Assembly (NCBI GenBank): GCA_023143455.1
Contig: JAGLHT010000001.1
Location: forward strand, 1 to 64,000
Reading direction: 5' to 3'
Origin: Desulfobacterales bacterium
Lineage (GTDB): Bacteria; Desulfobacterota; Desulfobacteria; Desulfobacterales; Desulfobacteraceae
Length of the DNA: 64,000 bases
The notes beneath the pieces are model-generated. The model had not been told where the DNA came from, searched no databases, and saw nothing but the letters and a program-made list of their open reading frames with translations. A program made the position numbers and the translations under genes. The stretch's first letter is position 1. Each line of letters begins with the position of its first letter. Positions 1 to 64,000 of this stretch are shown piece after piece.

Positions 1-1
1 A

Positions 2-358
2 AAAAGTTCTATTGCAAAAGTATGGCTAACACCTGGTAATGGCAAATTTATAGTTAATAATAAAGAGATGAGTGAGTATTTTGTACAGGATTCTGTCCAG
101 AGTATGCTTACAGCCCCCCTTACATTAGTTGAAAAAAATGATGCATTTGATATCAAAATTACTGTACTAGGCGGTGGTGTTTCAGGTCAGGCAGGCGCCA
201 TAACACTTGGTTTGTCAAGAGCGCTTCTTCTTGTTGATTCAGATCTTCGCGGTATTTTAAAAGATTATGGATACCTTACGCGAGATTCAAGAATGAAAGA
301 GCGTAAAAAATATGGAAAAAAAGGAGCAAGAGCAAGTTTTCAGTTTTCAAAAAGATAA
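2..358 (+). CDS. rpsI: Small ribosomal subunit protein uS9 (5' truncated by window edge)
   Basis: The 3' part of the 30S protein S9 gene; the reading frame is open from base 2 and the start codon lies outside the window. S9 sits in the head of the small subunit and its C-terminal tail reaches the P-site tRNA. The visible product has the family hallmarks: SSIAKVWL near the cut end, VLGGGVSGQAGA in the middle, SRALL, and a very basic tail ending in QFSKR with the RKKYGKKGARASFQF pattern. rplM would be expected just upstream. It is followed by an intrinsic terminator. Confidence 0.97.
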   Translation, partial: KSSIAKVWLTPGNGKFIVNNKEMSEYFVQDSVQSMLTAPLTLVEKNDAFDIKITVLGGGVSGQAGAITLGLSRALLLVDSDLRGILKDYGYLTRDSRMKERKKYGKKGARASFQFSKR

Positions 359-385
359 CCTGCTTTATAAAATATTTTTTTGTTT

Positions 386-419
386 AAAAGGCGAGTATTG
401 TAAAATGCTCGTCTTTTTC
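386..419 (+). terminator. Rho-independent terminator after rpsI
   Basis: A hairpin (arms about 386-399 and 404-417, GTAA loop) contains a GCGAG/CTCGT core with flanking A-T pairs and runs into a T tract. It lies 30 bases after the rpsI stop and before sbcB, so it should end the ribosomal transcript. Confidence 0.75.
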
Positions 420-431
420 TGCTTCTAAATA

Positions 432-1856
432 ATGAAGACTTACTTGTTTTATGATGTTGAGACAAGTGGGCTAAATCCCGCCTTTGATCAAATCCTCACT
501 TTTGCCTCCATCCGATGTGATAAAGAATTTAATGAAATAGAGCGTAACTCAGTAATAATTCAGTTGAGACCTGATGTTGTCCCTTCACCGCAAGCTTTTA
601 TTATTCACAGGCTGAGTTATAATGATTTAAAAGCCGGCATGTTAGAATATGACGCTGCTAAGAAAATACATAAAATACTAAATAAACCAGGGACCGTGAG
701 TCTTGGCTACAATACCCTACGGTTTGACGATGAGTTTTTAAGATTTTTCTTTTATAGGAACCTTCTTGACCCTTACACCCATCAATATGGTAAAGGGTGT
801 TCCCGCATGGATATACTTCCTTTATCAACACTTTTTTATATTTTTAACCCTGGGATAATCAGCTGGCCTCAAAATAATGGGAAAACCAGTTTTAAGCTTG
901 AAAATATAAGCAAAGAGAATTCTCTTATAACATCTGGGAGAGCGCATGAAGCAATGACAGATGTAGAGGCTACATACAATCTCACTAAAATATTTGCAAA
1001 GGATCATAAGATTTTCAATTATTCCATCGATTTTTTTAATAAACTCAAAGATGACATAAGAATTAACAAATTTAAAAATTCCTTTGATATAAAAGGACAG
1101 CCATTTAAACTTGGGATTATGGTCTCTCACCAATTGGGTTTTGATAATAAATATATGGCTTTGGTTATTAATATTGGTAAATCTATAAAATACTCAAATC
1201 AGAATTTATGGTTAAGACTTGATAAAGAAAATATACTCGATTTCGCCTTAAACCCTGAAGAATCAATGGCTTTGGTTGTAAGAAAGAGATATGGAGACCT
1301 TCCAATAATTCTCCCTGTTATAGACAGATTCTATGAAAAACTTCTAGATAAAAATACAAAGATAGCTGAAAACAACCTCAAAGTAATTTCAAAGCAGAGT
1401 GATGATTTTTTTAAAATTATTAACTTTCATAAAGAATTCAAATATCCGTATATTCCTGATCTTGACCCTGATGCTGCTCTTTATCAGGCAGGTTTTTTTA
1501 ATAAACATGAAAAAAATGATATGTCAGCTTTCCATGGAGCAGTTGCTATTGATAAAATTAAGATAGCTGAGCAAATGACCAGTGAGAGAATTCAAATCCT
1601 TGCTAAAAGGATTGTTCAAAGAAATTATCCATCAGATTTATTAAAGTTTTCACGTTCTGAATTTACTGAATTCAACGAATTAATGAATAAAATTAGATTG
1701 TCTGAATCTAAAAGCGTTGTTAAGGGATTTAAAAACGATACAAAGCTAAATTGTAAAGACGCTTTAAGAGAGCTTAAAGACACCCTGAAATTTACACTTG
1801 ATAATGAGCAAAAAGAAGTTTTAAACTGGCTACAAGGTTATATCGAAAAAATGTAG
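432..1856 (+). CDS. sbcB: Exodeoxyribonuclease I
   Basis: Exonuclease I, a 3'-5' single-strand DNA exonuclease used in mismatch repair and recombination. The 474-residue length matches the family (about 475). The N-terminal DnaQ-like domain carries the DEDDh residues: D8 and E10 in YDVETSG, the acidic RFDDEF at 97-102, and H172/D177 in AHEAMTDVEAT. The SH3-like and C-terminal helical regions follow. No clear Shine-Dalgarno is visible before this ATG, but it gives the expected N terminus. It converges on the PilZ gene with 7 bases between them. Confidence 0.95.
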   Translation: MKTYLFYDVETSGLNPAFDQILTFASIRCDKEFNEIERNSVIIQLRPDVVPSPQAFIIHRLSYNDLKAGMLEYDAAKKIHKILNKPGTVSLGYNTLRFDDEFLRFFFYRNLLDPYTHQYGKGCSRMDILPLSTLFYIFNPGIISWPQNNGKTSFKLENISKENSLITSGRAHEAMTDVEATYNLTKIFAKDHKIFNYSIDFFNKLKDDIRINKFKNSFDIKGQPFKLGIMVSHQLGFDNKYMALVINIGKSIKYSNQNLWLRLDKENILDFALNPEESMALVVRKRYGDLPIILPVIDRFYEKLLDKNTKIAENNLKVISKQSDDFFKIINFHKEFKYPYIPDLDPDAALYQAGFFNKHEKNDMSAFHGAVAIDKIKIAEQMTSERIQILAKRIVQRNYPSDLLKFSRSEFTEFNELMNKIRLSESKSVVKGFKNDTKLNCKDALRELKDTLKFTLDNEQKEVLNWLQGYIEKM

Positions 1857-1863
1857 ATACAAT

Positions 1864-2625
1864 TTATAATCTGGAAAGTCTTTGAAGCTCATCTACCTGT
1901 GCTTCATGGATAAATGTATTTAAAGCATTTTCTTTTTCTGAAGAGATGTTAATGAATTTCATGCCTAGGAAAATATGAGTTTCTGAAAAATCGCTGTTCA
2001 ATCTTGTTATTTCTGCGTTGGCAGGGATAATTGCTACAGGTTCCATTTTTGTAGGATCGTCTTTTGCCTCTTTTTGAAGGATCATACCTATTTTAATTGT
2101 TTCATGCATTTTTATTCTGGTAAGTGGATTTACTTTCATGTTTATTTTTTTTGGGCAAAGAATCCCCGAGCCTGCAAAGGAGACATCACGGAAAATAAAG
2201 TCTCTTTTAGTAATATATTCATCGTCAAGATAAATAATTTTACCATTAATTGAGAAATGATTGCTTAAGGGCAATCTATATGCAGAGCGGATATTTGTTG
2301 TTTCAGTTAATGGTGGAAAATATTTTAGTTCTATAGCAGCTACCCTATTGCTCCCGGCAAGTTTAAAGTCTTTTATAAATTTTATGGGTTTACATTTGAT
2401 GCCAACTCGAATTTTACCTTTGTTTCCTCTGATTACAGCAGTTAAATGCATTTCAGTATAGTTTGCATTTTTGGTAATAGGGTTTAATGGTTGGGCTACT
2501 ATGATGGTTTGATCATCACAATTGATATCATAAATTATCGATGATTTAGCATACGGGACAAGTGAATTTATATTGAATACTAAATCCACGCCCATGGAAG
2601 GAATAAATATTTTTTTTAGTTCCAT
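1864..2625 (-). CDS. PilZ-domain c-di-GMP-binding protein (YcgR-like)
   Basis: A 253-residue protein with a two-part layout like YcgR: an N-terminal beta-rich domain (about 1-105) and a C-terminal PilZ domain (about 110-245). The c-di-GMP-binding signature is present as RSAYR at 113-117 and DVSFAGSG at 147-154. PilZ proteins change motility, secretion or polysaccharide output when c-di-GMP binds. There is no signal peptide or membrane segment, so it should be cytoplasmic. It lies downstream of HU on the same strand but is separated by a strong terminator, so it probably has its own promoter. The target is unknown. Confidence 0.85.
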   Translation of the reverse strand: MELKKIFIPSMGVDLVFNINSLVPYAKSSIIYDINCDDQTIIVAQPLNPITKNANYTEMHLTAVIRGNKGKIRVGIKCKPIKFIKDFKLAGSNRVAAIELKYFPPLTETTNIRSAYRLPLSNHFSINGKIIYLDDEYITKRDFIFRDVSFAGSGILCPKKINMKVNPLTRIKMHETIKIGMILQKEAKDDPTKMEPVAIIPANAEITRLNSDFSETHIFLGMKFINISSEKENALNTFIHEAQVDELQRLSRL

Positions 2626-2633
2626 ATGCCATT

Positions 2634-2680
2634 AAAAAAAATCAGGCAATATATTGTTAATTCCAAGTATATTGCCTGAT
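2634..2680 (-). terminator. Rho-independent terminator after the HU gene
   Basis: A perfect 13-bp inverted repeat (2668-2680 and 2641-2653) is followed, on the minus strand, by a run of seven Ts at 2640-2634. It lies 17 bases after the HU stop codon. Confidence 0.9.
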
Positions 2681-2697
2681 TAATATTGAATAATTGT

Positions 2698-2967
2698 TTA
2701 TTTTACTGCATCTTTTAAGGCTTTGCCTGGAACGAATTTAGGGACAGTTCTTGCTGGAATGTCAATCTCTTTACCAGTCTGTGGGTTTCTTCCCTTTCTT
2801 GCTTTTCTGTCAGCCGTTTTAAATGTACCAAACCCGACTAAAGTTACAGAATCGTTGTTAGAAAGTGCTTCTGTAATTGCTGCAATCATGCAATCCACCG
2901 CTGCGTAAGCTTCTTTTTTGCTGTTTAGTACTTCAGAAACCTTGTTAATTAAATCGCCTTTGTTCAT
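2698..2967 (-). CDS. hup: HU-family DNA-binding protein
   Basis: A histone-like nucleoid protein of 89 residues, the normal HU size. It has the dimerising helices ([10 protein letters not shown] onward), the VGFGTF turn, and the DNA-bending beta arm with GRNPQTG and the conserved proline in DIPA. The end [14 protein letters not shown] is typical. A GTG three codons upstream (2976) overlaps the Shine-Dalgarno AGGAG. The ATG at 2967 has correct spacing of about 8 bases and was chosen. A candidate sigma-70 promoter lies about 90 bases upstream and a strong terminator follows, so it is monocistronic. Confidence 0.95.
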
Positions 2968-3054
2968 CTTTATCACTCCTTTTTTACGGTTTGCATATTA
3001 AATTCAAATTGAATTTAACTTACCAAGTTAGTTACCTTATAAAGCATTAACCGT

Positions 3055-3083
3055 ACGTTACGCGGTTGTAGAGCACGTGTCAA
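3055..3083 (-). promoter_or_regulatory. Candidate sigma-70 promoter for the HU gene
   Basis: On the minus strand a perfect -35 TTGACA (3083-3078) is followed, after 17 bases, by a weaker -10 TAACGT (3060-3055). The position is sensible for the HU gene. The -10 match is only partial. Confidence 0.45.
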
Positions 3084-3166
3084 GTGTTTATTCCAATTTT
3101 TTTTGTAAAAAAGTTGCTAAACATGCATTAAACCATTAAAATGAAGAATAAAGAAAGGAGGGCGTT

Positions 3167-3631
3167 ATGGATGCTTCATTAGTGAATCCCTTTATTGAAG
3201 GGGCTTTATACATTCTTGACACAACTGCTTTAGTTAAAGTGAAGCCTGAACCAATTTTTTTAAAAAAGGATGCAATATCTCTTGGAGATATTACCGGAAT
3301 GCTTAATATGGATGGAGATGTATCAGGTTCCATTGCTATTGCTTTTCATAAAAAGTGTATTCTTGGAGTTGTTTCTGCAATGTTTGGAGAAGAAATGACC
3401 GAAATGAATGAGGAAATTGACGATGCTGTTGGGGAAATCAGCAATATGGTGGCAGGCCATGTCACTACAAAGATAGCAGAGATGGGTAAAAAGGTAAAAA
3501 TTAAATTGTCAACAGTAGTATCAGGCGAGGATCATGTTGTTGGGCATATTGACGGTGCAGAGCATGTTTTGGCGATTCCCTTTAAAACAACAAAAGGCTG
3601 GCTTTTTATAGAAGTAGCTATTAAGGGGTAA
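3167..3631 (+). CDS. Chemotaxis phosphatase CheX-like protein
   Basis: A 154-residue CheX/CheC-family protein. CheX dephosphorylates CheY-P. The catalytic E-x-x-N pair is visible as EISN at residues 90-93, followed by MVAGH. The C-terminal half (KVKIKLSTVVSG, then WLFIEVAI) fits the CheX fold. The start has a strong Shine-Dalgarno (AAAGGAGGGCG). No chemotaxis genes are adjacent, so it may act on a remote CheY or another receiver. The gene stands alone between HU (divergent) and pilD (convergent). Confidence 0.85.
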   Translation: MDASLVNPFIEGALYILDTTALVKVKPEPIFLKKDAISLGDITGMLNMDGDVSGSIAIAFHKKCILGVVSAMFGEEMTEMNEEIDDAVGEISNMVAGHVTTKIAEMGKKVKIKLSTVVSGEDHVVGHIDGAEHVLAIPFKTTKGWLFIEVAIKG

Positions 3632-3666
3632 AAAAAGTTAACGATTTATTTGTCAAAGACTATCCG

Positions 3667-4464
3667 TTAAATAATAGTATTTGTAAGGTACCATTTTATG
3701 AGAGCTTGGCCAAAAAATATATAAATTACAGCTCCAATAGAGAGATATGGACCAAACGGAATTTTAAGCTTTATATCTATAATTCTTGAGGATATCATTA
3801 TTATAATTCCGGCGATTGTTCCGGTGAGCGATCCAATAAAAACAGTAACAATAACACCTTTCCATCCGATTGCAGCACCAATCATGGCAAGCAGCTTAAT
3901 ATCGCCTCCCCCCATACCCTCGGTTTTTTTAATTATGTAATATGTTATGGAGATAAAATATAGGCTTCCGCCTCCTAAAAGAATTCCAAGAATGGAATCA
4001 ATAACGCTTATATCAGGTACAAATAGGGGAGCTGTTGCAAAAATAATAATTCCTGGTAAAGAAAAAATGTCAGGGATTATTTGATAATCAATATCAATAA
4101 AAGAAATAATAATTAATATTGAAATAAAAACAAACCAGAAAATTGTTGTTATGGAATAACCAAATTTTAGATAGAGGGCAACCAGAATTACTCCTGTCAA
4201 TGCTTCAACAATCGGATATCTTAAAGAGAATGGATGTTTACAATATTTACATTTTCCTTGCAGAATAAAATAACTTAAAACTGGTATATTTAAATAAAAC
4301 GGGATTTTTTTTTTACAAAAAGGACAGGAGGAGCCTGGGGTAACAATGGATTCTTTTTTTGGAATTCTATAGATGCAGACATTATAAAAGCTGCCTGCCG
4401 ATGCTCCAAGCATAAAAATCAGGAATAATAGTAATTGTTCTATATGCTCTACATAAATGTCCAT
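3667..4464 (-). CDS. pilD: Prepilin leader peptidase / N-methyltransferase
   Basis: An inner-membrane aspartic protease (family A24) that cleaves and N-methylates type IV prepilins or type II secretion pseudopilins. At 265 residues it is the bifunctional form. The N-terminal methylase domain has two CxxC pairs (C47/C50 and C72/C75). The peptidase aspartates are D124 (FIDIDYQIIPD) and D188 (GMGGGDIKL). About eight hydrophobic segments are visible. A Shine-Dalgarno (AAGGAG) precedes the ATG. No pilus genes are adjacent. Confidence 0.95.
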   Translation of the reverse strand: MDIYVEHIEQLLLFLIFMLGASAGSFYNVCIYRIPKKESIVTPGSSCPFCKKKIPFYLNIPVLSYFILQGKCKYCKHPFSLRYPIVEALTGVILVALYLKFGYSITTIFWFVFISILIIISFIDIDYQIIPDIFSLPGIIIFATAPLFVPDISVIDSILGILLGGGSLYFISITYYIIKKTEGMGGGDIKLLAMIGAAIGWKGVIVTVFIGSLTGTIAGIIIMISSRIIDIKLKIPFGPYLSIGAVIYIFFGQALIKWYLTNTII

Positions 4465-4630
4465 TAATTTTTGGCTCCTTAATCAAAAATGTTAATTTAT
4501 GATTAAAAATAGACAAAAGCATTTTATCTGTCAATCCTTTAAAAAGATAAAGTATTAGCAGGTATTGTTTAAATTTTGATAAAAAAAAGATAAGATATGT
4601 TGTAAAAGGTAAAAAATGTTTTATTGTAAA

Positions 4631-4659
4631 AGTACAATTATGATTATTCATTATATAAT
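4631..4659 (+). promoter_or_regulatory. Possible promoter (-10 only) upstream of lon
   Basis: A perfect -10 TATAAT at 4654-4659 lies 50 bases before the lon start. The corresponding -35 region near 4631 is poor, and no CIRCE element or clear heat-shock promoter was seen. Confidence 0.3.
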
Positions 4660-4709
4660 AGTTGGATAAATGATACTTAAAAAGGAATAGAAAGGGGTAA
4701 TAAATATAA

Positions 4710-7088
4710 ATGGCTGAAACTGATATGGATGATCTCATTGATGTCATAGAAAAAGAAGGAGATTTTGCTAATATTCCTCTAACTATTTCAATGATGCCTG
4801 TGAGAGATGTAGTTGTTTTTACTGATATGCTTTTACCTTTATTTGTGGGGCGGGAAAAATCTATTAAAGCAATTGAAGAGTCTATAAATAAAGATCGGTA
4901 TATTTTTCTTTCAGCGCAAAAGGATTCGGTCGTCGAAAATCCGAAAGCTGCGGATGTATATAGAGTAGGTACAGTAGGCAGAGTGCAGAAGATGTTAAAA
5001 CTACCTGATGGTAAAGTAAAAGCACTTGTTCAAGGCATTGCAAAGGCAAGAATAGTAAAATACACAACACGACGTGCTTTTTTTGAGGTAAAGATAGAAA
5101 TTATAGAGGATAAAGCAATTGAAGAGCTGAATATCGAGCATGAAGCTTTAATGAGGAACGTCAAAGAGAACAGTGGAAAACTTTTAGCTTTAAAAGGAGA
5201 ATTCTCTCAGGATGCAGTTGACCTTTTAAATTATATTGACTCTCCAGGGAAACTTGCTGATCTTGTGGCTTCTAATTTAAATTTGAAAGTATCAGACTCT
5301 CAAAAATTAATTGAAATAAATGACTCAATGGAGCGTTTAAAAAAAGTTAATGACTTTTTGGCGCGTGAAGTTGATCTTTCAGCGGTTCAGGCTAAAATTC
5401 AGACTGATGTTAAAGATGAAATATCAAGAAACCAAAGAGATTACTATTTAAGAGAGCAAATCAAAGCTATTCATAAAGAACTTGGTGAGACTGATGATAG
5501 ATTCATTGAAATAGATGAATACAAACAAAAGATCAAAAAAACAAAAATACCTGCAACACCTGAAAAAGAAGCATTAAAACAGTTAAAAAGGCTTGAACAA
5601 ATGCATTCTGATTCATCTGAAGCCTCTATAATCAGAAGCTATTTGGATTGTATTGTAGAATTACCCTGGACTAAGTCATCAAAGGATTTTTTAGATATTG
5701 AGAAATCTGCTCAGTTGCTTGACAAGAATCATTATGGTCTTACCAAGGTTAAAGAGAGAATCCTAGAGTATTTGAGTGTCCGTCAGCTCAATCCTAAGAA
5801 AAAAGGACAGATACTTTGTTTTGTGGGACCTCCTGGTGTTGGAAAAACTTCTCTGGGTCAGGCAATTGCCAAGGCAATGAAACGAAAATTTTTCAGGTTT
5901 TCACTGGGAGGTATCCGTGACGAGGCTGAAATCAGAGGGCATAGACGTACATACATTGGAGCAATGCCGGGAAGAATTCTTCAAGGTTTGAAACAATGCG
6001 GAACAAATAATCCTGTATTTATGCTTGATGAAATTGATAAACTTGGTAATGATTATCGAGGAGATCCTTCCTCAGCTCTTCTTGAGGCACTTGATCCGGA
6101 ACAGAATTTTGAGTTTTCAGATCACTATCTCAATATGCCTTTTGATCTTTCCAATGTGCTTTTCATTCTTACAGCTAATGTTTCTGATACTATCCCTTCA
6201 GCATTGTATGACAGGATGGAAGTCATTAGGCTCTCCGGTTATACAGTAGAGGAAAAACAGATTATTGCAGAAAAACATCTATTTCCTCGAAAGAAAAAGG
6301 AGAATGGTCTTTTAAAACGGTCTATCAATATAAGCTCCGGGGCAATGGAATCTATATTGTTTGAATATACCCAGGAAGCAGGCTTAAGGAATCTTGAAAG
6401 GAATTTTGATGCAATATGCAGGAAGATTGCAAGAAAGATTGCCGGAGGGGAAAAGGGAAAGTTCTTTATAACAAAACAGAATCTAAAAAATTATCTTGGG
6501 CAGGCAAAATTTTTCCCGGAACTTGATCAGGAAGAGAGCCAGGTAGGTCTTGTTACAGGACTTGCTTGGACAGAATTTGGCGGTGAACACCTTTATATTG
6601 AAGCATCACTCCTGAACGGGAAAGGTGAACTTGTTATCACAGGACAGATTGGTGAGGTCATGCAGGAATCTGCAAAAGCCGCTCTTACATATGTAAAAAG
6701 TAATATGAAAAAATTAGGAATTCCTGTCAAGGCGTTGGATAATAATGATATTCATATTCATGTGCCAGCAGGCGCTATTCCAAAAGACGGACCTTCAGCC
6801 GGTATTGGGATAGCAATAGCAATGATATCTGCATTGACAGGCAGATTGGTTGACAGTCAAGTTGCCATGACAGGTGAAATAACTTTGCGGGGCAGGGTGC
6901 TCCCTATTGGAGGATTAAAAGAAAAAGCTCTTGGGGCTGTTCGGGCAGGGATAAAGAAAGTTATTATTCCTGAAAAAAATAAAAACGATCTTTTTGAAAT
7001 ACCTAAAACTGTAAAAAAGAAGATTGAATTTATTGCTGTAAAAGATTTGGATCAAGTTATAGAAATAGCCTTGGTAAAGACCAGCTAA
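4710..7088 (+). CDS. lon: ATP-dependent protease Lon (LonA type)
   Basis: A soluble ATP-dependent serine protease that degrades misfolded and regulatory proteins. The 792 residues hold an N-terminal substrate-binding domain (about 25-220), a coiled-coil linker, an AAA+ module with Walker A GPPGVGKT (373-380) and Walker B FMLDEID (near 437-443), and a C-terminal protease domain. The Ser-Lys dyad is S696 in GPSAG and K739 in GGLKEKALG; their 43-residue spacing matches E. coli Lon. A purine-rich Shine-Dalgarno (AAAGGGG) precedes the ATG. tsaB follows after 14 bases. Confidence 0.98.
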
Positions 7089-7102
7089 TAAAGGCAATTA
7101 AT

Positions 7103-7792
7103 TTGAAAATACTTGCAATAAGTACTGCTGAAAAAGAATGCAGCATGGCTTTAATTGAAGACCAAAACCCTGTTTGTGAAGAGATGTGGGCAGCCAAACA
7201 AACCCATTCCAAGCGCATTATGGATATGGTTGCAAGAATCATGGATAGGAGCGGTGTGTCAATTGATGAGCTTGATGGATTTGTTGCAGCTAAGGGGCCT
7301 GGAAGTTTTACTGGATTGAGAATAGGCATCAGTACCATTAAAGGACTTGCCTACGCTACAAAAAAGCCTTGTGCAGGTATTCCAAGTCTTGACGGTATTG
7401 CTTGGCAATTTTCTTTTTCATCCCTGCCAGTATGCGTGATGATGGATGCTCAAAGAGGAGAGGTCTATCAGGCAACTTATAATTTTGAAAATGGTAAACT
7501 TTTAAACAAAAGTCAGGAAAAAGCTTTAAGGCCAATAGAAGTACTTGAATCGTTAAACAAAGATACTCTTTTTGCAGGGTCAGGAGCTGTTGCATATAAG
7601 GAAATTATCAAAATGGAAATCAAAAGGTCAGAATTTAATAGAACCGCACAATTTGCACCATTATTTCAGAACAAAGTAAACGCTTGCGCCCTTGCTGAAG
7701 CGTTGTTTCAAAATTCTTCTATTCTTAATGGTAAAAACGATTCTTTTGTTCCCGAATACCTTAGAAAATCAGATGCTGAAATCAATTTATAA
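7103..7792 (+). CDS. tsaB: tRNA threonylcarbamoyladenosine biosynthesis protein TsaB
   Basis: TsaB (YeaZ) is the non-catalytic ASKHA-fold partner of TsaD in the complex that makes t6A at position 37 of ANN-decoding tRNAs. The 229-residue product starts at TTG (KILAISTAEKECSMAL), which matches the family N terminus. The core AAKGPGSFTGLRIG is near residues 64-77, and the C terminus keeps the PEYLRKSDAE pattern. It lies 14 bases downstream of lon and is probably cotranscribed. A TTG start in this AT-rich genome suggests modest expression. Confidence 0.93.
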   Translation: MKILAISTAEKECSMALIEDQNPVCEEMWAAKQTHSKRIMDMVARIMDRSGVSIDELDGFVAAKGPGSFTGLRIGISTIKGLAYATKKPCAGIPSLDGIAWQFSFSSLPVCVMMDAQRGEVYQATYNFENGKLLNKSQEKALRPIEVLESLNKDTLFAGSGAVAYKEIIKMEIKRSEFNRTAQFAPLFQNKVNACALAEALFQNSSILNGKNDSFVPEYLRKSDAEINL

Positions 7793-7816
7793 TATTTATT
7801 TCACTGCATGATGAGT

Positions 7817-7831
7817 TGTGATAAAATCACA
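7817..7831. promoter_or_regulatory. 15-base palindrome, possible operator or short hairpin
   Basis: TGTGAT-AAA-ATCACA is a perfect inverted repeat between tsaB and the helicase gene. It resembles a CRP/FNR-family site, but its central spacing is 5 rather than the usual 6 bases. It could equally be a small mRNA hairpin. Confidence 0.3.
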
Positions 7832-7888
7832 TATTTTATAGTCGGCTAATGAATTAAGATAGATGAACCATAAACTTATAAAAAACTG

Positions 7889-10606
7889 ATGGGATGTTCG
7901 ATTATGTTATCAAGGGAAAAAATCAAAACCGATATTGCAGATTCTGAAATTATTTTTCATCGGGGTGAAAAAATCTATGAAAATGATGCACTCCTCTATG
8001 AAGGAGATAATGGAAAAAATCTGTTCGACTTTCGATATGACGGTAATTACGGTGATTATGAGATTTGCATTGATCTTTTAAATGAAAACCACCCTGGAGT
8101 GTGCAGTTGCCCGTATCCTGGAGATGGGTGCAAACACATTGTTGCTTCACTTTTAAAAGTTCTTGATATTAATTTTGTAGGTGATGTAAACCCTGCTTTA
8201 CAAGTTGCCTCTGAACTATCTGAAATAGAGGACGAAATACCACAATATTTGACTTATGATGAAATTAAAGCTCAGGCATTGGATGACAGAAAAAAAAGAG
8301 CTAAAAAAGAAAATTTTAAGGTAATACAAGGAGATACATACAAAGGAGAACATCTTATTGAGACGTCCTCAAAAAGGCAATATCAAGTTACTATGCATGA
8401 CCCAAAAGCAGGTACAGGACATTGTAGCTGCCCTGATTTTCTTACCAACAGACTCAACACATGCAAACATATTATTTTTTTAACATATTATTTTTCCAAT
8501 ATAAAAGGTTTTAAAAACCAGATAATAAATGAACATTTTCCATTTATTGATATTTTCTGGGATTCAAAAAATAATTCACCAAAACTTTTCTTTGATCCAC
8601 AATTAGTCACTGACCCACAAACAATAAAACTTTTAGCCCAATATTTTAATGATGACGGGGATCAGATCAACAATGACCTTTCAAGTATTGTTGATCTGAT
8701 AGGGTCTGTGTATGTTAACAAACAGATCATCATACAACCTGAAGTCTTAATCAGGGCTCAAAGTCATTTACAGAACAATCATCTACAAACTTTGAAAAAA
8801 TCTTTTATTTTTGATTATTCAAAAATAAAAGCCAAACTCTATGACTACCAGAAGGAAGGCGTGGAATTTGCTCTTTTTAAAAAATCTGTTTTGATAGGTG
8901 ATGAGATGGGGCTTGGGAAAACACTCCAAGCTATTACATTATCTATCTTAAAAAAAGAACTTTTTGGGTTCAAAAAAGTTCTAATCATTACTCTTGCCTC
9001 TTTAAAAGATCAATGGAAAAGGGAAATCACTAATTTTACTGATGAAAGCTCCAAGGTTATCGAAGGAACCGCCCAACAACGAAGATCAATTTATCAAAGC
9101 CACTCAAGTTTTTTTAAAATCACTAATTACGAAGCTGTTCTCAGAGATATTACCATTATTTCAAAAATGAAACCGGATCTTATCATTCTTGATGAAGCCC
9201 AGCGAATAAAGAACTTTAACACCAAAACAGCAGATGCAGTGAAACAATTGCCACGAGATCATGCCATTATCTTAACAGGCACGCCACTTGAAAATAAACT
9301 TGAAGATGTTTATTCCATTATTCAATTTCTGGATCCGTACCTTGTAAGCCCATTATGGGATTTTGCCGGTAAACATTTTATGATTTCAAGAAAAGCCAAA
9401 GGAAAAATTATCGGATATCAACACCTGGACAAGTTGAGAGAAAAACTTAAGCATCTGGTAATACGCAGGAAAAAGAATGATGTCCTTAAAGATCTGCCAG
9501 AGACAGTGACCAATAATTATTATATTAACTTAAGCCAAAAACAGGACAAAATGCATTCGGGATTCATGTCTGCCCTTATTCCCATTCTCAGCAAAAAATT
9601 TTTAACACCAATTGATATCCAACGAATTCAGATGTATCTCTTAAAAATGAGAATGGTGTGTAACTCCACCTATCTCATTGATAAGAAAACAAATATTTCT
9701 CCTAAATTAGATGAATTTAAACCTATTATAGAAGAACTTGTAAAGGAAAATAATAGAAAGGTTGTTGTTTTCAGTGAATGGACCACCATGACTTTTCTTA
9801 TAGCAAAACATCTTTCCGATGTTAAAATTCCCTTTGTTGAACTTTCTGGTAAAGTACCGGTAAAAAAACGTCAGAAACTTATTGATGAATTTACAAATAA
9901 CCCTGACTGCAAAATTTTTCTTTCAACCGATGCCGGCGGTACCGGTCTAAATCTGCAGGCAGCAGACTGTGTTATAAATTTTGAACTGCCGTGGAACCCT
10001 GCCAAACTGAACCAGCGCACCGGAAGAGTGAACAGGATAGGACAGACAAGCAAATGCATCAATGTCATCAATCTTATTGCCAAACAAAGTATTGAAGAAA
10101 AAATACTATCGGGAATTCAGATGAAAACCGATCTGTTTAAAGGCGTTTTTGAAGATGGTAATGATTTTGTAGATTTTTCCAATGAAAAAAAAGCAGGTTT
10201 AATTAATAAACTGCGTGAAATGATGGATGAGGAACCTGATACAATAGCAAGACCTGAACCAAATGATCCTGTTGAAATCCCAGAAGATACTCCTTATTAT
10301 CTGAACCCAGAAGTATTAAATTCAGAGACAAAAAAAGATCAACAAGCCGATTATGCAGCAGAAGAGCCAGAACCTCTGCCTGTAGAAGCTCCAGAGAATA
10401 ATAAAACCTCACGCGAAAACGTTTTTGCAAACCAACCAGCCGACAAAATTGAAAATATACTGAATTCAGGCATGGAGTTTCTTGGTGGACTTATGGAAAT
10501 GGCTACTGGTCAGAAAATTGAAAAAAGTGCTGATCAGGAAAAAATGCTTAGCATAAATGAAAAAACAGGTGAGATTACAATGAAATTCAAATTACCAGGG
10601 TTTTAA
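7889..10606 (+). CDS. SWIM zinc-finger SNF2-family helicase/ATPase
   Basis: A 905-residue SF2 double-stranded-DNA translocase of the SNF2/Rad54-like group. Two SWIM-type Zn motifs occur in the N-terminal third: CxC...CxH at about 72-85 (CSCPYPGDGCKH) and again at about 179-195. The ATPase core follows with Walker A GDEMGLGKT (K344), DEAQ at 435-438, GTPLENKLEDVYS, and the C-terminal helicase motifs GGTGLNL and QRTGRVNRIGQ. A poorly conserved, acidic, proline-containing tail of about 140 residues ends the protein. The ATG at 7904 is an alternative start; neither has a good Shine-Dalgarno. The cellular role is not known from context. Confidence 0.88.
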   Translation: MGCSIMLSREKIKTDIADSEIIFHRGEKIYENDALLYEGDNGKNLFDFRYDGNYGDYEICIDLLNENHPGVCSCPYPGDGCKHIVASLLKVLDINFVGDVNPALQVASELSEIEDEIPQYLTYDEIKAQALDDRKKRAKKENFKVIQGDTYKGEHLIETSSKRQYQVTMHDPKAGTGHCSCPDFLTNRLNTCKHIIFLTYYFSNIKGFKNQIINEHFPFIDIFWDSKNNSPKLFFDPQLVTDPQTIKLLAQYFNDDGDQINNDLSSIVDLIGSVYVNKQIIIQPEVLIRAQSHLQNNHLQTLKKSFIFDYSKIKAKLYDYQKEGVEFALFKKSVLIGDEMGLGKTLQAITLSILKKELFGFKKVLIITLASLKDQWKREITNFTDESSKVIEGTAQQRRSIYQSHSSFFKITNYEAVLRDITIISKMKPDLIILDEAQRIKNFNTKTADAVKQLPRDHAIILTGTPLENKLEDVYSIIQFLDPYLVSPLWDFAGKHFMISRKAKGKIIGYQHLDKLREKLKHLVIRRKKNDVLKDLPETVTNNYYINLSQKQDKMHSGFMSALIPILSKKFLTPIDIQRIQMYLLKMRMVCNSTYLIDKKTNISPKLDEFKPIIEELVKENNRKVVVFSEWTTMTFLIAKHLSDVKIPFVELSGKVPVKKRQKLIDEFTNNPDCKIFLSTDAGGTGLNLQAADCVINFELPWNPAKLNQRTGRVNRIGQTSKCINVINLIAKQSIEEKILSGIQMKTDLFKGVFEDGNDFVDFSNEKKAGLINKLREMMDEEPDTIARPEPNDPVEIPEDTPYYLNPEVLNSETKKDQQADYAAEEPEPLPVEAPENNKTSRENVFANQPADKIENILNSGMEFLGGLMEMATGQKIEKSADQEKMLSINEKTGEITMKFKLPGF

Positions 10607-10686
10607 TAAATAATTTTTGAAGAGCTTAAAATTTTTTTTGCCAATCTTCCTTTAATTTAAGTTGGTTTGGCAAAATGGCAAAATCA

Positions 10687-10716
10687 TTGACAAAAGTATG
10701 TAATATAGGGTAAACT
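10687..10716 (+). promoter_or_regulatory. Candidate sigma-70 promoter of the psd-pssA operon
   Basis: A perfect -35 TTGACA (10687-10692), an 18-base spacer and a -10 TAAACT (10711-10716) lie just upstream of psd. This is the best promoter match in the first 20 kb. Confidence 0.55.
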
Positions 10717-10744
10717 CTAAAGTTTTTAACTATAAGTGAGTGAT

Positions 10745-11431
10745 ATGAATATAGAAAAAGAATTATCCAGGTCATATTTGCCAGTGGCTGTGCCTGGTTT
10801 GATACTCATTTTTATCAGTGCTATTCTTACTGGTCTGGCATTCTACTTTGAATTGGTTATCCTTGGTTGGATTGGTTTTTTTTTAACTGGTTTTGTATGT
10901 TGGTTTTTTCGAGATCCTGAAAGATTTATTCCCAAGCAGAAAGGGGCAATAGTTTCCCCTGCTGACGGGAAAGTAATTGTTGTAAAAAAAGTTATAGCGG
11001 GCGAGGGCGGCAGTGAATATGTTGATACTGAAGCTCTTAAAATAAGTATTTTTATGAATGTTTTTAGTGTCCATGTTAATAGAGTTCCGTTTGATGGGAT
11101 TGTTGAAGAAGTGAAATATACTCCTGGTAAGTTTTTTAATGCATCTTTTGATAAGGCATCGGTTCATAATGAAAGAAGTGCTTTAACAATTAAAACAAAA
11201 TCCGGTCACACTTTTAAAGTTGTTCAAATTGCAGGATTAATTGCAAGAAGAATTGTTTGCAAAATAGAAGAGAATTCTTTTCTCAGGTGCGGAGACCGTT
11301 ATGGTATGATTCGTTTTGGATCAAGGCTTGACCTTTATTTGCCATGCGATACAAAAGTTGTTGTAGAAGTAGGACAGAAAGTTAAAGCAGGATCATCCAT
11401 ATTGGGATACTTTAAGGAAAAGGAAATTTAA
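10745..11431 (+). CDS. psd: Phosphatidylserine decarboxylase proenzyme (short form)
   Basis: A membrane-associated pyruvoyl enzyme that converts phosphatidylserine to phosphatidylethanolamine. It is about 228 residues, the short archaeal/Desulfobacterota-type Psd. N-terminal hydrophobic segments are followed by FRDPER, SPADG, NVFSVHVNR and the self-cleavage site RFGSR; the serine (about residue 193) becomes the pyruvoyl group. A GTG at 10736 is also in frame, but only the ATG at 10745 has a partial Shine-Dalgarno (GTGAG). It is followed after 2 bases by pssA, the enzyme that makes its substrate. Confidence 0.94.
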   Translation: MNIEKELSRSYLPVAVPGLILIFISAILTGLAFYFELVILGWIGFFLTGFVCWFFRDPERFIPKQKGAIVSPADGKVIVVKKVIAGEGGSEYVDTEALKISIFMNVFSVHVNRVPFDGIVEEVKYTPGKFFNASFDKASVHNERSALTIKTKSGHTFKVVQIAGLIARRIVCKIEENSFLRCGDRYGMIRFGSRLDLYLPCDTKVVVEVGQKVKAGSSILGYFKEKEI

Positions 11432-11433
11432 AA

Positions 11434-12180
11434 ATGGAAAGGGAAAATTTAAAAAAAGGAATTTATATACTTCCTAATTTTTTCACATCCATGAATATAT
11501 TCTGTGGATTCTATGCTATTATTGCCTCTATTGATGCACGGTTTGCAGATGCAGCTATTGCTATTTTGATTGGAGGAATATTTGACCTTCTTGATGGTAA
11601 AATTGCAAGGGCTACTAATACCACAAGTAGATTTGGGTTAGAATATGATTCCCTTGCAGATCTTGTTACATTTGGTATGGCACCCTCTCTTATGATGATA
11701 CTTTGGGTGCTTAAACCCATGGGAAGACTTGGATGGGTTGCAGGTTTTCTTTTTATGATTTGCGGAGCACTTCGCCTTGCAAGATTTAATACAAAAGCCG
11801 GCACTCCTGAAAGCTCCGGTAACTTTGAAGGACTACCTATCCCAGCTGCTGCAGCCATGACAGCTATAACTGTATTATTATTCTCGCGATTTAATATTGA
11901 GCCTGATCCTTACAGAGTTGGTTTTTTGGTAATGTTATATTGTTTGTCTTTTTGCATGGTAAGTTCAATTAAATATCAAAGTTTTAAAAAAGTATCTTTT
12001 TTTAATAAAATGAAGTTTAATTGGCTTGTGGGTCTGGTATTAATTCTTGCAACAGTGGTGTATGAACCGTGGATAGTTTTATTTGCAGCCTTGTCTGTCT
12101 ATGTTCTTTCAGGACCTTTATTCTTCCTTTATTCTCACCATATCATGTTTCCATGGCAGAAAAATAAAAAAAAAAAATAG
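11434..12180 (+). CDS. pssA: CDP-diacylglycerol-serine O-phosphatidyltransferase
   Basis: An integral membrane CDP-alcohol phosphatidyltransferase that makes phosphatidylserine from CDP-diacylglycerol and serine. The catalytic signature D-G-x2-A-R-x8-G-x3-D-x3-D is intact: D54, G55, A58, R59, G68, D72 and D76. About six to eight hydrophobic segments are visible in 248 residues. The gene is coupled to psd (2-base gap), so the two enzymes form a complete phosphatidylethanolamine branch. It ends in a Lys-rich tail encoded by a run of 12 A residues just before the stop, a possible slippage site of uncertain effect. Confidence 0.95.
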   Translation: MERENLKKGIYILPNFFTSMNIFCGFYAIIASIDARFADAAIAILIGGIFDLLDGKIARATNTTSRFGLEYDSLADLVTFGMAPSLMMILWVLKPMGRLGWVAGFLFMICGALRLARFNTKAGTPESSGNFEGLPIPAAAAMTAITVLLFSRFNIEPDPYRVGFLVMLYCLSFCMVSSIKYQSFKKVSFFNKMKFNWLVGLVLILATVVYEPWIVLFAALSVYVLSGPLFFLYSHHIMFPWQKNKKKK

Positions 12181-12213
12181 AATATTTGAAATATTTTTTA
12201 TACAGAGGTTAAA

Positions 12214-13236
12214 ATGAACGAAAGAAAATTTAATGTCATAGTCGCTGGTGCAACAGGAGCTGTCGGCACTCAAATGCTGACCTGTCTCGAAGAACAAGAA
12301 TTTCCTGTTAATAATTTTAAACTCCTTGCATCAAGTCGTTCTGCTGGGAAAAAAATTAAATTTAAAGGTGAAACATTTGTTGTTGAAGAAATGACAAAAG
12401 ATTCATTCAAAGGATATGATATAGCTCTTTTCTCAGCCGGAGGCTCAACAAGTCTAAAGTTTGCTCCAGCATCAGCAGAAGCTGGATGTGTTGTAGTTGA
12501 TAATTCCAGTGCCTGGCGAATGGACCCAAAGATTCCTCTTGTTGTTCCTGAAGTAAACCCTGAAGCTATTGCACAATATAAAAATAAAGGTATTATTGCA
12601 AACCCTAATTGTTCAACTATACAAATGGTGGTTGCCTTAAACCCAATATATAAAAATTTTGGCATTAAGAGACTTGTTATCTCAACATACCAGTCTGTTT
12701 CAGGTACTGGTGTTAAAGCCGTGAATGAGCTTAGAGAGCAGACAAAAGCCTTTGTGGAGGGCAGATCCCCAGTAGCAGAAGTTTATCCACATCCAATAGC
12801 TTTTAATGTGCTTCCCCATATAGATTCTTTTCTTGATTCTGGTTATTCAAAGGAAGAGGAAAAAATGATTAATGAGACAAGAAAAATTTTTAATGATCAA
12901 AGCATAAGGATAACAGCTACAGCCGCACGAGTACCTGTTTTTAATTCTCATTCTGAGTCTGTGAATATTGAAACTCACAAACATGCAACTTGTGAACAGA
13001 TTAGAGATCTTCTAAAAACTGCCCATGGCATAAAGGTGCTGGATGACCCTCAGAATAATGTTTATCCTCTTGCATTAGACGCCCATGGTAGTGATTTGAC
13101 ATTTGTAGGAAGAATAAGACAGGATTTAAGTATTGAAAATGGGATTGATATCTGGATTGTTTCTGATAATATCAGAAAAGGTGCAGCAACAAACACTGTT
13201 CAGATAGGCAAACTATTAGCAGAAAATTATTTGTAA
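12214..13236 (+). CDS. asd: Aspartate-semialdehyde dehydrogenase
   Basis: A cytoplasmic NADPH enzyme that reduces aspartyl phosphate to aspartate semialdehyde, the branch point to lysine/diaminopimelate, threonine and methionine. The 340 residues show the N-terminal nucleotide-binding GATGAVGT, the catalytic cysteine C133 in NPNCST, the SVSGTG motif and the substrate-binding region with NVLPHID. The Shine-Dalgarno is AGAGG. It sits between phospholipid genes and greA-rpoZ, an arrangement consistent with a growth-linked operon. Confidence 0.97.
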   Translation: MNERKFNVIVAGATGAVGTQMLTCLEEQEFPVNNFKLLASSRSAGKKIKFKGETFVVEEMTKDSFKGYDIALFSAGGSTSLKFAPASAEAGCVVVDNSSAWRMDPKIPLVVPEVNPEAIAQYKNKGIIANPNCSTIQMVVALNPIYKNFGIKRLVISTYQSVSGTGVKAVNELREQTKAFVEGRSPVAEVYPHPIAFNVLPHIDSFLDSGYSKEEEKMINETRKIFNDQSIRITATAARVPVFNSHSESVNIETHKHATCEQIRDLLKTAHGIKVLDDPQNNVYPLALDAHGSDLTFVGRIRQDLSIENGIDIWIVSDNIRKGAATNTVQIGKLLAENYL

Positions 13237-13255
13237 ATTATGGAGAAGTAAAGAT

Positions 13256-13723
13256 TTGGATAGGATACCAATAACTAAACAAGGTTACGAAGCTTTAAAT
13301 GCAGAGCTTAAAAAATTAAAAAGTATTGATCGACCGGAAAACATTAAGGCAATTGCAACTGCAAGGGCCCATGGTGATCTTTCAGAAAATGCGGAATTCC
13401 ATGCTGCAAAAGAGAAACAGTCTTTTCTTCAGGGTAGAATTGGTGAGATTGGATACAAATTAGCTAATGCTGAAGTAATTGATCCAACTACTATAAACAA
13501 AGATTCTATTAGGTTTTCCTGTAAAGTACTGGTTGAAAATATTGATACAGAAGAAGAAGTTGAATATCAGATAGTTGGTGAGGATGAGGCAAATATCAAG
13601 GAAGGAAAAATATCAGTTACTTCGCCTCTTGGAAGAGCGCTTCTCGGTAAAAAACCTGGTGATGAAGTAGTTGTCCAGGCGCCTGGCGGAAAAAGGCTTT
13701 ATGAAGTCATTGATATTTTATAA
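13256..13723 (+). CDS. greA: Transcription elongation factor GreA
   Basis: GreA rescues backtracked RNA polymerase by stimulating transcript cleavage through the secondary channel. The 155-residue product has an N-terminal coiled coil (about 1-75) with the acidic tip motif ARAHGDLSENAEFHAAKE, and a C-terminal FKBP-like domain ending PGGKRLYEV. Translation starts at TTG with GGAG nine bases upstream. It lies 16 bases before rpoZ, so a polymerase-associated factor and the omega subunit are made together. Confidence 0.97.
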   Translation: MDRIPITKQGYEALNAELKKLKSIDRPENIKAIATARAHGDLSENAEFHAAKEKQSFLQGRIGEIGYKLANAEVIDPTTINKDSIRFSCKVLVENIDTEEEVEYQIVGEDEANIKEGKISVTSPLGRALLGKKPGDEVVVQAPGGKRLYEVIDIL

Positions 13724-13739
13724 ATAAGGAGGTTTACAT

Positions 13740-13946
13740 TTGGCAAGAGTTACAATTGAAGATTGTTTAAAAAATGTTGAGAACAGGTTTCAGCTTGTTC
13801 ACTTAGCGGCTAAGCGTGTAAGACAGGTTAGAGAGGGTGGAGATTTTCTAATTAAATCTAGAAATAAAGATGTTGTCACTGTTTTACGTGAAATAGCAGC
13901 TAAACGGGTTATAGTTAAAAAAAATGAGGATAGTTCGGAAGACTAA
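13740..13946 (+). CDS. rpoZ: RNA polymerase omega subunit
   Basis: The small omega subunit helps assemble beta' into RNA polymerase. It is 68 residues and opens [10 protein letters not shown], followed by the conserved [15 protein letters not shown] helix. A strong AAGGAGGT Shine-Dalgarno precedes the TTG start. It is encoded in the same run as greA. The C-terminal tail is short and acidic. Confidence 0.95.
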
Positions 13947-13952
13947 CTTTTT

Positions 13953-14660
13953 TTGAGTGTTAAAAAAAAAATTAATCATGCTGTGGGTAAAGCAATTCAT
14001 GATTACAACATGATTATGGATAAAGAAAATATACTGGTCTGTGTCTCAGGCGGGAAAGACAGCCTTGCTCTATTAAATATTTTATTTTCTTTTCAAAAAA
14101 AAGCCCCTGTTGATTATAATATATTCCCAGTTTATATTGATTTGGGATTTAAAAACTCATTTGCCAAAGAGTTGAAAGCCTATGTTAATGAGCATTATGG
14201 TCCCCTCAGAATAGAATATACTGATTATGGAGTATATGCACATTCTGAAAACAATAAAGTAAATCCATGTTTTTTATGTTCAAAATTACGGCGGAAACGG
14301 TTTTTTGAAATAGCGCAGGAGTTAGGATGTCAAAAAATTGCATTGGGTCATAATAAAGATGACATTATTGAAACCTTTTTTATTAATATGCTATATGCAG
14401 GTAGGTTAGATACCATGAAGCCAGGGCAATCTTTTTTTGATGATAAATTTCAGATCATAAGGCCTTTGAGTTATCTTGATAAAGATGAGATTATCGAATT
14501 TTGTTTAAAATCTGATTTTCCAGAGTTTGTTAACTCATGCCCCAGTGATGGGATGTCTAAGCGAGAGACTATCAGGGATTTGTTAAATAATTTATATAAT
14601 GAAAATGGTCATGTGAAACGTAATATTTTTAAGGCCATGGGGCAAGTGATAAATGATTGA
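13953..14660 (+). CDS. TtcA-family PP-loop ATPase (tRNA thiolation-like)
   Basis: A 235-residue N-type ATP pyrophosphatase of the TtcA/TtuA group. These enzymes adenylate a tRNA base and install sulfur using an iron-sulfur cluster. The PP-loop is SGGKDS at 32-37. Cysteines likely to bind the cluster are C107 and C110 (CFLC) and one near residue 196 (NSCPSDG). GHNKDDIIETF is also conserved. It starts at TTG 6 bases after rpoZ and overlaps folE2 by 8 bases. Whether it makes 2-thiocytidine (TtcA) cannot be decided from sequence alone. Confidence 0.82.
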   Translation: MSVKKKINHAVGKAIHDYNMIMDKENILVCVSGGKDSLALLNILFSFQKKAPVDYNIFPVYIDLGFKNSFAKELKAYVNEHYGPLRIEYTDYGVYAHSENNKVNPCFLCSKLRRKRFFEIAQELGCQKIALGHNKDDIIETFFINMLYAGRLDTMKPGQSFFDDKFQIIRPLSYLDKDEIIEFCLKSDFPEFVNSCPSDGMSKRETIRDLLNNLYNENGHVKRNIFKAMGQVIND

Positions 14661-15429
14661 TATTCAAAATCAACCTGATTTTAGAAAAATCCCAATTGAT
14701 AAGGTTGGCATCAAAGAATTAAAATATCCTGTGAAAGTGCGTGATAAATCAAAAGGGCTTCAATCTACTGTTGCTAAAATCAGTATGTTTGTTGATCTCC
14801 CTCATCAGCTAAAAGGCACTCACATGAGCCGGTTTGTTGAAATGCTCCATCAATTCAGGCAACAAGTGTCTTTAGAATCTTTAACAAATATTTTAGAAGA
14901 TATGAAAGAGACCTTAGGAGCTGAATCTTCTCATATTGAGATTGATTTTCCTTATTTTATTAACAAAAAAGCCCCGGTTTCAGGTACTCCAGGACTTATG
15001 GATTATTCCTGCACCATAATTGGGTCTTCAGACAGAAATAATAATACAGATATTATTTTGAAGGTGGCTGTCCCTGTAACATCTGTTTGTCCCTGTTCAA
15101 AGGAAATAAGTGAATACGGAGCACATAATCAGCGTGGCCAAGTGCTTGTAAGCGCAAGATTTAAAAAATTTATCTGGATAGAAGATATTGTAGATATTGT
15201 AGAAAAATCAGCATCATGCGAGCTTTATTCTGTTCTTAAAAGAGAAGATGAAAAATATGTTACAGAAAGTGCTTATGACAAACCCATGTTTGTGGAAGAT
15301 CTTGTAAGAGAAGTAGCATCTGAGTTGATAGCTGATAATAATATTACATGGTTTGCAGTAAGCGCTGAAAACTTTGAGTCCATTCATAATCACAGCGCAT
15401 ACGCCTATATTGAAAAAGGTCAGATTTAG
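14653..15429 (+). CDS. folE2: GTP cyclohydrolase FolE2 (type IB)
   Basis: Catalyses the first step of tetrahydrofolate and queuosine synthesis, GTP to 7,8-dihydroneopterin triphosphate. FolE2 can use metals other than zinc. The 258 residues carry the family signature TSVCPCSKEISEYGAHNQR with the metal-ligand cysteine at about 146, and the ISMFVDLPHQLKGTHMSRF region near 45-65. It overlaps the upstream PP-loop gene by 8 bases. The gene is the last of the psd-to-folE2 run and converges on dacB with only 5 bases between them. Confidence 0.95.
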   Translation: MIDIQNQPDFRKIPIDKVGIKELKYPVKVRDKSKGLQSTVAKISMFVDLPHQLKGTHMSRFVEMLHQFRQQVSLESLTNILEDMKETLGAESSHIEIDFPYFINKKAPVSGTPGLMDYSCTIIGSSDRNNNTDIILKVAVPVTSVCPCSKEISEYGAHNQRGQVLVSARFKKFIWIEDIVDIVEKSASCELYSVLKREDEKYVTESAYDKPMFVEDLVREVASELIADNNITWFAVSAENFESIHNHSAYAYIEKGQI

Positions 15430-15434
15430 AAATT

Positions 15435-16631
15435 TTAAAGATTCTCAACTTTTTTTCCCATTTGTTTTAGAATATCATTATATCCTTTGTTTTTTTCGTT
15501 TATCATTATTACATACGGATACAAAGATTTATTTTTTCCCCTAATATAACCCGCTCTTGTTTTTATTCCCGAAAGAGTACCTGTCTTATAAAATCCTTTG
15601 TCATCTTTTCTCAATAAATTGTGATAGGGCATAAATTGTATCAAGATTTTTACCATATTTTCAGACGAGATCTGGTTTTTACGTGAGATTCCCGAACCTT
15701 CATCGTATTTAATTTGTAAGTTCTGAAAATTTGCTGACAAATATGCGTTGATGGCTGAAATAGATTTCTTAAGATTGGAAGGGGCTCCTGAAACATGTGC
15801 TCCCATTGTTAATAAAAGTTGATTTGCCATAAAATTATTTGAATATTTTAAAAGGTTTTGAATTATTCCCAATAATTTTTTTTCTGAATTGTATATTAAG
15901 AAAGGGCCTTCATTTTTAAGTGTTGTTCTATATAAAATTTGCCCTGAAATATTTATCCCATCTTCTTTAAGAAAGTATTTAACAAGAGATCCTGGATAGG
16001 ATAAACTTTCCTTTTTTGACAGGGTAATTCTGCCATTTTTTAAACCGGTTGCAATTATTTTTTTTTCAAATATTGGTAACATGGGAGTTTGTTTTTCAGC
16101 ACTTATAATTTCATTATTTGTAGTATCTGTTTTAAAAAACACTGTGTTGAAATTCGCACACAAAGCACTCTGGTAAGCATCATACGGGTTTAATGTGTCA
16201 CCTCTACCAGGAATATTGATATTGTCTTCAAAAAAAGAATGGTCAAGAATAATATTATTAAGAACTAATATTTTTTCTTTTTTTAATTTCAATGCCAGGA
16301 GCTTGCTTGCTTTTTTTATTTCTTCAGATATAAATAATGGGTCTCCAAAACCCTTAATGGAGAGGTCAGAAGTTAGTTTATTGTAATAAAAATGTGTTTG
16401 GTATTTATAATTTTCTCCAAGATAGGAGATCGCAGCAAGTGCTGTAACTATTTTAAATATTGATGCAGGGATTAAGGGCTTGTTTGCATTGTTAGAGATT
16501 AATGCTTTTCCGTATTTGTCTGCAAGGAGAAATCCAATATTATCATTTTCAGCTTGGGCAAAAGAAAAATTAGCAGGAGCTGAAAATATAAGAAAAACAA
16601 CTATACCTATAAGTGATTTTTTTCTATTCAT
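15435..16631 (-). CDS. dacB: D-alanyl-D-alanine carboxypeptidase/endopeptidase (PBP4/DacB, S13 family)
   Basis: A periplasmic low-molecular-mass penicillin-binding protein that trims or cleaves peptidoglycan cross-links. The 398 residues begin with a signal peptide ending near AQA (about 25-27). The three active-site motifs are present: SIFK at 57-60, SNN at 264-266, and KTG at 349-351. At 398 residues it is shorter than E. coli DacB (477), so the inserted domain is probably reduced. It lies 9 bases downstream of the M18 aminopeptidase gene on the same strand. Confidence 0.9.
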   Translation of the reverse strand: MNRKKSLIGIVVFLIFSAPANFSFAQAENDNIGFLLADKYGKALISNNANKPLIPASIFKIVTALAAISYLGENYKYQTHFYYNKLTSDLSIKGFGDPLFISEEIKKASKLLALKLKKEKILVLNNIILDHSFFEDNINIPGRGDTLNPYDAYQSALCANFNTVFFKTDTTNNEIISAEKQTPMLPIFEKKIIATGLKNGRITLSKKESLSYPGSLVKYFLKEDGINISGQILYRTTLKNEGPFLIYNSEKKLLGIIQNLLKYSNNFMANQLLLTMGAHVSGAPSNLKKSISAINAYLSANFQNLQIKYDEGSGISRKNQISSENMVKILIQFMPYHNLLRKDDKGFYKTGTLSGIKTRAGYIRGKNKSLYPYVIMINEKNKGYNDILKQMGKKVENL

Positions 16632-16640
16632 CCTTTTTAT

Positions 16641-18065
16641 TCATGAGATACTAAAAAAGCTCTTATACCCAATATATGTCATATAGATATCAGCCTTGCT
16701 TGATATTTCAAGAGGGGAGTGCATTGAAAGGAGAGCAGGGCCACAGTCAAGGACTTCCATGCCTGATTTGGCAAGGAATTTTCCAAGAGTACCTCCGCCA
16801 CCCTCATCAATTTTTCCAAGCTCACCTGTTTGCCATATTACTTTATTTTTATTAAAGGTCTGAATTATCTTGCTCAAGAATTCTGCGTTGGCATCACTGG
16901 CACCAGCTTTGCCTCGACTGCCAGTATATTTTGTAATACAGATACCAGCCCCAAGTTTTGCTGCATTCATTTTTTCATGTACTTCTTTAAAATCAGGGTC
17001 AATTGCTGCATTTACATCTGCCGAAATGCATTGGGAATTGACCATAGTTTTTCTCATGGTTCTATAATTTGCCTTTTCGGTGTTAATTAAAAGAAGTTCT
17101 AAAATGAAATCTTCAGTAAATTTTGATTTTGCACCGGTATTTCCTTCGCTTCCAATTTCTTCTTTGTCAAAAAAGAGAGCCATGGCAGGTTTAGAAGGGT
17201 TTTCTACGGCAAAGAAAGCTTTAAGTTCTGCAAAAGCACAAGCTCGATCGTCTTGCCCATATGCTCCTATCATTGACCTGTCAAACCCGACATCTCTTGC
17301 TTTTGCTGCTGGGACAGCTTCTATCTCAGCGCTAATAAAATCTTCTTCTGTTATTCCATATTTATCATAAAGAAGTTTTAATACACCAAGTTTGAATCGA
17401 TTCTTTAATTTTGTGTCTCCCAGGGACATACTTCCACAAAGGATATTCAGCTTTTCACCTTCAAACACATCAGACACTTTTTTATTTTGTTGAAGTTTTC
17501 CGGCAAGATGAGGTAGAAGGTCTGAGACAGCAAAAATTGGATCTTTTATATTTTCTCCAATTGTGATATTGAGTTTTTCTCCATTAGATTTAATAATTAT
17601 ACCATGGAGCGCCAGTGGCACACTAAACCATTGATATTTTTTAATACCCCCATAGTAATGAGTTTTCATTAATGCGAGGTCAAGATCTTCATATAAAGGG
17701 TTTTGCTTGAGATCAAGTCTGGGAGAATCAATATGGGAAGCTATAATATTTATTCCATTTTCAACAGGTTCTCCCCCTAAAACTGCAAGGCCAACACTTT
17801 TCCCTTTAAAAACTTTATAGACTTTTTTTGTTTTTAAAAGTTTTTTATTTGAAATTATATCTATATTAATAAATCCTTTTGCTTCAGCCATTTTTATAAT
17901 TTCATTTACAGCTTCTCTCTCTGTTTTTGCATTATCAAGAAAAGTTTTATATTCTTCTGCAAAGGAGAATACTAACAATTTTTCTTTTTTGTTTAAATAA
18001 TCAAAAGTATTTCTATCTTTTTTTAAAATCTTCCTTGTAAGTTTTTCTAATTCTTTTTTGTTCAT
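16641..18065 (-). CDS. apeA: M18-family aminopeptidase (aspartyl/LAP4-like)
   Basis: A cytoplasmic binuclear zinc aminopeptidase, 474 residues. Metal and catalytic residues are visible: H111 in ASHIDSPRLD, D272/D273 in YGQDDRACAF, E302/E303 in DKEEIGSEG, an aspartate in SADVNAAIDP, and the C-terminal histidine in SMHSPLE. The ATG at 18065 was chosen because it has a GAGGA Shine-Dalgarno and a family-like start; an in-frame ATG at 18101 would add 12 residues. It precedes dacB in a two-gene reverse-strand unit. Confidence 0.92.
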   Translation of the reverse strand: MNKKELEKLTRKILKKDRNTFDYLNKKEKLLVFSFAEEYKTFLDNAKTEREAVNEIIKMAEAKGFINIDIISNKKLLKTKKVYKVFKGKSVGLAVLGGEPVENGINIIASHIDSPRLDLKQNPLYEDLDLALMKTHYYGGIKKYQWFSVPLALHGIIIKSNGEKLNITIGENIKDPIFAVSDLLPHLAGKLQQNKKVSDVFEGEKLNILCGSMSLGDTKLKNRFKLGVLKLLYDKYGITEEDFISAEIEAVPAAKARDVGFDRSMIGAYGQDDRACAFAELKAFFAVENPSKPAMALFFDKEEIGSEGNTGAKSKFTEDFILELLLINTEKANYRTMRKTMVNSQCISADVNAAIDPDFKEVHEKMNAAKLGAGICITKYTGSRGKAGASDANAEFLSKIIQTFNKNKVIWQTGELGKIDEGGGGTLGKFLAKSGMEVLDCGPALLSMHSPLEISSKADIYMTYIGYKSFFSIS

Positions 18066-18163
18066 AATTCCTCGTAAATTTAACTTAAGTCCATGACTCA
18101 TTTAATGATAAGTTTTTGAATATTAGAATAAATTAATGATAAAGTAAATACTGATACTTTTTC

Positions 18164-18712
18164 TTATTTAAAAAGAGATATGAAATTGGAAAAGAATTCT
18201 TTTATTCGGTTTTTTGTTTTTAAAGTTTCCCATTTATCAGGAAACGCAACAGGGCTGAAATTTGCCTGAATTTTTACAAAATATGAGTTATTTTTCAGAC
18301 CCATACCTTTCTCAAGGATGATGACGGGAGTTCTGATAGCGCCTTCGTAGCTAACAACAGTTTCGTAATCTTTGCTCTTTACTGAACGCAGTCCATTTGT
18401 TCTTAATAATGAAATAATCGCATTCTCTTTTGCGAATTTCGTTAAAGTGTTTTCCGATTCATTATATGTTGCAGATATTGCTCCATAAGTTTGAATAATA
18501 GAAAAATTTTCCGCCCTGAATTCATTTTCGCAAGGTATCATAATAAGGTTTGTATCAATAATTTGATGCTTTGAAGTTTTAACATCATATCTTATGTAAT
18601 AAAGCTCTATCCCTTCATTACAGCTAACTGAAGAGGGTATAAAGACAATGAAAAATAGTAAAATAATTCTTATTAAGAAAGGCAAAATTGGATAATTTAA
18701 AAATTTCGGCAT
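18164..18712 (-). CDS. Exported protein of unknown function
   Basis: A 182-residue protein that I do not recognise. It has a hydrophobic N-terminal segment (about 8-28) ending in SSVSCNEG, which could be a signal peptide or an atypical lipobox. The rest looks mainly beta-rich (for example DTNLIMIPCENEFRAENFSIIQTYG is followed by further alternating hydrophobic strands). It lies about 100 bases upstream of the M18 gene on the same strand and diverges from the LPP20 lipoprotein gene. Function cannot be stated. Confidence 0.65.
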   Translation of the reverse strand: MPKFLNYPILPFLIRIILLFFIVFIPSSVSCNEGIELYYIRYDVKTSKHQIIDTNLIMIPCENEFRAENFSIIQTYGAISATYNESENTLTKFAKENAIISLLRTNGLRSVKSKDYETVVSYEGAIRTPVIILEKGMGLKNNSYFVKIQANFSPVAFPDKWETLKTKNRIKEFFSNFISLFK

Positions 18713-18855
18713 AATTTTTGTATGTATCTATTAATAATCGAATTAAAGTTCGTGTTAAAGGCAAACGATAAAACTATTATTACCATATAAATTGAGATTA
18801 TGCCATTGATACAAAAAATTTTAATAATTTAACAACTAATAGCGAGGATAGAAAA

Positions 18856-19335
18856 ATGAAAAAAATTATTGCTTTATTATTTGTTCTTCTGGTAGCAGGA
18901 TTTGTTTTTTCCGGATGTTCAGCAAAAATAACTGCAACTGATCCTGGATATGACTCAGAAGAAAAGCAGAGAGCTGTAACGTTTTTTGTTATAGGTAAAG
19001 GTTTGGAACCTGAGGATGCCCTTACAAAAGGAGAAGCTGTGTTAATGGCCGAAAGAGCTGCTGTGGCAGACGGATATCGTCAACTTGCTGAAAAGCTTCG
19101 TGGGGTCTATATTGATGCATTTATGAGAGCCGGTCGCGGTACAGTTGATTTTGATCTTATCCGTACCCAGACACAATCATGGCTTCGCGGTGCAGAGGTT
19201 GTTGAGTTTTCAGAGGGCAGATATGGCATAACTCAGGTACGCATGCGAATTAGAATTAATTTTTCAAAAAAGGGTATGGTCTGGTGGCCTGCTGGTATTG
19301 GTGCTGATGTTGAACCAGTTTTAGTGCCTTCATAA
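18856..19335 (+). CDS. LPP20-family outer-membrane-type lipoprotein
   Basis: A 159-residue lipoprotein. The signal peptide ends in the lipobox FSGC, with lipidated cysteine 21. The mature part contains the LPP20 pattern: an alanine-rich helix (EAVLMAERAAVADGYRQLAE) followed by a beta section (GAEVVEF...ITQVRMRIRI). The family is named after the Helicobacter LPP20 antigen and is common in Epsilon- and Desulfobacterota, but its function is unknown. A GAGGA Shine-Dalgarno precedes the ATG. It is probably cotranscribed with the OmpA-domain gene 19 bases downstream. Confidence 0.82.
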   Translation: MKKIIALLFVLLVAGFVFSGCSAKITATDPGYDSEEKQRAVTFFVIGKGLEPEDALTKGEAVLMAERAAVADGYRQLAEKLRGVYIDAFMRAGRGTVDFDLIRTQTQSWLRGAEVVEFSEGRYGITQVRMRIRINFSKKGMVWWPAGIGADVEPVLVPS

Positions 19336-19354
19336 AAACTACCTGGAGGTTGTC

Positions 19355-20479
19355 ATGAAAACAATTAAAATGTTTCTAAGATTAAGGTTTTTGATTATAG
19401 CAGTTTTAGGGGTATCATTTCTTTTAACCGTTACTCCATCTGTATGGTCAACTGAATACTCCAAGGAAATAATAAACAGTAACTTGCATAAACCAGAGGA
19501 TTTACATGAAAGAGTTAAAGATTATAAGGGCAGAATAGAAAATATAAACGAGCAGATAAAAGGTATAATGGATGAAATGGACTGGCTTTATCTCAATATG
19601 GAGCGGATAAAGGATTCTGAAAGAACGGTCCCATATAGTTTTTTTGTTTCTATAAAGGAGAAAAAATATAATATCAGGCGATTACAAAAAGAGAGAAGCA
19701 GATATTATAAACTTGTTGAGTCTTATCTTGAAGAAATGAATAGCCGGATATTAAAAGAAAAGAAGTATAGTATTCAGGAAAAAACAATTCAAGAGCAAAA
19801 AGGCAAATCTGAAGCCGAGATACAAAAGAATACTTATTTTGAAAAACTTGCAAATGAAACCAAGAGGTTTGAAAGTCTTTTAAATCGCTATTCTGATTTG
19901 ATGGAGCAAAAAACTATAGAATCAAAGAGAATGGCAGAGCAGAAAAGTTCTGAAAAAAAAGAATCAATTCAGACAAAAGAGTTAGTTGAAGCAAAACCTG
20001 TTCAACAAACAATGATGCAAGAGAACAAAAAAACTATTTCAACAGTTGATAAAAACCAGCTTTATTTTGAAATCCAGAAAGCAGGCTTAAGCGATTGGAT
20101 AGAAATTACAGACAGTGGAACATGTTTAAGGTTAAAAACAACTCTTCCTATTCTTTTCCCTATTGGAAGTGCAGAAATTGCAAAGGAATATAAATCATTT
20201 TTTATGCGGTTTGCCAATTTGTTAAAAGCATATGAAGTGCAAATTATGGTCCAGGGATATGCTGACATTGATCCCATTCATAGTAAAAAATATCCATCTA
20301 ACTTTGAACTGGGAGCAATAAGAGCTGCCAATGTTGTTCACGAGCTTGTAAAGAATGGATTAAAGCCTTCCATATTTAAAATTAATTCCCCAGGGAAATA
20401 CAGATTTACAGCAAATGGAGAGTCAACTCAAAAAGCTTTTGAAAGACGCGCCGAAGTAACAGTTGTTTTTGCCGGTTAA
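19355..20479 (+). CDS. OmpA/MotB-domain periplasmic protein with coiled coil
   Basis: A 374-residue exported protein. A signal sequence or N-terminal anchor (about 8-32) is followed by a long charged coiled-coil section (about 45-215, rich in Lys, Glu and Gln) and a C-terminal OmpA/MotB peptidoglycan-binding domain (about 240-374). That domain has LPILFPIGSAEI, IMVQGYADIDP and ELGAIRAANVV. Such proteins tie an envelope structure to peptidoglycan. The strong Shine-Dalgarno is TGGAGG. It is paired with the LPP20 lipoprotein and the two may act together. Confidence 0.8.
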   Translation: MKTIKMFLRLRFLIIAVLGVSFLLTVTPSVWSTEYSKEIINSNLHKPEDLHERVKDYKGRIENINEQIKGIMDEMDWLYLNMERIKDSERTVPYSFFVSIKEKKYNIRRLQKERSRYYKLVESYLEEMNSRILKEKKYSIQEKTIQEQKGKSEAEIQKNTYFEKLANETKRFESLLNRYSDLMEQKTIESKRMAEQKSSEKKESIQTKELVEAKPVQQTMMQENKKTISTVDKNQLYFEIQKAGLSDWIEITDSGTCLRLKTTLPILFPIGSAEIAKEYKSFFMRFANLLKAYEVQIMVQGYADIDPIHSKKYPSNFELGAIRAANVVHELVKNGLKPSIFKINSPGKYRFTANGESTQKAFERRAEVTVVFAG

Positions 20480-20496
20480 ACAATAAAAATCCCTAA

Positions 20497-20531
20497 GCTG
20501 AATCCTTCAATTCAATATTGTAGGATTCAGC
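20497..20531 (+). terminator. Hairpin after the OmpA-domain gene
   Basis: A perfect 10-bp inverted repeat (20497-20506 and 20522-20531, 15-base loop) lies just after the stop codon. No T tract follows, so it may be a processing or weak termination structure. Confidence 0.5.
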
Positions 20532-20562
20532 CCATTTCACCTGCCTATTAATAAAAAATTCC

Positions 20563-20591
20563 TTGACTTTTAATTTGTTTTCACATACATA
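20563..20591 (+). promoter_or_regulatory. Candidate promoter of the EPS-type regulator gene
   Basis: TTGACT (20563-20568), a 17-base spacer and a weak TACATA (20586-20591). The predicted transcription start would fall almost on the ATG at 20601, which has no Shine-Dalgarno. Confidence 0.4.
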
Positions 20592-20606
20592 GTTCATATT
20601 ATGAAC
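20592..20606. promoter_or_regulatory. Perfect palindrome over the regulator start codon, putative operator
   Basis: GTTCATA-T-TATGAAC is a perfect 7+1+7 inverted repeat that contains the ATG of the MarR-type gene and lies directly after its candidate -10. This placement suits autorepression by a dimeric winged-helix protein. The assignment is inferred from geometry. Confidence 0.5.
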
Positions 20607-20990
20607 ACTGCATATGACAAAGAGATAAGACTTAAACTCCTAAAAATTTTAGAAAAAGAACATGACCTGACTCAACGTGAAATGAATCAGAAGATGGGAG
20701 TAAGCCTTGGCAAAGTCAATTATTGTCTTACAGAGCTTGCCAAAAAAGGCATGATTAAGATTGAAAGATTTCAGAAACACCCCAAAAAGTCTGCTTATCT
20801 ATACCGGTTAACTCCGACAGGAATAGAAGAAATTGCAAAACTAACCATCCAATTTTTAAAGCATCGACTTCATCAATACGATGAGATAAAAGTAGAAATA
20901 GAAAACCTTTCAAGCGAGATTAGCAAAATTGACTCTGAACTTTGCAGTGATCCAAAACTAAAAGAGGTATTGAAAAAAATACTGACGTAG
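20601..20990 (+). CDS. EPS-associated MarR-family transcriptional regulator
   Basis: A 129-residue winged-helix DNA-binding protein. It matches the EPS-associated MarR subgroup that sits beside exopolysaccharide loci: LTQREMNQKMGVSLGKVNYCLTELAKKGMI (as two segments of about 15 residues each) in the recognition helices, then YRLTPTGIEEIAKLT and a C-terminal helix (about 88-120) for dimerisation. It is the first gene at the border of the glycan locus, so it probably regulates that locus or itself. There is no Shine-Dalgarno, and the start codon lies in a perfect palindrome. Confidence 0.87.
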   Translation: MNTAYDKEIRLKLLKILEKEHDLTQREMNQKMGVSLGKVNYCLTELAKKGMIKIERFQKHPKKSAYLYRLTPTGIEEIAKLTIQFLKHRLHQYDEIKVEIENLSSEISKIDSELCSDPKLKEVLKKILT

Positions 20991-21106
20991 CTTGTGATTT
21001 ATGGAACAAAACTTAGTAATTTCAAGAGGTTATGTCAGGATATTAACATAGCCGACAAGGCGGAGCTATATTTTCTTATAGAATTCTAAGAATTTAATCT
21101 AAAAAA

Positions 21107-21505
21107 ATGATTGAAGAAATTATTAAAAAGTATTTTGAAGGTAGAAAAGAAATAATAGCAATCTATTTATTTGGCTCTTATGCTTTGGGAAAAGAACGCC
21201 ATATGAGTGATGTTGATATTGGAGTACTTCTAAATCATACACATTCCAAACAATCAGAAGTTTTGAAAGAAGAATATATGATACAACTTGGAAGGCTTTT
21301 AAGAAAAGATATCCATCCTGTTATATTGAACACTGCTGGAGAAGTTTTGTTAAAGCAGATTTTAGGCAAAGGGAAACTTCTTCTAGTGAAAAATCCAAAA
21401 TTTCACAAAGAGTTTAAGATGGTTTCTTTATCAAGGATTGTTGATTTCAGTTGTTATTTAAAAAAGATGCATTCAAGTCTAACAAAAAAAATTCTGGAGG
21501 CATAA
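21107..21505 (+). CDS. mntA: MntA-type nucleotidyltransferase (antitoxin of MntA/HepT)
   Basis: A 132-residue minimal nucleotidyltransferase. The signature G23-S24 in LFGSYALGKERHMSDVDIGV-type sequence supplies the metal-binding aspartates D35 and D37. In characterised MntA/HepT pairs the MntA protein neutralises HepT by adding AMP to a tyrosine. It lies 4 bases before hepT, the normal order. No Shine-Dalgarno is evident. The pair sits between the EPS-type regulator and the first glycan gene. Confidence 0.85.
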   Translation: MIEEIIKKYFEGRKEIIAIYLFGSYALGKERHMSDVDIGVLLNHTHSKQSEVLKEEYMIQLGRLLRKDIHPVILNTAGEVLLKQILGKGKLLLVKNPKFHKEFKMVSLSRIVDFSCYLKKMHSSLTKKILEA

Positions 21506-21509
21506 TAAA

Positions 21510-21923
21510 ATGGTTGATAAAGATGTAATACTTGCCAAGATTGGGTCAGTTAAAAAATATTTAAATCGAATCAATAATGTATCCAAGATAACTTTAGAAG
21601 CATTTTTGGATGACGTTGACACACAGGATATCATTTTATTTAATATTCAACTTGCTGTGCAAAACTGTATAGACATTGCAGCTCATATTGTAAGTGAAGA
21701 AGAAATGGGAATCCCTGGAAGTTCTAACGAGATGTTTTATTTTCTCGAGGAGAACAAATACATCAATAACCTTCTTACTGAAAAAATGGTAAAAGCAATT
21801 GGCTTTAGAAATCTCATAGTCCATGAATATGGTAAGCTTGATCTCAAAAGAGCATATGATATCTCGCAAAAGGATATCAGTGATCTGAATGATTTTCTAA
21901 AAGCTGTTTTGAAGAAAATTTAA
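21510..21923 (+). CDS. hepT: HepT-type HEPN ribonuclease toxin (DUF86)
   Basis: A 137-residue all-helical HEPN protein. The RNase motif R-x4-H is R100 and H105 in FRNLIVHEY, and Y107 is the residue expected to be AMPylated by MntA. A Shine-Dalgarno (TGGAGG) precedes the ATG. It is probably translated after mntA as a toxin-antitoxin pair that stabilises the locus or acts in defence. A degraded piece of a second hepT copy lies about 65 bases downstream. Confidence 0.87.
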   Translation: MVDKDVILAKIGSVKKYLNRINNVSKITLEAFLDDVDTQDIILFNIQLAVQNCIDIAAHIVSEEEMGIPGSSNEMFYFLEENKYINNLLTEKMVKAIGFRNLIVHEYGKLDLKRAYDISQKDISDLNDFLKAVLKKI

Positions 21924-21926
21924 ACA

Positions 21927-21986
21927 ATGAATGTTCTTGTACGTATCAACCATAATATCTCAGCTTGTGAGTCAAAAACGGTATAA
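21927..21986 (+). pseudogene. Remnant of a pseG-like start (decayed duplicate)
   Basis: Bases 21914-21950 match 22053-22089 at 29 of 37 positions, covering the sequence before the pseG start and its first codons. The remnant reads MNVLVRINHN and stops after 19 codons; the intact gene reads MNTLIRVDSS. It is a truncated copy, not a gene. Confidence 0.7.
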
Positions 21987-21988
21987 AT

Positions 21989-22039
21989 ATTGCTTTATAT
22001 GTGAGTGAAGAAGATATGGGAATTTCTGGCAGTTTAAAT
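21989..22039 (+). pseudogene. Remnant of a second hepT copy
   Basis: This piece matches an internal part of hepT (21675-21728). Over its last 39 bases 31 are identical, including the codons for VSEEEMGIPGS, here read as VSEEDMGISGS. It ends quickly in a stop and is followed by another copy of the hepT/pseG junction. Confidence 0.7.
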
Positions 22040-22065
22040 TAACTATGATAAAGAAAATTTAAATT

Positions 22066-23628
22066 ATGAATACTCTTATACGTGTTGACTCTTCTCTTAC
22101 AATAGGAACAGGTCATTTGATGCGTTGTTTGACTTTAGCGAATGCGTTAAATGAGCAAGGACATAATGTACATTTTGTTTGCCGTGATCTAAAAGGGAAC
22201 AGCAATAGGTTTGTTGTTGACCATGGGCATACTCTTCATTTATTGCCAACTCCAAAAGAAGAATTTGTATCTCAGCCTGAGGACACTACACATGCCATGT
22301 GGCTTGAGGTTCAGTGGCAGCAGGATCATAAAGAAACTTTCAGAATTATACAAAATATTTCTGACCAAATCAATTGGCTGATTGTAGATAATTATGCATT
22401 GGATTATAGATGGGAAAGCGCACTTCGTCAGTATGTAAAGAGTACCATGGTTATTGATGATCTGGCAGATCGTAAACATGACTGTGATATGCTTTTGGAC
22501 CAAAATTACTATTCAAACTCAAATACACGTTATGCAGGAGTTGTTCCTTTCACTTGCCGTAGGTTCTTAGGACCTAAATATGCAATTTTACGTCCAGAGT
22601 TTTTACAAGAGCGGCAAAATTTACCACAACGTGATGATAAAGTGCAACGTATCCTTGTTTTTTTCGGTGGAGTAGATCCAAGCAATGAAACAGGTAAAGC
22701 ATTAAAGGCTATTGAGATATTGGACAACTCAGACTTAAACGTAGATGTGGTCATTGGCTCATCAAATCCAAATAAATCTGACATTTTAGATCAGTGTCAA
22801 AATATGCCTTATGTTACATGTCATGAACATGTCGAAAATATGGCCCAGTTTATGGTTAAGGCTGATCTGGCAATTGGCGCCGGAGGAGCAACTACCTGGG
22901 AACGTTGCTGCTTGGGTCTGCCAAGTATAATAGAGATATTGGCAGAAAATCAGACAGCTATTGCCGAAGGCATAGAGAAAATAAATGCTGGCCGCAATTG
23001 TGGTTTTGCTCAAGATGTTACTCCAGAATTTCTTTCAAAAGAAATACACAATCTGATGATATCTAAAAAAAGACTTTTTGAATATTCTAAAGCTGCTTTA
23101 AATCTCGTCGATGGGAAGGGTGCTTTGCGAGTAGTACAGGCAATGCAAGGAGAGAAGATCTGTCTTAGAGAAGCAGAACCTTCAGATTGTGAACTCCTAT
23201 GGAACTGGGTCAATGATCTCAATGTAAGGCTGTCATCTTTTAATCATTGTGTAATTCCATGGGAAGAGCATGCTGAATGGTTTGCTAAAAAGCTTAAAGA
23301 CAATGAGAGTTATGTTTTTATTGCTGAAAATGAAAATAATACTTCAGTTGGTCAAATCAGATTCGAGCTAAACAAAGACACTGCAAACATAAGTTATTTA
23401 GTGCAACGTGACTACAGGAGATTGGGAATTGGAGAAACTATCATTAGAATAGGAATCCAAAAATTAGTTGATCTCATTGAACAACCAATTACCTTCAGTA
23501 GCGAAGTCAGACCAGAGAATATTGCTTCGCAAAAGATATTTGAGAAGATTGGGTTCTCAGCGGTGAATAAAGAGTTTCCGTCTGTATGCTTTGAATTTAA
23601 TAGCTGTTTAGCTTATGAACCTGCTTAA
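22066..23628 (+). CDS. pseG: PseG-like nucleotide-sugar hydrolase fused to a GNAT acetyltransferase
   Basis: A 520-residue two-domain protein. Residues 1 to about 355 match PseG, the UDP-2,4-diacetamido-2,4,6-trideoxy-beta-L-altropyranose hydrolase, with the GT-B start VDSSLTIGTGHLMRCLTLA, VFFGGVDPSN and IGAGGATTWERC. Residues about 362-510 are a GNAT N-acetyltransferase (CLREAEPSDCELLWNW, then YLVQRDYRRLGIGETII for acetyl-CoA). In the pseudaminic acid pathway PseH is a GNAT enzyme acting one step before PseG, so this is probably a PseG-PseH fusion. The next gene is the PseI-PseC fusion. Confidence 0.85.
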   Translation: MNTLIRVDSSLTIGTGHLMRCLTLANALNEQGHNVHFVCRDLKGNSNRFVVDHGHTLHLLPTPKEEFVSQPEDTTHAMWLEVQWQQDHKETFRIIQNISDQINWLIVDNYALDYRWESALRQYVKSTMVIDDLADRKHDCDMLLDQNYYSNSNTRYAGVVPFTCRRFLGPKYAILRPEFLQERQNLPQRDDKVQRILVFFGGVDPSNETGKALKAIEILDNSDLNVDVVIGSSNPNKSDILDQCQNMPYVTCHEHVENMAQFMVKADLAIGAGGATTWERCCLGLPSIIEILAENQTAIAEGIEKINAGRNCGFAQDVTPEFLSKEIHNLMISKKRLFEYSKAALNLVDGKGALRVVQAMQGEKICLREAEPSDCELLWNWVNDLNVRLSSFNHCVIPWEEHAEWFAKKLKDNESYVFIAENENNTSVGQIRFELNKDTANISYLVQRDYRRLGIGETIIRIGIQKLVDLIEQPITFSSEVRPENIASQKIFEKIGFSAVNKEFPSVCFEFNSCLAYEPA

Positions 23629-23667
23629 GGATTCTCAAAATAATAAATACTATGTAATGGTTTAGAT

Positions 23668-25848
23668 ATGATTATAGCAAATAAACAAATTTCTCGTGAA
23701 CATCCTCCATTTATAATAGCAGAAATGTCAGGTAATCATAATCAATCTCTTGATCGAGCCTTGAAAATAGTTGAAGCGGCTGCTGGTGCAGGAGCTCATG
23801 CTATAAAACTTCAGACCTATACCCCAGATACAATGACACTGGATTTGGATCAAGGTGAATTTTATATCTCTGATAAGTCAAGCCTTTGGAAAGGTCGTTC
23901 TTTATATGATTTATATAAAGAAGCACATACACCTTGGGAATGGCATAAGCCACTTTTTGAGCGAGCAAGAGAGCTTGGTCTTATAGTATTCAGCACTCCT
24001 TTTGATAACACTGCCGTTGATTTTTTAGAAGATCTGAATGTACCATGCTATAAAATCGCATCATTTGAAAATACAGATATCCCTTTAATAAGGAAAGTAG
24101 CTTCTACGGGCAAGCCCATGATCATATCTACTGGTATGGCTTCTATTGTCGAGTTGGATGAGACAGTAAGAGCGGCTCGAGAGAGTGGTTGCCATGACAT
24201 TGTTTTGCTAAAATGTACAAGTACTTACCCCGCTACTTTTAAAAATACAAATATTGCTACAATACCACATATGCGTAAGCTTTTTGATTGTGAAGTCGGG
24301 CTTTCTGATCATACCAAAGGACTCGGTGCCTCTGTTGCCAGCATTTCTCTTGGTGCCACAATAATTGAAAAGCATTTCACCCTTAAACGTTCTGATGGTG
24401 GTGTTGATTCTGCCTTTTCCCTTGAGCCGGATGAAATGAAAAATTTAGTGGAAGAGACTATGCATGCTTGGCAGGCATTAGGCCAGATTACTTATGGAGT
24501 CACTGAAAAAGAAAAAGCGTCTATGAAGTTTCGGCGATCATTGTATTTAGCCAAAGATATAAATGCCGGAGATATTTTGACAAAAGAGAATGTGCGCTCT
24601 ATCAGGCCGGGATATGGGTTGCAACCTAAATATTTGGATGTGGTTTTGGGTAAAAAAGCTAGTCAAGATATTAAAAAAGGAACAGCTCTTGGCTGGGAGT
24701 TAATTGAACTTATTAAAAAGCATAATTTATTTCCTTATGGCCGCCAATCCATTGATGAGAAAGATATAGCTTCTGTCTGTTCAGTGCTTCGTTCCGATTA
24801 CTTAACAACGGGTCCTAAAGTTGAAGAATTTGAACAGGCTGTTTGTCGTTATATAGATACAAGGCATGGTATTGCAGTTTCAAGCGGGACTGCTGCTTTG
24901 CACTGCGCAATGTATGCTTTAAATATTGGTTCCGGGGATGAGGTAATTGTTTCTTCAATGACATTTGCTGCCACAGCTAATTGTGTTTGTTTTATGGGCG
25001 CTACTCCAGTGTTTGTAGATGTAGAGCCAGATACTCTGCTTATTGATCCAGAAAAAATCAAAGCTTTGGTTACTCCTAAAACAAAAGCAATTATTGGAGT
25101 TGATTATGCAGGTCAGCCCTGTGATTGGGATCACCTGCGTACAATTGCCAACAAGTATGATCTTGCCCTCGTGGCAGATTCCTGTCATGCAATTGGTGCA
25201 GAGTATAAAGGACGCAAAGTTGGAACTTTAGCAGACATGACTGTTTTTAGTTTTCATCCAGTCAAACATATTACCACTGGAGAAGGTGGTATGATTGTAA
25301 CAGATAATGAAGAGTGTGCTCAAAAAATGCGACTATTTAGGAACCATGGCATAACTATTGATGCTATGAATAAGGAAAAAAATGGGGCATGGTTTTACGA
25401 GATGATTGATCTTGGGTATAATTATCGAATAACAGATATTCAGTGTGCTTTGGGCATAAGTCAGCTTAAAAAATTACCAGAATGGGTAAGACGCAGACAG
25501 GCAATTGCTTTCACTTATAGCCAGTTTTTTTCAGAAACCAAACTGGCCAAGCCATTAAAAGTCCGTAAATCTATCCAACATGCATATCATCTCTATGTTG
25601 TACGCATTATTAAAAGAGATGAAATTTTACTAAAGTTACGAGAAAATGGAATTGGAGTGAATGTACATTATATGCCTGTGCATTTGCATCCATTTTATCA
25701 GCAAAAATTTGGATATAAAAAAGGGCTTTGCCCTATCGCGGAAGATGCGTATAAAGACATAATATCACTACCTCTTTGGCCTGGAATGGAAGAAAATGAT
25801 ATTTTACATATAAACAATTTTTTTAAAAAAATAATGAATAGAATATAG
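23668..25848 (+). CDS. pseI: Pseudaminic acid synthase (PseI) fused to PseC-like aminotransferase
   Basis: A 726-residue fusion. Residues 1 to about 351 are a NeuB-family synthase: IIAEMSGNHNQSLDRA, IKLQTYTPD, KIASFEN, SDHTKG, IIEKHFTL, then a SAF/antifreeze-like domain (about 290-350). PseI condenses the 6-deoxy sugar with phosphoenolpyruvate. Residues about 352-726 are a DegT/DnrJ/EryC1/StrS aminotransferase resembling PseC (VSSGTAALHCAMYAL, ADSCHAIGAEY, PLP lysine K533 in FHPVKHITTGEGG). Both active sites look intact, and the frame is continuous with no stop at the join. A fusion of these two steps is unusual. Confidence 0.87.
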   Translation: MIIANKQISREHPPFIIAEMSGNHNQSLDRALKIVEAAAGAGAHAIKLQTYTPDTMTLDLDQGEFYISDKSSLWKGRSLYDLYKEAHTPWEWHKPLFERARELGLIVFSTPFDNTAVDFLEDLNVPCYKIASFENTDIPLIRKVASTGKPMIISTGMASIVELDETVRAARESGCHDIVLLKCTSTYPATFKNTNIATIPHMRKLFDCEVGLSDHTKGLGASVASISLGATIIEKHFTLKRSDGGVDSAFSLEPDEMKNLVEETMHAWQALGQITYGVTEKEKASMKFRRSLYLAKDINAGDILTKENVRSIRPGYGLQPKYLDVVLGKKASQDIKKGTALGWELIELIKKHNLFPYGRQSIDEKDIASVCSVLRSDYLTTGPKVEEFEQAVCRYIDTRHGIAVSSGTAALHCAMYALNIGSGDEVIVSSMTFAATANCVCFMGATPVFVDVEPDTLLIDPEKIKALVTPKTKAIIGVDYAGQPCDWDHLRTIANKYDLALVADSCHAIGAEYKGRKVGTLADMTVFSFHPVKHITTGEGGMIVTDNEECAQKMRLFRNHGITIDAMNKEKNGAWFYEMIDLGYNYRITDIQCALGISQLKKLPEWVRRRQAIAFTYSQFFSETKLAKPLKVRKSIQHAYHLYVVRIIKRDEILLKLRENGIGVNVHYMPVHLHPFYQQKFGYKKGLCPIAEDAYKDIISLPLWPGMEENDILHINNFFKKIMNRI

Positions 25849-25854
25849 ATATAG

Positions 25855-25881
25855 ACACCCTTTGGGCAAGTGTGTTTTTTT
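25855..25881 (+). terminator. Weak terminator-like hairpin
   Basis: An interrupted stem (ACA..CCC with GGG..TGT, TTT loop, short bulge) is followed by seven Ts. It could reduce transcription into the ABC transporter gene. Confidence 0.3.
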
Positions 25882-25914
25882 ACAAAATTTTAAATTTTAA
25901 TATGAAAGATTTCA

Positions 25915-27744
25915 ATGCAAGATAAAGCTCAACAAACATATAGTTATATCTATATTTTTAAATGGATATATGCTCGCCTTCAAAAATTTAGGAAGAGGCA
26001 ATTCTGGGCATTGCTTATAGGAATGCTATGTGTTGCTATTCTTGAAACCATCGCTCTCGCTTCGGTTGCATTTTTTGCATCATCGATTACTGATCCTGTA
26101 AATGTTTTATCGTCAAAATATTTAAACTTTGTTAATCAATTTTTTGAAGTAAGTTTTTTACATTCAGAAAATGGGCTAATTATTTCTTCAGGACTTTTAA
26201 TGATATTTTTAATAACTATTAAGAATAGTATTAAAACGTTTGTTAACTATAGGATTACGCGTTTTTCAATTGCCAACGAGGCTTATTTTGGAGAGATACT
26301 ATTAAATGGATTTCTAACTCTGCCTTACCAATGGCATCTTGTTCGAAATACTGCAGACCTTGTTAATGCGGTGCAATGGCGAATTTTTTTAGGGAGGAAT
26401 TTTTTTCAACCATGCTTAATAATTCTGAATGATGTGTTAATGATTTCGATTATGCTAATATTGCTTTTTATTGTGCAGCCAATAAATTTATTTATTATCC
26501 TTTTTGTGCTTGGTGGTTCTGCTTACTTTATTTATACTGTTATTAGAGTTTTAATAGACAAAACATCAACAATCGCAGCAAATTATGAGCTTACAATTAA
26601 TAAAGAAGCAACAATGTCAATTCATGGTGTTAAAGATGTAAAAATATCTCAAAAAGAGAAAGCCTTTGTTTCAAAATTTGTTGAGAAGGCATTACCTTTG
26701 TCTAAAGTTTCAGCAACTCAGAGATTTTACAGTGAGGCTCCTGCATTTATTTTGGAAACTGTTGGGTTTGGTATGCTTTACATATCAATATGCATAATGC
26801 TTTTAAAATTTAATAACACTACTGCGTATGTAACTGGAAGTTTGGCACTTCTTGCAGTGACTGCTTGGAAGGTAATCCCTGCAGTAGCTAAAACTTTAGG
26901 TAGTGCAACAGCTATAAGAGGTGCCTTGCCATATATCAAACATATGATAGATTATTTTGTATTCATTGAAGCTGATAAGGGTGTTTCTCTACATAAACAA
27001 ATCAACGCTTATGATTCTTTTCATTTTTTAAATAATATTAGATTTAATGAGGTCAGTTTTGTCTATCAAGGATCTAAACAAAAGGTCATTCAAAATTTTA
27101 ATTTTGAAATTAAAAAAGGTGATACTATTGGAGTGATAGGAGCATCCGGTTCAGGTAAAAGTACATTGGTTGATATATTAATTGGTCTTTTACAACCAGT
27201 CCAAGGTACAGTTACAATGGATGATAATACCTTGACACCTGAGTTATTACCCCAATGGTTAAAGCTAATAGGGTATGTTTCACAATCACCTTATATCTAC
27301 GATGGCACTATTGCTGAAAATGTAGCATTTGGGATAGAATCAAAAGAACTTGATAGGGATAGAGTCAGAGAATGCTGTCATATGGCAGCTATGGATGATT
27401 TTTTGTATGATTTACCTGGCAACATAGATTCTTTTATTGGTGAACGGGGTGTAAAACTTTCTGGAGGCCAACAGCAGCGAGTGGCGATAGCTAGATCACT
27501 TTATAATAAACCGGAGATTATGATTTTTGATGAAGCCACAAGTTCTCTCGATACGAAAAGTGAAAAATTGATTCAGGATACCATTTATTCTTTTAAAGGC
27601 ACACAGACCCTGATAATAGTCGCTCATAGGCTCAGCACTGTTAAAGACTGTGATAGAATAATATGGCTTGATAAAGGGAAAATAATGTTGCAGGGAGAAA
27701 CTGAAAAGATTCTTACAAAGTATCAACAAATGATGAATAATTAG
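25915..27744 (+). CDS. ABC transporter, fused permease and ATPase (glycan flippase type)
   Basis: A 609-residue type IV ABC half-transporter. The N-terminal membrane domain (about 1-330) has roughly six transmembrane segments. The ATPase domain carries Walker A GASGSGKST (409-417), the LSGGQQQR signature (near 516-523), Walker B IMIFDEATSS and a H-loop (VAHRLS). Its domain order resembles MsbA and PglK, which flip lipid-linked glycans. Placed directly after the nonulosonate genes, it probably moves a lipid-linked oligosaccharide across the inner membrane. The actual substrate is inferred. Confidence 0.85.
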   Translation: MQDKAQQTYSYIYIFKWIYARLQKFRKRQFWALLIGMLCVAILETIALASVAFFASSITDPVNVLSSKYLNFVNQFFEVSFLHSENGLIISSGLLMIFLITIKNSIKTFVNYRITRFSIANEAYFGEILLNGFLTLPYQWHLVRNTADLVNAVQWRIFLGRNFFQPCLIILNDVLMISIMLILLFIVQPINLFIILFVLGGSAYFIYTVIRVLIDKTSTIAANYELTINKEATMSIHGVKDVKISQKEKAFVSKFVEKALPLSKVSATQRFYSEAPAFILETVGFGMLYISICIMLLKFNNTTAYVTGSLALLAVTAWKVIPAVAKTLGSATAIRGALPYIKHMIDYFVFIEADKGVSLHKQINAYDSFHFLNNIRFNEVSFVYQGSKQKVIQNFNFEIKKGDTIGVIGASGSGKSTLVDILIGLLQPVQGTVTMDDNTLTPELLPQWLKLIGYVSQSPYIYDGTIAENVAFGIESKELDRDRVRECCHMAAMDDFLYDLPGNIDSFIGERGVKLSGGQQQRVAIARSLYNKPEIMIFDEATSSLDTKSEKLIQDTIYSFKGTQTLIIVAHRLSTVKDCDRIIWLDKGKIMLQGETEKILTKYQQMMNN

Positions 27745-27871
27745 TAACTTTAATATTATTCTGACATGAGATACTTATTGGAAATTATATCATTGGCAAC
27801 TGCAATAATTCGAGTAGGAATCTGCTCAACAAGTTTTCACAATATAGGAAAATTAAATAAAAAAATAATAG

Positions 27872-28417
27872 ATGAAAAAATATTCTAAAATTATTGAAAC
27901 TAGTCGGCTTTTGATTACGCCATTTACTCAGAAACACATTACTCCTCTTTATATCAGTTGGTTAAACAATTCCAAAATAATGCGCTATAGTGAGCAGCGC
28001 CATGTCTTACATACTTTTGAATCGTGTAAACAGTATTGGCATTCTTTTTATGATACACCCAATATGTTGTGGGCTATTGAAGAAACTATGAATGGACTTG
28101 GACATATTGGCAATATTAGTACATATATTGATGTGAATAACAAAATTGCCGATATTGGCATTCTAATTGGAGCAAGGGATGCTCAAGGTTTAGGTTATGG
28201 ATATGAAGCATTTAAAAGCGTCTCAGAGTATTTATTTAAATATAAAAAAATAAGAAAACTCACAGCAGGAACAGTATCAATAAATTTACCCATGCTTAAG
28301 CTGATGAAGAAAATGAAAATGAGAGACGATGGGATACGGATACGTCATTATCTTGTTGATGGCGAATTGGTGGATGTAGTCCACATGGCTTTATTTTCGG
28401 AAGATATCGGGAAATAG
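27872..28417 (+). CDS. GNAT-family N-acetyltransferase (RimJ/RimL-like)
   Basis: A 181-residue acetyl-CoA-dependent transferase. It has the opening IETSRLLITPFTQKHI, an acetyl-CoA loop region IGARDAQGLGYGYEAFK (near 105-122) and LMKKMKMRDDGI near the end. In this locus it most likely acetylates an amino-sugar nucleotide, although RimJ/L-like proteins can also acetylate proteins. It lies 11 bases before the next gene. There is no clear Shine-Dalgarno. Confidence 0.8.
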   Translation: MKKYSKIIETSRLLITPFTQKHITPLYISWLNNSKIMRYSEQRHVLHTFESCKQYWHSFYDTPNMLWAIEETMNGLGHIGNISTYIDVNNKIADIGILIGARDAQGLGYGYEAFKSVSEYLFKYKKIRKLTAGTVSINLPMLKLMKKMKMRDDGIRIRHYLVDGELVDVVHMALFSEDIGK

Positions 28418-28427
28418 ATTATAGGAA

Positions 28428-30011
28428 ATGGATAATATTAAAAGAATAAGCAATTTTACTCAGCGCCTTATAAAAGGCTTTTGGATATTGTTTTTTGATA
28501 AAGCCTTTAGAAATTTTATCTTGCATAATAGAAAAATATGGAAAAGATATAATAACAACGATTCAAAAGCAGAAGTTTTGTTCGAATTTACTGACATGCA
28601 ACCTAGTATAATTTCATACAGCTATTTTTCAAATGTTTTAGCTGAAAAATTTAATGCGAAGATCAGGGCATATTCATTCGGGAAAAATAGCTGGGTTAGT
28701 TTGTATCAAAAAAAACTCTATCGATCTTTTAATGCCGACGTTTTTTCATATAGACTGAATAAAGCCCAGAAAAGTGAGCTAGGAGAATTGTTTAATAGTG
28801 TTTATTCAACTCTGCATTCAAAGAATGATGTTTTTGATTTGTGCATTTCTGGTGTGTGGTTCGGAGATTTGCTTTATGATTCTCATATGATGACTTATAA
28901 ATTACCTACAGTGGACATAAATGATAATAAGTTCAAAAAAACACTTAGGGAGGCATTATATCAATTCATATATTGGCGTGATTACTTTACATCACATGAT
29001 GTGAAGGCTATCAATGTAACCCATTGTTGTTATCTTATCGCAATTCCCTTGAGGGTAGCAATTCACAAAGGTATCCCTGCATATCAGGTTAATGTATATG
29101 GAGGTTTTTATTTATCTGGCCAGAGATTTTGGGCATATACAGATTTTTATGATTATCCCCTCCAATTTTCAGAGTTATCTAAAACTGAACAGCTATATGG
29201 TGTGGAAATTGCGAAAGAAAGAATTGATAGACGATTTGCTGGTGAAGTAGGTGTTGATATGGCTTATTCGACAAAATCAGCTTATACGAATATTAAAAAA
29301 GATAGAGTATTATCTAATAATGACAAATTCAAAATTTTAATTGCAGCTCATTGTTTTTTTGACAGCCCAAATGGGCTTGGGCCCAATCTGTTTATAGATT
29401 TTTTTGAATGGTTTAATTTTCTTGGCAAGATTTCTGAAAAGACTGATTATGAATGGTATTTGAAAACTCACCCTGACTATTTGCCAGGCAATATCGAAAT
29501 TTTAAATATGTTTATTGATAGATATCCTAAGTTTAGATTAATTTCATCTGATACTTCACATCATCAACTGATTGATGAAGGGATAGATTGTGTTCTTACT
29601 ACCTATGGAACAATTGGGTGGGAATACGCTGCTTTTGGTAAATTAGCTATTAATGCTTCTTTAAGTTGTCCTCATATTGCATATAATTTTAATCTTTGTC
29701 CCAAAAACATTGAAGAGTATGAAAATCTGTTAATGAGGTTGTCTGAACAAAATATTGATATCGATATAAATGAAATTTATGAATATTATTATATGAAATT
29801 AAGACGAGATAATATGTCGAACTGGTTATATCAAGATTATCATTCTTATATTAAAAATGTTGGTGGATATGATAACCAATTTGTTTCAATAGCATATAAT
29901 TATTTTATTGATGAATTTACTAATAGCATTCACAATCAAACAATTGCTTTGTTAAATAATTTTATAGATTCTAAAGATTATTGTATGCAAGAAAAACATT
30001 ATTTAAATTGA
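28428..30011 (+). CDS. Probable capsule-type glycosyltransferase (family not assigned)
   Basis: A 527-residue protein that I cannot place confidently. It is soluble, with no signal peptide. The last third resembles GT-B or capsule-polysaccharide transferases: FKILIAAHCFFDSPNG, YEWYLKTHPDY and LTTYGTIGWEYAAFGK, a pattern seen where a nucleotide sugar or polymer end is bound. Unusually many aromatic residues occur in the N-terminal half. It is followed after 12 bases by rfbF. A role in assembling the polymer is an inference. Confidence 0.55.
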   Translation: MDNIKRISNFTQRLIKGFWILFFDKAFRNFILHNRKIWKRYNNNDSKAEVLFEFTDMQPSIISYSYFSNVLAEKFNAKIRAYSFGKNSWVSLYQKKLYRSFNADVFSYRLNKAQKSELGELFNSVYSTLHSKNDVFDLCISGVWFGDLLYDSHMMTYKLPTVDINDNKFKKTLREALYQFIYWRDYFTSHDVKAINVTHCCYLIAIPLRVAIHKGIPAYQVNVYGGFYLSGQRFWAYTDFYDYPLQFSELSKTEQLYGVEIAKERIDRRFAGEVGVDMAYSTKSAYTNIKKDRVLSNNDKFKILIAAHCFFDSPNGLGPNLFIDFFEWFNFLGKISEKTDYEWYLKTHPDYLPGNIEILNMFIDRYPKFRLISSDTSHHQLIDEGIDCVLTTYGTIGWEYAAFGKLAINASLSCPHIAYNFNLCPKNIEEYENLLMRLSEQNIDIDINEIYEYYYMKLRRDNMSNWLYQDYHSYIKNVGGYDNQFVSIAYNYFIDEFTNSIHNQTIALLNNFIDSKDYCMQEKHYLN

Positions 30012-30023
30012 CAGGAATTCTCT

Positions 30024-30815
30024 ATGAGTAAAACTATGCAAACTGTAATTTTATGTGGTGGACTTGGTACTCGTCTGAGGGAAGAAACAGAATTTCGACC
30101 CAAACCCATGGTAAATATTGGTGACAAGCCAATACTGTGGCATATAATGAAAATATTCTCTTGTTTTGGGCATAGTGATTTTGTACTTCCGTTAGGTTAT
30201 AAGGGTGAAATGATTAAGGAATACTTCTGGCATTACGAATTAATGAATAATGATGTCACCATTGAGCTTGGGAAGCAGGATTCTTGTTGTTTGCATAATT
30301 GTCATGATGAAGCAGGGTGGGAAATAACTTTGGTAAACACAGGTGAGAAGACTTTAAAAGGTGGGCGTTTGAAACGCATTGAGAAGTACATAAAAGATGA
30401 TGCGTTTATGCTTACTTATGGAGATGGAGTTGCTGATATTGATATTAATGATTTGCTTGAGTTTCATCAACAGCATGGAAAGATTGCAACCGTTACTGGG
30501 GTTCCCCCAACTGCTAGATTCGGAGAACTTAGCATCAACAATGATCAGGTTATTTCTTTCCAGGAGAAACCGGAGGCTTCGAAATCAGGCCAAATAAGCG
30601 GTGGTTTTTTTGTTCTTAATAAGGATATTTTTGATTTTCTCTCTGAAGATGAGAATTGTGATCTTGAGTTTGGAGCTTTAGAAAAGATTGCAGCCGCCGG
30701 AGAATTAATGGTTTATAAGCATTCAGGCTTTTGGGCATGTATGGATACAGTTCGTGATGTGGAATATTTGAATAAACTTTGGGCAGAAGGCAATGCTAAA
30801 TGGAAAATATGGTAG
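30024..30815 (+). CDS. rfbF: Glucose-1-phosphate cytidylyltransferase
   Basis: Makes CDP-glucose from CTP and glucose-1-phosphate, the entry step to CDP-6-deoxyhexoses. The 263 residues have the nucleotide-binding loop LCGGLGTRLREETEFRPKPM (first 35 residues), GYKGEMIKEYF, TYGDGVADI and FWACMDTVRDVEYLN near the end, all typical of RfbF. The Shine-Dalgarno is AGGA. It overlaps rfbG by 16 bases, which suggests coupled translation. Confidence 0.95.
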   Translation: MSKTMQTVILCGGLGTRLREETEFRPKPMVNIGDKPILWHIMKIFSCFGHSDFVLPLGYKGEMIKEYFWHYELMNNDVTIELGKQDSCCLHNCHDEAGWEITLVNTGEKTLKGGRLKRIEKYIKDDAFMLTYGDGVADIDINDLLEFHQQHGKIATVTGVPPTARFGELSINNDQVISFQEKPEASKSGQISGGFFVLNKDIFDFLSEDENCDLEFGALEKIAAAGELMVYKHSGFWACMDTVRDVEYLNKLWAEGNAKWKIW

Positions 30816-31894
30816 CTCAAAAATTTTGGAAAGGAAAATCTGTTTTTATTACAGGGCATAATGGCTTTAAAGGTTCTTGGCTTTCTGTTTGGTTGCATAG
30901 AATGGGTGCGAACGTTACAGGGTATTCAATTGCTCCGCCAACCATACCTAATCTTTTTGAGCTAACAAGTATTGATAATGATATTACTACAATTAACAAT
31001 GATATTCGAGATTATAGCCTGGTAGAAAAAGCAATAAGAATCAATAAACCTGAAATAGTCTTTCACCTGGCAGCTCAGCCTCTGGTTAGTAGATCCTACA
31101 TAGATCCCATTGAGACCTATTCAACTAATATTATGGGTACAGTGAATATTTTAGAGGCGATTAGAAAAATAGATTGTGTCAAGGTAGTCATAAACGTTAC
31201 AAGTGATAAATGTTACGATAATAAAGAATGGGTTTGGGGCTATCGAGAAAATGATCCAATGGGAGGATATGATCCGTATTCAAGCAGTAAAGGATGTTCT
31301 GAGTTAGTCACTTCTGCATATCTTAATTCTTTTTTTAATCCTGAAAAATATGAAACACATGGCGTGGCCATAGCTTCAGTTCGTGCAGGCAATGTCATTG
31401 GGGGAGGAGATTTTGGCGAGGATAGGCTTGTTCCTGATATTGTGAGAGCTTTTTCTATGGATGAATCAGTTATTATTAGACAACCGAATTCTATCCGGCC
31501 GTGGCAACATGTTCTTGAACCACTTTCAGGTTATTTATTGCTTGCACAGAAACTTTATAATGGGGGCGCAAAGTATTCGGGAGCATGGAATTTTGGCCCC
31601 TCGGAGGATTGTGTGAAAACAGTTAGTTGGATTGTCGAAACAATTGCAAATAATTGGGGACAAAATGCAAAATGGATGATTGATAATGAGAACCATTTCC
31701 ATGAAGCACAATTGTTAAAACTCGATTGTTCCAAGGCAAGAAATTTACTGGGATGGAAAGCAATATTTAATATTAAAAAGACTTTAGAGTTGACAGTTGA
31801 CTGGTATAGAATTTATTGTAGCAATCCAAACTTGCTAAGGGAAAAAACAGAAAAACAGATAGCAGAGTATGAAAATCACACCTTTACCGCTTAA
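30800..31894 (+). CDS. rfbG: CDP-glucose 4,6-dehydratase
   Basis: An extended SDR enzyme that converts CDP-glucose to CDP-4-keto-6-deoxyglucose. The 364 residues have the family GHNGFKGSWLS motif, VFHLAAQPLV, the YxxxK pair in YDPYSSSKG, and RAGNVIGGGDFGEDRL. The ATG has an AGAAGG Shine-Dalgarno inside rfbF. It overlaps the 3,5-epimerase gene by 26 bases. With RfbF it gives the common precursor of CDP-dideoxy and branched sugars. Confidence 0.95.
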   Translation: MENMVAQKFWKGKSVFITGHNGFKGSWLSVWLHRMGANVTGYSIAPPTIPNLFELTSIDNDITTINNDIRDYSLVEKAIRINKPEIVFHLAAQPLVSRSYIDPIETYSTNIMGTVNILEAIRKIDCVKVVINVTSDKCYDNKEWVWGYRENDPMGGYDPYSSSKGCSELVTSAYLNSFFNPEKYETHGVAIASVRAGNVIGGGDFGEDRLVPDIVRAFSMDESVIIRQPNSIRPWQHVLEPLSGYLLLAQKLYNGGAKYSGAWNFGPSEDCVKTVSWIVETIANNWGQNAKWMIDNENHFHEAQLLKLDCSKARNLLGWKAIFNIKKTLELTVDWYRIYCSNPNLLREKTEKQIAEYENHTFTA

Positions 31895-32414
31895 AGATTC
31901 ATATTTGATTGTAGCTGATCCTTTTAAAGATGATCGAGGCCAATTTACTCGGATTTTCTGTAAAAAAGAGATATCAACAACTGGGTTAAAAAAGGATATT
32001 GTTCAGATAAATCATTCCTTGACTGTTCAGAAAGGTGCAGTGCGTGGGATGCATTTCCAATTTCCTCCTATGGTAGAGATCAAAATGGTTAAGTGTTTGA
32101 GTGGAGCCGTATTTGATGTAATTATTGATCTCAGAAAAGATTCTCCTACATTTTTGAAATGGCATGGAGTAATATTATCTGAAAAAAATTTAAATATGAT
32201 TTATATCCCAGAAGGTTTTGCCCATGGATTTCAGACAATGGAGAAAAACTGTAAACTTTTATATTTTCATACTGAATTCTATAATCCTGAATTCGAAGGT
32301 AGTGTTAGATATAACGATCCGTTAATAAAGATCTCATGGCCACTGGAAATTACTGATATCTCAAATAAAGATAAAGATCATCCACTATTAGCAGGGGATT
32401 TTTCTGGTATTTAG
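31869..32414 (+). CDS. dTDP-4-dehydrorhamnose 3,5-epimerase-like cupin enzyme
   Basis: A 181-residue RmlC-family epimerase. Catalytic features are the histidine in VRGMHFQFPP, DLRKDSPTF and the aromatic FYNPEFEGSVRYNDP region. Most RmlC proteins act on dTDP sugars. Because this gene overlaps rfbG and no dTDP-sugar genes are nearby, the substrate is more likely CDP-4-keto-6-deoxyglucose. Whether it epimerises C3, C5 or both is unknown. Confidence 0.85.
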   Translation: MKITPLPLKDSYLIVADPFKDDRGQFTRIFCKKEISTTGLKKDIVQINHSLTVQKGAVRGMHFQFPPMVEIKMVKCLSGAVFDVIIDLRKDSPTFLKWHGVILSEKNLNMIYIPEGFAHGFQTMEKNCKLLYFHTEFYNPEFEGSVRYNDPLIKISWPLEITDISNKDKDHPLLAGDFSGI

Positions 32415-32473
32415 TATGATTTGTAAAAATATGTTGCGCTCTCTGAGCTATGTAATTACTAAAGAAGGTTTTT

Positions 32474-33700
32474 ATGAAATGTCGATTTTGTAGTACTGAA
32501 CTGGTTCATATATTTGTTGATCTCGGAAGTTCTCCGGCCTCCAATTCTTTTTTATCAAAAGATCAATTGAACAAAGCAGAAACTTATTATCCATTGCGGC
32601 TTTTTGTTTGCGAAAAATGCTTCCTTGTACAAATTGATGAATATAAAAAATCAGATGAAATATTTAATAGTGACTATGCTTATTTTTCTTCTTTTTCTAA
32701 AACTTGGCTTGATCATGCAAGAAAATATGTTGAAATGATTACAGAGAGATTGAGATTGACTTCAAAATCCAAAGTAATTGAAATCGCATCAAACGATGGT
32801 TATCTATTACAGTATTTTATTGAAAAACAGATACCTTGCCTGGGAATCGAGCCAAGCTCTAATACCGCTGATACAGCCAGAAAAAAAGGTATCGAGACTA
32901 TAGTAGAATTCTTTACTGAAGATTTTGCAGAAAATTATATTCAGGATGCAAAAAAGGCAGATTTGATAATCGGTAATAATGTATTGGCTCATGTTCCTGA
33001 TATCAATGATTTTGTGACGGCTTTAAAGTTATTGCTTGATGATAATGGCAGTATTACTCTTGAGTTTCCGCATTTAATGCGGTTGATTGAGCATTCTCAA
33101 TTTGATACAATATACCATGAACATTTTTCATACCTTTCCTTGCATACTGTAAGGTCGATTTTTAAAAAGTCTGGATTAAGGATTTATAATGTTGAGGAAC
33201 TGATTACTCATGGAGGCAGCCTGCGTATATATGCCTGTCATGAGAAGAGCCATCAGAAAAACTTGGAATCAGTGAATCAATTGTTGGATAACGAGGCTCA
33301 ACAAGGTCTGATAGATTTATCGGCTTATCAACACTTTCAAGCTAAAGCTAATCGTATAAAAAATGATTTTTTACTTTTCCTCCTTGAGAAAAAACGTTTG
33401 GGTAAAACAATTGTCGGTTATGGTGCAGCTGCTAAAGGGAATACTCTTCTTAATTATGCAGGTGTTAAACCGGACCTATTAGAATATGTTTGTGATGCCG
33501 CTCCATCCAAACAAGGAAAATTCCTTCCCGGCAGCCATCTCCCAGTGGTTAATGAAAGAAAAATAAAAGAGTCTCAACCTGATTTTGTTGTTATTTTTCC
33601 GTGGAATATTAAAGACGAAATTATGAATCAGTTAGATTACATCAAAGAGTGGGAAGGTAGATTTGTAGTTTCTGTACCTGTGCTGGAGATATTTGATTGA
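32474..33700 (+). CDS. Sugar C-methyltransferase (TylC3-like, Zn-binding)
   Basis: A 408-residue SAM-dependent methyltransferase with the three-part layout of nucleotide-sugar C-methyltransferases: an N-terminal zinc-binding domain (CRFC at 3-6 and CEKC), a Rossmann methyltransferase core (VIEIASNDGYLLQYF), and a C-terminal domain with IVGYGAAAKGNTLLNYAG. Relatives add a methyl to C3 of 4-keto-6-deoxysugars on the way to branched sugars such as mycarose. The Shine-Dalgarno is AAGAAGG. Placement after rfbF, rfbG and the epimerase suggests a CDP-linked substrate. Confidence 0.87.
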   Translation: MKCRFCSTELVHIFVDLGSSPASNSFLSKDQLNKAETYYPLRLFVCEKCFLVQIDEYKKSDEIFNSDYAYFSSFSKTWLDHARKYVEMITERLRLTSKSKVIEIASNDGYLLQYFIEKQIPCLGIEPSSNTADTARKKGIETIVEFFTEDFAENYIQDAKKADLIIGNNVLAHVPDINDFVTALKLLLDDNGSITLEFPHLMRLIEHSQFDTIYHEHFSYLSLHTVRSIFKKSGLRIYNVEELITHGGSLRIYACHEKSHQKNLESVNQLLDNEAQQGLIDLSAYQHFQAKANRIKNDFLLFLLEKKRLGKTIVGYGAAAKGNTLLNYAGVKPDLLEYVCDAAPSKQGKFLPGSHLPVVNERKIKESQPDFVVIFPWNIKDEIMNQLDYIKEWEGRFVVSVPVLEIFD

Positions 33701-33743
33701 AGCCATATCCCATAGAGAGAGCATTTATGAAATGTGAAATATA

Positions 33744-34592
33744 ATGAGAATACTTGTAACAGGCGCAACAGGCTTTATCGGCACTTATGTAATTAATGAA
33801 CTGATAAAGAATTATCAATACAACATAATTGCAACTTCATCTGATATTAATAAAGCAAAATTGTTTGATTGGTTCCCTCATGTTCAATACTATGAATATA
33901 ATATTGACGATCAAAATAAAAATTATTTTGAATATTTTCAACAACCTGATTTGATGATTCATTTGGCTTGGCAAGGATTGCCAAATTATAAAGATCTATT
34001 TCATTTTGAGAACAATCTTTTTTCAAATTATTATTTTATTAAAAATATAATTGAGAGTGGTTTGAGATCTATAGTAGTGACTGGGACCTGTTTTGAATAT
34101 GGTATGCAAAATGGGTGCTTAGGAGAAGATTTTGTAACAATACCCGCAAATCCTTACGCTATTGCAAAAGATACTTTACGAAAATTTCTGGAACAATTAA
34201 AAACAAAGATAAATTTCAAGTTAAAATGGGTTCGTTTGTTTTATATGCATGGAGAAGGACAAAACTCCAATTCAATCTTAGCTCAACTTAATAAAGCTTT
34301 AAAAAATGGTGATTCGGTTTTTAATATGTCAAGTGGAGAGCAATTAAGAGATTATCTTCCGGTTGAAAATGTTGCTGAATATATAGTAAAAATAGCGTTA
34401 CAGGATAGAATTAATGGAATTATTAATTGTTGCAGCGGTATCCCTGTTTCAATCCGTGAACTTGTGGAGAATCATTTAGAGAAAAAGCAAAAAAAGATAC
34501 ATCTTAATTTAGGATACTACCCTTATCCTGATTATGAACCAATGGAGTTTTGGGGAGACAATAGAAAATTAAAAGCTATTTTAGAAAAATAG
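33744..34592 (+). CDS. NAD(P)-dependent sugar epimerase/reductase (extended SDR)
   Basis: A 282-residue short-chain dehydrogenase. It has the nucleotide-binding start RILVTGATGFIGTYV, LIHLAWQG-like LMIHLAWQG, the TGTCFEYG region and the YxxxK catalytic pair in NPYAIAKDTL. It follows the C-methyltransferase and is the best candidate for the final 4-keto reduction of the CDP-sugar. Small size and the LAWQG motif are common in such reductases. The exact stereochemistry cannot be read from sequence. Confidence 0.82.
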   Translation: MRILVTGATGFIGTYVINELIKNYQYNIIATSSDINKAKLFDWFPHVQYYEYNIDDQNKNYFEYFQQPDLMIHLAWQGLPNYKDLFHFENNLFSNYYFIKNIIESGLRSIVVTGTCFEYGMQNGCLGEDFVTIPANPYAIAKDTLRKFLEQLKTKINFKLKWVRLFYMHGEGQNSNSILAQLNKALKNGDSVFNMSSGEQLRDYLPVENVAEYIVKIALQDRINGIINCCSGIPVSIRELVENHLEKKQKKIHLNLGYYPYPDYEPMEFWGDNRKLKAILEK

Positions 34593-34716
34593 CATATGAA
34601 TGCAAAATGTAATGTGATAAATGGAGCATTCTATAACAATTTTATGTAACATCAGGTCATGTTTTTATTTAAGATATTTTTATGGATTATAAGAATTAAT
34701 AAAAAAAGGTGTTTTA

Positions 34717-35493
34717 ATGGAATATAAAGAAATATTACGCAAGAATTTGCATCCTAAATTACTCAGTATCATAAAATTTATACGTACTTTTTTCCCTTCA
34801 AAAAAATATGTGTTAAAATATCCTGCAACATATGATGAAGATGGATTATATACTAATCATAATTGTGATTTCATAAATGATCCGTTATTTAAAGAAGCAT
34901 ATAAATTAGGTTTTGATACTGGCTCATCAAAAGGATGGCATCTCCAATGGAGAGTTTATATAGCATGTTGGCTTGCTAATAGAGCGAAGGATATGGAGGG
35001 GGATTTTGTCGAGTGTGGTACTAACCGTGGCATGATTTCAAGGGCAGTTGTTCATTATACAAACTTTGGGAAATTGTCTAAAACATTTTATTTATTAGAT
35101 TCCTTTTGCGGACTTTCAGATAACCTCCAATCAGACACTGAATTACAACGTTTGAATATGGTATCTTATGAGGAGTGTTTTGAGAGTGCTAAGGAAACAT
35201 TCAAGGAATTTAATAATGTAGTTATTATTCGAGGTTTTATACCTGATACCCTACCACTGACTAAAACAAATAAAATTTGTTTTCTTCATATAGACCTCAA
35301 TTGTGCTGCACCAGAAATAGCAACAGGAGAGTTCTTTTGGGAAAAACTAATAACTGGTGGAGCAGTTCTGCTGGATGACTATGCCTACCCAGGTTACCAA
35401 GAGCAGAAAGATGCTTGGGATATATTTGCAGAGAAAAAAGGAGTTCAGGTCTTGAGCTTGCCAACGGGGCAGGGTTTAATTCTTAAACCATAA
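34717..35493 (+). CDS. TylF-like sugar O-methyltransferase
   Basis: A 258-residue SAM-dependent methyltransferase of the TylF/MycF (macrocin O-methyltransferase) family. The core reads FVECGTNRGMISRAVV (SAM site), YLLDSFCGLSD, CFLHIDLNCA and AVLLDDYAYPGYQEQKDAW, the metal-binding region. Such enzymes methylate sugar hydroxyls on finished glycans. It has a ribosome site AAAAAGG and no membrane segments. It is the first of two adjacent methyltransferases of different families. Confidence 0.85.
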   Translation: MEYKEILRKNLHPKLLSIIKFIRTFFPSKKYVLKYPATYDEDGLYTNHNCDFINDPLFKEAYKLGFDTGSSKGWHLQWRVYIACWLANRAKDMEGDFVECGTNRGMISRAVVHYTNFGKLSKTFYLLDSFCGLSDNLQSDTELQRLNMVSYEECFESAKETFKEFNNVVIIRGFIPDTLPLTKTNKICFLHIDLNCAAPEIATGEFFWEKLITGGAVLLDDYAYPGYQEQKDAWDIFAEKKGVQVLSLPTGQGLILKP

Positions 35494-35576
35494 AGTAAGT
35501 GTGTTGGATATTTCATTCGCGTGAAATTAATAAAAAGTTATTAAAGCATTAATGTTTTTATTTCTGGAGAAAATTA

Positions 35577-36311
35577 ATGGATTTGACTGAACAATTTAAG
35601 CAAGAACGATTTAAGCGTATTAATATGAATATTGAGAATGACAGGCTTGTTAATGCTGCAAAAGAATTTGTTTTTGAATCAACCTTACCTAAATATTCGT
35701 ACAATTTTTCTTGGATGGGCCGTCCTATTATCCAATATCCTCAGGATATTATGGCCATGCAGGAGATTATTTGGAAGATTAAACCTGATTTAATAATTGA
35801 AACCGGTATTGCCCATGGTGGCAGTCTTATCTTTTCAGCATCCATGTTAGAACTCCTTGGTAATAATGGTCAGGTTTTGGGTATTGATATCGATATCAGA
35901 GAGCATAATCGGAAAGAGATCGAACAACACCCAATGTTTAAACACATAACAATGATTCAAGGGTCATCCATTGATGAAAATATAGTAAAAAAGGTTTATG
36001 AGTATACTAAAGGAAGAAAACAAGTTCTTGTTCTTTTAGATTCGATGCATAGCCATGATCATGTTTTAAAAGAACTTAAGTTATATTCTCCATTTGTTAC
36101 AAAAGGGAGCTATCTTGTGGTTTTTGATACAATTATTGAAGATTTGCCTAACAATTGTTTCCCAGGCCGACCATGGAGTATAGGCGATAACCCAAAGACA
36201 GCAGTCTATGAATTTTTAAAAAAAAATAAACATTTTGAAATTGATAAAACTATACAAAACAATCTGTTAATAACTGTTGCACCAGATGGTTATCTTAGAA
36301 GAGTAAGTTAG
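35577..36311 (+). CDS. CmcI/cephalosporin-hydroxylase-like methyltransferase
   Basis: A 244-residue protein of the CmcI/rhamnosyl O-methyltransferase family. Visible features are LIIETGIAHGGSLIFSASM (SAM loop), LGIDIDIR, VLVLLDSMHSHDHVLKEL and YLVVFDTIIED. In surface glycan loci this family acts as sugar O-methyltransferase, despite the historical name. It has a strong GGAG ribosome site. The target sugar is not known. Confidence 0.83.
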   Translation: MDLTEQFKQERFKRINMNIENDRLVNAAKEFVFESTLPKYSYNFSWMGRPIIQYPQDIMAMQEIIWKIKPDLIIETGIAHGGSLIFSASMLELLGNNGQVLGIDIDIREHNRKEIEQHPMFKHITMIQGSSIDENIVKKVYEYTKGRKQVLVLLDSMHSHDHVLKELKLYSPFVTKGSYLVVFDTIIEDLPNNCFPGRPWSIGDNPKTAVYEFLKKNKHFEIDKTIQNNLLITVAPDGYLRRVS

Positions 36312-36336
36312 AAGGAATAACTGAAAATTGGACAAT

Positions 36337-37032
36337 ATGAAAAAAGGAATTCTAATCCAAGCGAGGCTCTCATCAAAAAGATTTCCCAATAAAATGTTGA
36401 ACCAACTAGGTGGTGTGCCTTTAATCCAATACGTTTTCAATCGATGCAAAATATCCTCTCAAGCAGATATGGTCGGAGTAATCACATCGATTGAGCAAAG
36501 CGATGACCTGCTTTATGATTATTGCAAAAGTCAGAACATGCCTGTTTTTAGAGGTAGCCTAAATAATGTTCTTGATAGATATATTCAAGCAGCAAATCAT
36601 TTTGGCTGTAATATCCTTTGTAGGGTTTGTGGTGATTCCCCATTTGTTGACACCGTCTATATTGATAAATTATTTATGGCAGTTCAAAAGGGAGATGAAT
36701 ATTTATCCGTTAAGGGAGGGCTTAACGGTTTTTTTTCAGAAATAGTAACTCTGAAAGCATTAAGAAAAATGCAAAGCAATACTAATGCAGCAGATGATCT
36801 TGAGCATGTGACAAAATATATTAGAAAGAATCTTAAGATGTTTAATTATAGAATTTTTCAGATGAATACTATTGAAAAAAAATTACAAAATTTTTCTTTA
36901 ACTGTTGATTATGAAAATGATTTAGAGATAGCAAATTCAATTATCACTAAAGGATTACACGGATATGATTTTTTAACGGAAGAACTAATTGAGATTCTAA
37001 ATATAAATTATAATGAGCTAATTGAGTTATAG
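36337..37032 (+). CDS. SpsF-like cytidylyltransferase-family protein
   Basis: A 231-residue protein related to SpsF and CMP-Kdo/CMP-nonulosonate synthetases. The N-terminal nucleotide loop is IQARLSSKRFPNKML, followed by CRVCGDSPFVD, where the metal aspartate is expected. The ATG at 36337 matches the family start. A TTG at 36328 has better Shine-Dalgarno spacing and would add three residues. It sits one base before the amidotransferase gene. It may activate the acid sugar made by the NeuB-like protein. Confidence 0.75.
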   Translation: MKKGILIQARLSSKRFPNKMLNQLGGVPLIQYVFNRCKISSQADMVGVITSIEQSDDLLYDYCKSQNMPVFRGSLNNVLDRYIQAANHFGCNILCRVCGDSPFVDTVYIDKLFMAVQKGDEYLSVKGGLNGFFSEIVTLKALRKMQSNTNAADDLEHVTKYIRKNLKMFNYRIFQMNTIEKKLQNFSLTVDYENDLEIANSIITKGLHGYDFLTEELIEILNINYNELIEL

Positions 37033-37033
37033 T

Positions 37034-38878
37034 ATGTGTGGAATTGCAGGATATATAACAAAAACAAAAATAGACATTTCTGTGTTAAAAAGCATGGTAA
37101 ATGCTTTATATCATCGTGGCCCAGATGCTGAAGGGTTTTATTATAGCGAATCATATAATGCAGGGATGAGACGTTTAAGTATTAATGATTTAGAGTATGG
37201 GAATCAACCTTTATATAATGAAGATAGGTCTGTTGTTCTTTTTTATAATGGAGAGATTTATAATTCTCCAGAGTTGAGAAAACAACTTGAAATTAAAGGC
37301 CATCAATTTAAAACACTTTCTGATGGTGAGGTTATCTGCCATCTTTATGAAGAATATGGTGAAAAGGTTTTTGAGAAATTAGATGCTATGTTTGCGATTG
37401 CTTTGTGGGATGTCAAAAAAAAAAGATTATTATTAGGGCGTGATATTCCTGGAGAAAAACCGCTTTATTATACAGAATTAAAAGGAGGAGGCCTCGCTTT
37501 TGCTTCAGAAATAAAAAGTTTAATTAAGTTCCCATTAATAGAACTTGATTTAAATTATCAGGCTTTGTGGGATTTTTTAACTTTTTTGTGGATCCCTGAA
37601 CCTGAAACGGTGTATTCATCGATAAAATCATTACCTAAGTCTCACTATTTGATTTTTGATAAAAAAGGGTTTTGTTTAAAAAAGTATAACAATATCTTTA
37701 CAAAAGATTATGACGGTATGGATGAAGGTGAAATTGTAAAAGAAGTAAGAGAGGTTGTCAGTTTATCCATTGAAAGTAGATTGTTGTCAGATGTTCCCAT
37801 AGCATCATTTTTAAGCAGTGGGCTTGATAGCTCAATTGTGTCAATGCATGCAGCAAAGCATGTAGATAAGCTAACAACTTTTACAATAGGTTTTGAAAAT
37901 GTGTTCGATCCTTATCACGGGAGTGCCGATGAATCTAAACAGGCTGCTGCATTTGCAAAACAAATAGGCAGTGATCATCATGTTGTACGTGTTACAGCAA
38001 ATGATTTTAAAAAAGATTTAAGGACATTTTGTTTCCATGGCGATCAACCCTTTTCAGTGTCCTCTGGTTTAGGGATCATGTCAGTTGCAAGGGCTGCTCG
38101 TAAAAAGGGCATAAAGATTTTACTTTCTGGCGATGGGGCGGATGAATGTTTTGGGGGTTATTCTTGGTATGAGTATCTTAATACACCATGTGCTAATAAT
38201 CAGAACAAAGATGAATTGTCATGGCAGTATACAAGTATGGATAAAGAAATTCTGGCATCACGATTAACAAGCTATGGTGCACACAAGCGAGCCTGGGCAT
38301 GGCATTACTATGCATCTGAGCAGGACAAACAATTTTTATTTAATAAAGAGAAGTTTGAAAATGTTCAAACATCAACTCGTTTTTTTGAAAATTTTAAACA
38401 AGATCAAAATTGGCAAGCTGAAGATTTTATTAGACAGGATAGAGAGTTTTATTTCCCTTTTGAGATGTTGCGTAAGGTAGATCGAATGACAATGGCATTT
38501 TCAGTGGAAGGCAGAGTACCTTTTGCTGCACCATCAGTACTTGCGTTGGCAGATAAAATTCCATATTCAATGATGGTTAAAGGTAAGACATTGAAATGGG
38601 TACTGCGTCAGGCTTTTAAAAAAGATCTTCCGGATACTGTATTCAATCAGCCAAAGCATGGTTTTAATGTGCCTATAGACCATTGGTTGAAAAATGAGTG
38701 GAAAGATCTTATGGAAGATACTTTTTCAAACAGCTCAAAAGTCACAGCAATGGGTATGCTTACAAAAAAAGCAAAAGAGAATGCATTTGTATTGTTAAAT
38801 GATAATAACCGCATTTGTGGTCATACGATCTTTTCAATGATTATGTTGAATATGTGGTTAGAGGAGAACAATGATTGA
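37034..38878 (+). CDS. asnB: Asparagine synthase-like glutamine amidotransferase
   Basis: A 614-residue class II glutamine amidotransferase joined to an N-type PP-loop synthetase. The start was set at ATG 37034 so that C2 of MCGIAGY becomes the N-terminal nucleophile after Met removal. The PP-loop is FLSSGLDSS; LLSGDGADECFGGY and GRVPFAAPSV are also present. In glycan loci such enzymes often amidate sugar carboxylates rather than make asparagine. It overlaps the NeuB-like gene by 8 bases, supporting a linked function. Confidence 0.85.
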   Translation: MCGIAGYITKTKIDISVLKSMVNALYHRGPDAEGFYYSESYNAGMRRLSINDLEYGNQPLYNEDRSVVLFYNGEIYNSPELRKQLEIKGHQFKTLSDGEVICHLYEEYGEKVFEKLDAMFAIALWDVKKKRLLLGRDIPGEKPLYYTELKGGGLAFASEIKSLIKFPLIELDLNYQALWDFLTFLWIPEPETVYSSIKSLPKSHYLIFDKKGFCLKKYNNIFTKDYDGMDEGEIVKEVREVVSLSIESRLLSDVPIASFLSSGLDSSIVSMHAAKHVDKLTTFTIGFENVFDPYHGSADESKQAAAFAKQIGSDHHVVRVTANDFKKDLRTFCFHGDQPFSVSSGLGIMSVARAARKKGIKILLSGDGADECFGGYSWYEYLNTPCANNQNKDELSWQYTSMDKEILASRLTSYGAHKRAWAWHYYASEQDKQFLFNKEKFENVQTSTRFFENFKQDQNWQAEDFIRQDREFYFPFEMLRKVDRMTMAFSVEGRVPFAAPSVLALADKIPYSMMVKGKTLKWVLRQAFKKDLPDTVFNQPKHGFNVPIDHWLKNEWKDLMEDTFSNSSKVTAMGMLTKKAKENAFVLLNDNNRICGHTIFSMIMLNMWLEENND

Positions 38879-39569
38879 AATAATAGCTGAGATAGGACAA
38901 AATCATAATGGTGATATTTCTTTAGCCAAAGAGATGATAGCCGTTGCTAAGGACAATGGAGCTGATGCGGTGAAATTCCAAGTTTATGATGTGAATCATA
39001 TATTCACCCAAGAGGATAATCCCTGGTATGAATATAATTGCATCACAGAGTTGTCTAAAAAAGATGTTGTAGCGCTATCAGAAGAATGTAAAAAACAGAG
39101 TATTGAGTTTATTGCATCTGCATTTGATCCTGAACGAGTATATTGGTTAGAAGAGATAAATGTTAAGCGTCATAAAATAGCCTCAAGGTCTATAAATGAC
39201 AATAAGTTAATAGATGCAATGCTCAAGACAAATAAGCCTATTATTGTATCGCTTGGTATGTGGGAAGGTTTTAAATTCCCAGAAATACAAACCAAAGAGT
39301 CAATTTTTTATTTGTATTGTGTCTCAAAGTATCCAACTGAAATGAGTGATTTGAAATTAGATAAAATTGATTTCAAGAAATACTCAGGGTTCAGTGATCA
39401 TACCATAGGTATTACAGCTGCAAAAATTGCTATTTCAAAAGGAGCAAAAATAATAGAAAAGCATTTTACATTAGATAAAAATATGTATGGTCCAGACCAT
39501 AAAGGCAGCATGACTCCAAAAGAACTAAAAGAGTTAAATATTTTTAGAAAACAAGCAGAGATATTATGA
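38871..39569 (+). CDS. NeuB-like nonulosonate synthase lacking the SAF domain
   Basis: A 232-residue protein with the NeuB TIM barrel: IAEIGQNHNGDISLA, VKFQVYD, RHKIASRS, FSDHTIG and IIEKHFTLDKNMYGPDHKGS. Usual NeuB/PseI proteins are about 340 residues and end with a SAF domain that covers the partner active site; this one stops just after the barrel. The stop is followed by a 4-base overlap with the next gene, so it is not an obvious frameshift. It would condense phosphoenolpyruvate with an amino sugar if active. Confidence 0.8.
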   Translation: MIEIIAEIGQNHNGDISLAKEMIAVAKDNGADAVKFQVYDVNHIFTQEDNPWYEYNCITELSKKDVVALSEECKKQSIEFIASAFDPERVYWLEEINVKRHKIASRSINDNKLIDAMLKTNKPIIVSLGMWEGFKFPEIQTKESIFYLYCVSKYPTEMSDLKLDKIDFKKYSGFSDHTIGITAAKIAISKGAKIIEKHFTLDKNMYGPDHKGSMTPKELKELNIFRKQAEIL

Positions 39570-40939
39570 ATACACCAAAAATTACAGTATATGTCGTTTC
39601 ACATAACCATGAAAAATTTTTATCTGATGCCATTGAAAGTGTTCTTCGCCAGTCTGTTGAAGGCTGGGAACTTTTTATCATTGATGATGGATCAGAAGAT
39701 AAGAGTAGAGAAATAATCAATTTATATAAAGGAGATGATAGAGTACAGATATTTTCAACAGAAGGTATAGGTCTTCCGGCTGTCTGTAACTTGGCTTTGG
39801 ATAGAGCCAATGGAGAATATATTGTCCGTCTTGATGGTGATGATCTTTTTGATGAGAATATTTTGTTGGTTTTGAGCAATTACTTAGATAACAATGTTGA
39901 AACAGCATTAGTTTTTCCTGATTATTTTTTAATAGATGAATTTAACGAAATATTTGCCCATGAGAGGCGCAATAAAATATTTGATTCAAACTATGTTATT
40001 GATATACCACCGAATGGAGCATGCACTATGATACGCACAAAGGTGCTCAAAGAAGCAGGAGGGTATCGTGAAGACCTTGGTGCTCAAGATGGGTTTGATA
40101 TGTGGAGCAAGATCTCCAAAAAACATGCAACTGGTAACGTTAATCTTCCTCTTTTTTATTATCGGAGGCATAGCGACAATCTTACTAATAAAATACATTT
40201 TATTCTAAATGCAAAACGTAGAATAAAAAAAGACAGTATTTTAAAAGTTTTGGATAAAAATAGACCGTTTACAGCTGTTATACCATGCCGTAAGAATTAT
40301 GATTTCTGTGAAGATGTGTGGAAACAAAAAATAGGGGGAAAATCCATCTTAGAATTTGGTATTGATGAATGTATAGCATCTGATGTTTTTGACAGGATAG
40401 TAGTTGCATGTGACAATCCTGATGTTGATTCGATTCTTTCAAAATACAACGATAAAAGATTAAGCCTTCATATAAGAAATTCAAAAGATACAATTAGGTC
40501 GAGGAAAATAGTTCCAGCTTTAAATAAAATAGTTCGAGAACAGGATCCTGATTATAATGGTATAACAGTTATAAGATATATACAATCTCCGTTTGTTTCA
40601 AAAGAAAGTCTTGAAGAAGCACTTTTCACTCTAATTATGAATGATGCAGATTCTTCCACAGGAGTTGAACAGATAAATCATGCAATGTACAAGAAACATC
40701 CTCATGGTTTGATTAGGTTAAATGATGACAATGATTTCAAAACTGATTTTGACAGCATGTATAAAGAAGCTAATGTAGCCTTGGCAGTGAAAAATTCAAA
40801 CTTTAAAAATGGATCCTTAACAGGAACAAGAATTGCACATTTTGAGATAGATAAAAAAGAATCATTTGTAATTTTTTCAGATGAAGACTTAGAAGTAGCA
40901 AGGATATTATTTCAGTTGCGTGAAGGTAAAAATGTTTAA
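39566..40939 (+). CDS. GT2 glycosyltransferase fused to a NeuA-like cytidylyltransferase domain
   Basis: A 457-residue two-domain protein. Residues 1 to about 225 are a family 2 glycosyltransferase (ITVYVVSHNHEKFLSDAIES, FIIDDGSED, YIVRLDGDDLFDE). Residues about 234-457 resemble CMP-nonulosonate synthetases: TAVIPCRKNYDF, GGKSILEFGIDEC, RIVVACDNPDVDSI and VIRYIQSPFV. The usual glycine/lysine-rich NTP loop is shortened to IPCRKN, so activity is uncertain. A transferase fused to the enzyme that activates a donor sugar beside a NeuB-like gene suggests channeling. Confidence 0.78.
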   Translation: MNTPKITVYVVSHNHEKFLSDAIESVLRQSVEGWELFIIDDGSEDKSREIINLYKGDDRVQIFSTEGIGLPAVCNLALDRANGEYIVRLDGDDLFDENILLVLSNYLDNNVETALVFPDYFLIDEFNEIFAHERRNKIFDSNYVIDIPPNGACTMIRTKVLKEAGGYREDLGAQDGFDMWSKISKKHATGNVNLPLFYYRRHSDNLTNKIHFILNAKRRIKKDSILKVLDKNRPFTAVIPCRKNYDFCEDVWKQKIGGKSILEFGIDECIASDVFDRIVVACDNPDVDSILSKYNDKRLSLHIRNSKDTIRSRKIVPALNKIVREQDPDYNGITVIRYIQSPFVSKESLEEALFTLIMNDADSSTGVEQINHAMYKKHPHGLIRLNDDNDFKTDFDSMYKEANVALAVKNSNFKNGSLTGTRIAHFEIDKKESFVIFSDEDLEVARILFQLREGKNV

Positions 40940-41531
40940 ATTAATAAAATCAATTTTCAATGTATTTATTTTGCGTGTGCAGGGTGCCAAGATTGGAAAA
41001 AAAGTAAGAATACTAGGAAAAGTAAATGTTCTTTGCAGGGATGGAGCTTCTTTAAAAAATTTGATTATTGAAGATAATGTGGAAGTCGAGGGTGTTTTGT
41101 ATTTGCGGGTACGTAAGTCAGGTAGAATAATCATTGAAAAAAATGTAAAGATCGCGACGGAGGTATGGCTTGTAACTGCAAACGAATCTGAGTTGAGGAT
41201 AAGAAAGAATGCCATTATTGGGAGCTATTGTATTTTAAATGGTGGTCATGGGATTGATATTGGAGAAGACTCATGGCTTGCCGGTTTTGTCTATTTGAAC
41301 AGTTCGGATCATAAAATAGAGCTGGGTGAAGTAATTAGAAAGCAGGGATATATTGGTGCTAAAATTATTATTGGTGCAAATAATTGGATAGGTGGACATG
41401 CTTTTTTTAATAAAGGTGTTATAACTGGTGAAGGCGTTGTTGTGGGTGCTGGGGCAGTTGTTACAAAAAGTTTTAATACAAATTCTGTTATTGTGGGTAA
41501 TCCAGCAGAACTTTTGAGATATAGAACGTAA
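40932..41531 (+). CDS. Left-handed beta-helix acyltransferase
   Basis: A 199-residue hexapeptide-repeat acyltransferase (LbH family). Imperfect hexapeptide repeats run from about 25 to 185, with VVVGAGAVVTKSF and IVGNPAELLR at the end, as in sugar O-acetyltransferases of the WcaF/NeuD-like kind. The ATG at 40932 with GAAGG five bases upstream was chosen over an upstream GTG at 40920. It overlaps the fusion gene by 8 bases. The likely donor is acetyl-CoA. Confidence 0.82.
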   Translation: MFKLIKSIFNVFILRVQGAKIGKKVRILGKVNVLCRDGASLKNLIIEDNVEVEGVLYLRVRKSGRIIIEKNVKIATEVWLVTANESELRIRKNAIIGSYCILNGGHGIDIGEDSWLAGFVYLNSSDHKIELGEVIRKQGYIGAKIIIGANNWIGGHAFFNKGVITGEGVVVGAGAVVTKSFNTNSVIVGNPAELLRYRT

Positions 41532-41532
41532 G

Positions 41533-42153
41533 ATGAAGAAAATAGCAATTATTAATTATGGGCTAGGAAACCTTCGTTCTGTTGCTGGAGCTGTGGAAAG
41601 GGTGGGGTTTAAGCCTTTAATTACAAATAGCCCTAAAGAAATAAGAGACTCGGAGAAAATGATTATCCCAGGTGTCGGCGCATTTGGTGACGGGATTAAA
41701 AATATCAATGAATTAAATATAATAACCGACTTGGAAAAATTTATTTATGAGGATAAGAAACCTGTTTTAGGTATTTGTCTTGGATTTCAGCTTATGGCTT
41801 TGTCTAGTTGTGAGTTTGGTAGGCATGATGGGCTTGGTTGGATTGACGCTACAGTAGAAAAAATGGAAGGTAATAATGGTGCATATAGATTGCCCCATGT
41901 TGGGTGGAGTGATTTGATTCAACTACAAAGTAGTATTTTATTTGAGAAGATACCTAAAGAAGCTCTTTTTTACTATGTTCACTCTTATCATGTTGTTTGT
42001 AAAACAACAAAAAATATTATTGGTGAATGTGAATATGGGAATAAATTTGTTTCTGTAATTGAAAAAGATAATATTTATGGCACACAATTTCACCCTGAGA
42101 AGAGTCAAAAATGGGGTCTGCAACTATTGAAGAACTTTCTTGAGAAAGCATAA
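41533..42153 (+). CDS. hisH: HisH-like glutamine amidotransferase subunit
   Basis: A 206-residue class I glutaminase. The nucleophile is C82 in GICLGFQLM, and the catalytic His/Glu occur in GTQFHPEKSQKWG. It is the paralog of histidine-pathway HisH found in surface glycan loci, where it supplies ammonia to a HisF-like partner and a WbuX-like amidotransferase. It is followed after 3 bases by the HisF-like gene. Histidine genes are absent around it, supporting the glycan role. Confidence 0.87.
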   Translation: MKKIAIINYGLGNLRSVAGAVERVGFKPLITNSPKEIRDSEKMIIPGVGAFGDGIKNINELNIITDLEKFIYEDKKPVLGICLGFQLMALSSCEFGRHDGLGWIDATVEKMEGNNGAYRLPHVGWSDLIQLQSSILFEKIPKEALFYYVHSYHVVCKTTKNIIGECEYGNKFVSVIEKDNIYGTQFHPEKSQKWGLQLLKNFLEKA

Positions 42154-42156
42154 TAA

Positions 42157-42903
42157 ATGGTTAGAAAACGCCTAATAATAGTTCTAACTTTTAATAACGG
42201 AGTGCTTTTCAGGACAAGGAATTTTCAACCTGATTACAGATATACTTTGAATTTTGTTGATGCATGGTCTGTAGATGAAGTTATTTTGTTAGATATTAGT
42301 AGGCCTGGAAAAGGCAACAGAGAAATTTTTTATAATGTTGTTAAAAAGTTTGCTAGAAATTGTTTTGTACCATTAACCGTTGGGGGAGGGGTAAGAAACC
42401 TTGATGATTTCAAACTATTGTTAGGTGTTGGTGCGGATAAAGTTGCAGTGAATACTGGCTTTATCGAAAATGATAGATTAGTAGAGGAAGCTTCGAAATT
42501 ATATGGATCCCAATGCGTAGTTGTTTCAATGGATGTAAAAAAAAACCAAAACAGTGGATATGATGTCTATTCGCATTTTGGTACTAAACGAATTGGCTCT
42601 GACGCTGTTAGCTTTTCAAAGCATGCAGTTGACAAAGGGGCTGGGGAAATCCTAGTACAATCAATCGATAGAGATGGTATGCTTGAAGGGTATGATAATG
42701 AAATAGCGGCTTTGATTTCTAAATCAGTTTCGGTTCCAATTCTTTTATGTAGCGGAGCTGGTAATTGGGAGCATTTTGTTCAAGGCTTTTCTAAAGGTTG
42801 TGCTTCTGGAGTGTGCACTACAAATATTTATCACTTTACAGAAAGCAGTATTAATAGCGCAAAAAAATATATAATGAAGAAGAATATAAATATTAGAATT
42901 TGA
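42157..42903 (+). CDS. hisF: HisF-like partner lacking the first catalytic Asp
   Basis: A 248-residue (beta/alpha)8 barrel related to HisF. The VPLTVGGGVRNLDDF phosphate loop and the later VVVSMDVKK aspartate (canonical D130) are kept. The N-terminal strand that carries D11 in biosynthetic HisF reads LTFNNGVLFRTRNF, so that catalytic residue is missing. This fits the glycan-locus HisF2 group, which should pass ammonia from HisH rather than form imidazole-glycerol phosphate. It lies between HisH-like and WbuX-like genes. Confidence 0.85.
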   Translation: MVRKRLIIVLTFNNGVLFRTRNFQPDYRYTLNFVDAWSVDEVILLDISRPGKGNREIFYNVVKKFARNCFVPLTVGGGVRNLDDFKLLLGVGADKVAVNTGFIENDRLVEEASKLYGSQCVVVSMDVKKNQNSGYDVYSHFGTKRIGSDAVSFSKHAVDKGAGEILVQSIDRDGMLEGYDNEIAALISKSVSVPILLCSGAGNWEHFVQGFSKGCASGVCTTNIYHFTESSINSAKKYIMKKNINIRI

Positions 42904-42910
42904 GTTTAAT

Positions 42911-44083
42911 ATGGAGGTGAGTTTGGTTTATTTACCTGATGATGAAACAGAGATTGGCGCCAGAAAAATATCCTATTGTAAAAAATGTCTGATGCCAGAT
43001 TCAAGACCAAGGATTGTATTTGATGACCTTGGAGTATGCAATGCATGTAGATACTCAGAGGAAAAGGTCTTAGGAATTGATTGGGCCGCAAGGGAAGAAG
43101 AATTTAACAAAGTACTTAATAATTATAGGTCAAAGGATAATTCTTGGGATTGTATTGTGCCGTGGAGCGGTGGAAAAGATAGTAGCGCGATTGCATTCAA
43201 ATTAAAGTATGAGTTTGATATGAACCCCTTATTAGTGACATTTTCTCCCATGATGCCAACTGAGACTGGCAATCATAATCGTGAGGAATTAATAAAGGCA
43301 GGGTTTGACCATATTTTTTTTCGACCTAATCAAAAAGTTCACCGTTATCTTGCAAAACGATTTTTTATTGAAAGAGGACATCCAAAAATTGCTTGGGATG
43401 CTGGAGTAAACACTATTCCAGTTCAAGTTGCTGTTCAGTATAATATACCTCTAATTTTTTATGCGGAGCACGGTGAGACTGAATATGGTGGAAAAGTTTT
43501 AAATCAAGAATCAGCAAAATTAAGGACTTTTACTGAGGTTATAGAACATCAGATCGGTGACGATCCTAAAAATTGGATTGATGAGAAAGTTTCAGAAAAA
43601 GATATTTTACCATATTTGTATCCAAATTCTAATGATGTCGATAAGGTTGATATAAAAGCTTATTACTTTGGATATTTTTTTAGGTGGAGCATGTTTGAAA
43701 ATTATAATTTTATAAAAGAAAAAATCGATTTTAAGATTCATCCTAATGGCCGCACATCAGGCACTTTTACAAATTTTGACAGCATTGATGACAAAATGGA
43801 CCCTCTTTATTATTATATGCAATATATTAAATTCGGATTTGGTAGAACTGTTCGAGACGCCTCACGCTTTATTCAAAATGGTCATATGACATATCACGAG
43901 GGTTTAGAAAATGCAAAAAAATATGACGGAGAGTTTCCAAACGAGCATCTTGATGAAGTGCTTACTTATTTAGACATTAATGAAGAGCAGTTCAATGAGA
44001 TTGTTGAAAAACATCGCAACGATGAAATCTGGAATAAAAATGATGGTGATTGGAAGCTTAATTACCCTCTTCCTGGCAATTAA
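42911..44083 (+). CDS. WbuX/PseA-like N-acetyl sugar amidotransferase
   Basis: A PP-loop enzyme of up to 390 residues in the N-acetyl sugar amidotransferase family (WbpG, PseA, WbuX). These use ammonia from HisH/HisF to turn an N-acetyl group into an acetamidino group. It has zinc cysteines C23/C26 and C43/C46, and the ATP loop PWSGGKDSS near 84-92. The ATG at 42911 may not be the start: GGAGG at 42913-42917 is perfectly spaced for a TTG at 42923, giving 386 residues. It follows the HisF-like gene by 7 bases. Confidence 0.87.
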   Translation: MEVSLVYLPDDETEIGARKISYCKKCLMPDSRPRIVFDDLGVCNACRYSEEKVLGIDWAAREEEFNKVLNNYRSKDNSWDCIVPWSGGKDSSAIAFKLKYEFDMNPLLVTFSPMMPTETGNHNREELIKAGFDHIFFRPNQKVHRYLAKRFFIERGHPKIAWDAGVNTIPVQVAVQYNIPLIFYAEHGETEYGGKVLNQESAKLRTFTEVIEHQIGDDPKNWIDEKVSEKDILPYLYPNSNDVDKVDIKAYYFGYFFRWSMFENYNFIKEKIDFKIHPNGRTSGTFTNFDSIDDKMDPLYYYMQYIKFGFGRTVRDASRFIQNGHMTYHEGLENAKKYDGEFPNEHLDEVLTYLDINEEQFNEIVEKHRNDEIWNKNDGDWKLNYPLPGN

Positions 44084-44116
44084 ACGATATTTTTAGTTTT
44101 TGAGGAGTAAATTATT

Positions 44117-45004
44117 ATGAGTGATCAATATAAAGAATTTCCATGTGATATTTGTGGATCCAAGGATGCTGAAGAGGTTCCATATGCAAAATTATATTCA
44201 GATGGTCAAGAAATTCATATTTGTAAAAAATGTGGTTTTGTGTATGTGAAATATCGTAGAGACTCTGATTCAGTCGCAAAAACATGGGATAAAATTTATT
44301 CATCTGATGTGAAAATTTCCACACCATACTCACCTAAAATTCCAGCTGTAAAAGCCCGCCAAACATATGTCGCTGAATTTTTAGATGTTAACCTCGGTCT
44401 AGATGGGAAAAAAATAGTTGATATAGGTGCAGGAGACGGCCAATTTTTAAAGATCGTAAAAGATAATTATGATGCCAGTGTATTTGGAGTAGAACCATAT
44501 CAAAACAACTGTGATAAAATGAATAGCAATAGTATTGATTGCTTCTGTGGTACCATTGAATCATACTGTGATTCAAAAGATTATCAAAAAGCAGATATAG
44601 CCACTATCATGTGGACTCTAGAGAATTGTGCATCCTGTAGAGATATGCTTTTCGGCGCTAGAAATTTATTAAAAGAAGATGGCTATGTAATAGTTGCCAC
44701 AGGTAGCAGAATTCTAGTTCCATTTAAAAAACCTCTTCAAAATTATATTGGTACAAATCCAGCAGATACACATTGTTTTAGATTTAGTGCTAATACTCTT
44801 CGGGCACTGCTTGCTGTAAATGGGTTTGAAACAGTGTATATTAATAGATATATTGATACAGATCATTTGTGTGTAATAGGGCAAAAAAAACCAGAAGATT
44901 CTAAAATTGAATGGCAAGGCGATGATTTTTTGTCAGTTTATGATTTTTTTGAGCGATGGCATAAGGAAAATATTTATTACCTTAACAATAAAGGTGATCA
45001 GTAA
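44117..45004 (+). CDS. SAM-dependent methyltransferase with N-terminal Zn-binding motif
   Basis: A 295-residue class I methyltransferase. The N terminus has CDICGS and CKKCGF, a zinc knuckle common in sugar-modifying methyltransferases, and the core has the SAM loop IVDIGAGDGQFLKIV. It lacks the C-terminal Methyltransf_14-type domain of the C-methyltransferase at 32474. The ribosome site is TGAGGAG. It sits between the amidotransferase module and an aminotransferase, so it probably methylates a sugar or its amine. Confidence 0.8.
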   Translation: MSDQYKEFPCDICGSKDAEEVPYAKLYSDGQEIHICKKCGFVYVKYRRDSDSVAKTWDKIYSSDVKISTPYSPKIPAVKARQTYVAEFLDVNLGLDGKKIVDIGAGDGQFLKIVKDNYDASVFGVEPYQNNCDKMNSNSIDCFCGTIESYCDSKDYQKADIATIMWTLENCASCRDMLFGARNLLKEDGYVIVATGSRILVPFKKPLQNYIGTNPADTHCFRFSANTLRALLAVNGFETVYINRYIDTDHLCVIGQKKPEDSKIEWQGDDFLSVYDFFERWHKENIYYLNNKGDQ

Positions 45005-45027
45005 ATTTTTTTTCAAAAGGGAAGATT

Positions 45028-46305
45028 ATGACTAAACTTGCTATTTTGGGCGGGGAATCTTTAATTGATAAGCAATTGAAACCATACAGATCCATTGGGC
45101 CTTTGGAAATCAAGGCTGTTGAAGAAACCATGCGAACAGGTGTGATTTCAGGTTTTTATGGGGACTTCTGTAATGAGTTTTGGGGAGGCCCTAAGGTTAA
45201 TGAGTTTGAAAACACATGGGCTTCTCGTTTTGATGTGAGACATGCAGTAACTGTGAATTCAGCAACTTCTGCACTTTATGCAGCCATTGGAGCCATTGGA
45301 ATCTCTCCGGGTGATGAAGTTATTGTACCACCATATACTATGTCAGCAACTGTTATGGCACCTATTGTTTATGGTGGTATTCCTGTGTTTGCAGATATTG
45401 AGTCAGATACTTTTGGCTTAGATCCTGAGTCTGTTAGACAAGCCATAACATCCAAAACAAAGGCTATTTTAACAGTTAATCTATTTGGCCATACATCTCA
45501 ACTTGATGAGCTAATGGATATTGCTAAACAAAACAATATTTACCTTATAGAAGATAATGCTCAAGGTCCTTTGGCAGAAGATAATGGTAGACTCGCAGGT
45601 ACAATAGGCCATATAGGAGTTTTTAGTTTAAATTATCATAAGCACATACATACTGGTGAAGGTGGTATTTGTGTTACAGATGATGATAACTTGGCATTAC
45701 GAATGAAACTCATAAGAAATCATGGTGAGAATGTTGTTGAACCGTTAGAAATTGATGATCTCACTAATCTTATAGGTTTTAATTTTAGATTAACTGAAAT
45801 ACAAGCTGCTATAGGGATAGAGCAACTAAAAAAAATTGATCACCATGTTGAAAAAAGAGAAAAAATAGCAAAATCACTATCTGAAAGCTTGAATGATTTA
45901 CCCGGGATTTTTCCTCCTATTATTAGGAAGGGGTGTCGGCACGTATTCTATGTATGGGGGGCAAAATTTGATGAAAAAATAGTTGGTGTAAGCCGTGATG
46001 TTTTTAGTAAAGCCCTTGAAATGGAAGGTTTCCCTCATTTTACCGGTTATTGTAAGCCTTTATATCATTTGCCTGTTTTTCAGAAACAAGTTGCATTTGG
46101 TAACCAAGGACATCCTTTTAATATTAATAAAAATGTTAATTATGAAAAGACTGATTGCCCAGTTTGCGAATATATGTATCAAAAGGCATTTATTGGATTT
46201 GAACCGTGTGCATATGACATAAATGATAATGACTTAGATTTGTTGATTGCTGCTTTTAGAAAGGTATATAATCAGAAGGACAAGCTAATAACTATGAGTA
46301 AATAA
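45028..46305 (+). CDS. DegT/DnrJ/EryC1/StrS-family sugar aminotransferase
   Basis: A 425-residue PLP-dependent aminotransferase acting on keto sugars. The PLP lysine is K207 in NYHKHIHTGEGG, and VNSATSALYAAIGA, EDNAQGP and IGFNFRLTEIQAAIG are conserved. It differs from the dehydratase at 57574, where the same position is histidine. The stop overlaps the start of the SpsF-like gene by one base. It probably makes an amino sugar that is then activated or oxidised by the next genes. Confidence 0.87.
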   Translation: MTKLAILGGESLIDKQLKPYRSIGPLEIKAVEETMRTGVISGFYGDFCNEFWGGPKVNEFENTWASRFDVRHAVTVNSATSALYAAIGAIGISPGDEVIVPPYTMSATVMAPIVYGGIPVFADIESDTFGLDPESVRQAITSKTKAILTVNLFGHTSQLDELMDIAKQNNIYLIEDNAQGPLAEDNGRLAGTIGHIGVFSLNYHKHIHTGEGGICVTDDDNLALRMKLIRNHGENVVEPLEIDDLTNLIGFNFRLTEIQAAIGIEQLKKIDHHVEKREKIAKSLSESLNDLPGIFPPIIRKGCRHVFYVWGAKFDEKIVGVSRDVFSKALEMEGFPHFTGYCKPLYHLPVFQKQVAFGNQGHPFNINKNVNYEKTDCPVCEYMYQKAFIGFEPCAYDINDNDLDLLIAAFRKVYNQKDKLITMSK

Positions 46306-47030
46306 TGATTAGAATTATTGCTAGTATAGAGGCCAGAATGGGCTCATCCAGACTACCTGGGAAAGTTTTATCAGATGTTTGTGGTCAACCTGCTTTGTCA
46401 CGTCTTTTAAAACGGCTCAAGCGATGTGAAAAATTAGATGATATTATTCTTGCTACTACTACTTCTCCAAAAGATGACCTTCTTGTTAAATGGGCTGAAT
46501 CAGTACAACTTAAATATATTCGTGGTAGTGAAAAAGATGTTTTGTCAAGAGTTGTGCAAGCCCATCAAAGAATGAAAACAGATATTATTGTTGAAATTTG
46601 TGGTGACATGATACTTCTTGATCCAGAGTTGATTGACAGAGGGATTCAAACATTTTTAAATAAAAAATGTGATGTGGTTACAACAACAAATAAGCCTTCA
46701 TATCCAATCGGGATTGATGTAGTCATCTTTAGATATGATGATATAGAATGGATAGAAAAAAATATATTTGATCTCGAAGTCAGAGAACATGTGTCTTTGT
46801 ATTTTTTTAACAATCCTGAAAAGTATAAAATTATTAATTTGACAGCACCTGACGCATATAAGTTCCCAAATTATAGATTGGTTCTTGATTATTATGAAGA
46901 TCTTGATTTGATAAGACAAATTTATAAGAGGTTAGAGCCTGATTTTGGTGACAATTTTAGTATCCATGAGATAATTGAATTGTTGAAGAGAGAGCCTGAA
47001 TTATTAAAAATTAATAGTCATTTAAAGTAA
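46305..47030 (+). CDS. SpsF-like cytidylyltransferase-family protein (second copy)
   Basis: A 241-residue protein related to SpsF and CMP-Kdo synthetase. The nucleotide loop IEARMGSSRLPGKVL is closer to consensus than in the protein at 36337; VEICGDMILLDPEL is the expected metal region. It is not a tandem duplicate of the other copy, as most of the sequence differs. It overlaps the aminotransferase stop and is followed by a Gfo/Idh oxidoreductase, so it belongs to that module. Confidence 0.8.
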   Translation: MIRIIASIEARMGSSRLPGKVLSDVCGQPALSRLLKRLKRCEKLDDIILATTTSPKDDLLVKWAESVQLKYIRGSEKDVLSRVVQAHQRMKTDIIVEICGDMILLDPELIDRGIQTFLNKKCDVVTTTNKPSYPIGIDVVIFRYDDIEWIEKNIFDLEVREHVSLYFFNNPEKYKIINLTAPDAYKFPNYRLVLDYYEDLDLIRQIYKRLEPDFGDNFSIHEIIELLKREPELLKINSHLK

Positions 47031-47031
47031 T

Positions 47032-48021
47032 ATGAGTAATCCATTAAAGACCATAATAATTGGCTTTGGACAGATTTCTACCGGCTTTTCAGAAGATCCT
47101 GAAATGGCAAAACATTTCAAGTATGCAACCCATGCTCAGGTTTTAGCTGATAATGAAAAATTTTCATTGGAAGCGGTTGTTGATCCATCAGATAAAGCAA
47201 TTGAGATTGCAAAATCAAAATGGAGGATTCCGATTGCAGTGAAAAATATAGAAGAACTACCTAAATCTTTTTCACCCGAAATTGCTGTGATTGCAACACC
47301 TCCTGATTGTCGAAAAGAGATTTTAAGCAAACTGCCAAGTCTCAAAGGTATTATACTTGAAAAGCCTATTGGCACAAATATCAAGGACTCCCAAAAATTT
47401 GTTAATGAATGCAAAAATAGAGGCTTGACAGTGCAGGTTAATTTTTGGAGGAGAGGTGATGAGTTTTTTCAAAAACTTGCAAATGGCGAATTGGAAAAAA
47501 TGATCGGAAAACCACAAGTTGCTTTTGGATTGTATGGAAACGGGTTAAAAAATAATGGGAGCCATTTAATAGATTTTGCAAAAATGTTATTTGGTAATAT
47601 CAAAGATATATCTGTGCCTTTTAATGAATCAGCTTACCTGGAAGGTCCAATAAAGAATGATGTCAATATTTCTTTTAGTTTAAATTTTAGCGATAATATT
47701 AATGTTGCATTTCAACCTGTCCCTTTTAAAAACTACCGTGAAGTAGGTATAGATATCTGGGGAGAAAAAGGTAGACTTGCACTGTTGCAAGAAAGCCTTG
47801 GTATATATTATTATCCTAAAAGTAGGAATAGAGGCCTTTTAAATGAATTTGAAATAGCTTCTGACAATTTAATCAAGGTTAATCCAACATGCGGCATGGC
47901 CCTATTTAGGCTATACGATAACCTATTCAAAGCAATAAAAACTGGTGAAAATTTATGGAGCACATTGGATGGGGCTATGATAGTTGATGAGGTTATACAT
48001 AATATTTTAAGTGAAATTTAG
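47032..48021 (+). CDS. Gfo/Idh/MocA-family oxidoreductase
   Basis: A 329-residue NAD(P)-dependent dehydrogenase. The N-terminal Rossmann domain starts TIIIGFGQIS, followed by ATPPDCRKE and the EKPIG motif with catalytic lysine (IILEKPIGTN). The C-terminal domain has GLYGNGLKNNGSHLIDFAKM. Enzymes of this family in amino-sugar clusters oxidise or reduce a sugar hydroxyl or ketone. It lies one base after the SpsF-like gene. Confidence 0.85.
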   Translation: MSNPLKTIIIGFGQISTGFSEDPEMAKHFKYATHAQVLADNEKFSLEAVVDPSDKAIEIAKSKWRIPIAVKNIEELPKSFSPEIAVIATPPDCRKEILSKLPSLKGIILEKPIGTNIKDSQKFVNECKNRGLTVQVNFWRRGDEFFQKLANGELEKMIGKPQVAFGLYGNGLKNNGSHLIDFAKMLFGNIKDISVPFNESAYLEGPIKNDVNISFSLNFSDNINVAFQPVPFKNYREVGIDIWGEKGRLALLQESLGIYYYPKSRNRGLLNEFEIASDNLIKVNPTCGMALFRLYDNLFKAIKTGENLWSTLDGAMIVDEVIHNILSEI

Positions 48022-48030
48022 AGGCAGTTT

Positions 48031-49143
48031 ATGAGTAAGAATAAGAATAGTAATAAATATATTTGGAAGCGATTATCAAAATTCAAAGTATCTAAAAAAA
48101 ATAAAGAGACATGGGCTCTTGAACATAGAGAAGAAAATTATGAATTTTTTGTTAATACATACTTTGGTAAAAAAATTGATATTTCAAGAATTAAAAAAGA
48201 TTGGCCATTTCAAAGGGAAATTGACTTAACAAATGAGAAGTTTAACTTTTTTAAAGACGCAGCAAAGTTTAATATTGTTGACCATTGTCCTGTCTGTAAT
48301 AGCAAATTGACTGATGCAATACACTATTTAACAATTTGTAATGTTGACTATTTAGAGTGCTCAAATTGCAGTCATATATTTTCTGATAGGTTTCCTAAAG
48401 CTGAGGTGGCTGAAGAATATTATAAAGAGAATATTGGGAAAAACACCTACTACATTAATCCAGATGAAATTGAATTAAGAGTAAATGAAATCTATTTGCC
48501 GAAAATCGAATGGATTATTAAAGTATATGAAGAAAAATTTAATCGTCGTCCTAAAACAATTTTAGATATTGGTGCAGGCTCAGGACATTTTCTTTATGCT
48601 TGTAAAAAAGGCGGCCTTGAAGTATATGGCGTGGAGTTTAACAAAAATTATATTAATTGGTGTAAAGATAATTTTGATATTGACCTTTGTAATTCAATAG
48701 AAACTGTTAATATTGAAAAACCAGATATTATTTGTAGTTTTAACGTTATTGAACATGCTGTTAACCCTGAAGACTTTATTGATGATTATAAAAAATTAAT
48801 GGGCAAAGAATCATTAGCTATTATTGAAACTCCCAAAGTAAATTCTTTTGGAACCGGTATTCAAGAAGCTTTTCCAAGCGATCCAAGAGGAATGCTTGTC
48901 CCATATGAGCATAATCATCTTTTTACTGATGTGTCTTTAGCAACACTATTATTTAAATGTGGTTTATCAATCAATAGTATTTGGTATTTTGGTCAGGATA
49001 TGTCAGAACTGATTATGCGAATATGTCATGAGAATAACTCAGAAAGCTCAGAGATGATGCAAAAATTATTTCCAAAACTCCAACAACACCTTGATTCTTT
49101 TCGTGCTTCAAATTTAATGATAGTTGCTGGGACTTTATTATAA
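48031..49143 (+). CDS. SAM-dependent methyltransferase (Zn-knuckle type)
   Basis: A 370-residue class I methyltransferase. Unlike the protein at 44117 it has a lysine-rich N-terminal extension of about 85 residues before the zinc cysteines CPVC and CSNC; the SAM loop is ILDIGAGSGHFLYAC and SFNVIEHAVNPEDF follows. The target is unknown. The start has GAGG six bases upstream. It follows the Gfo/Idh gene after 9 bases and completes a five-gene block. Confidence 0.8.
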   Translation: MSKNKNSNKYIWKRLSKFKVSKKNKETWALEHREENYEFFVNTYFGKKIDISRIKKDWPFQREIDLTNEKFNFFKDAAKFNIVDHCPVCNSKLTDAIHYLTICNVDYLECSNCSHIFSDRFPKAEVAEEYYKENIGKNTYYINPDEIELRVNEIYLPKIEWIIKVYEEKFNRRPKTILDIGAGSGHFLYACKKGGLEVYGVEFNKNYINWCKDNFDIDLCNSIETVNIEKPDIICSFNVIEHAVNPEDFIDDYKKLMGKESLAIIETPKVNSFGTGIQEAFPSDPRGMLVPYEHNHLFTDVSLATLLFKCGLSINSIWYFGQDMSELIMRICHENNSESSEMMQKLFPKLQQHLDSFRASNLMIVAGTLL

Positions 49144-49163
49144 AATTTTTTCTTTTACTTAAA

Positions 49164-50282
49164 ATGCATAGGCAAAATAAACATACAATTTTACTTTTTG
49201 CAGAAGATCCTGGAGCTGTAAATTTTATTGCTCCAATTTTTTTTGAACTTTCCTTTTTGGGATTCCCTTCTTTTATTATTTCAAGCGGCACTGCTACAGA
49301 ATATTTAGAGTCGTTAGGTATAAAAGCAACTGTTGTCTCTGATAATACTGATGCAGATGAAATTATCAATAAAATCAACCCTGATTTATATATTACTGGG
49401 ACTTCTGAGAATAGAAATTCATTGGGATTGCTTTTAATCGATTCATGCAGAAAAGCTAATATTATTTCTATTGGAGTAGTTGATGCTTTTATGAATGCTC
49501 AGCTTAGATTTTGTGGAACTGGAAATGACCCTCTTAGATATGTATCTGATTATTTGTTTCTCCCTGATGATATAACAAAAGATGAATATAAGAATATAGG
49601 ATTTCCAGAAGATAAATCTTTTGTTTGTGGACACCCTAATTATGACTATGTCAGACAGAAGGCAATTGAATTAGATAAAAAAAACAGAATAAATATGCGG
49701 CGTAAACTTTTTCCGCTAGCTGAAGAAGAATCTAAAATTATTGCTTTTGCTGCTGAAATTTCAGATGGTCTAGATTCAGATTATTTTAAATATTCTAAAG
49801 ATTATTCACTAAAAGGAAGAGGCCATACTAAAAATAGGACTAATATAGTAATTGAAGAATTTTTAGATGCTGTGAAATCTTTTTCAAGCGACTTGTTTAT
49901 AGTTTTAAGATTGCATCCTAAGAACAATAACGAAGAATTTTCAGACTATTATAAAGAATTTGATCAAATAAGCATTAAAGAATCAGCTTATGAAATAATT
50001 TTTTTTTCAGATTATGTAATCGGTATGACCTCGATGCTTATGACCGAAGCTCTAATTATGGGCAAGCCAACATTTTCAATATTAGTGAAAGAAAGTGAAA
50101 AGAATTGGCTTTCGAACCTGCGTTCTGGCTTAACACCTTATGCAAGTGATAGAGAAACACTAATCAAAGCCTTACCAGAATTTTTAAATAAGAAACAGGC
50201 AATGAGTAGTGATTTTAATGCTATTTTGAGTTTTGATAGTATTAAAAAAATTATAAAACAGATAAAAAATATTTTAGATTGA
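49164..50282 (+). CDS. GT-B-like protein of unknown specificity
   Basis: A 372-residue soluble protein. The overall pattern resembles glycosyltransferase B-fold or UDP-GlcNAc epimerase-like proteins: ILLFAEDPGAVNFIAPI at the start, DLYITGTSENRNSLG, FIVLRLHPKNNNEEF and a C-terminal donor region SDYVIGMTSMLMTEALIMGKP. I do not recognise a named family. Context suggests transfer or polymer assembly. It starts 20 bases after a methyltransferase and ends 16 bases before a radical SAM gene. Confidence 0.55.
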   Translation: MHRQNKHTILLFAEDPGAVNFIAPIFFELSFLGFPSFIISSGTATEYLESLGIKATVVSDNTDADEIINKINPDLYITGTSENRNSLGLLLIDSCRKANIISIGVVDAFMNAQLRFCGTGNDPLRYVSDYLFLPDDITKDEYKNIGFPEDKSFVCGHPNYDYVRQKAIELDKKNRINMRRKLFPLAEEESKIIAFAAEISDGLDSDYFKYSKDYSLKGRGHTKNRTNIVIEEFLDAVKSFSSDLFIVLRLHPKNNNEEFSDYYKEFDQISIKESAYEIIFFSDYVIGMTSMLMTEALIMGKPTFSILVKESEKNWLSNLRSGLTPYASDRETLIKALPEFLNKKQAMSSDFNAILSFDSIKKIIKQIKNILD

Positions 50283-50298
50283 AAGGTATTAGAAGATT

Positions 50299-51981
50299 AT
50301 GAGTAATTCCATTAGGACTAAAAAAAATATCTACTCCCAAGATGTTCTGTTTATAAATCTGCCACCCATTTCGCCTACACTTTCAAATGTTGGTGATCCA
50401 ACGTCCGCAAGTAATCTGACACCACCCATAGGTCTTTTGTATTTGGCAGATAAAATTAGAGATTGTATATTTGTTAATTCCTACAAACTAGTCGATTTTG
50501 CTATCTTTGACTATGGGGATATTGCAGGAAATGAAAATATTGGAGAGTTTGTGAATGAAAAGCTAAGACATGGAAGAATTGAAAAGCCAAGTGTTGTTGC
50601 GATTTCACTTATGTTCTCATCATCCTACGATTTTTTTAAAATTGTTGTTGCTGAAGTTAGAAAGATTTGGAAGGATACTGTTGTCATGGTAGGTGGCATA
50701 CATGCTTCTAATGCTGTGGAGTACTTGTTAAATAATGATAACTGCATTGACTATATTACATGCGGTGAGGGAGAAGATGCATTAGTTGAGTTTCTTGAAA
50801 TGATTTCTACAGATAAACAAAAAGATATTCAAGGGGTTCACAGCTTAAACAACATAAAAAAGGTTAAAGGTGGCCAATTTGAGCAGACAATCTTTATTCA
50901 AGACTTGAATATAGATTGTTCAAAATATTCTGATCTCATAGATATGGAAAAATATATAGAAGATACATCTTTATTTAGCCTGTCTAAAACAACACTTTCT
51001 GCTCGCTCTTTTGCAATCATGACATCCAGAGGATGTCCCAACCATTGTATTTTTTGTGCAGCACATACTGTTCATGGTCGCACTCCAAGATGGAGAGATA
51101 TTCAAAATGTTGTTGATGAAATATATTGGCTTAATAGTACCTACGGAGTAACAAAATATTATCTTTTTGATGATAATTTTGTTCCAAAATCAAAGGCACT
51201 TGAATTATTTAATGCTTTATCTGATATTGATATTCCTAATTTCGAAATAGTGATTCAAAATATGAGTATAAATGCAACAGATTTTGATATTATAGATGCT
51301 ATAACAGCTTGTAAAATTACCAATATTGCTTTTGCAATTGAATCAGGCTCAAAAAAAATTCAGAAAAAAATAAAGAAAAATGTATTACTAAATAAAGCAT
51401 TTGATTTGGTTAAATATTCACAAAGTAAGGGTTTAAATGTTAGATGTTTTTACATTATTGGTTTCCCTGGTGAGACTATTGAGGACATGAAAGAGACTTT
51501 TGAGTATGCCAAAAGACTTGGCGCAAACTGGTCAACATTTAGTGTTGCATCCCCCATCCCTGGTACTGAAATGTATGGTGAATTCATTAGACTTGGTTAT
51601 ATTGAGGACGGTCCGATTTCATGGAGAACTGCTACTATAAGAGATCGAGTTTTTGATACAAAGGAAATAGATAGGAAAGAAATAAAAGAATTGGCATATA
51701 GAGCTAATTTGGATGTTAATTTTGTGAATAACATAAACATAAAAAATGGTGACTACGAAAGTGCAGAAATAATATTTTCTAATTTTATTAAACTGTATGA
51801 TTTTCACATCTTTGCATATGATAGCTTAAGAAGAATATATAAGGAAACCGGAAAAGTTCAAAAAGAAAAAGAAATTATTGATAAAATGAGATCTATTCTA
51901 ACTTCGAATAAGAAAGCTCATTCATTTCGAAAATATTTTGATTTCTTGGATACTGATATAATAAAGGTACTAGAAACATAA
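50299..51981 (+). CDS. B12-binding-domain radical SAM protein (first of three)
   Basis: A 560-residue protein with an N-terminal cobalamin-binding domain (about 10-170; LTPPIGLLYLADKI and VGGIHASNA) and a radical SAM core with the CxxxCxxC iron-sulfur motif at C246, C250 and C253 (RGCPNHCIFC). The C-terminal 120 residues are not assigned. Such enzymes methylate unreactive carbons or phosphinates, or rearrange substrates. In this locus the substrate is likely a nucleotide sugar or lipid-linked glycan. The canonical His ligand DxHxxG for B12 is not apparent, as in many members. Confidence 0.83.
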   Translation: MSNSIRTKKNIYSQDVLFINLPPISPTLSNVGDPTSASNLTPPIGLLYLADKIRDCIFVNSYKLVDFAIFDYGDIAGNENIGEFVNEKLRHGRIEKPSVVAISLMFSSSYDFFKIVVAEVRKIWKDTVVMVGGIHASNAVEYLLNNDNCIDYITCGEGEDALVEFLEMISTDKQKDIQGVHSLNNIKKVKGGQFEQTIFIQDLNIDCSKYSDLIDMEKYIEDTSLFSLSKTTLSARSFAIMTSRGCPNHCIFCAAHTVHGRTPRWRDIQNVVDEIYWLNSTYGVTKYYLFDDNFVPKSKALELFNALSDIDIPNFEIVIQNMSINATDFDIIDAITACKITNIAFAIESGSKKIQKKIKKNVLLNKAFDLVKYSQSKGLNVRCFYIIGFPGETIEDMKETFEYAKRLGANWSTFSVASPIPGTEMYGEFIRLGYIEDGPISWRTATIRDRVFDTKEIDRKEIKELAYRANLDVNFVNNINIKNGDYESAEIIFSNFIKLYDFHIFAYDSLRRIYKETGKVQKEKEIIDKMRSILTSNKKAHSFRKYFDFLDTDIIKVLET

Positions 51982-52000
51982 ATTTCCAATTAAGAGTTAT

Positions 52001-52933
52001 ATGAGAAATAGTAATCTATTAGTTAGCGTAGGATTGCCTGTTTATAATGGAGCTTCTTTTATCAATCAAGCTGTAGATTCTTTATTAGCACAAGATTATA
52101 AAGATTTTGAACTAATCATTTCTGATAATGCTTCAACAGATCGAACCCAAGAAATCTGTTTGGAATATGCAGAGCAAGACAAGAGAGTGAGATACTATCG
52201 ATCCAGGGATAATATGGGAGCTTCCTGGAACTTTAATCATGTCTTTGAATTGTCCACAGGTGAATATTTTATGTGGGCATCTCATGACGATTATTGGGAG
52301 CCATCATATATTAGTGCTTGCATTAAAGCTTATGAATTTTCACCAGATATTATACTGGCCGGCGCTTTTTGTGAATCCTTTGATACACAAGGGGAAAATG
52401 CAAGCTTTATTGATTTTGGACTAACAACTATTGGGCTTCCTCCCCAGGATCGATTCATACAGTATAAAAAGAGCCTTCATAGTGGGTGTAGTATTAATGG
52501 TGTTTTCCATGGAATCTATAAGAGCAAGTTTCTTTCAAAGGCAATGCCTATGAAAAAAGTTATTGCAAATGATCATCTCATATTAGCAGAACTCTCTTTG
52601 CAAGGGGAGTTTAAAACTGTTGAAAAAAAATTAATTCATAAAAGATGGGGTGGTGGGTCTGAGAGCCACAGAAATAACGCCCGTACTGTAGGCATTAATA
52701 ATGAACTACTGATTAGATTTCCATATTTTATGCGTGAAATTTTGTTGCAGAAAATAATTATTAAGACCGACAATATATTTTTTACAAAAAAAATATGGCT
52801 TTCTTGTTGGTCATTATGGAATTACATTTTATTTTCGCTCAAGTTAAATATTTTAATATCCTTGGTTAGAATTAAAAATATTTGTAGTTTTTTGAAGAAT
52901 AGAAGTATAAAGATATTTTATCTTTTTAAATAG
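52001..52933 (+). CDS. Family 2 glycosyltransferase
   Basis: A 310-residue GT-A glycosyltransferase. It starts SVGLPVYNGASFINQAVDSL, with IISDNASTDRT and the metal-binding acidic motif in WASHDDYWEPSYI. The C-terminal 60 residues are hydrophobic and basic and could tether it to the membrane. It transfers one sugar to the growing lipid-linked glycan; donor and acceptor are unknown. It stands between the radical SAM gene and the heptose module. Confidence 0.87.
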   Translation: MRNSNLLVSVGLPVYNGASFINQAVDSLLAQDYKDFELIISDNASTDRTQEICLEYAEQDKRVRYYRSRDNMGASWNFNHVFELSTGEYFMWASHDDYWEPSYISACIKAYEFSPDIILAGAFCESFDTQGENASFIDFGLTTIGLPPQDRFIQYKKSLHSGCSINGVFHGIYKSKFLSKAMPMKKVIANDHLILAELSLQGEFKTVEKKLIHKRWGGGSESHRNNARTVGINNELLIRFPYFMREILLQKIIIKTDNIFFTKKIWLSCWSLWNYILFSLKLNILISLVRIKNICSFLKNRSIKIFYLFK

Positions 52934-52996
52934 ATTAAAAGTAGATGATTAGTATATATAATTTTGGTTTATCACATTTTTAGTAAGGGGTAAGTT

Positions 52997-53935
52997 ATGA
53001 GTTTTAATATTTTAGTAACAGGTGGTGCAGGCTATTTAGGCTCAGTACTTGTACCAGAACTTTTAAAGGCGGGGCATAAGGTGACTGTGATTGATAATTT
53101 TATGTTTTCACAGAATCCTCTCATGGACTGTTGCTATTCTGACAGTTTTGATGTTGTTAGAGGTGATGCCCGTGATGAGAGCCTTCTTAGAGCTTTATGC
53201 AAAGGTAAAGATATCATTATACCTTTAGCCGCGTTAGTGGGAGCACCAATGTGCGACCGGGACAAAATTGGTGCAAAAACAACAAACTTTGATGCCATTA
53301 AATCATTGATTTCTTTTTTATCTAAAGAACAGCGTATCGTTGTGCCAACAACCAATAGCGGCTATGGGATTGGACAGAAAGATGTTCATTGTACAGAAGA
53401 ATCACCTTTAAAGCCAATATCGCTTTATGGTAAAATGAAAGTTGAATCTGAAAAACTTATATTAGATAGAGGCAATGGTATAAGCTTGAGGCTTGCAACA
53501 GTATTTGGAGCTAGCCCACGAATGCGATTGGACCTTCTTGTAAATGATTTTACATACCGCGCAGTAAATGATCGATTTGTTGTTATTTTCGAGGGCCATT
53601 TTAAACGTAATTACATACATATTCGTGATGTTGCTAAGGCATTCTTACATTCAATAGATAATTTTGATTCAATGAAAAACGAGGCATATAATGTAGGCTT
53701 ATCAGATGCAAATATCTCAAAGTTGGAGCTTTGTGCCAAGATCAAAGAACAAATTTCGGATTTTGTTATTATAGAAGAATCTATTGGAAAAGACCCAGAT
53801 AAAAGGGACTATATAGTTTCAAACGAGAAAATAGAAAGCACAGGTTTTAAACCTGGGTTCTCGCTTGAAATAGGAATTAAAGAATTAAAGAAAACTTATA
53901 CAATTATTAATAATAGTAAATATAGTAATGTATAA
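52997..53935 (+). CDS. NAD-dependent nucleotide-sugar epimerase/dehydratase
   Basis: A 312-residue extended SDR. It has NILVTGGAGYLGSVLVPELL for NAD binding, IIPLAALVGAPMCD, TTNSGYGIG and the YxxxK pair in SLYGKMKVESEK. The stop overlaps the start of the HddC-like gene (TAATG). Being first in the heptose/transketolase block, it may oxidise, dehydrate or reduce the GDP-heptose or its branched product. Its exact reaction is not clear; it is not an obvious GDP-mannose 4,6-dehydratase. Confidence 0.8.
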   Translation: MSFNILVTGGAGYLGSVLVPELLKAGHKVTVIDNFMFSQNPLMDCCYSDSFDVVRGDARDESLLRALCKGKDIIIPLAALVGAPMCDRDKIGAKTTNFDAIKSLISFLSKEQRIVVPTTNSGYGIGQKDVHCTEESPLKPISLYGKMKVESEKLILDRGNGISLRLATVFGASPRMRLDLLVNDFTYRAVNDRFVVIFEGHFKRNYIHIRDVAKAFLHSIDNFDSMKNEAYNVGLSDANISKLELCAKIKEQISDFVIIEESIGKDPDKRDYIVSNEKIESTGFKPGFSLEIGIKELKKTYTIINNSKYSNV

Positions 53936-54639
53936 TGGATAAAAAAATTACAGCTGTAGTCCTTGTTGGTGGTCAAGGGACACGTTTGCGATCTGTTGTA
54001 TCTGATAAACCCAAAGTTCTTGCAGCAGTTAAGGGAAGACCGTTTCTTACTTATTTGCTTGATCAGCTTGAAAGTAATAACATTACAGAAGTTGTTTTCT
54101 GTAGTGGGTATATGGCTGATACCATAGAAGCATATTTTGGTGACCATTACAAATCTATTATAATTCAATATTCAAGAGAAGAAATTCCTTTAGACACTGG
54201 AGGGGCTTTGAGGTTAGCATTGCCATTGCTTTTGTCTGATACAATACTTGTCATGAACGGGGATTCTTTTGTAAAAACTGATTTAACTATTTTTACAAAA
54301 ACGTTTTTTCAACAAAAGCATATTGCAGATATGCTCTTGGCAAAGGTAAATGATGTCTCTCGTTTTGGAAACGTTACTTTTAATAAAGAGTGTGAGATAA
54401 CATCTTTTAAAGAAAAAGGTGAACATAAAGGCCCCGGATGGATTAATGCAGGAATATATCTTTTTAGAAAAAAAATATTATTTGATATTCCAGAAGATTG
54501 TTTTTTCTCATTGGAAAGAGGTTTTTTCCCAAAATTAATAGGGAAAGGATTATTTGGTTTTTGCACAGAAGGAGATTTTATCGATATTGGGACACCAGAT
54601 TCGTATAACAAGACCGCCCTTTTTTTTGATAACATTTAA
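53935..54639 (+). CDS. hddC: D-glycero-alpha-D-manno-heptose 1-phosphate guanylyltransferase-like
   Basis: A 234-residue sugar nucleotidyltransferase. The nucleotide loop is VLVGGQGTRLRSVVSDKPKV, followed by YSREEIPLDTGGAL and LVMNGDSFVKTDL. This pattern and its pairing with the kinase next door match HddC, which makes GDP-D-glycero-alpha-D-manno-heptose. Related enzymes use other sugar phosphates. gmhA and gmhB were not seen in the window, so earlier steps would come from elsewhere. Confidence 0.83.
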   Translation: MDKKITAVVLVGGQGTRLRSVVSDKPKVLAAVKGRPFLTYLLDQLESNNITEVVFCSGYMADTIEAYFGDHYKSIIIQYSREEIPLDTGGALRLALPLLLSDTILVMNGDSFVKTDLTIFTKTFFQQKHIADMLLAKVNDVSRFGNVTFNKECEITSFKEKGEHKGPGWINAGIYLFRKKILFDIPEDCFFSLERGFFPKLIGKGLFGFCTEGDFIDIGTPDSYNKTALFFDNI

Positions 54640-54659
54640 GTTTAGGAAAAATAATAACA

Positions 54660-55727
54660 ATGATAATAAATAGGACACCGTATAGATTGTCTTTTTTAGG
54701 AGGGGGAACAGATTATCCTTCATGGTACCTGAAACATGGGGGAAGTACCATAAGTACTTCTATTAACAAATATTGTTATATTACATGTCGAGCGTTACCA
54801 CCTTTTTTTGAGCATAGAATTCGTGTAGTATATAGTAAAATTGAATTATGCAATAGTTACGAAGAGATTGATCATCCAGCAGTGCGAGAAACACTTCGGT
54901 TTTTAAATTTAGATTGCGGGCTTGAAATACATTATGATGGAGATCTCCCAGCAAGAAGCGGAATGGGATCAAGTTCTTCTTTTAATGTTGGTTTGTTACA
55001 TGCATTATATGCATTTAAAGGAGAAATGGTTTCAAAAAGGCAGCTTACCAGAGATTGTATTCATGTAGAACAGGATATGATTAAGGAAATAGTTGGATCA
55101 CAAGATCAGGCATGTGCGGCTCATGGTGGGTTGAATCATATTGAATTTTTAAAAAATGGAGAAATTAAAGTTAACCCTTTAACACTGTCAAAACAGAGAT
55201 TAGATGAATTAGATTCTCATTTGATGCTTTTTTATACAGGAATTAACCGTAAAGGGACAGCATCAGATGTAGCAAAAAGTTATGTGGATGATATAGAATC
55301 TAAGACAGAACTACTAACTGAATTAGGTGGTCTTGTTGATATTGGGTTAGAAATATTAGGTAACAAATCTGACATTTGTGAGTTTGGTAAACTCCTTCAT
55401 GAATCATGGATGCTTAAAAGAGATTTAAGTAATTCTGTCTCTAATATTGATATTGATGATCTTTATAAAAGAGCTTTGGACAATGGAGCACTTGGAGGAA
55501 AAATTACAGGTGCCGGGGGGGGAGGGTTCCTGCTTCTTTTTGTACCGCCTTCTGAGCAGCAACGTGTTCGGAAAGTTTTATCTAAGCAGATTTATGTACC
55601 ATTTTCGTTCGAATCCCGTGGTAGCCAGATTCTTTTTTACCAGGCAAATAATGAAAATTATAGTATTCTTGAAAAGGATAGGGATAAAAGAGTTTATAAA
55701 TTGTTCAAAGAACAAGCTTGTGGATGA
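54660..55727 (+). CDS. hddA: D-glycero-alpha-D-manno-heptose 7-phosphate kinase-like (GHMP)
   Basis: A 355-residue GHMP kinase. Motifs: IINRTPYRLSFLGGGTDYP at the N terminus, the ATP loop PARSGMGSSSSFNVGLLHAL (near 98-117) and the C-terminal GAGGGGFLL. HddA phosphorylates heptose 7-phosphate at C1. The last motif is encoded by a run of eight Gs at 55515-55522, rare in this AT-rich DNA. A Shine-Dalgarno AGGA precedes the ATG. It is paired with the hddC-like gene. Confidence 0.87.
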   Translation: MIINRTPYRLSFLGGGTDYPSWYLKHGGSTISTSINKYCYITCRALPPFFEHRIRVVYSKIELCNSYEEIDHPAVRETLRFLNLDCGLEIHYDGDLPARSGMGSSSSFNVGLLHALYAFKGEMVSKRQLTRDCIHVEQDMIKEIVGSQDQACAAHGGLNHIEFLKNGEIKVNPLTLSKQRLDELDSHLMLFYTGINRKGTASDVAKSYVDDIESKTELLTELGGLVDIGLEILGNKSDICEFGKLLHESWMLKRDLSNSVSNIDIDDLYKRALDNGALGGKITGAGGGGFLLLFVPPSEQQRVRKVLSKQIYVPFSFESRGSQILFYQANNENYSILEKDRDKRVYKLFKEQACG

Positions 55728-55788
55728 GAGATGAATAACTTTAATAGTATTTTTGAAAATGGAAGAATAATTATTGGAAAATTATAAA

Positions 55789-56598
55789 ATGTCCCAATTC
55801 GATTTTATGAAAAAGAAGGCTCAGGATTTGAGAAAAGAGGCGCTCAAGCTTCATAAGATAGCAAGTGAGACAAGGATTGCTTCTACTCTATCAGCGATTG
55901 AAATATTTGTTGTATTATATTATGGGCAAGTATTAAGCTATTCTGAAAACCCAACCTGGGAAGATAGAGATAGATTAATAATCAGTAAAGGTCATGGTTC
56001 GTTTTGTATATATCCTATTCTTGCTGAAATAGGATATTTTGATGAGAATGAATTGCAGGAAGCTGGTAGTCAAAAGTCGATTTTAGGTGCAATCCCAGAT
56101 AGTTTGATTCCAGGTTTTGAAACTACCAATGGTTCATTGGGACATGGGCTTGGAGTTGCTTGTGGAATTGCTCTTGCTTTAAAACGTAAAAATATTTCAC
56201 AAAAAGTTTTTGTTGTGGCTGGCGATGGAGAGTTTAATGAGGGGTCAATGTGGGAAGCAATAATGTTTGCTTCTTATCATAAGCTTGATAATTTAATTCT
56301 TATTATTGATGATAATAAGATATCGATGTTAGGACATCAAAAAGATATAATAACTAATACTTCTTTTACAGATAAATTTGAATCGTTTAACTGGGAAGCA
56401 ATTAAAGCTGATGGTCACGATGTTAAAGATCTACATAATGCATTGATGACAATGAGAAATAATTGTGGTAAGCCTCATGTTGTTATAGCTGAGACTGTTA
56501 AAGGTAAGGGCGTAGTTGCGTTGGAAGATAAGTCTCTTAGCCATGTTATGAGTTTAAACCCATCTGAGATAGATGAAATTTTAAAGGACTGGGAATGA
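55789..56598 (+). CDS. Transketolase, N-terminal (ThDP-binding) subunit
   Basis: About 269 residues that match the N-terminal domain of transketolase. The ThDP/magnesium motif is GDGEFNEGSMWEA with DDNKISM downstream, and GHGSFCIYPILAEIG and GSLGHGLGVACGIAL are conserved. The ATG at 55789 fits the family start; an in-frame TTG at 55774 is possible. The gene overlaps the C-terminal subunit gene by 4 bases (ATGA). Together they form a split transketolase that moves two-carbon units. Confidence 0.9.
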   Translation: MSQFDFMKKKAQDLRKEALKLHKIASETRIASTLSAIEIFVVLYYGQVLSYSENPTWEDRDRLIISKGHGSFCIYPILAEIGYFDENELQEAGSQKSILGAIPDSLIPGFETTNGSLGHGLGVACGIALALKRKNISQKVFVVAGDGEFNEGSMWEAIMFASYHKLDNLILIIDDNKISMLGHQKDIITNTSFTDKFESFNWEAIKADGHDVKDLHNALMTMRNNCGKPHVVIAETVKGKGVVALEDKSLSHVMSLNPSEIDEILKDWE

Positions 56599-57548
56599 AG
56601 AATAAACAAGTTAAAACCATGAGAGACACCATAATTGAAGAAATTTCAAATAGAATGGAAGAGAATAAAAGCATTTTTTTTCTTACAGCAGATATGGGTG
56701 CTCCTGCATTGGATAAGCTACGCCAAAAATATGCCGATAGATTTATAAATGTGGGGATTGCCGAACAAAATCTTATTAACGTCAGTACTGGACTTGCATT
56801 GGAGGGTTTTACAGTATATGCATTTGCGATTGCTGCATTTTTAAGCATGCGGGCTTATGAACAGATCCGAAATAATTTGGCTTTGTTAGGTGATCATAAG
56901 GAACTTAATGTCAATCTTTTAGGTGTTGGTGTCGGTGTAAGTTATGATATGTCTGGTCCAAGTCATCATTGTCTCGAAGACATATCAATTATACGGACAC
57001 TCCCAAATATGTCTTTATTTTCACCCAGTGACTGGGTAATGGCATATAGCTTTGTAAAGCACTCAATACGATTTAAAAGCCCTAAATACATAAGGCTTGA
57101 CAGTAAAGCTATGCCTAATATCTATGAAGAGTCTGAACAGTTTGATTGGGAAACCGGTTTTGTTGAATTAAATAAGGGGAAAGATGTTTGTATTATTTCC
57201 ACCGGCATTACAACACATAAGAGCTTAAAAATTATTGATGAACTATCTAAAGACAGTATCAAGACAGGTTTGATAGATCTCTTTATGTTAAAATATTTTG
57301 ATAAAGAATATCTTTTAAAAATTTTATCAAAGTACAAAGTGGTTATTACAATTGAAGAAGGATTTATAGGTAAAGGAGGGCTTGATAGCATTATTGCGAA
57401 TTTGAAAATACATTATCAAGCTGATTTTACTTTGAAAAGCTTTGGCTTCTCTGATAGCTATCTTTTCCAGCAAGGGAGCAGAGAATTTTTATCAGAATGC
57501 CATGGATTTAGTATTAAAGACATAATCAGTTCTATTAAAAATTATTAA
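56595..57548 (+). CDS. Transketolase, C-terminal subunit
   Basis: A 317-residue protein covering the pyrimidine-binding and C-terminal domains of transketolase. The catalytic glutamate region is VGIAEQNLINVSTGLALEG; ITIEEGFIGKGGLD is in the C-terminal domain. Split transketolase pairs occur in secondary and surface-glycan clusters besides central metabolism. Position between hddA and a ColD-type dehydratase argues for a glycan-specific ketol transfer. Confidence 0.9.
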   Translation: MKNKQVKTMRDTIIEEISNRMEENKSIFFLTADMGAPALDKLRQKYADRFINVGIAEQNLINVSTGLALEGFTVYAFAIAAFLSMRAYEQIRNNLALLGDHKELNVNLLGVGVGVSYDMSGPSHHCLEDISIIRTLPNMSLFSPSDWVMAYSFVKHSIRFKSPKYIRLDSKAMPNIYEESEQFDWETGFVELNKGKDVCIISTGITTHKSLKIIDELSKDSIKTGLIDLFMLKYFDKEYLLKILSKYKVVITIEEGFIGKGGLDSIIANLKIHYQADFTLKSFGFSDSYLFQQGSREFLSECHGFSIKDIISSIKNY

Positions 57549-57573
57549 TTATCATATATAGGAAATACATCAT

Positions 57574-58752
57574 ATGGAATTAAACCTGCCTTTAATGGAC
57601 AACAATCTCACCACAGAAGACATGAATGTCCTTATTGATTTTTTAAAAGATACGCCACGGTTGACTCAGGGAAGCAATGTTTCTGCCTTTGAACAAGAAT
57701 GGTCAAAATGGCTTGGTGTTAAATACAGTGTTTTTGTTAACTCTGGAGCCTCTGCTAACCTTATCACTATGGCCGCACTTAAAAAATTAAAGGGCGATGG
57801 TGAGATCATTGTTCCTACATTAACCTGGGTATCTGACATTGCCTCTGTAATACAAAATGGTTATAAGCCAGTATTTGTAGACATAAACCCAAGAACACTT
57901 GCAATGGATGATAACCAGGTAATTTCAAAAATTACAGATAACACCAAAGGAGTGTTTATTACATATGTTCAAGGGTTTAATGGCTTGACAGATAATTTAT
58001 TGTCTTACCTTGAAGAACATAATATACCTTTGATTGAAGATGTTTGTGAATCACATGGCGCAACATTCAGAGATAAAAAACTTGGGTCATTTGGGCTTAT
58101 TTCAAACTTTTCATTCTATTATGCTCATCATCTAAGCACTATTGAGGGTGGTATGGTCTGTACTAATAATGAAGATATCTATCAAACAATTCGCATGTTC
58201 AGGTCCCATGGTATGACAAGAGAGGTAACATCTGAAGATTTGAAAGATCAATATGCATTGGAAAATCCGGAACTATCTCCTGATTTTATTTTTGCCTTTC
58301 CTGCCTATAATGTACGGAATACAGAAATTGGAGCTGTTCTAGGGCTGAATCAGCTCAAGCGCCTTGATGAAAATAATGAAAAACGTATAGAAAATTTCAA
58401 GCTTTTTTTAGAAAATTTAGATCCAGATTTATACAGAACAGATTTTGAAATTGAAGGAAATTGTAATTACGCATTTAATCTGATTTTAAGAAAACCTGAT
58501 CCTGAATTTCGTGATAAGTTAGAAGATACTATGCGTAAAGCTAAGGTTGAATTTCGGAGGGGGAGTTCAGGAGGTGGAAACCAGATGCGGCAACCATATT
58601 TGCAAGAATTTGTTGAAGATAAAGAGTGGGAACAATACCCTGAAATCGAGCATGTACATTTTTATGGTTATTATATTGGTAATTTTCCAAGCCTTGAACA
58701 AGATAAGATATTATCACTATGCAATCTTGTGAATGGAATTAAAAAGATATAA
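57574..58752 (+). CDS. ColD-type PLP sugar 3-dehydratase (His in place of PLP Lys)
   Basis: A 392-residue DegT/DnrJ/EryC1-fold protein. The residue that is the PLP lysine in aminotransferases is H185 here: SFYYAHHLSTIEGG aligns with the SFHPVKHITTGEGG of the PseC part at 23668. Loss of this lysine is the hallmark of PLP sugar 3-dehydratases such as ColD (GDP-4-keto-6-deoxymannose) and RfbH (CDP sugar). Length fits ColD (388) better than RfbH (437). It probably removes the C3 hydroxyl of a 4-keto sugar. A Shine-Dalgarno AGGA precedes it. Confidence 0.85.
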   Translation: MELNLPLMDNNLTTEDMNVLIDFLKDTPRLTQGSNVSAFEQEWSKWLGVKYSVFVNSGASANLITMAALKKLKGDGEIIVPTLTWVSDIASVIQNGYKPVFVDINPRTLAMDDNQVISKITDNTKGVFITYVQGFNGLTDNLLSYLEEHNIPLIEDVCESHGATFRDKKLGSFGLISNFSFYYAHHLSTIEGGMVCTNNEDIYQTIRMFRSHGMTREVTSEDLKDQYALENPELSPDFIFAFPAYNVRNTEIGAVLGLNQLKRLDENNEKRIENFKLFLENLDPDLYRTDFEIEGNCNYAFNLILRKPDPEFRDKLEDTMRKAKVEFRRGSSGGGNQMRQPYLQEFVEDKEWEQYPEIEHVHFYGYYIGNFPSLEQDKILSLCNLVNGIKKI

Positions 58753-58801
58753 TTATTATTAATGTATAAATTATTAAATAAAATATGTGAGAGTCTATCA
58801 A

Positions 58802-60274
58802 ATGATAAATACTGATATTGTTTTAGTTAAGCCAGGTAGTCAAAAACAACTATATGGTAAATTAAGTGATTTCCAATTAACCGGAATCGAGCCTCCTCTA
58901 TGGGGAGCAATACTCGCCTCATATTTGCGTGATCTTGGTTTTTCTGTTGTATTGTATGATGCTGAAGTTGAAGAGTGGGGATATAATGAAACAGCTGAAA
59001 AGATTAAAGAGATTAACCCCATTTTATTTGTTATATTAGTTTCAGGTAGCAACCCATCTGCTTCAACAATGAATATGACAGGTGCCAGCCAAATCATATC
59101 TCAGGTAAAAGAGATTGCTCCTTCTATTATAACTGTGATGGCTGGACTTCATGTCAGTGCATTACCTGAACAAACAGTATTGGAAGAATTTGCTGATTTT
59201 GTTTGTCAAGGAGAAGGCTTTTATACACTACCTCCCCTGATTGAATCTTTAAAGAACAAAACAGAAGTAAAAAATATTCCTGGATTATGGTACAAAAAAG
59301 ATGGACAAGTTGTTAAAGGTGAATATCCTTCATTACTTAAAAACCTTGATGAACTACCAATGCCAGCCTGGGACATGCTTCCGATGCAAAAATATCGCGC
59401 TCATAATTGGCATTGTTTTGATGATATAAACAAACGTCAACCCTATGCTATTATATATACTAGCTTAGGATGCCCTTTCCATTGCAATTTTTGTTGTATC
59501 AATGCTCTTTTTGGGAAAAATATAATCAGGTATCGTAGTATAGAGAATGTTATTTCTGAAATTGATTATCTTGTAAATGAACATGGAATTCGAAATATAA
59601 AAATAATGGATGAAATGTTTGCTTTAAATGAGAAACGAGTAGTAGCATTATGTGAAAAGATAGTTGAACGAAAATATGATCTTAATATGTGGGCATATGC
59701 CAGGGTAGATACCGTTAATGAAAAGATGCTTTCTATAATGAAGAAAGCTGGAATTAATTGGGTATCCTATGGAATTGAATCAGGGAATAAACGTGTGATA
59801 AGAGATGTGTCCAAAGGATATAAATTTGAAAAAGTAAATCAAGCAGTAGAAATGACTTATAAAGTGGGGATGCACATTTGTGCTAATTATATTTTTGGAT
59901 TACCAGAAGATGACTATGACTCTATGAATGAAACTCTTAAATTAATGCTTGATATCAATGCGGAATGGTCAAACATATATTGTGCAATGGCTTATCCTGG
60001 CTCAGAGCTTTATAATATTGCAATAAGAGAACAGATGCCACTACCTTTGTCGTGGGATGAATATTCTCAATACTCTGCTGAATTGCGACCATTACCGACA
60101 AAATATCTTTCAGGTGAACAAATACTTGCATATAGAGATTATGCCTTTAACATGTATCACACAAATCCAAAATATCTGAATATGATCAATAATAAATTTG
60201 GAGAAAATACTGTACAGCATATTGTTGAGATGGTATCCAATAAGCTAGAACGAAAATATTCTAAACCCTATTAG
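58802..60274 (+). CDS. B12-binding-domain radical SAM protein (second of three)
   Basis: A 490-residue protein with a cobalamin-binding domain (about 1-160; GIEPPLWGAILASYLRDLG and VMAGLHVSALPEQ) and a radical SAM core with C224, C228 and C231 in LGCPFHCNFC. The later YGIESGNKRVIRDVSKG and AYPGSELYN match the B12-radical SAM family. The ATG at 58802 is preferred to GTG 58787. It follows the ColD-like gene, so a modified deoxysugar is a reasonable substrate. Confidence 0.82.
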   Translation: MINTDIVLVKPGSQKQLYGKLSDFQLTGIEPPLWGAILASYLRDLGFSVVLYDAEVEEWGYNETAEKIKEINPILFVILVSGSNPSASTMNMTGASQIISQVKEIAPSIITVMAGLHVSALPEQTVLEEFADFVCQGEGFYTLPPLIESLKNKTEVKNIPGLWYKKDGQVVKGEYPSLLKNLDELPMPAWDMLPMQKYRAHNWHCFDDINKRQPYAIIYTSLGCPFHCNFCCINALFGKNIIRYRSIENVISEIDYLVNEHGIRNIKIMDEMFALNEKRVVALCEKIVERKYDLNMWAYARVDTVNEKMLSIMKKAGINWVSYGIESGNKRVIRDVSKGYKFEKVNQAVEMTYKVGMHICANYIFGLPEDDYDSMNETLKLMLDINAEWSNIYCAMAYPGSELYNIAIREQMPLPLSWDEYSQYSAELRPLPTKYLSGEQILAYRDYAFNMYHTNPKYLNMINNKFGENTVQHIVEMVSNKLERKYSKPY

Positions 60275-60402
60275 CATCTTTATAACTGTACTGCTTAAAA
60301 TTAAATTAAGAATTATAATGCCCAAATTACTTGCCTGTATATAGTACAGACATGAATTCAAAATGAAATATATAAGTTAGAGAATAATTTAAGGAGTTTT
60401 AC

Positions 60403-61797
60403 ATGCGATTATCGTTGATCTTTCCTTCATGGACAGGCGTATTTGGTGAGATGGCTAAAGTCGCCAGAGGAGCGTCTACTTTTCCTCCACTGAATCTTGC
60501 ATATTTAGCAGCTATTGCAGAAAAAAATGGTCATACTGTGCAATTGATTGATGGAGAAGCTGAACAATTAAACATTCAAGAGATAATCAGTCGAACTAAA
60601 GGTTTTTCTCCAGATTTAATTGGATTAACTTCAACAACCCCAATGTTTCATTTTGCTGTTGAGCATGCTAAAGAATTTAAAAAGGCTATGCCATATGTTC
60701 CCATTGTAGCTGGAGGGCCCCATATTACGCATTTCCGAGAAGAAATTTTTCATGACTGCTTTGATTATTTTGTTATTGGTCAGTGTGAAGGGACCTTTGG
60801 AAATTTTCTGTCTACCCTTGAAAATGATGGTGATATGAGTGAGGTTCTTGGAATCCTTTACAGAAAGAATAAAGAAGTTTTTTTTTCAGGTGAAAATCCA
60901 CAGATAGTTGATCTTGACGAAATACCCTTCCCGGCAAGACATTTATTGAAGAAGGACAAATATTGTGTCGGAACTATGAAAGGGAGAAAAGTATATACTT
61001 CGATTATGGCATCAAGAGGATGTCCTTTTAAATGTGTTTTTTGTAGTACTTCTATTTATGGGAAAAAGGTGAGAAGAAGAACCCTTCAAAATCTTATAAC
61101 TGAAATAGAACATATATTGAAGGATCACAAGATCAATCATTTTTACTTTCTCGATGATACTCTAACGTTAAATAGGCGATATATTATAGAATTGTGCGAT
61201 GAGATTGAAAAGAGAGGGCTACAGTTTACTTGGGAAGGTGGTACTCGTGCAAACTTAGTAGATGAGGAACTGATTGCCAGAATGGCCAAATGTGGTTTGA
61301 TAAGAATATCTTTTGGGTTTGAAAGTGCAGATCTGAAAGTTAGGGATATTATCAAAAAGGAAGTACCTATTGAAAGCTACGAAAAAGCAAACAAACTGAC
61401 TAATAAATACGGTATTGAAACTATCAATTCTGTTATGTTAGGTCTCCCCGGGGATACTTATGAAAGCATAGAAAAAACAATAAAATTTATTCGGAATTCT
61501 CGAACAATTAAACATGCAACTTTTGGAATTGCTATTCCTTACCCTGGATCAGAGATGTATGAAATGGCATTAAATCAACAACATGGGCTTAAACTTGAAA
61601 CACAAGATTTTTCAAAATATCAGCGCTATAATTCAGCGGTTATGACAGTAAATGGGATTACACCTGAAAAAATGCGCCATCTCCAGAAAAAAGGTTTGAT
61701 ACGAATTTATTTAGTTCCATGGAGAATTGTACCAGTTTTGAAACGTTTTGGATTCAAGGCATTAATTAAACCGTTTATTAACGCACTAAGAGGCTAA
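60403..61797 (+). CDS. B12-binding-domain radical SAM protein (third of three)
   Basis: A 464-residue protein of the same superfamily as the two others, but clearly different in sequence. The B12-like domain (PPLNLAYLAAIAEKNGHTV, VAGGPHITHF) is followed by radical SAM cysteines C207, C211 and C214 in RGCPFKCVFC, then FGFESADLKVRDIIKKEV and IPYPGSEMYEMAL. A strong TAAGGAG ribosome site and a 128-base upstream gap, longer than its neighbours, suggest it may be expressed independently. Confidence 0.83.
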   Translation: MRLSLIFPSWTGVFGEMAKVARGASTFPPLNLAYLAAIAEKNGHTVQLIDGEAEQLNIQEIISRTKGFSPDLIGLTSTTPMFHFAVEHAKEFKKAMPYVPIVAGGPHITHFREEIFHDCFDYFVIGQCEGTFGNFLSTLENDGDMSEVLGILYRKNKEVFFSGENPQIVDLDEIPFPARHLLKKDKYCVGTMKGRKVYTSIMASRGCPFKCVFCSTSIYGKKVRRRTLQNLITEIEHILKDHKINHFYFLDDTLTLNRRYIIELCDEIEKRGLQFTWEGGTRANLVDEELIARMAKCGLIRISFGFESADLKVRDIIKKEVPIESYEKANKLTNKYGIETINSVMLGLPGDTYESIEKTIKFIRNSRTIKHATFGIAIPYPGSEMYEMALNQQHGLKLETQDFSKYQRYNSAVMTVNGITPEKMRHLQKKGLIRIYLVPWRIVPVLKRFGFKALIKPFINALRG

Positions 61798-61807
61798 CTA
61801 TAAGAAA

Positions 61808-62878
61808 ATGGAAAAAGTAAAATTCTCTCAATTGTGGATTGAAGAAGAACAATATTTACGTGAACAATCCGCTCAATTACAAGATAATTCTATCGCTGTA
61901 GAAATTGGAACTGCTCAAGGAGGCTCTGCTTATATTTTGGCCACCTCTACAAATGCTCAAGAGATGACTATTCATACTTATGACATCTCTCCTTCGAAAG
62001 AAGCCCACAACAACCTGCGTGGAATAGACTGTATTGTTTTCCATGCAAAATCATCTGTTGAAGGGGCTAAAGAATGGGGAATGTCTTTTGATAATAAAAT
62101 CGATTTTTTATTTATTGATGGTAGTCATACTTTAGAAAATATTTTTCATGATTTTTTGTTGTGGTTTCCTCATGTAAAAGAGGGAGGGGTTATTGCTATA
62201 CACGATTATGATCCTGTTCACAGAGGAGGCTTTGCACATTTGGGTGTTAAGGTCTGTGTTGATGCTATTCTCAACCTTAATGCGCTGGTGGAAACTGAGC
62301 ATATTGGTAGAATTATTGGTGGCAAAAAGGGTTGTTCAGTCACTGAGGGTGAGTTTTTAGAACAATGCTATTACTCTTGGAAAAAAATTGGTCAAAAAGT
62401 TATTAGTTTTAGACAGTTTTCTTTGGATCAATGCAACATGATCGGTGAAGAAGATGAACTGGTAAGTATCCTTAGAAAACTAAAGGGAGCAACTGGCAAG
62501 TGTCTATCAGAACCTCCTATAAGAAAAGAAAATAAAATCATGGTTTTACCTCAACCTTTTTCAAAGAGCACATTTCAATTTGTTTCCGAGAACAAGAATA
62601 CAATTTTGCTAGATGAATTAACATTCTTTTACCTACTGTGGGAACTACTATTAAATAATCGAAGTGAGGTAATACAAATTACGCAAAACAAAAGAGATTT
62701 TTTTAAGTGGGAGGAAATACTGGAGATGTTTGACCATGCAAATAGTATAGAAAAAGTAGACGATATTTTTGAAATTAATACAACTAATATCCATACTCTT
62801 TCTCAGATTTGTGCTAGAGAACTTGTAAGAGTAAACATTCTAAAGAATATTTTTTTATCTATGACAGGTGGTATTTAA
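61808..62878 (+). CDS. Class I methyltransferase with a C-terminal domain of unknown function
   Basis: A 356-residue protein. Residues 1 to about 200 are a Methyltransf_24/CmcI-like domain: VEIGTAQGGSAYILA (SAM loop), HTYDISPSKEAHNN, FLFIDGSHTLENI and GGVIAIHDYDP. The last 150 residues do not resemble the family and are largely helical, with several Asn and Lys-rich runs. Whether that part binds the substrate is unknown. It lies between a radical SAM gene and a GT2 gene. Confidence 0.75.
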   Translation: MEKVKFSQLWIEEEQYLREQSAQLQDNSIAVEIGTAQGGSAYILATSTNAQEMTIHTYDISPSKEAHNNLRGIDCIVFHAKSSVEGAKEWGMSFDNKIDFLFIDGSHTLENIFHDFLLWFPHVKEGGVIAIHDYDPVHRGGFAHLGVKVCVDAILNLNALVETEHIGRIIGGKKGCSVTEGEFLEQCYYSWKKIGQKVISFRQFSLDQCNMIGEEDELVSILRKLKGATGKCLSEPPIRKENKIMVLPQPFSKSTFQFVSENKNTILLDELTFFYLLWELLLNNRSEVIQITQNKRDFFKWEEILEMFDHANSIEKVDDIFEINTTNIHTLSQICARELVRVNILKNIFLSMTGGI

Positions 62879-63607
62879 ATGATGAAGGTTTGTATTGTTA
62901 TTCCAACGTTGAACGAGTTGCAAGGATTAAAAGAGATAGCATCAAAGATAAAATCAGAATGGTATGATCGCATAATAATTTTAGATGGAGGGTCCGTTGA
63001 TGGTACCATAGAATATGCAAAAAATGCTGGATATGATGTGGTTATACAAAAGAGACCTGGAGTCAGAATGGCATATATTGAATGTCAAGAATACCTAAAA
63101 GAAAACATTATCATTACTTTTAGCCCAGATGGGAATTCTGTTGTAGAGTCTATTCCTTTTTTGGTAGATGAAATCAAAAAAGGATATGATATGGTTATAG
63201 CATCAAGATATAAGGGAAACGCAAAGAGTTACGATGATACCTTTATTACTGGGATAGCAAATGCAACCTTTTCATTTTTAATATCATTGTTCGGGTATCG
63301 ATATACAGATGCAATGGTAATGTTTCGAGCTTATCGAAGAGAAGTCCCCAATAAATTGAAATTGAATATTGAAAGAAGTAATGTATATGAGAAATATATA
63401 GGTCGATATGTCAGCTGGGAACCTCTAATGTCAATAAGAGCAGCAAAAGCAAAACTAAAGATTTCTGAAATACCCTCTGATGAACCCATACGTATTGATG
63501 AAGAGCATGGAAGAGGTATGCTGCCGACTTCCCGCATTAATCATTATAGAGCAGGATTAGCATGCTTGTTCCAATTGTTTGAAGAAATCCTGTTCTGGAA
63601 ATTTTAA
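62879..63607 (+). CDS. Family 2 glycosyltransferase (polyprenyl-phosphate type)
   Basis: A 242-residue GT-A enzyme resembling dolichyl/undecaprenyl-phosphate sugar synthases: CIVIPTLNELQGLKEIA, IIILDGGSVDGTIEYA, FSPDGNSVVES and MVIASRYKG. Such enzymes attach a sugar to polyprenyl phosphate. ATG codons occur at 62879 and 62882. The next gene is a membrane protein, as expected if the lipid-linked sugar is used by a membrane transferase. Confidence 0.85.
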   Translation: MMKVCIVIPTLNELQGLKEIASKIKSEWYDRIIILDGGSVDGTIEYAKNAGYDVVIQKRPGVRMAYIECQEYLKENIIITFSPDGNSVVESIPFLVDEIKKGYDMVIASRYKGNAKSYDDTFITGIANATFSFLISLFGYRYTDAMVMFRAYRREVPNKLKLNIERSNVYEKYIGRYVSWEPLMSIRAAKAKLKISEIPSDEPIRIDEEHGRGMLPTSRINHYRAGLACLFQLFEEILFWKF

Positions 63608-63651
63608 ACCGAATTTTTAATTAATTATAGAATGCAAGGCAGAATAAAGAA

Positions 63652-64000
63652 ATGAAATTCAATAATCATTTTATAAGAGAAAATAAATATTATATTCAAA
63701 CAATTTTTTGTGCACTTTTGGTTACCATTATTTTTTCAATTAGATGGAAGAATTGCTTACCTTTTTCTGGTTATATGCCTTTGGCTGCCAATAGTGATCA
63801 ACTTGATATCTTTGCTCGCTTTTTAATATGGGCAAAAGAGCCTTTTTCTCTCCCTATAGGTACAATAAAGGGATTTACATTTCCTTTTGAGGATGCCAGC
63901 ATTACAAGAGGCCCGCTTCCATTATTTGCTCTGCTATTTAAAGGACTTTCGAGAATATATTCTCCATTTTCAGAATTTTACTATTTTGTTTTTGCAGAGA
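63652..64000 (+). CDS. Integral membrane protein, 3' truncated by window edge
   Basis: The first 116 residues of a membrane protein start at ATG 63652 (MKFNNHFIREN) and run off the window. A hydrophobic segment (about 13-30) is followed by a short soluble loop with FSLPIGTIKGFTFPFED and ITRGPLPLFALLFKGLSR. This resembles polyprenyl-linked sugar transferases or glycan-locus membrane proteins with a large periplasmic loop. The family cannot be assigned from the part seen. Confidence 0.7.
   Translation, partial: MKFNNHFIRENKYYIQTIFCALLVTIIFSIRWKNCLPFSGYMPLAANSDQLDIFARFLIWAKEPFSLPIGTIKGFTFPFEDASITRGPLPLFALLFKGLSRIYSPFSEFYYFVFAE

Follow-up and report, generated by a model that had tools for sequence, protein, structure and literature searches.

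NeuB-type enzymes are thought to need a swapped SAF domain for their sugar, and AsnB-type enzymes that amidate uronic acids are known from O-antigen clusters. In the active site of NeuB, Arg314 is the only residue from the SAF domain, where it positions the N-acetyl group of ManNAc (PMC6795526). The CMP-activating enzyme NeuA depends on two aspartates: In the Neisseria enzyme, D209A leaves activity too low to measure, and D211A lowers kcat ∼15,000-fold (PMC2901514). The window analyzed here, a stretch of 64 kb from a Desulfobacterales bacterium, holds a large polysaccharide cluster, inside which lies the second, unusual ulosonate-type module that a sequence-only reading of this DNA had proposed; it is indeed distinct from the pseudaminic-type set at 22066-25848. 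In that separate set, PseG is fused to an acetyltransferase-like domain, and PseI, which has a SAF domain, is fused to a DegT aminotransferase (726 aa). Also in the window, RfbF, RfbG, an RfbC-like epimerase, a C-methyltransferase (PF08484), and a reductase (30024-34592) look like a pathway to a CDP-linked C-methyl branched sugar, and HddC/HddA-like heptose genes are followed by a split transketolase pair (52997-57548).

The module had been read as five genes with overlaps of 4–8 bases or a 1-base gap. All five ORFs are intact and on one strand, and the junctions match that description (+1, −8, −4, and −8 bases, from the SpsF-like gene through AsnB, NeuB, and the GT2 fusion to the acyltransferase gene). 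A boundary at 41531 was ruled out, because the run continues with short gaps (+1, +3, and +7 bases) through HisH, HisF/WbuZ-like, and WbuX genes; the operon is therefore an eight-gene unit spanning 36337-44083 (Table 1). The SpsF-like gene starts at either TTG 36328 or ATG 36337.

Table 1. Genes of the eight-gene unit and associated genes, with window coordinates
Feature	Coordinates	Strand	Evidence
SpsF-like CTP_transf_3 protein, proposed CMP-activating enzyme	36337..37032	+	PF02348 104.7 bits
AsnB-like glutamine amidotransferase	37034..38878 (ATG start)	+	PF00733 256 bits, PF13537 142 bits
SAF-less NeuB barrel, 232 aa, proposed PEP-dependent ulosonic acid synthase with altered acceptor site	38871..39569	+	PF03102 179.2 bits (gathering cut-off 22.1)
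GT2 (∼residues 3-213) fused to degenerate NeuA-fold domain (∼233-457), 457 aa	39566..40939	+	PF00535 79 bits, PF02348 38 bits
Hexapeptide-repeat acyltransferase	40932..41531 (ATG start)	+	PF00132, WbbJ/WcaF-like NCBIfam matches
HisH-like glutaminase subunit, same run	41533..42153	+	TIGR01855 230.6 bits (above cut-off 105.4)
HisF/WbuZ-like cyclase-type subunit	42157..42903	+	TIGR03572 228.6 bits (below cut-off 299.7)
WbuX/PseA-type N-acetyl sugar amidotransferase	42911..44083	+	TIGR03573 340.9 bits (above cut-off 203.2)
DegT/DnrJ aminotransferase, associated gene	45028..46305	+	PF01041 272.7 bits
Second SpsF-like CTP_transf_3 protein, associated gene	46305..47030	+	PF02348 90 bits
Gfo/Idh/MocA oxidoreductase, associated gene	47032..48021	+	PF01408

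A trio of AsnB, a ∼230-aa NeuB, and the GT2 fusion was found in nine loci from several phyla, a recurrence that argues against a chance grouping. We refer to these as type-1 loci. With the short NeuB as the sole query, ∼85,000 species genomes yielded five loci (59%–64% identity), each of which has AsnB immediately upstream and, downstream, the GT2 fusion. Two more, G482 and G889, came from genome searches that used the fused domain as query, and a plasmid search found plasmid p6 of Azospirillum argentinense MTCC4035 (short NeuB 55%, fusion 47% identical). Where measured, the short NeuBs of trio loci are 55%–64% identical to that of the window. Hosts comprise the window's genome, other Desulfobacterota-like genomes, Omnitrophota, Synechococcus, and the cultured alphaproteobacterium A. 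argentinense, and the type-1 module is rare (three of 384 Omnitrophota genomes, one of 339 from the cyanobacterial phylum, and two of 395 sampled from the window's phylum). AsnB lies directly upstream of NeuB in all nine type-1 loci, mostly overlapping it, and the other genes vary. The HisH-HisF-WbuX trio also adjoins the module in loci L028 and L029, the DegT aminotransferase is co-located again in L073, L082, and L084, and the second SpsF-like protein and the oxidoreductase both have homologs in L027, L073, and L082 (the oxidoreductase also in L084). The limited literature that we searched held no description of the SAF-less clade or the module, and its full text yielded nothing relevant on a SAF-less NeuB or the SpsF/NeuB/GT combination; judged on that literature, both seem to be an undescribed variant of NeuB-type systems.

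The lack of a SAF domain in this NeuB, suspected from the outset, proved genuine. The ORF stops where the barrel does, and its stop codon lies within the overlap with the GT2 gene, leaving no SAF remnant; moreover, the ORF is intact and its short length is conserved in the nine type-1 loci, which rules out a frameshift or truncation. All clade members extend fewer than 10 residues past the barrel, compared with 71–82 in typical NeuBs. The window protein reaches neither of the NCBIfam equivalogs NnaB (TIGR03569; 197.9 vs. 399.65) and PseI (TIGR03586; 162.2 vs. 340.25). Maximum-likelihood analysis places the short NeuBs in a single clade (branch support 100/100) apart from 37 SAF-bearing NeuBs, and a phage copy (L085) groups with them. 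That copy comes from an IMG/VR contig of a putative phage, which carries at 1003-7999 two NeuBs (one SAF-less), a NeuA-like gene, WbuX, a PseB-like dehydratase, and a DegT aminotransferase, with these sugar genes near putative structural genes. SAF loss as such is not unique to the window NeuB, since PDB 6ncs, L104, L106, and several phage NeuBs are also without the domain. SAF-less NeuBs of ∼266–290 aa occur in L106 (14727-15599), L104 (16126-16926), L090, L094, and L099, and those placed in the tree fall outside the short-NeuB clade.

We mapped the residues of 10 short NeuBs, one of them masked as N at some positions, onto Neisseria NeuB numbering. Equivalents of E25, K53, K129, and D247 are kept in all 10; those of S213, H215, E234, and H236 in all nine readable sequences (one row masked as N); and those of Q55, S132, and Y186 wherever readable. 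The N74 loop is deleted, F288 and R314 are gone with the missing tail, and an Arg occupies the Nm133 position in 10/10. We considered a clade-specific Arg (window R106) as a universal substitute for the SAF domain, a candidate weakened by phage L085, which is without it. An AF2 model of the window NeuB (pLDDT 88) forms a complete barrel on its own, from which the helix after strand 5 is absent, and its whole-length matches are 6ncs (Z 32.2), Neisseria NeuB (30.7), and KDO8P synthase (∼19.8). Because the PEP and metal residues are kept, the N74 loop, F288, and R314 are lost, and the model is complete, alignment and model read most directly as a predicted catalytic barrel that is complete but altered on its acceptor side.

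The GT2 protein tells a different story at its C-terminal end. Its N-terminal part matches GT2 enzymes (closest solved glycosyltransferase, 6p61 from Leptospira), and its C-terminal part has a NeuA fold by Foldseek (E 1e-8 to 1eyr and 2e-9 to 9t4z, TM by target 0.66–0.67), as read from a poor AF2 model of the whole fusion (pLDDT 53, six sequences). The altered IPCRKN loop noticed earlier is a conserved feature, present as IPCR followed by K/R/E and N/H/R in 9/9 type-1 fusions. We aligned 20 fusions, in two groups, with five NeuA-type and nine SpsF proteins. The P-loop Lys21 equivalent is found in 0/20 fusions, compared with 5/5 NeuA-type and 9/9 SpsF proteins; the first metal aspartate, Asp209, in none of the 20 and the second, Asp211, in four (the window fusion has V and F at these positions); and Gln104 in 0/20, compared with three of the five NeuA-type proteins. 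The sequence-only reading had activation and transfer coupled in this one polypeptide, an idea that finds no support, given the absence of Lys21, Asp209, Gln104, and, mostly, Asp211; an active CMP synthetase in the fusion was rejected on this loss. We conclude from the residues compared that the fused domain is not a CMP-sugar synthetase of known mechanism. Since it is conserved with invariant residues of its own (in 9/9 type-1 fusions, Trp at N22, Tyr/Phe at S15, and Tyr at Q104), its role is probably one of binding or structure. No relative of the fused domain was found in viral contigs at the sensitivity used.

The SpsF-like protein of the operon is the better candidate for a CTP enzyme, because its motifs are intact (IQARLSSKRFPNK, CGDSPF, and TVDYENDL) while the catalytic residues of the fused domain are lost. 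The P-loop Ser and Lys are kept in 9/9 SpsF proteins compared, and its closest solved structures are cytidylyltransferases (6oew), followed by KdsB. On these motifs, the SpsF-like protein is more likely than the fused domain to carry out CTP activation. The AsnB-like protein carries the glutaminase Cys2 (MCGIAGY) and ATP loop (SSGLDSS); Cys2 and the synthetase motif are invariant in a six-row alignment, and the closest solved structures are the hydroxyamidotransferase 7ylz, then E. coli AsnB.

Neighboring genes show which parts of the module travel together. Almost every locus has a CTP_transf_3 gene adjoining the short NeuB or close to it, and in most this gene overlaps the trio. Fusions of NeuB barrel, SAF, and CTP_transf_3 adjoin the GT2::degenerate-NeuA fusion in L079 (3731-5569, − strand) and L080 (4096-5871, + strand), and these tie the CTP_transf_3/SpsF class to NeuB products. 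NeuB genes lie near the type-2 fusion in 10 of 11 loci read, all except one on a short contig, and NeuA::NeuB fusions are often there too. In L059 (6256-7518, − strand), L074 (8023-9192), and L075 (7234-8400), the GT2 fusion and a NeuA::NeuB fusion are separated by a gene of the LarA type (lactate racemase family). At least six of the 384 Omnitrophota genomes have a short NeuB, and the GT2 fusion is present in four of the six listed, compared with 0.17 expected by chance; in the remaining two (G701 and G712; loci L110 and L111), a separate GT2 without the fused domain adjoins the short NeuB, and no AsnB was seen in the stretch read around it. This arrangement suggests that the steady core is short NeuB plus GT2, usually with CTP_transf_3, to which AsnB and the fused domain are additions. 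AsnB was likewise not seen near the short NeuB in L078, L082, and L085, for five such loci with L110 and L111, so amidation is not intrinsic to the synthase. A CTP_transf_3 protein fused to a D-2-hydroxyacid dehydrogenase lies beside the short NeuB in L078 (8458-10218, − strand), and NeuA adjoins a 2-hydroxyacid dehydrogenase in L057. The module in the window has no 2-epimerase or PseG-type step within it (flanks at other loci were partly read), which leaves the earlier label of a nonulosonic (C9) acid tentative.

We propose that the module makes and transfers an acidic or amidated ulosonic sugar destined for a surface polysaccharide, a scheme to which we give about an even chance. The SAF-less NeuB would condense PEP with an aldose that the SAF arginine need not hold by its C2 group; the AsnB-like enzyme would use glutamine and ATP to turn the new carboxylate into a carboxamide; the SpsF-like protein would convert the sugar to its CMP derivative; and the GT2 domain would transfer it. 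The fused NeuA-like domain would be a noncatalytic relic, perhaps one that binds the donor or keeps the enzymes together, and the acyltransferase, HisH-HisF-WbuX, and nearby DegT, oxidoreductase, and methyltransferase genes may decorate the sugar. What the acceptor is, in which order the steps run, what AsnB amidates, and what the fused domain does are inferred here. The SpsF, oxidoreductase, and DegT genes may have an analogy in the 8-amino-Kdo pathway. Of the amidated product suggested earlier, the tight linkage of the AsnB-like gene to NeuB has held up, and it makes the amide plausible. Several points count against the scheme: AsnB was not seen near the short NeuB in five loci, the sugar genes beside the module in L029 could give AsnB a uronic acid to amidate, we know of no GT2 enzymes that use CMP-ulosonates, and no amidated ulosonic acid was found in the literature searched.

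It is possible, if somewhat doubtful, that AsnB amidates another sugar of the repeat unit, such as a hexuronic acid, and that the product of the short NeuB is a normal ulosonic acid without an amide, with the operon shared through one polysaccharide. Precedent lies in the uronic-acid-amidating enzymes of O-antigen clusters; L029 has a UDP-glucose dehydrogenase and UDP-sugar epimerase right upstream of the module, from which AsnB could draw a uronic acid; and AsnB is not found with every short NeuB. However, AsnB keeps its place immediately before NeuB in nine loci from several phyla while other genes vary, and no uronic acid genes were recognized in L028, where the cluster starts at SpsF. A chemically different course, which we judge unlikely, is that the short NeuB adds PEP to the ketone of a nucleotide-keto-sugar and AsnB amidates the pyruvyl branch, giving a C-branched sugar with the branch CH2-C(OH)2-CONH2. 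To our knowledge, PEP synthases of the NeuB fold act on aldehydes, which counts against it, as does the CTP_transf_3 gene of nearly every locus, needless for a nucleotide-linked branched sugar; nor is a nucleotide-sugar dehydratase consistently adjacent. The attraction is that NeuB and AsnB are the pair such a branch would need, on an acceptor side opened by loss of the SAF domain and N74 loop, and that the product would resemble shewanellose, 2-acetamido-2,6-dideoxy-4-C-(3'-carboxamide-2',2'-dihydroxypropyl)-D-galactose, whose branch is formally an amidated pyruvate (PMC4052302). In the literature searched, shewanellose was found in one review only, and no biosynthetic genes for it were found.

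Two further readings concern single proteins. The fused domain retains the NeuA fold, and its new invariant residues in 9/9 type-1 fusions show constraint, so it could still couple activation with transfer as an active CMP-sugar synthetase using a different metal/phosphate site; yet with the K21 and D209 equivalents lost in 20/20 fusions and D211 in 16/20, intact CTP_transf_3 proteins alongside, and the GT2 occurring without it in L110 and L111, we find this highly improbable. We give equally little credence to the short NeuB being an inactive relic or the partner of another NeuB. Its SAF domain and acceptor contacts are missing and the window's genome has other NeuBs, but all compared catalytic residues are kept wherever readable, the protein is conserved over phyla, and it is the sole NeuB-type protein found in G574 and G889 (other matches <∼40 bits).

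A widespread SAF-less clade that arose once yet keeps the chemistry would reveal how NeuB-type enzymes can rebuild their acceptor site, and it suggests that a class of acidic or amidated surface sugars awaits description. The recurrent fusion of GT2 to a degenerate NeuA-like domain, nearly always near ulosonate genes, offers a testable case of an activating enzyme turned helper domain. The addition of PEP to a keto-sugar would, if true, provide the so far missing logic by which shewanellose-like C-branched sugars are made. Because the module is present in the cultured soil bacterium A. argentinense, the question can be answered.

Set against known systems, the module combines familiar parts in altered form. 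The likeness to shewanellose is purely chemical, in that an amidated pyruvyl branch is what NeuB and AsnB could make. The WbuX/HisH/HisF acetamidino-sugar system has the same three genes, here in one run with the module, but the HisF-like subunit falls under both curated cut-offs. The AsnB-like enzyme shares the glutaminase Cys and ATP loop of AsnB-type amidotransferases (7ylz; E. coli AsnB, 1ct9) and differs from them in its linkage to NeuB, and the SpsF-like protein keeps the P-loop and KdsB-like aspartates of KdsB/SpsF cytidylyltransferases (PDB 6oew, 2y6p). The fused domain has the fold of NeuA (PDB 1eyr, 6ifd) without its phosphate-loop lysine, metal aspartates, or Gln104. The closest solved structure to the short NeuB by sequence and fold, that of a NeuB-type protein from Leptospira borgpetersenii (PDB 6ncs; 290 aa), is likewise barrel-only, but it is placed among SAF-bearing NeuBs in the tree and has Cys where the short-NeuB clade has its invariant Arg. 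With NeuB, PseI, LegI, and SpsE (PF03102; e.g., PDB 1xuu), the short NeuB shares the barrel fold, the PEP and metal residues, and nearby genes for CTP activation and glycosyl transfer; unlike them, it has no SAF domain, and hence neither Arg314 nor a swapped-dimer cap, its N74 loop is deleted, and it belongs to a separate 100/100 clade with an invariant Arg at the Nm133 position.
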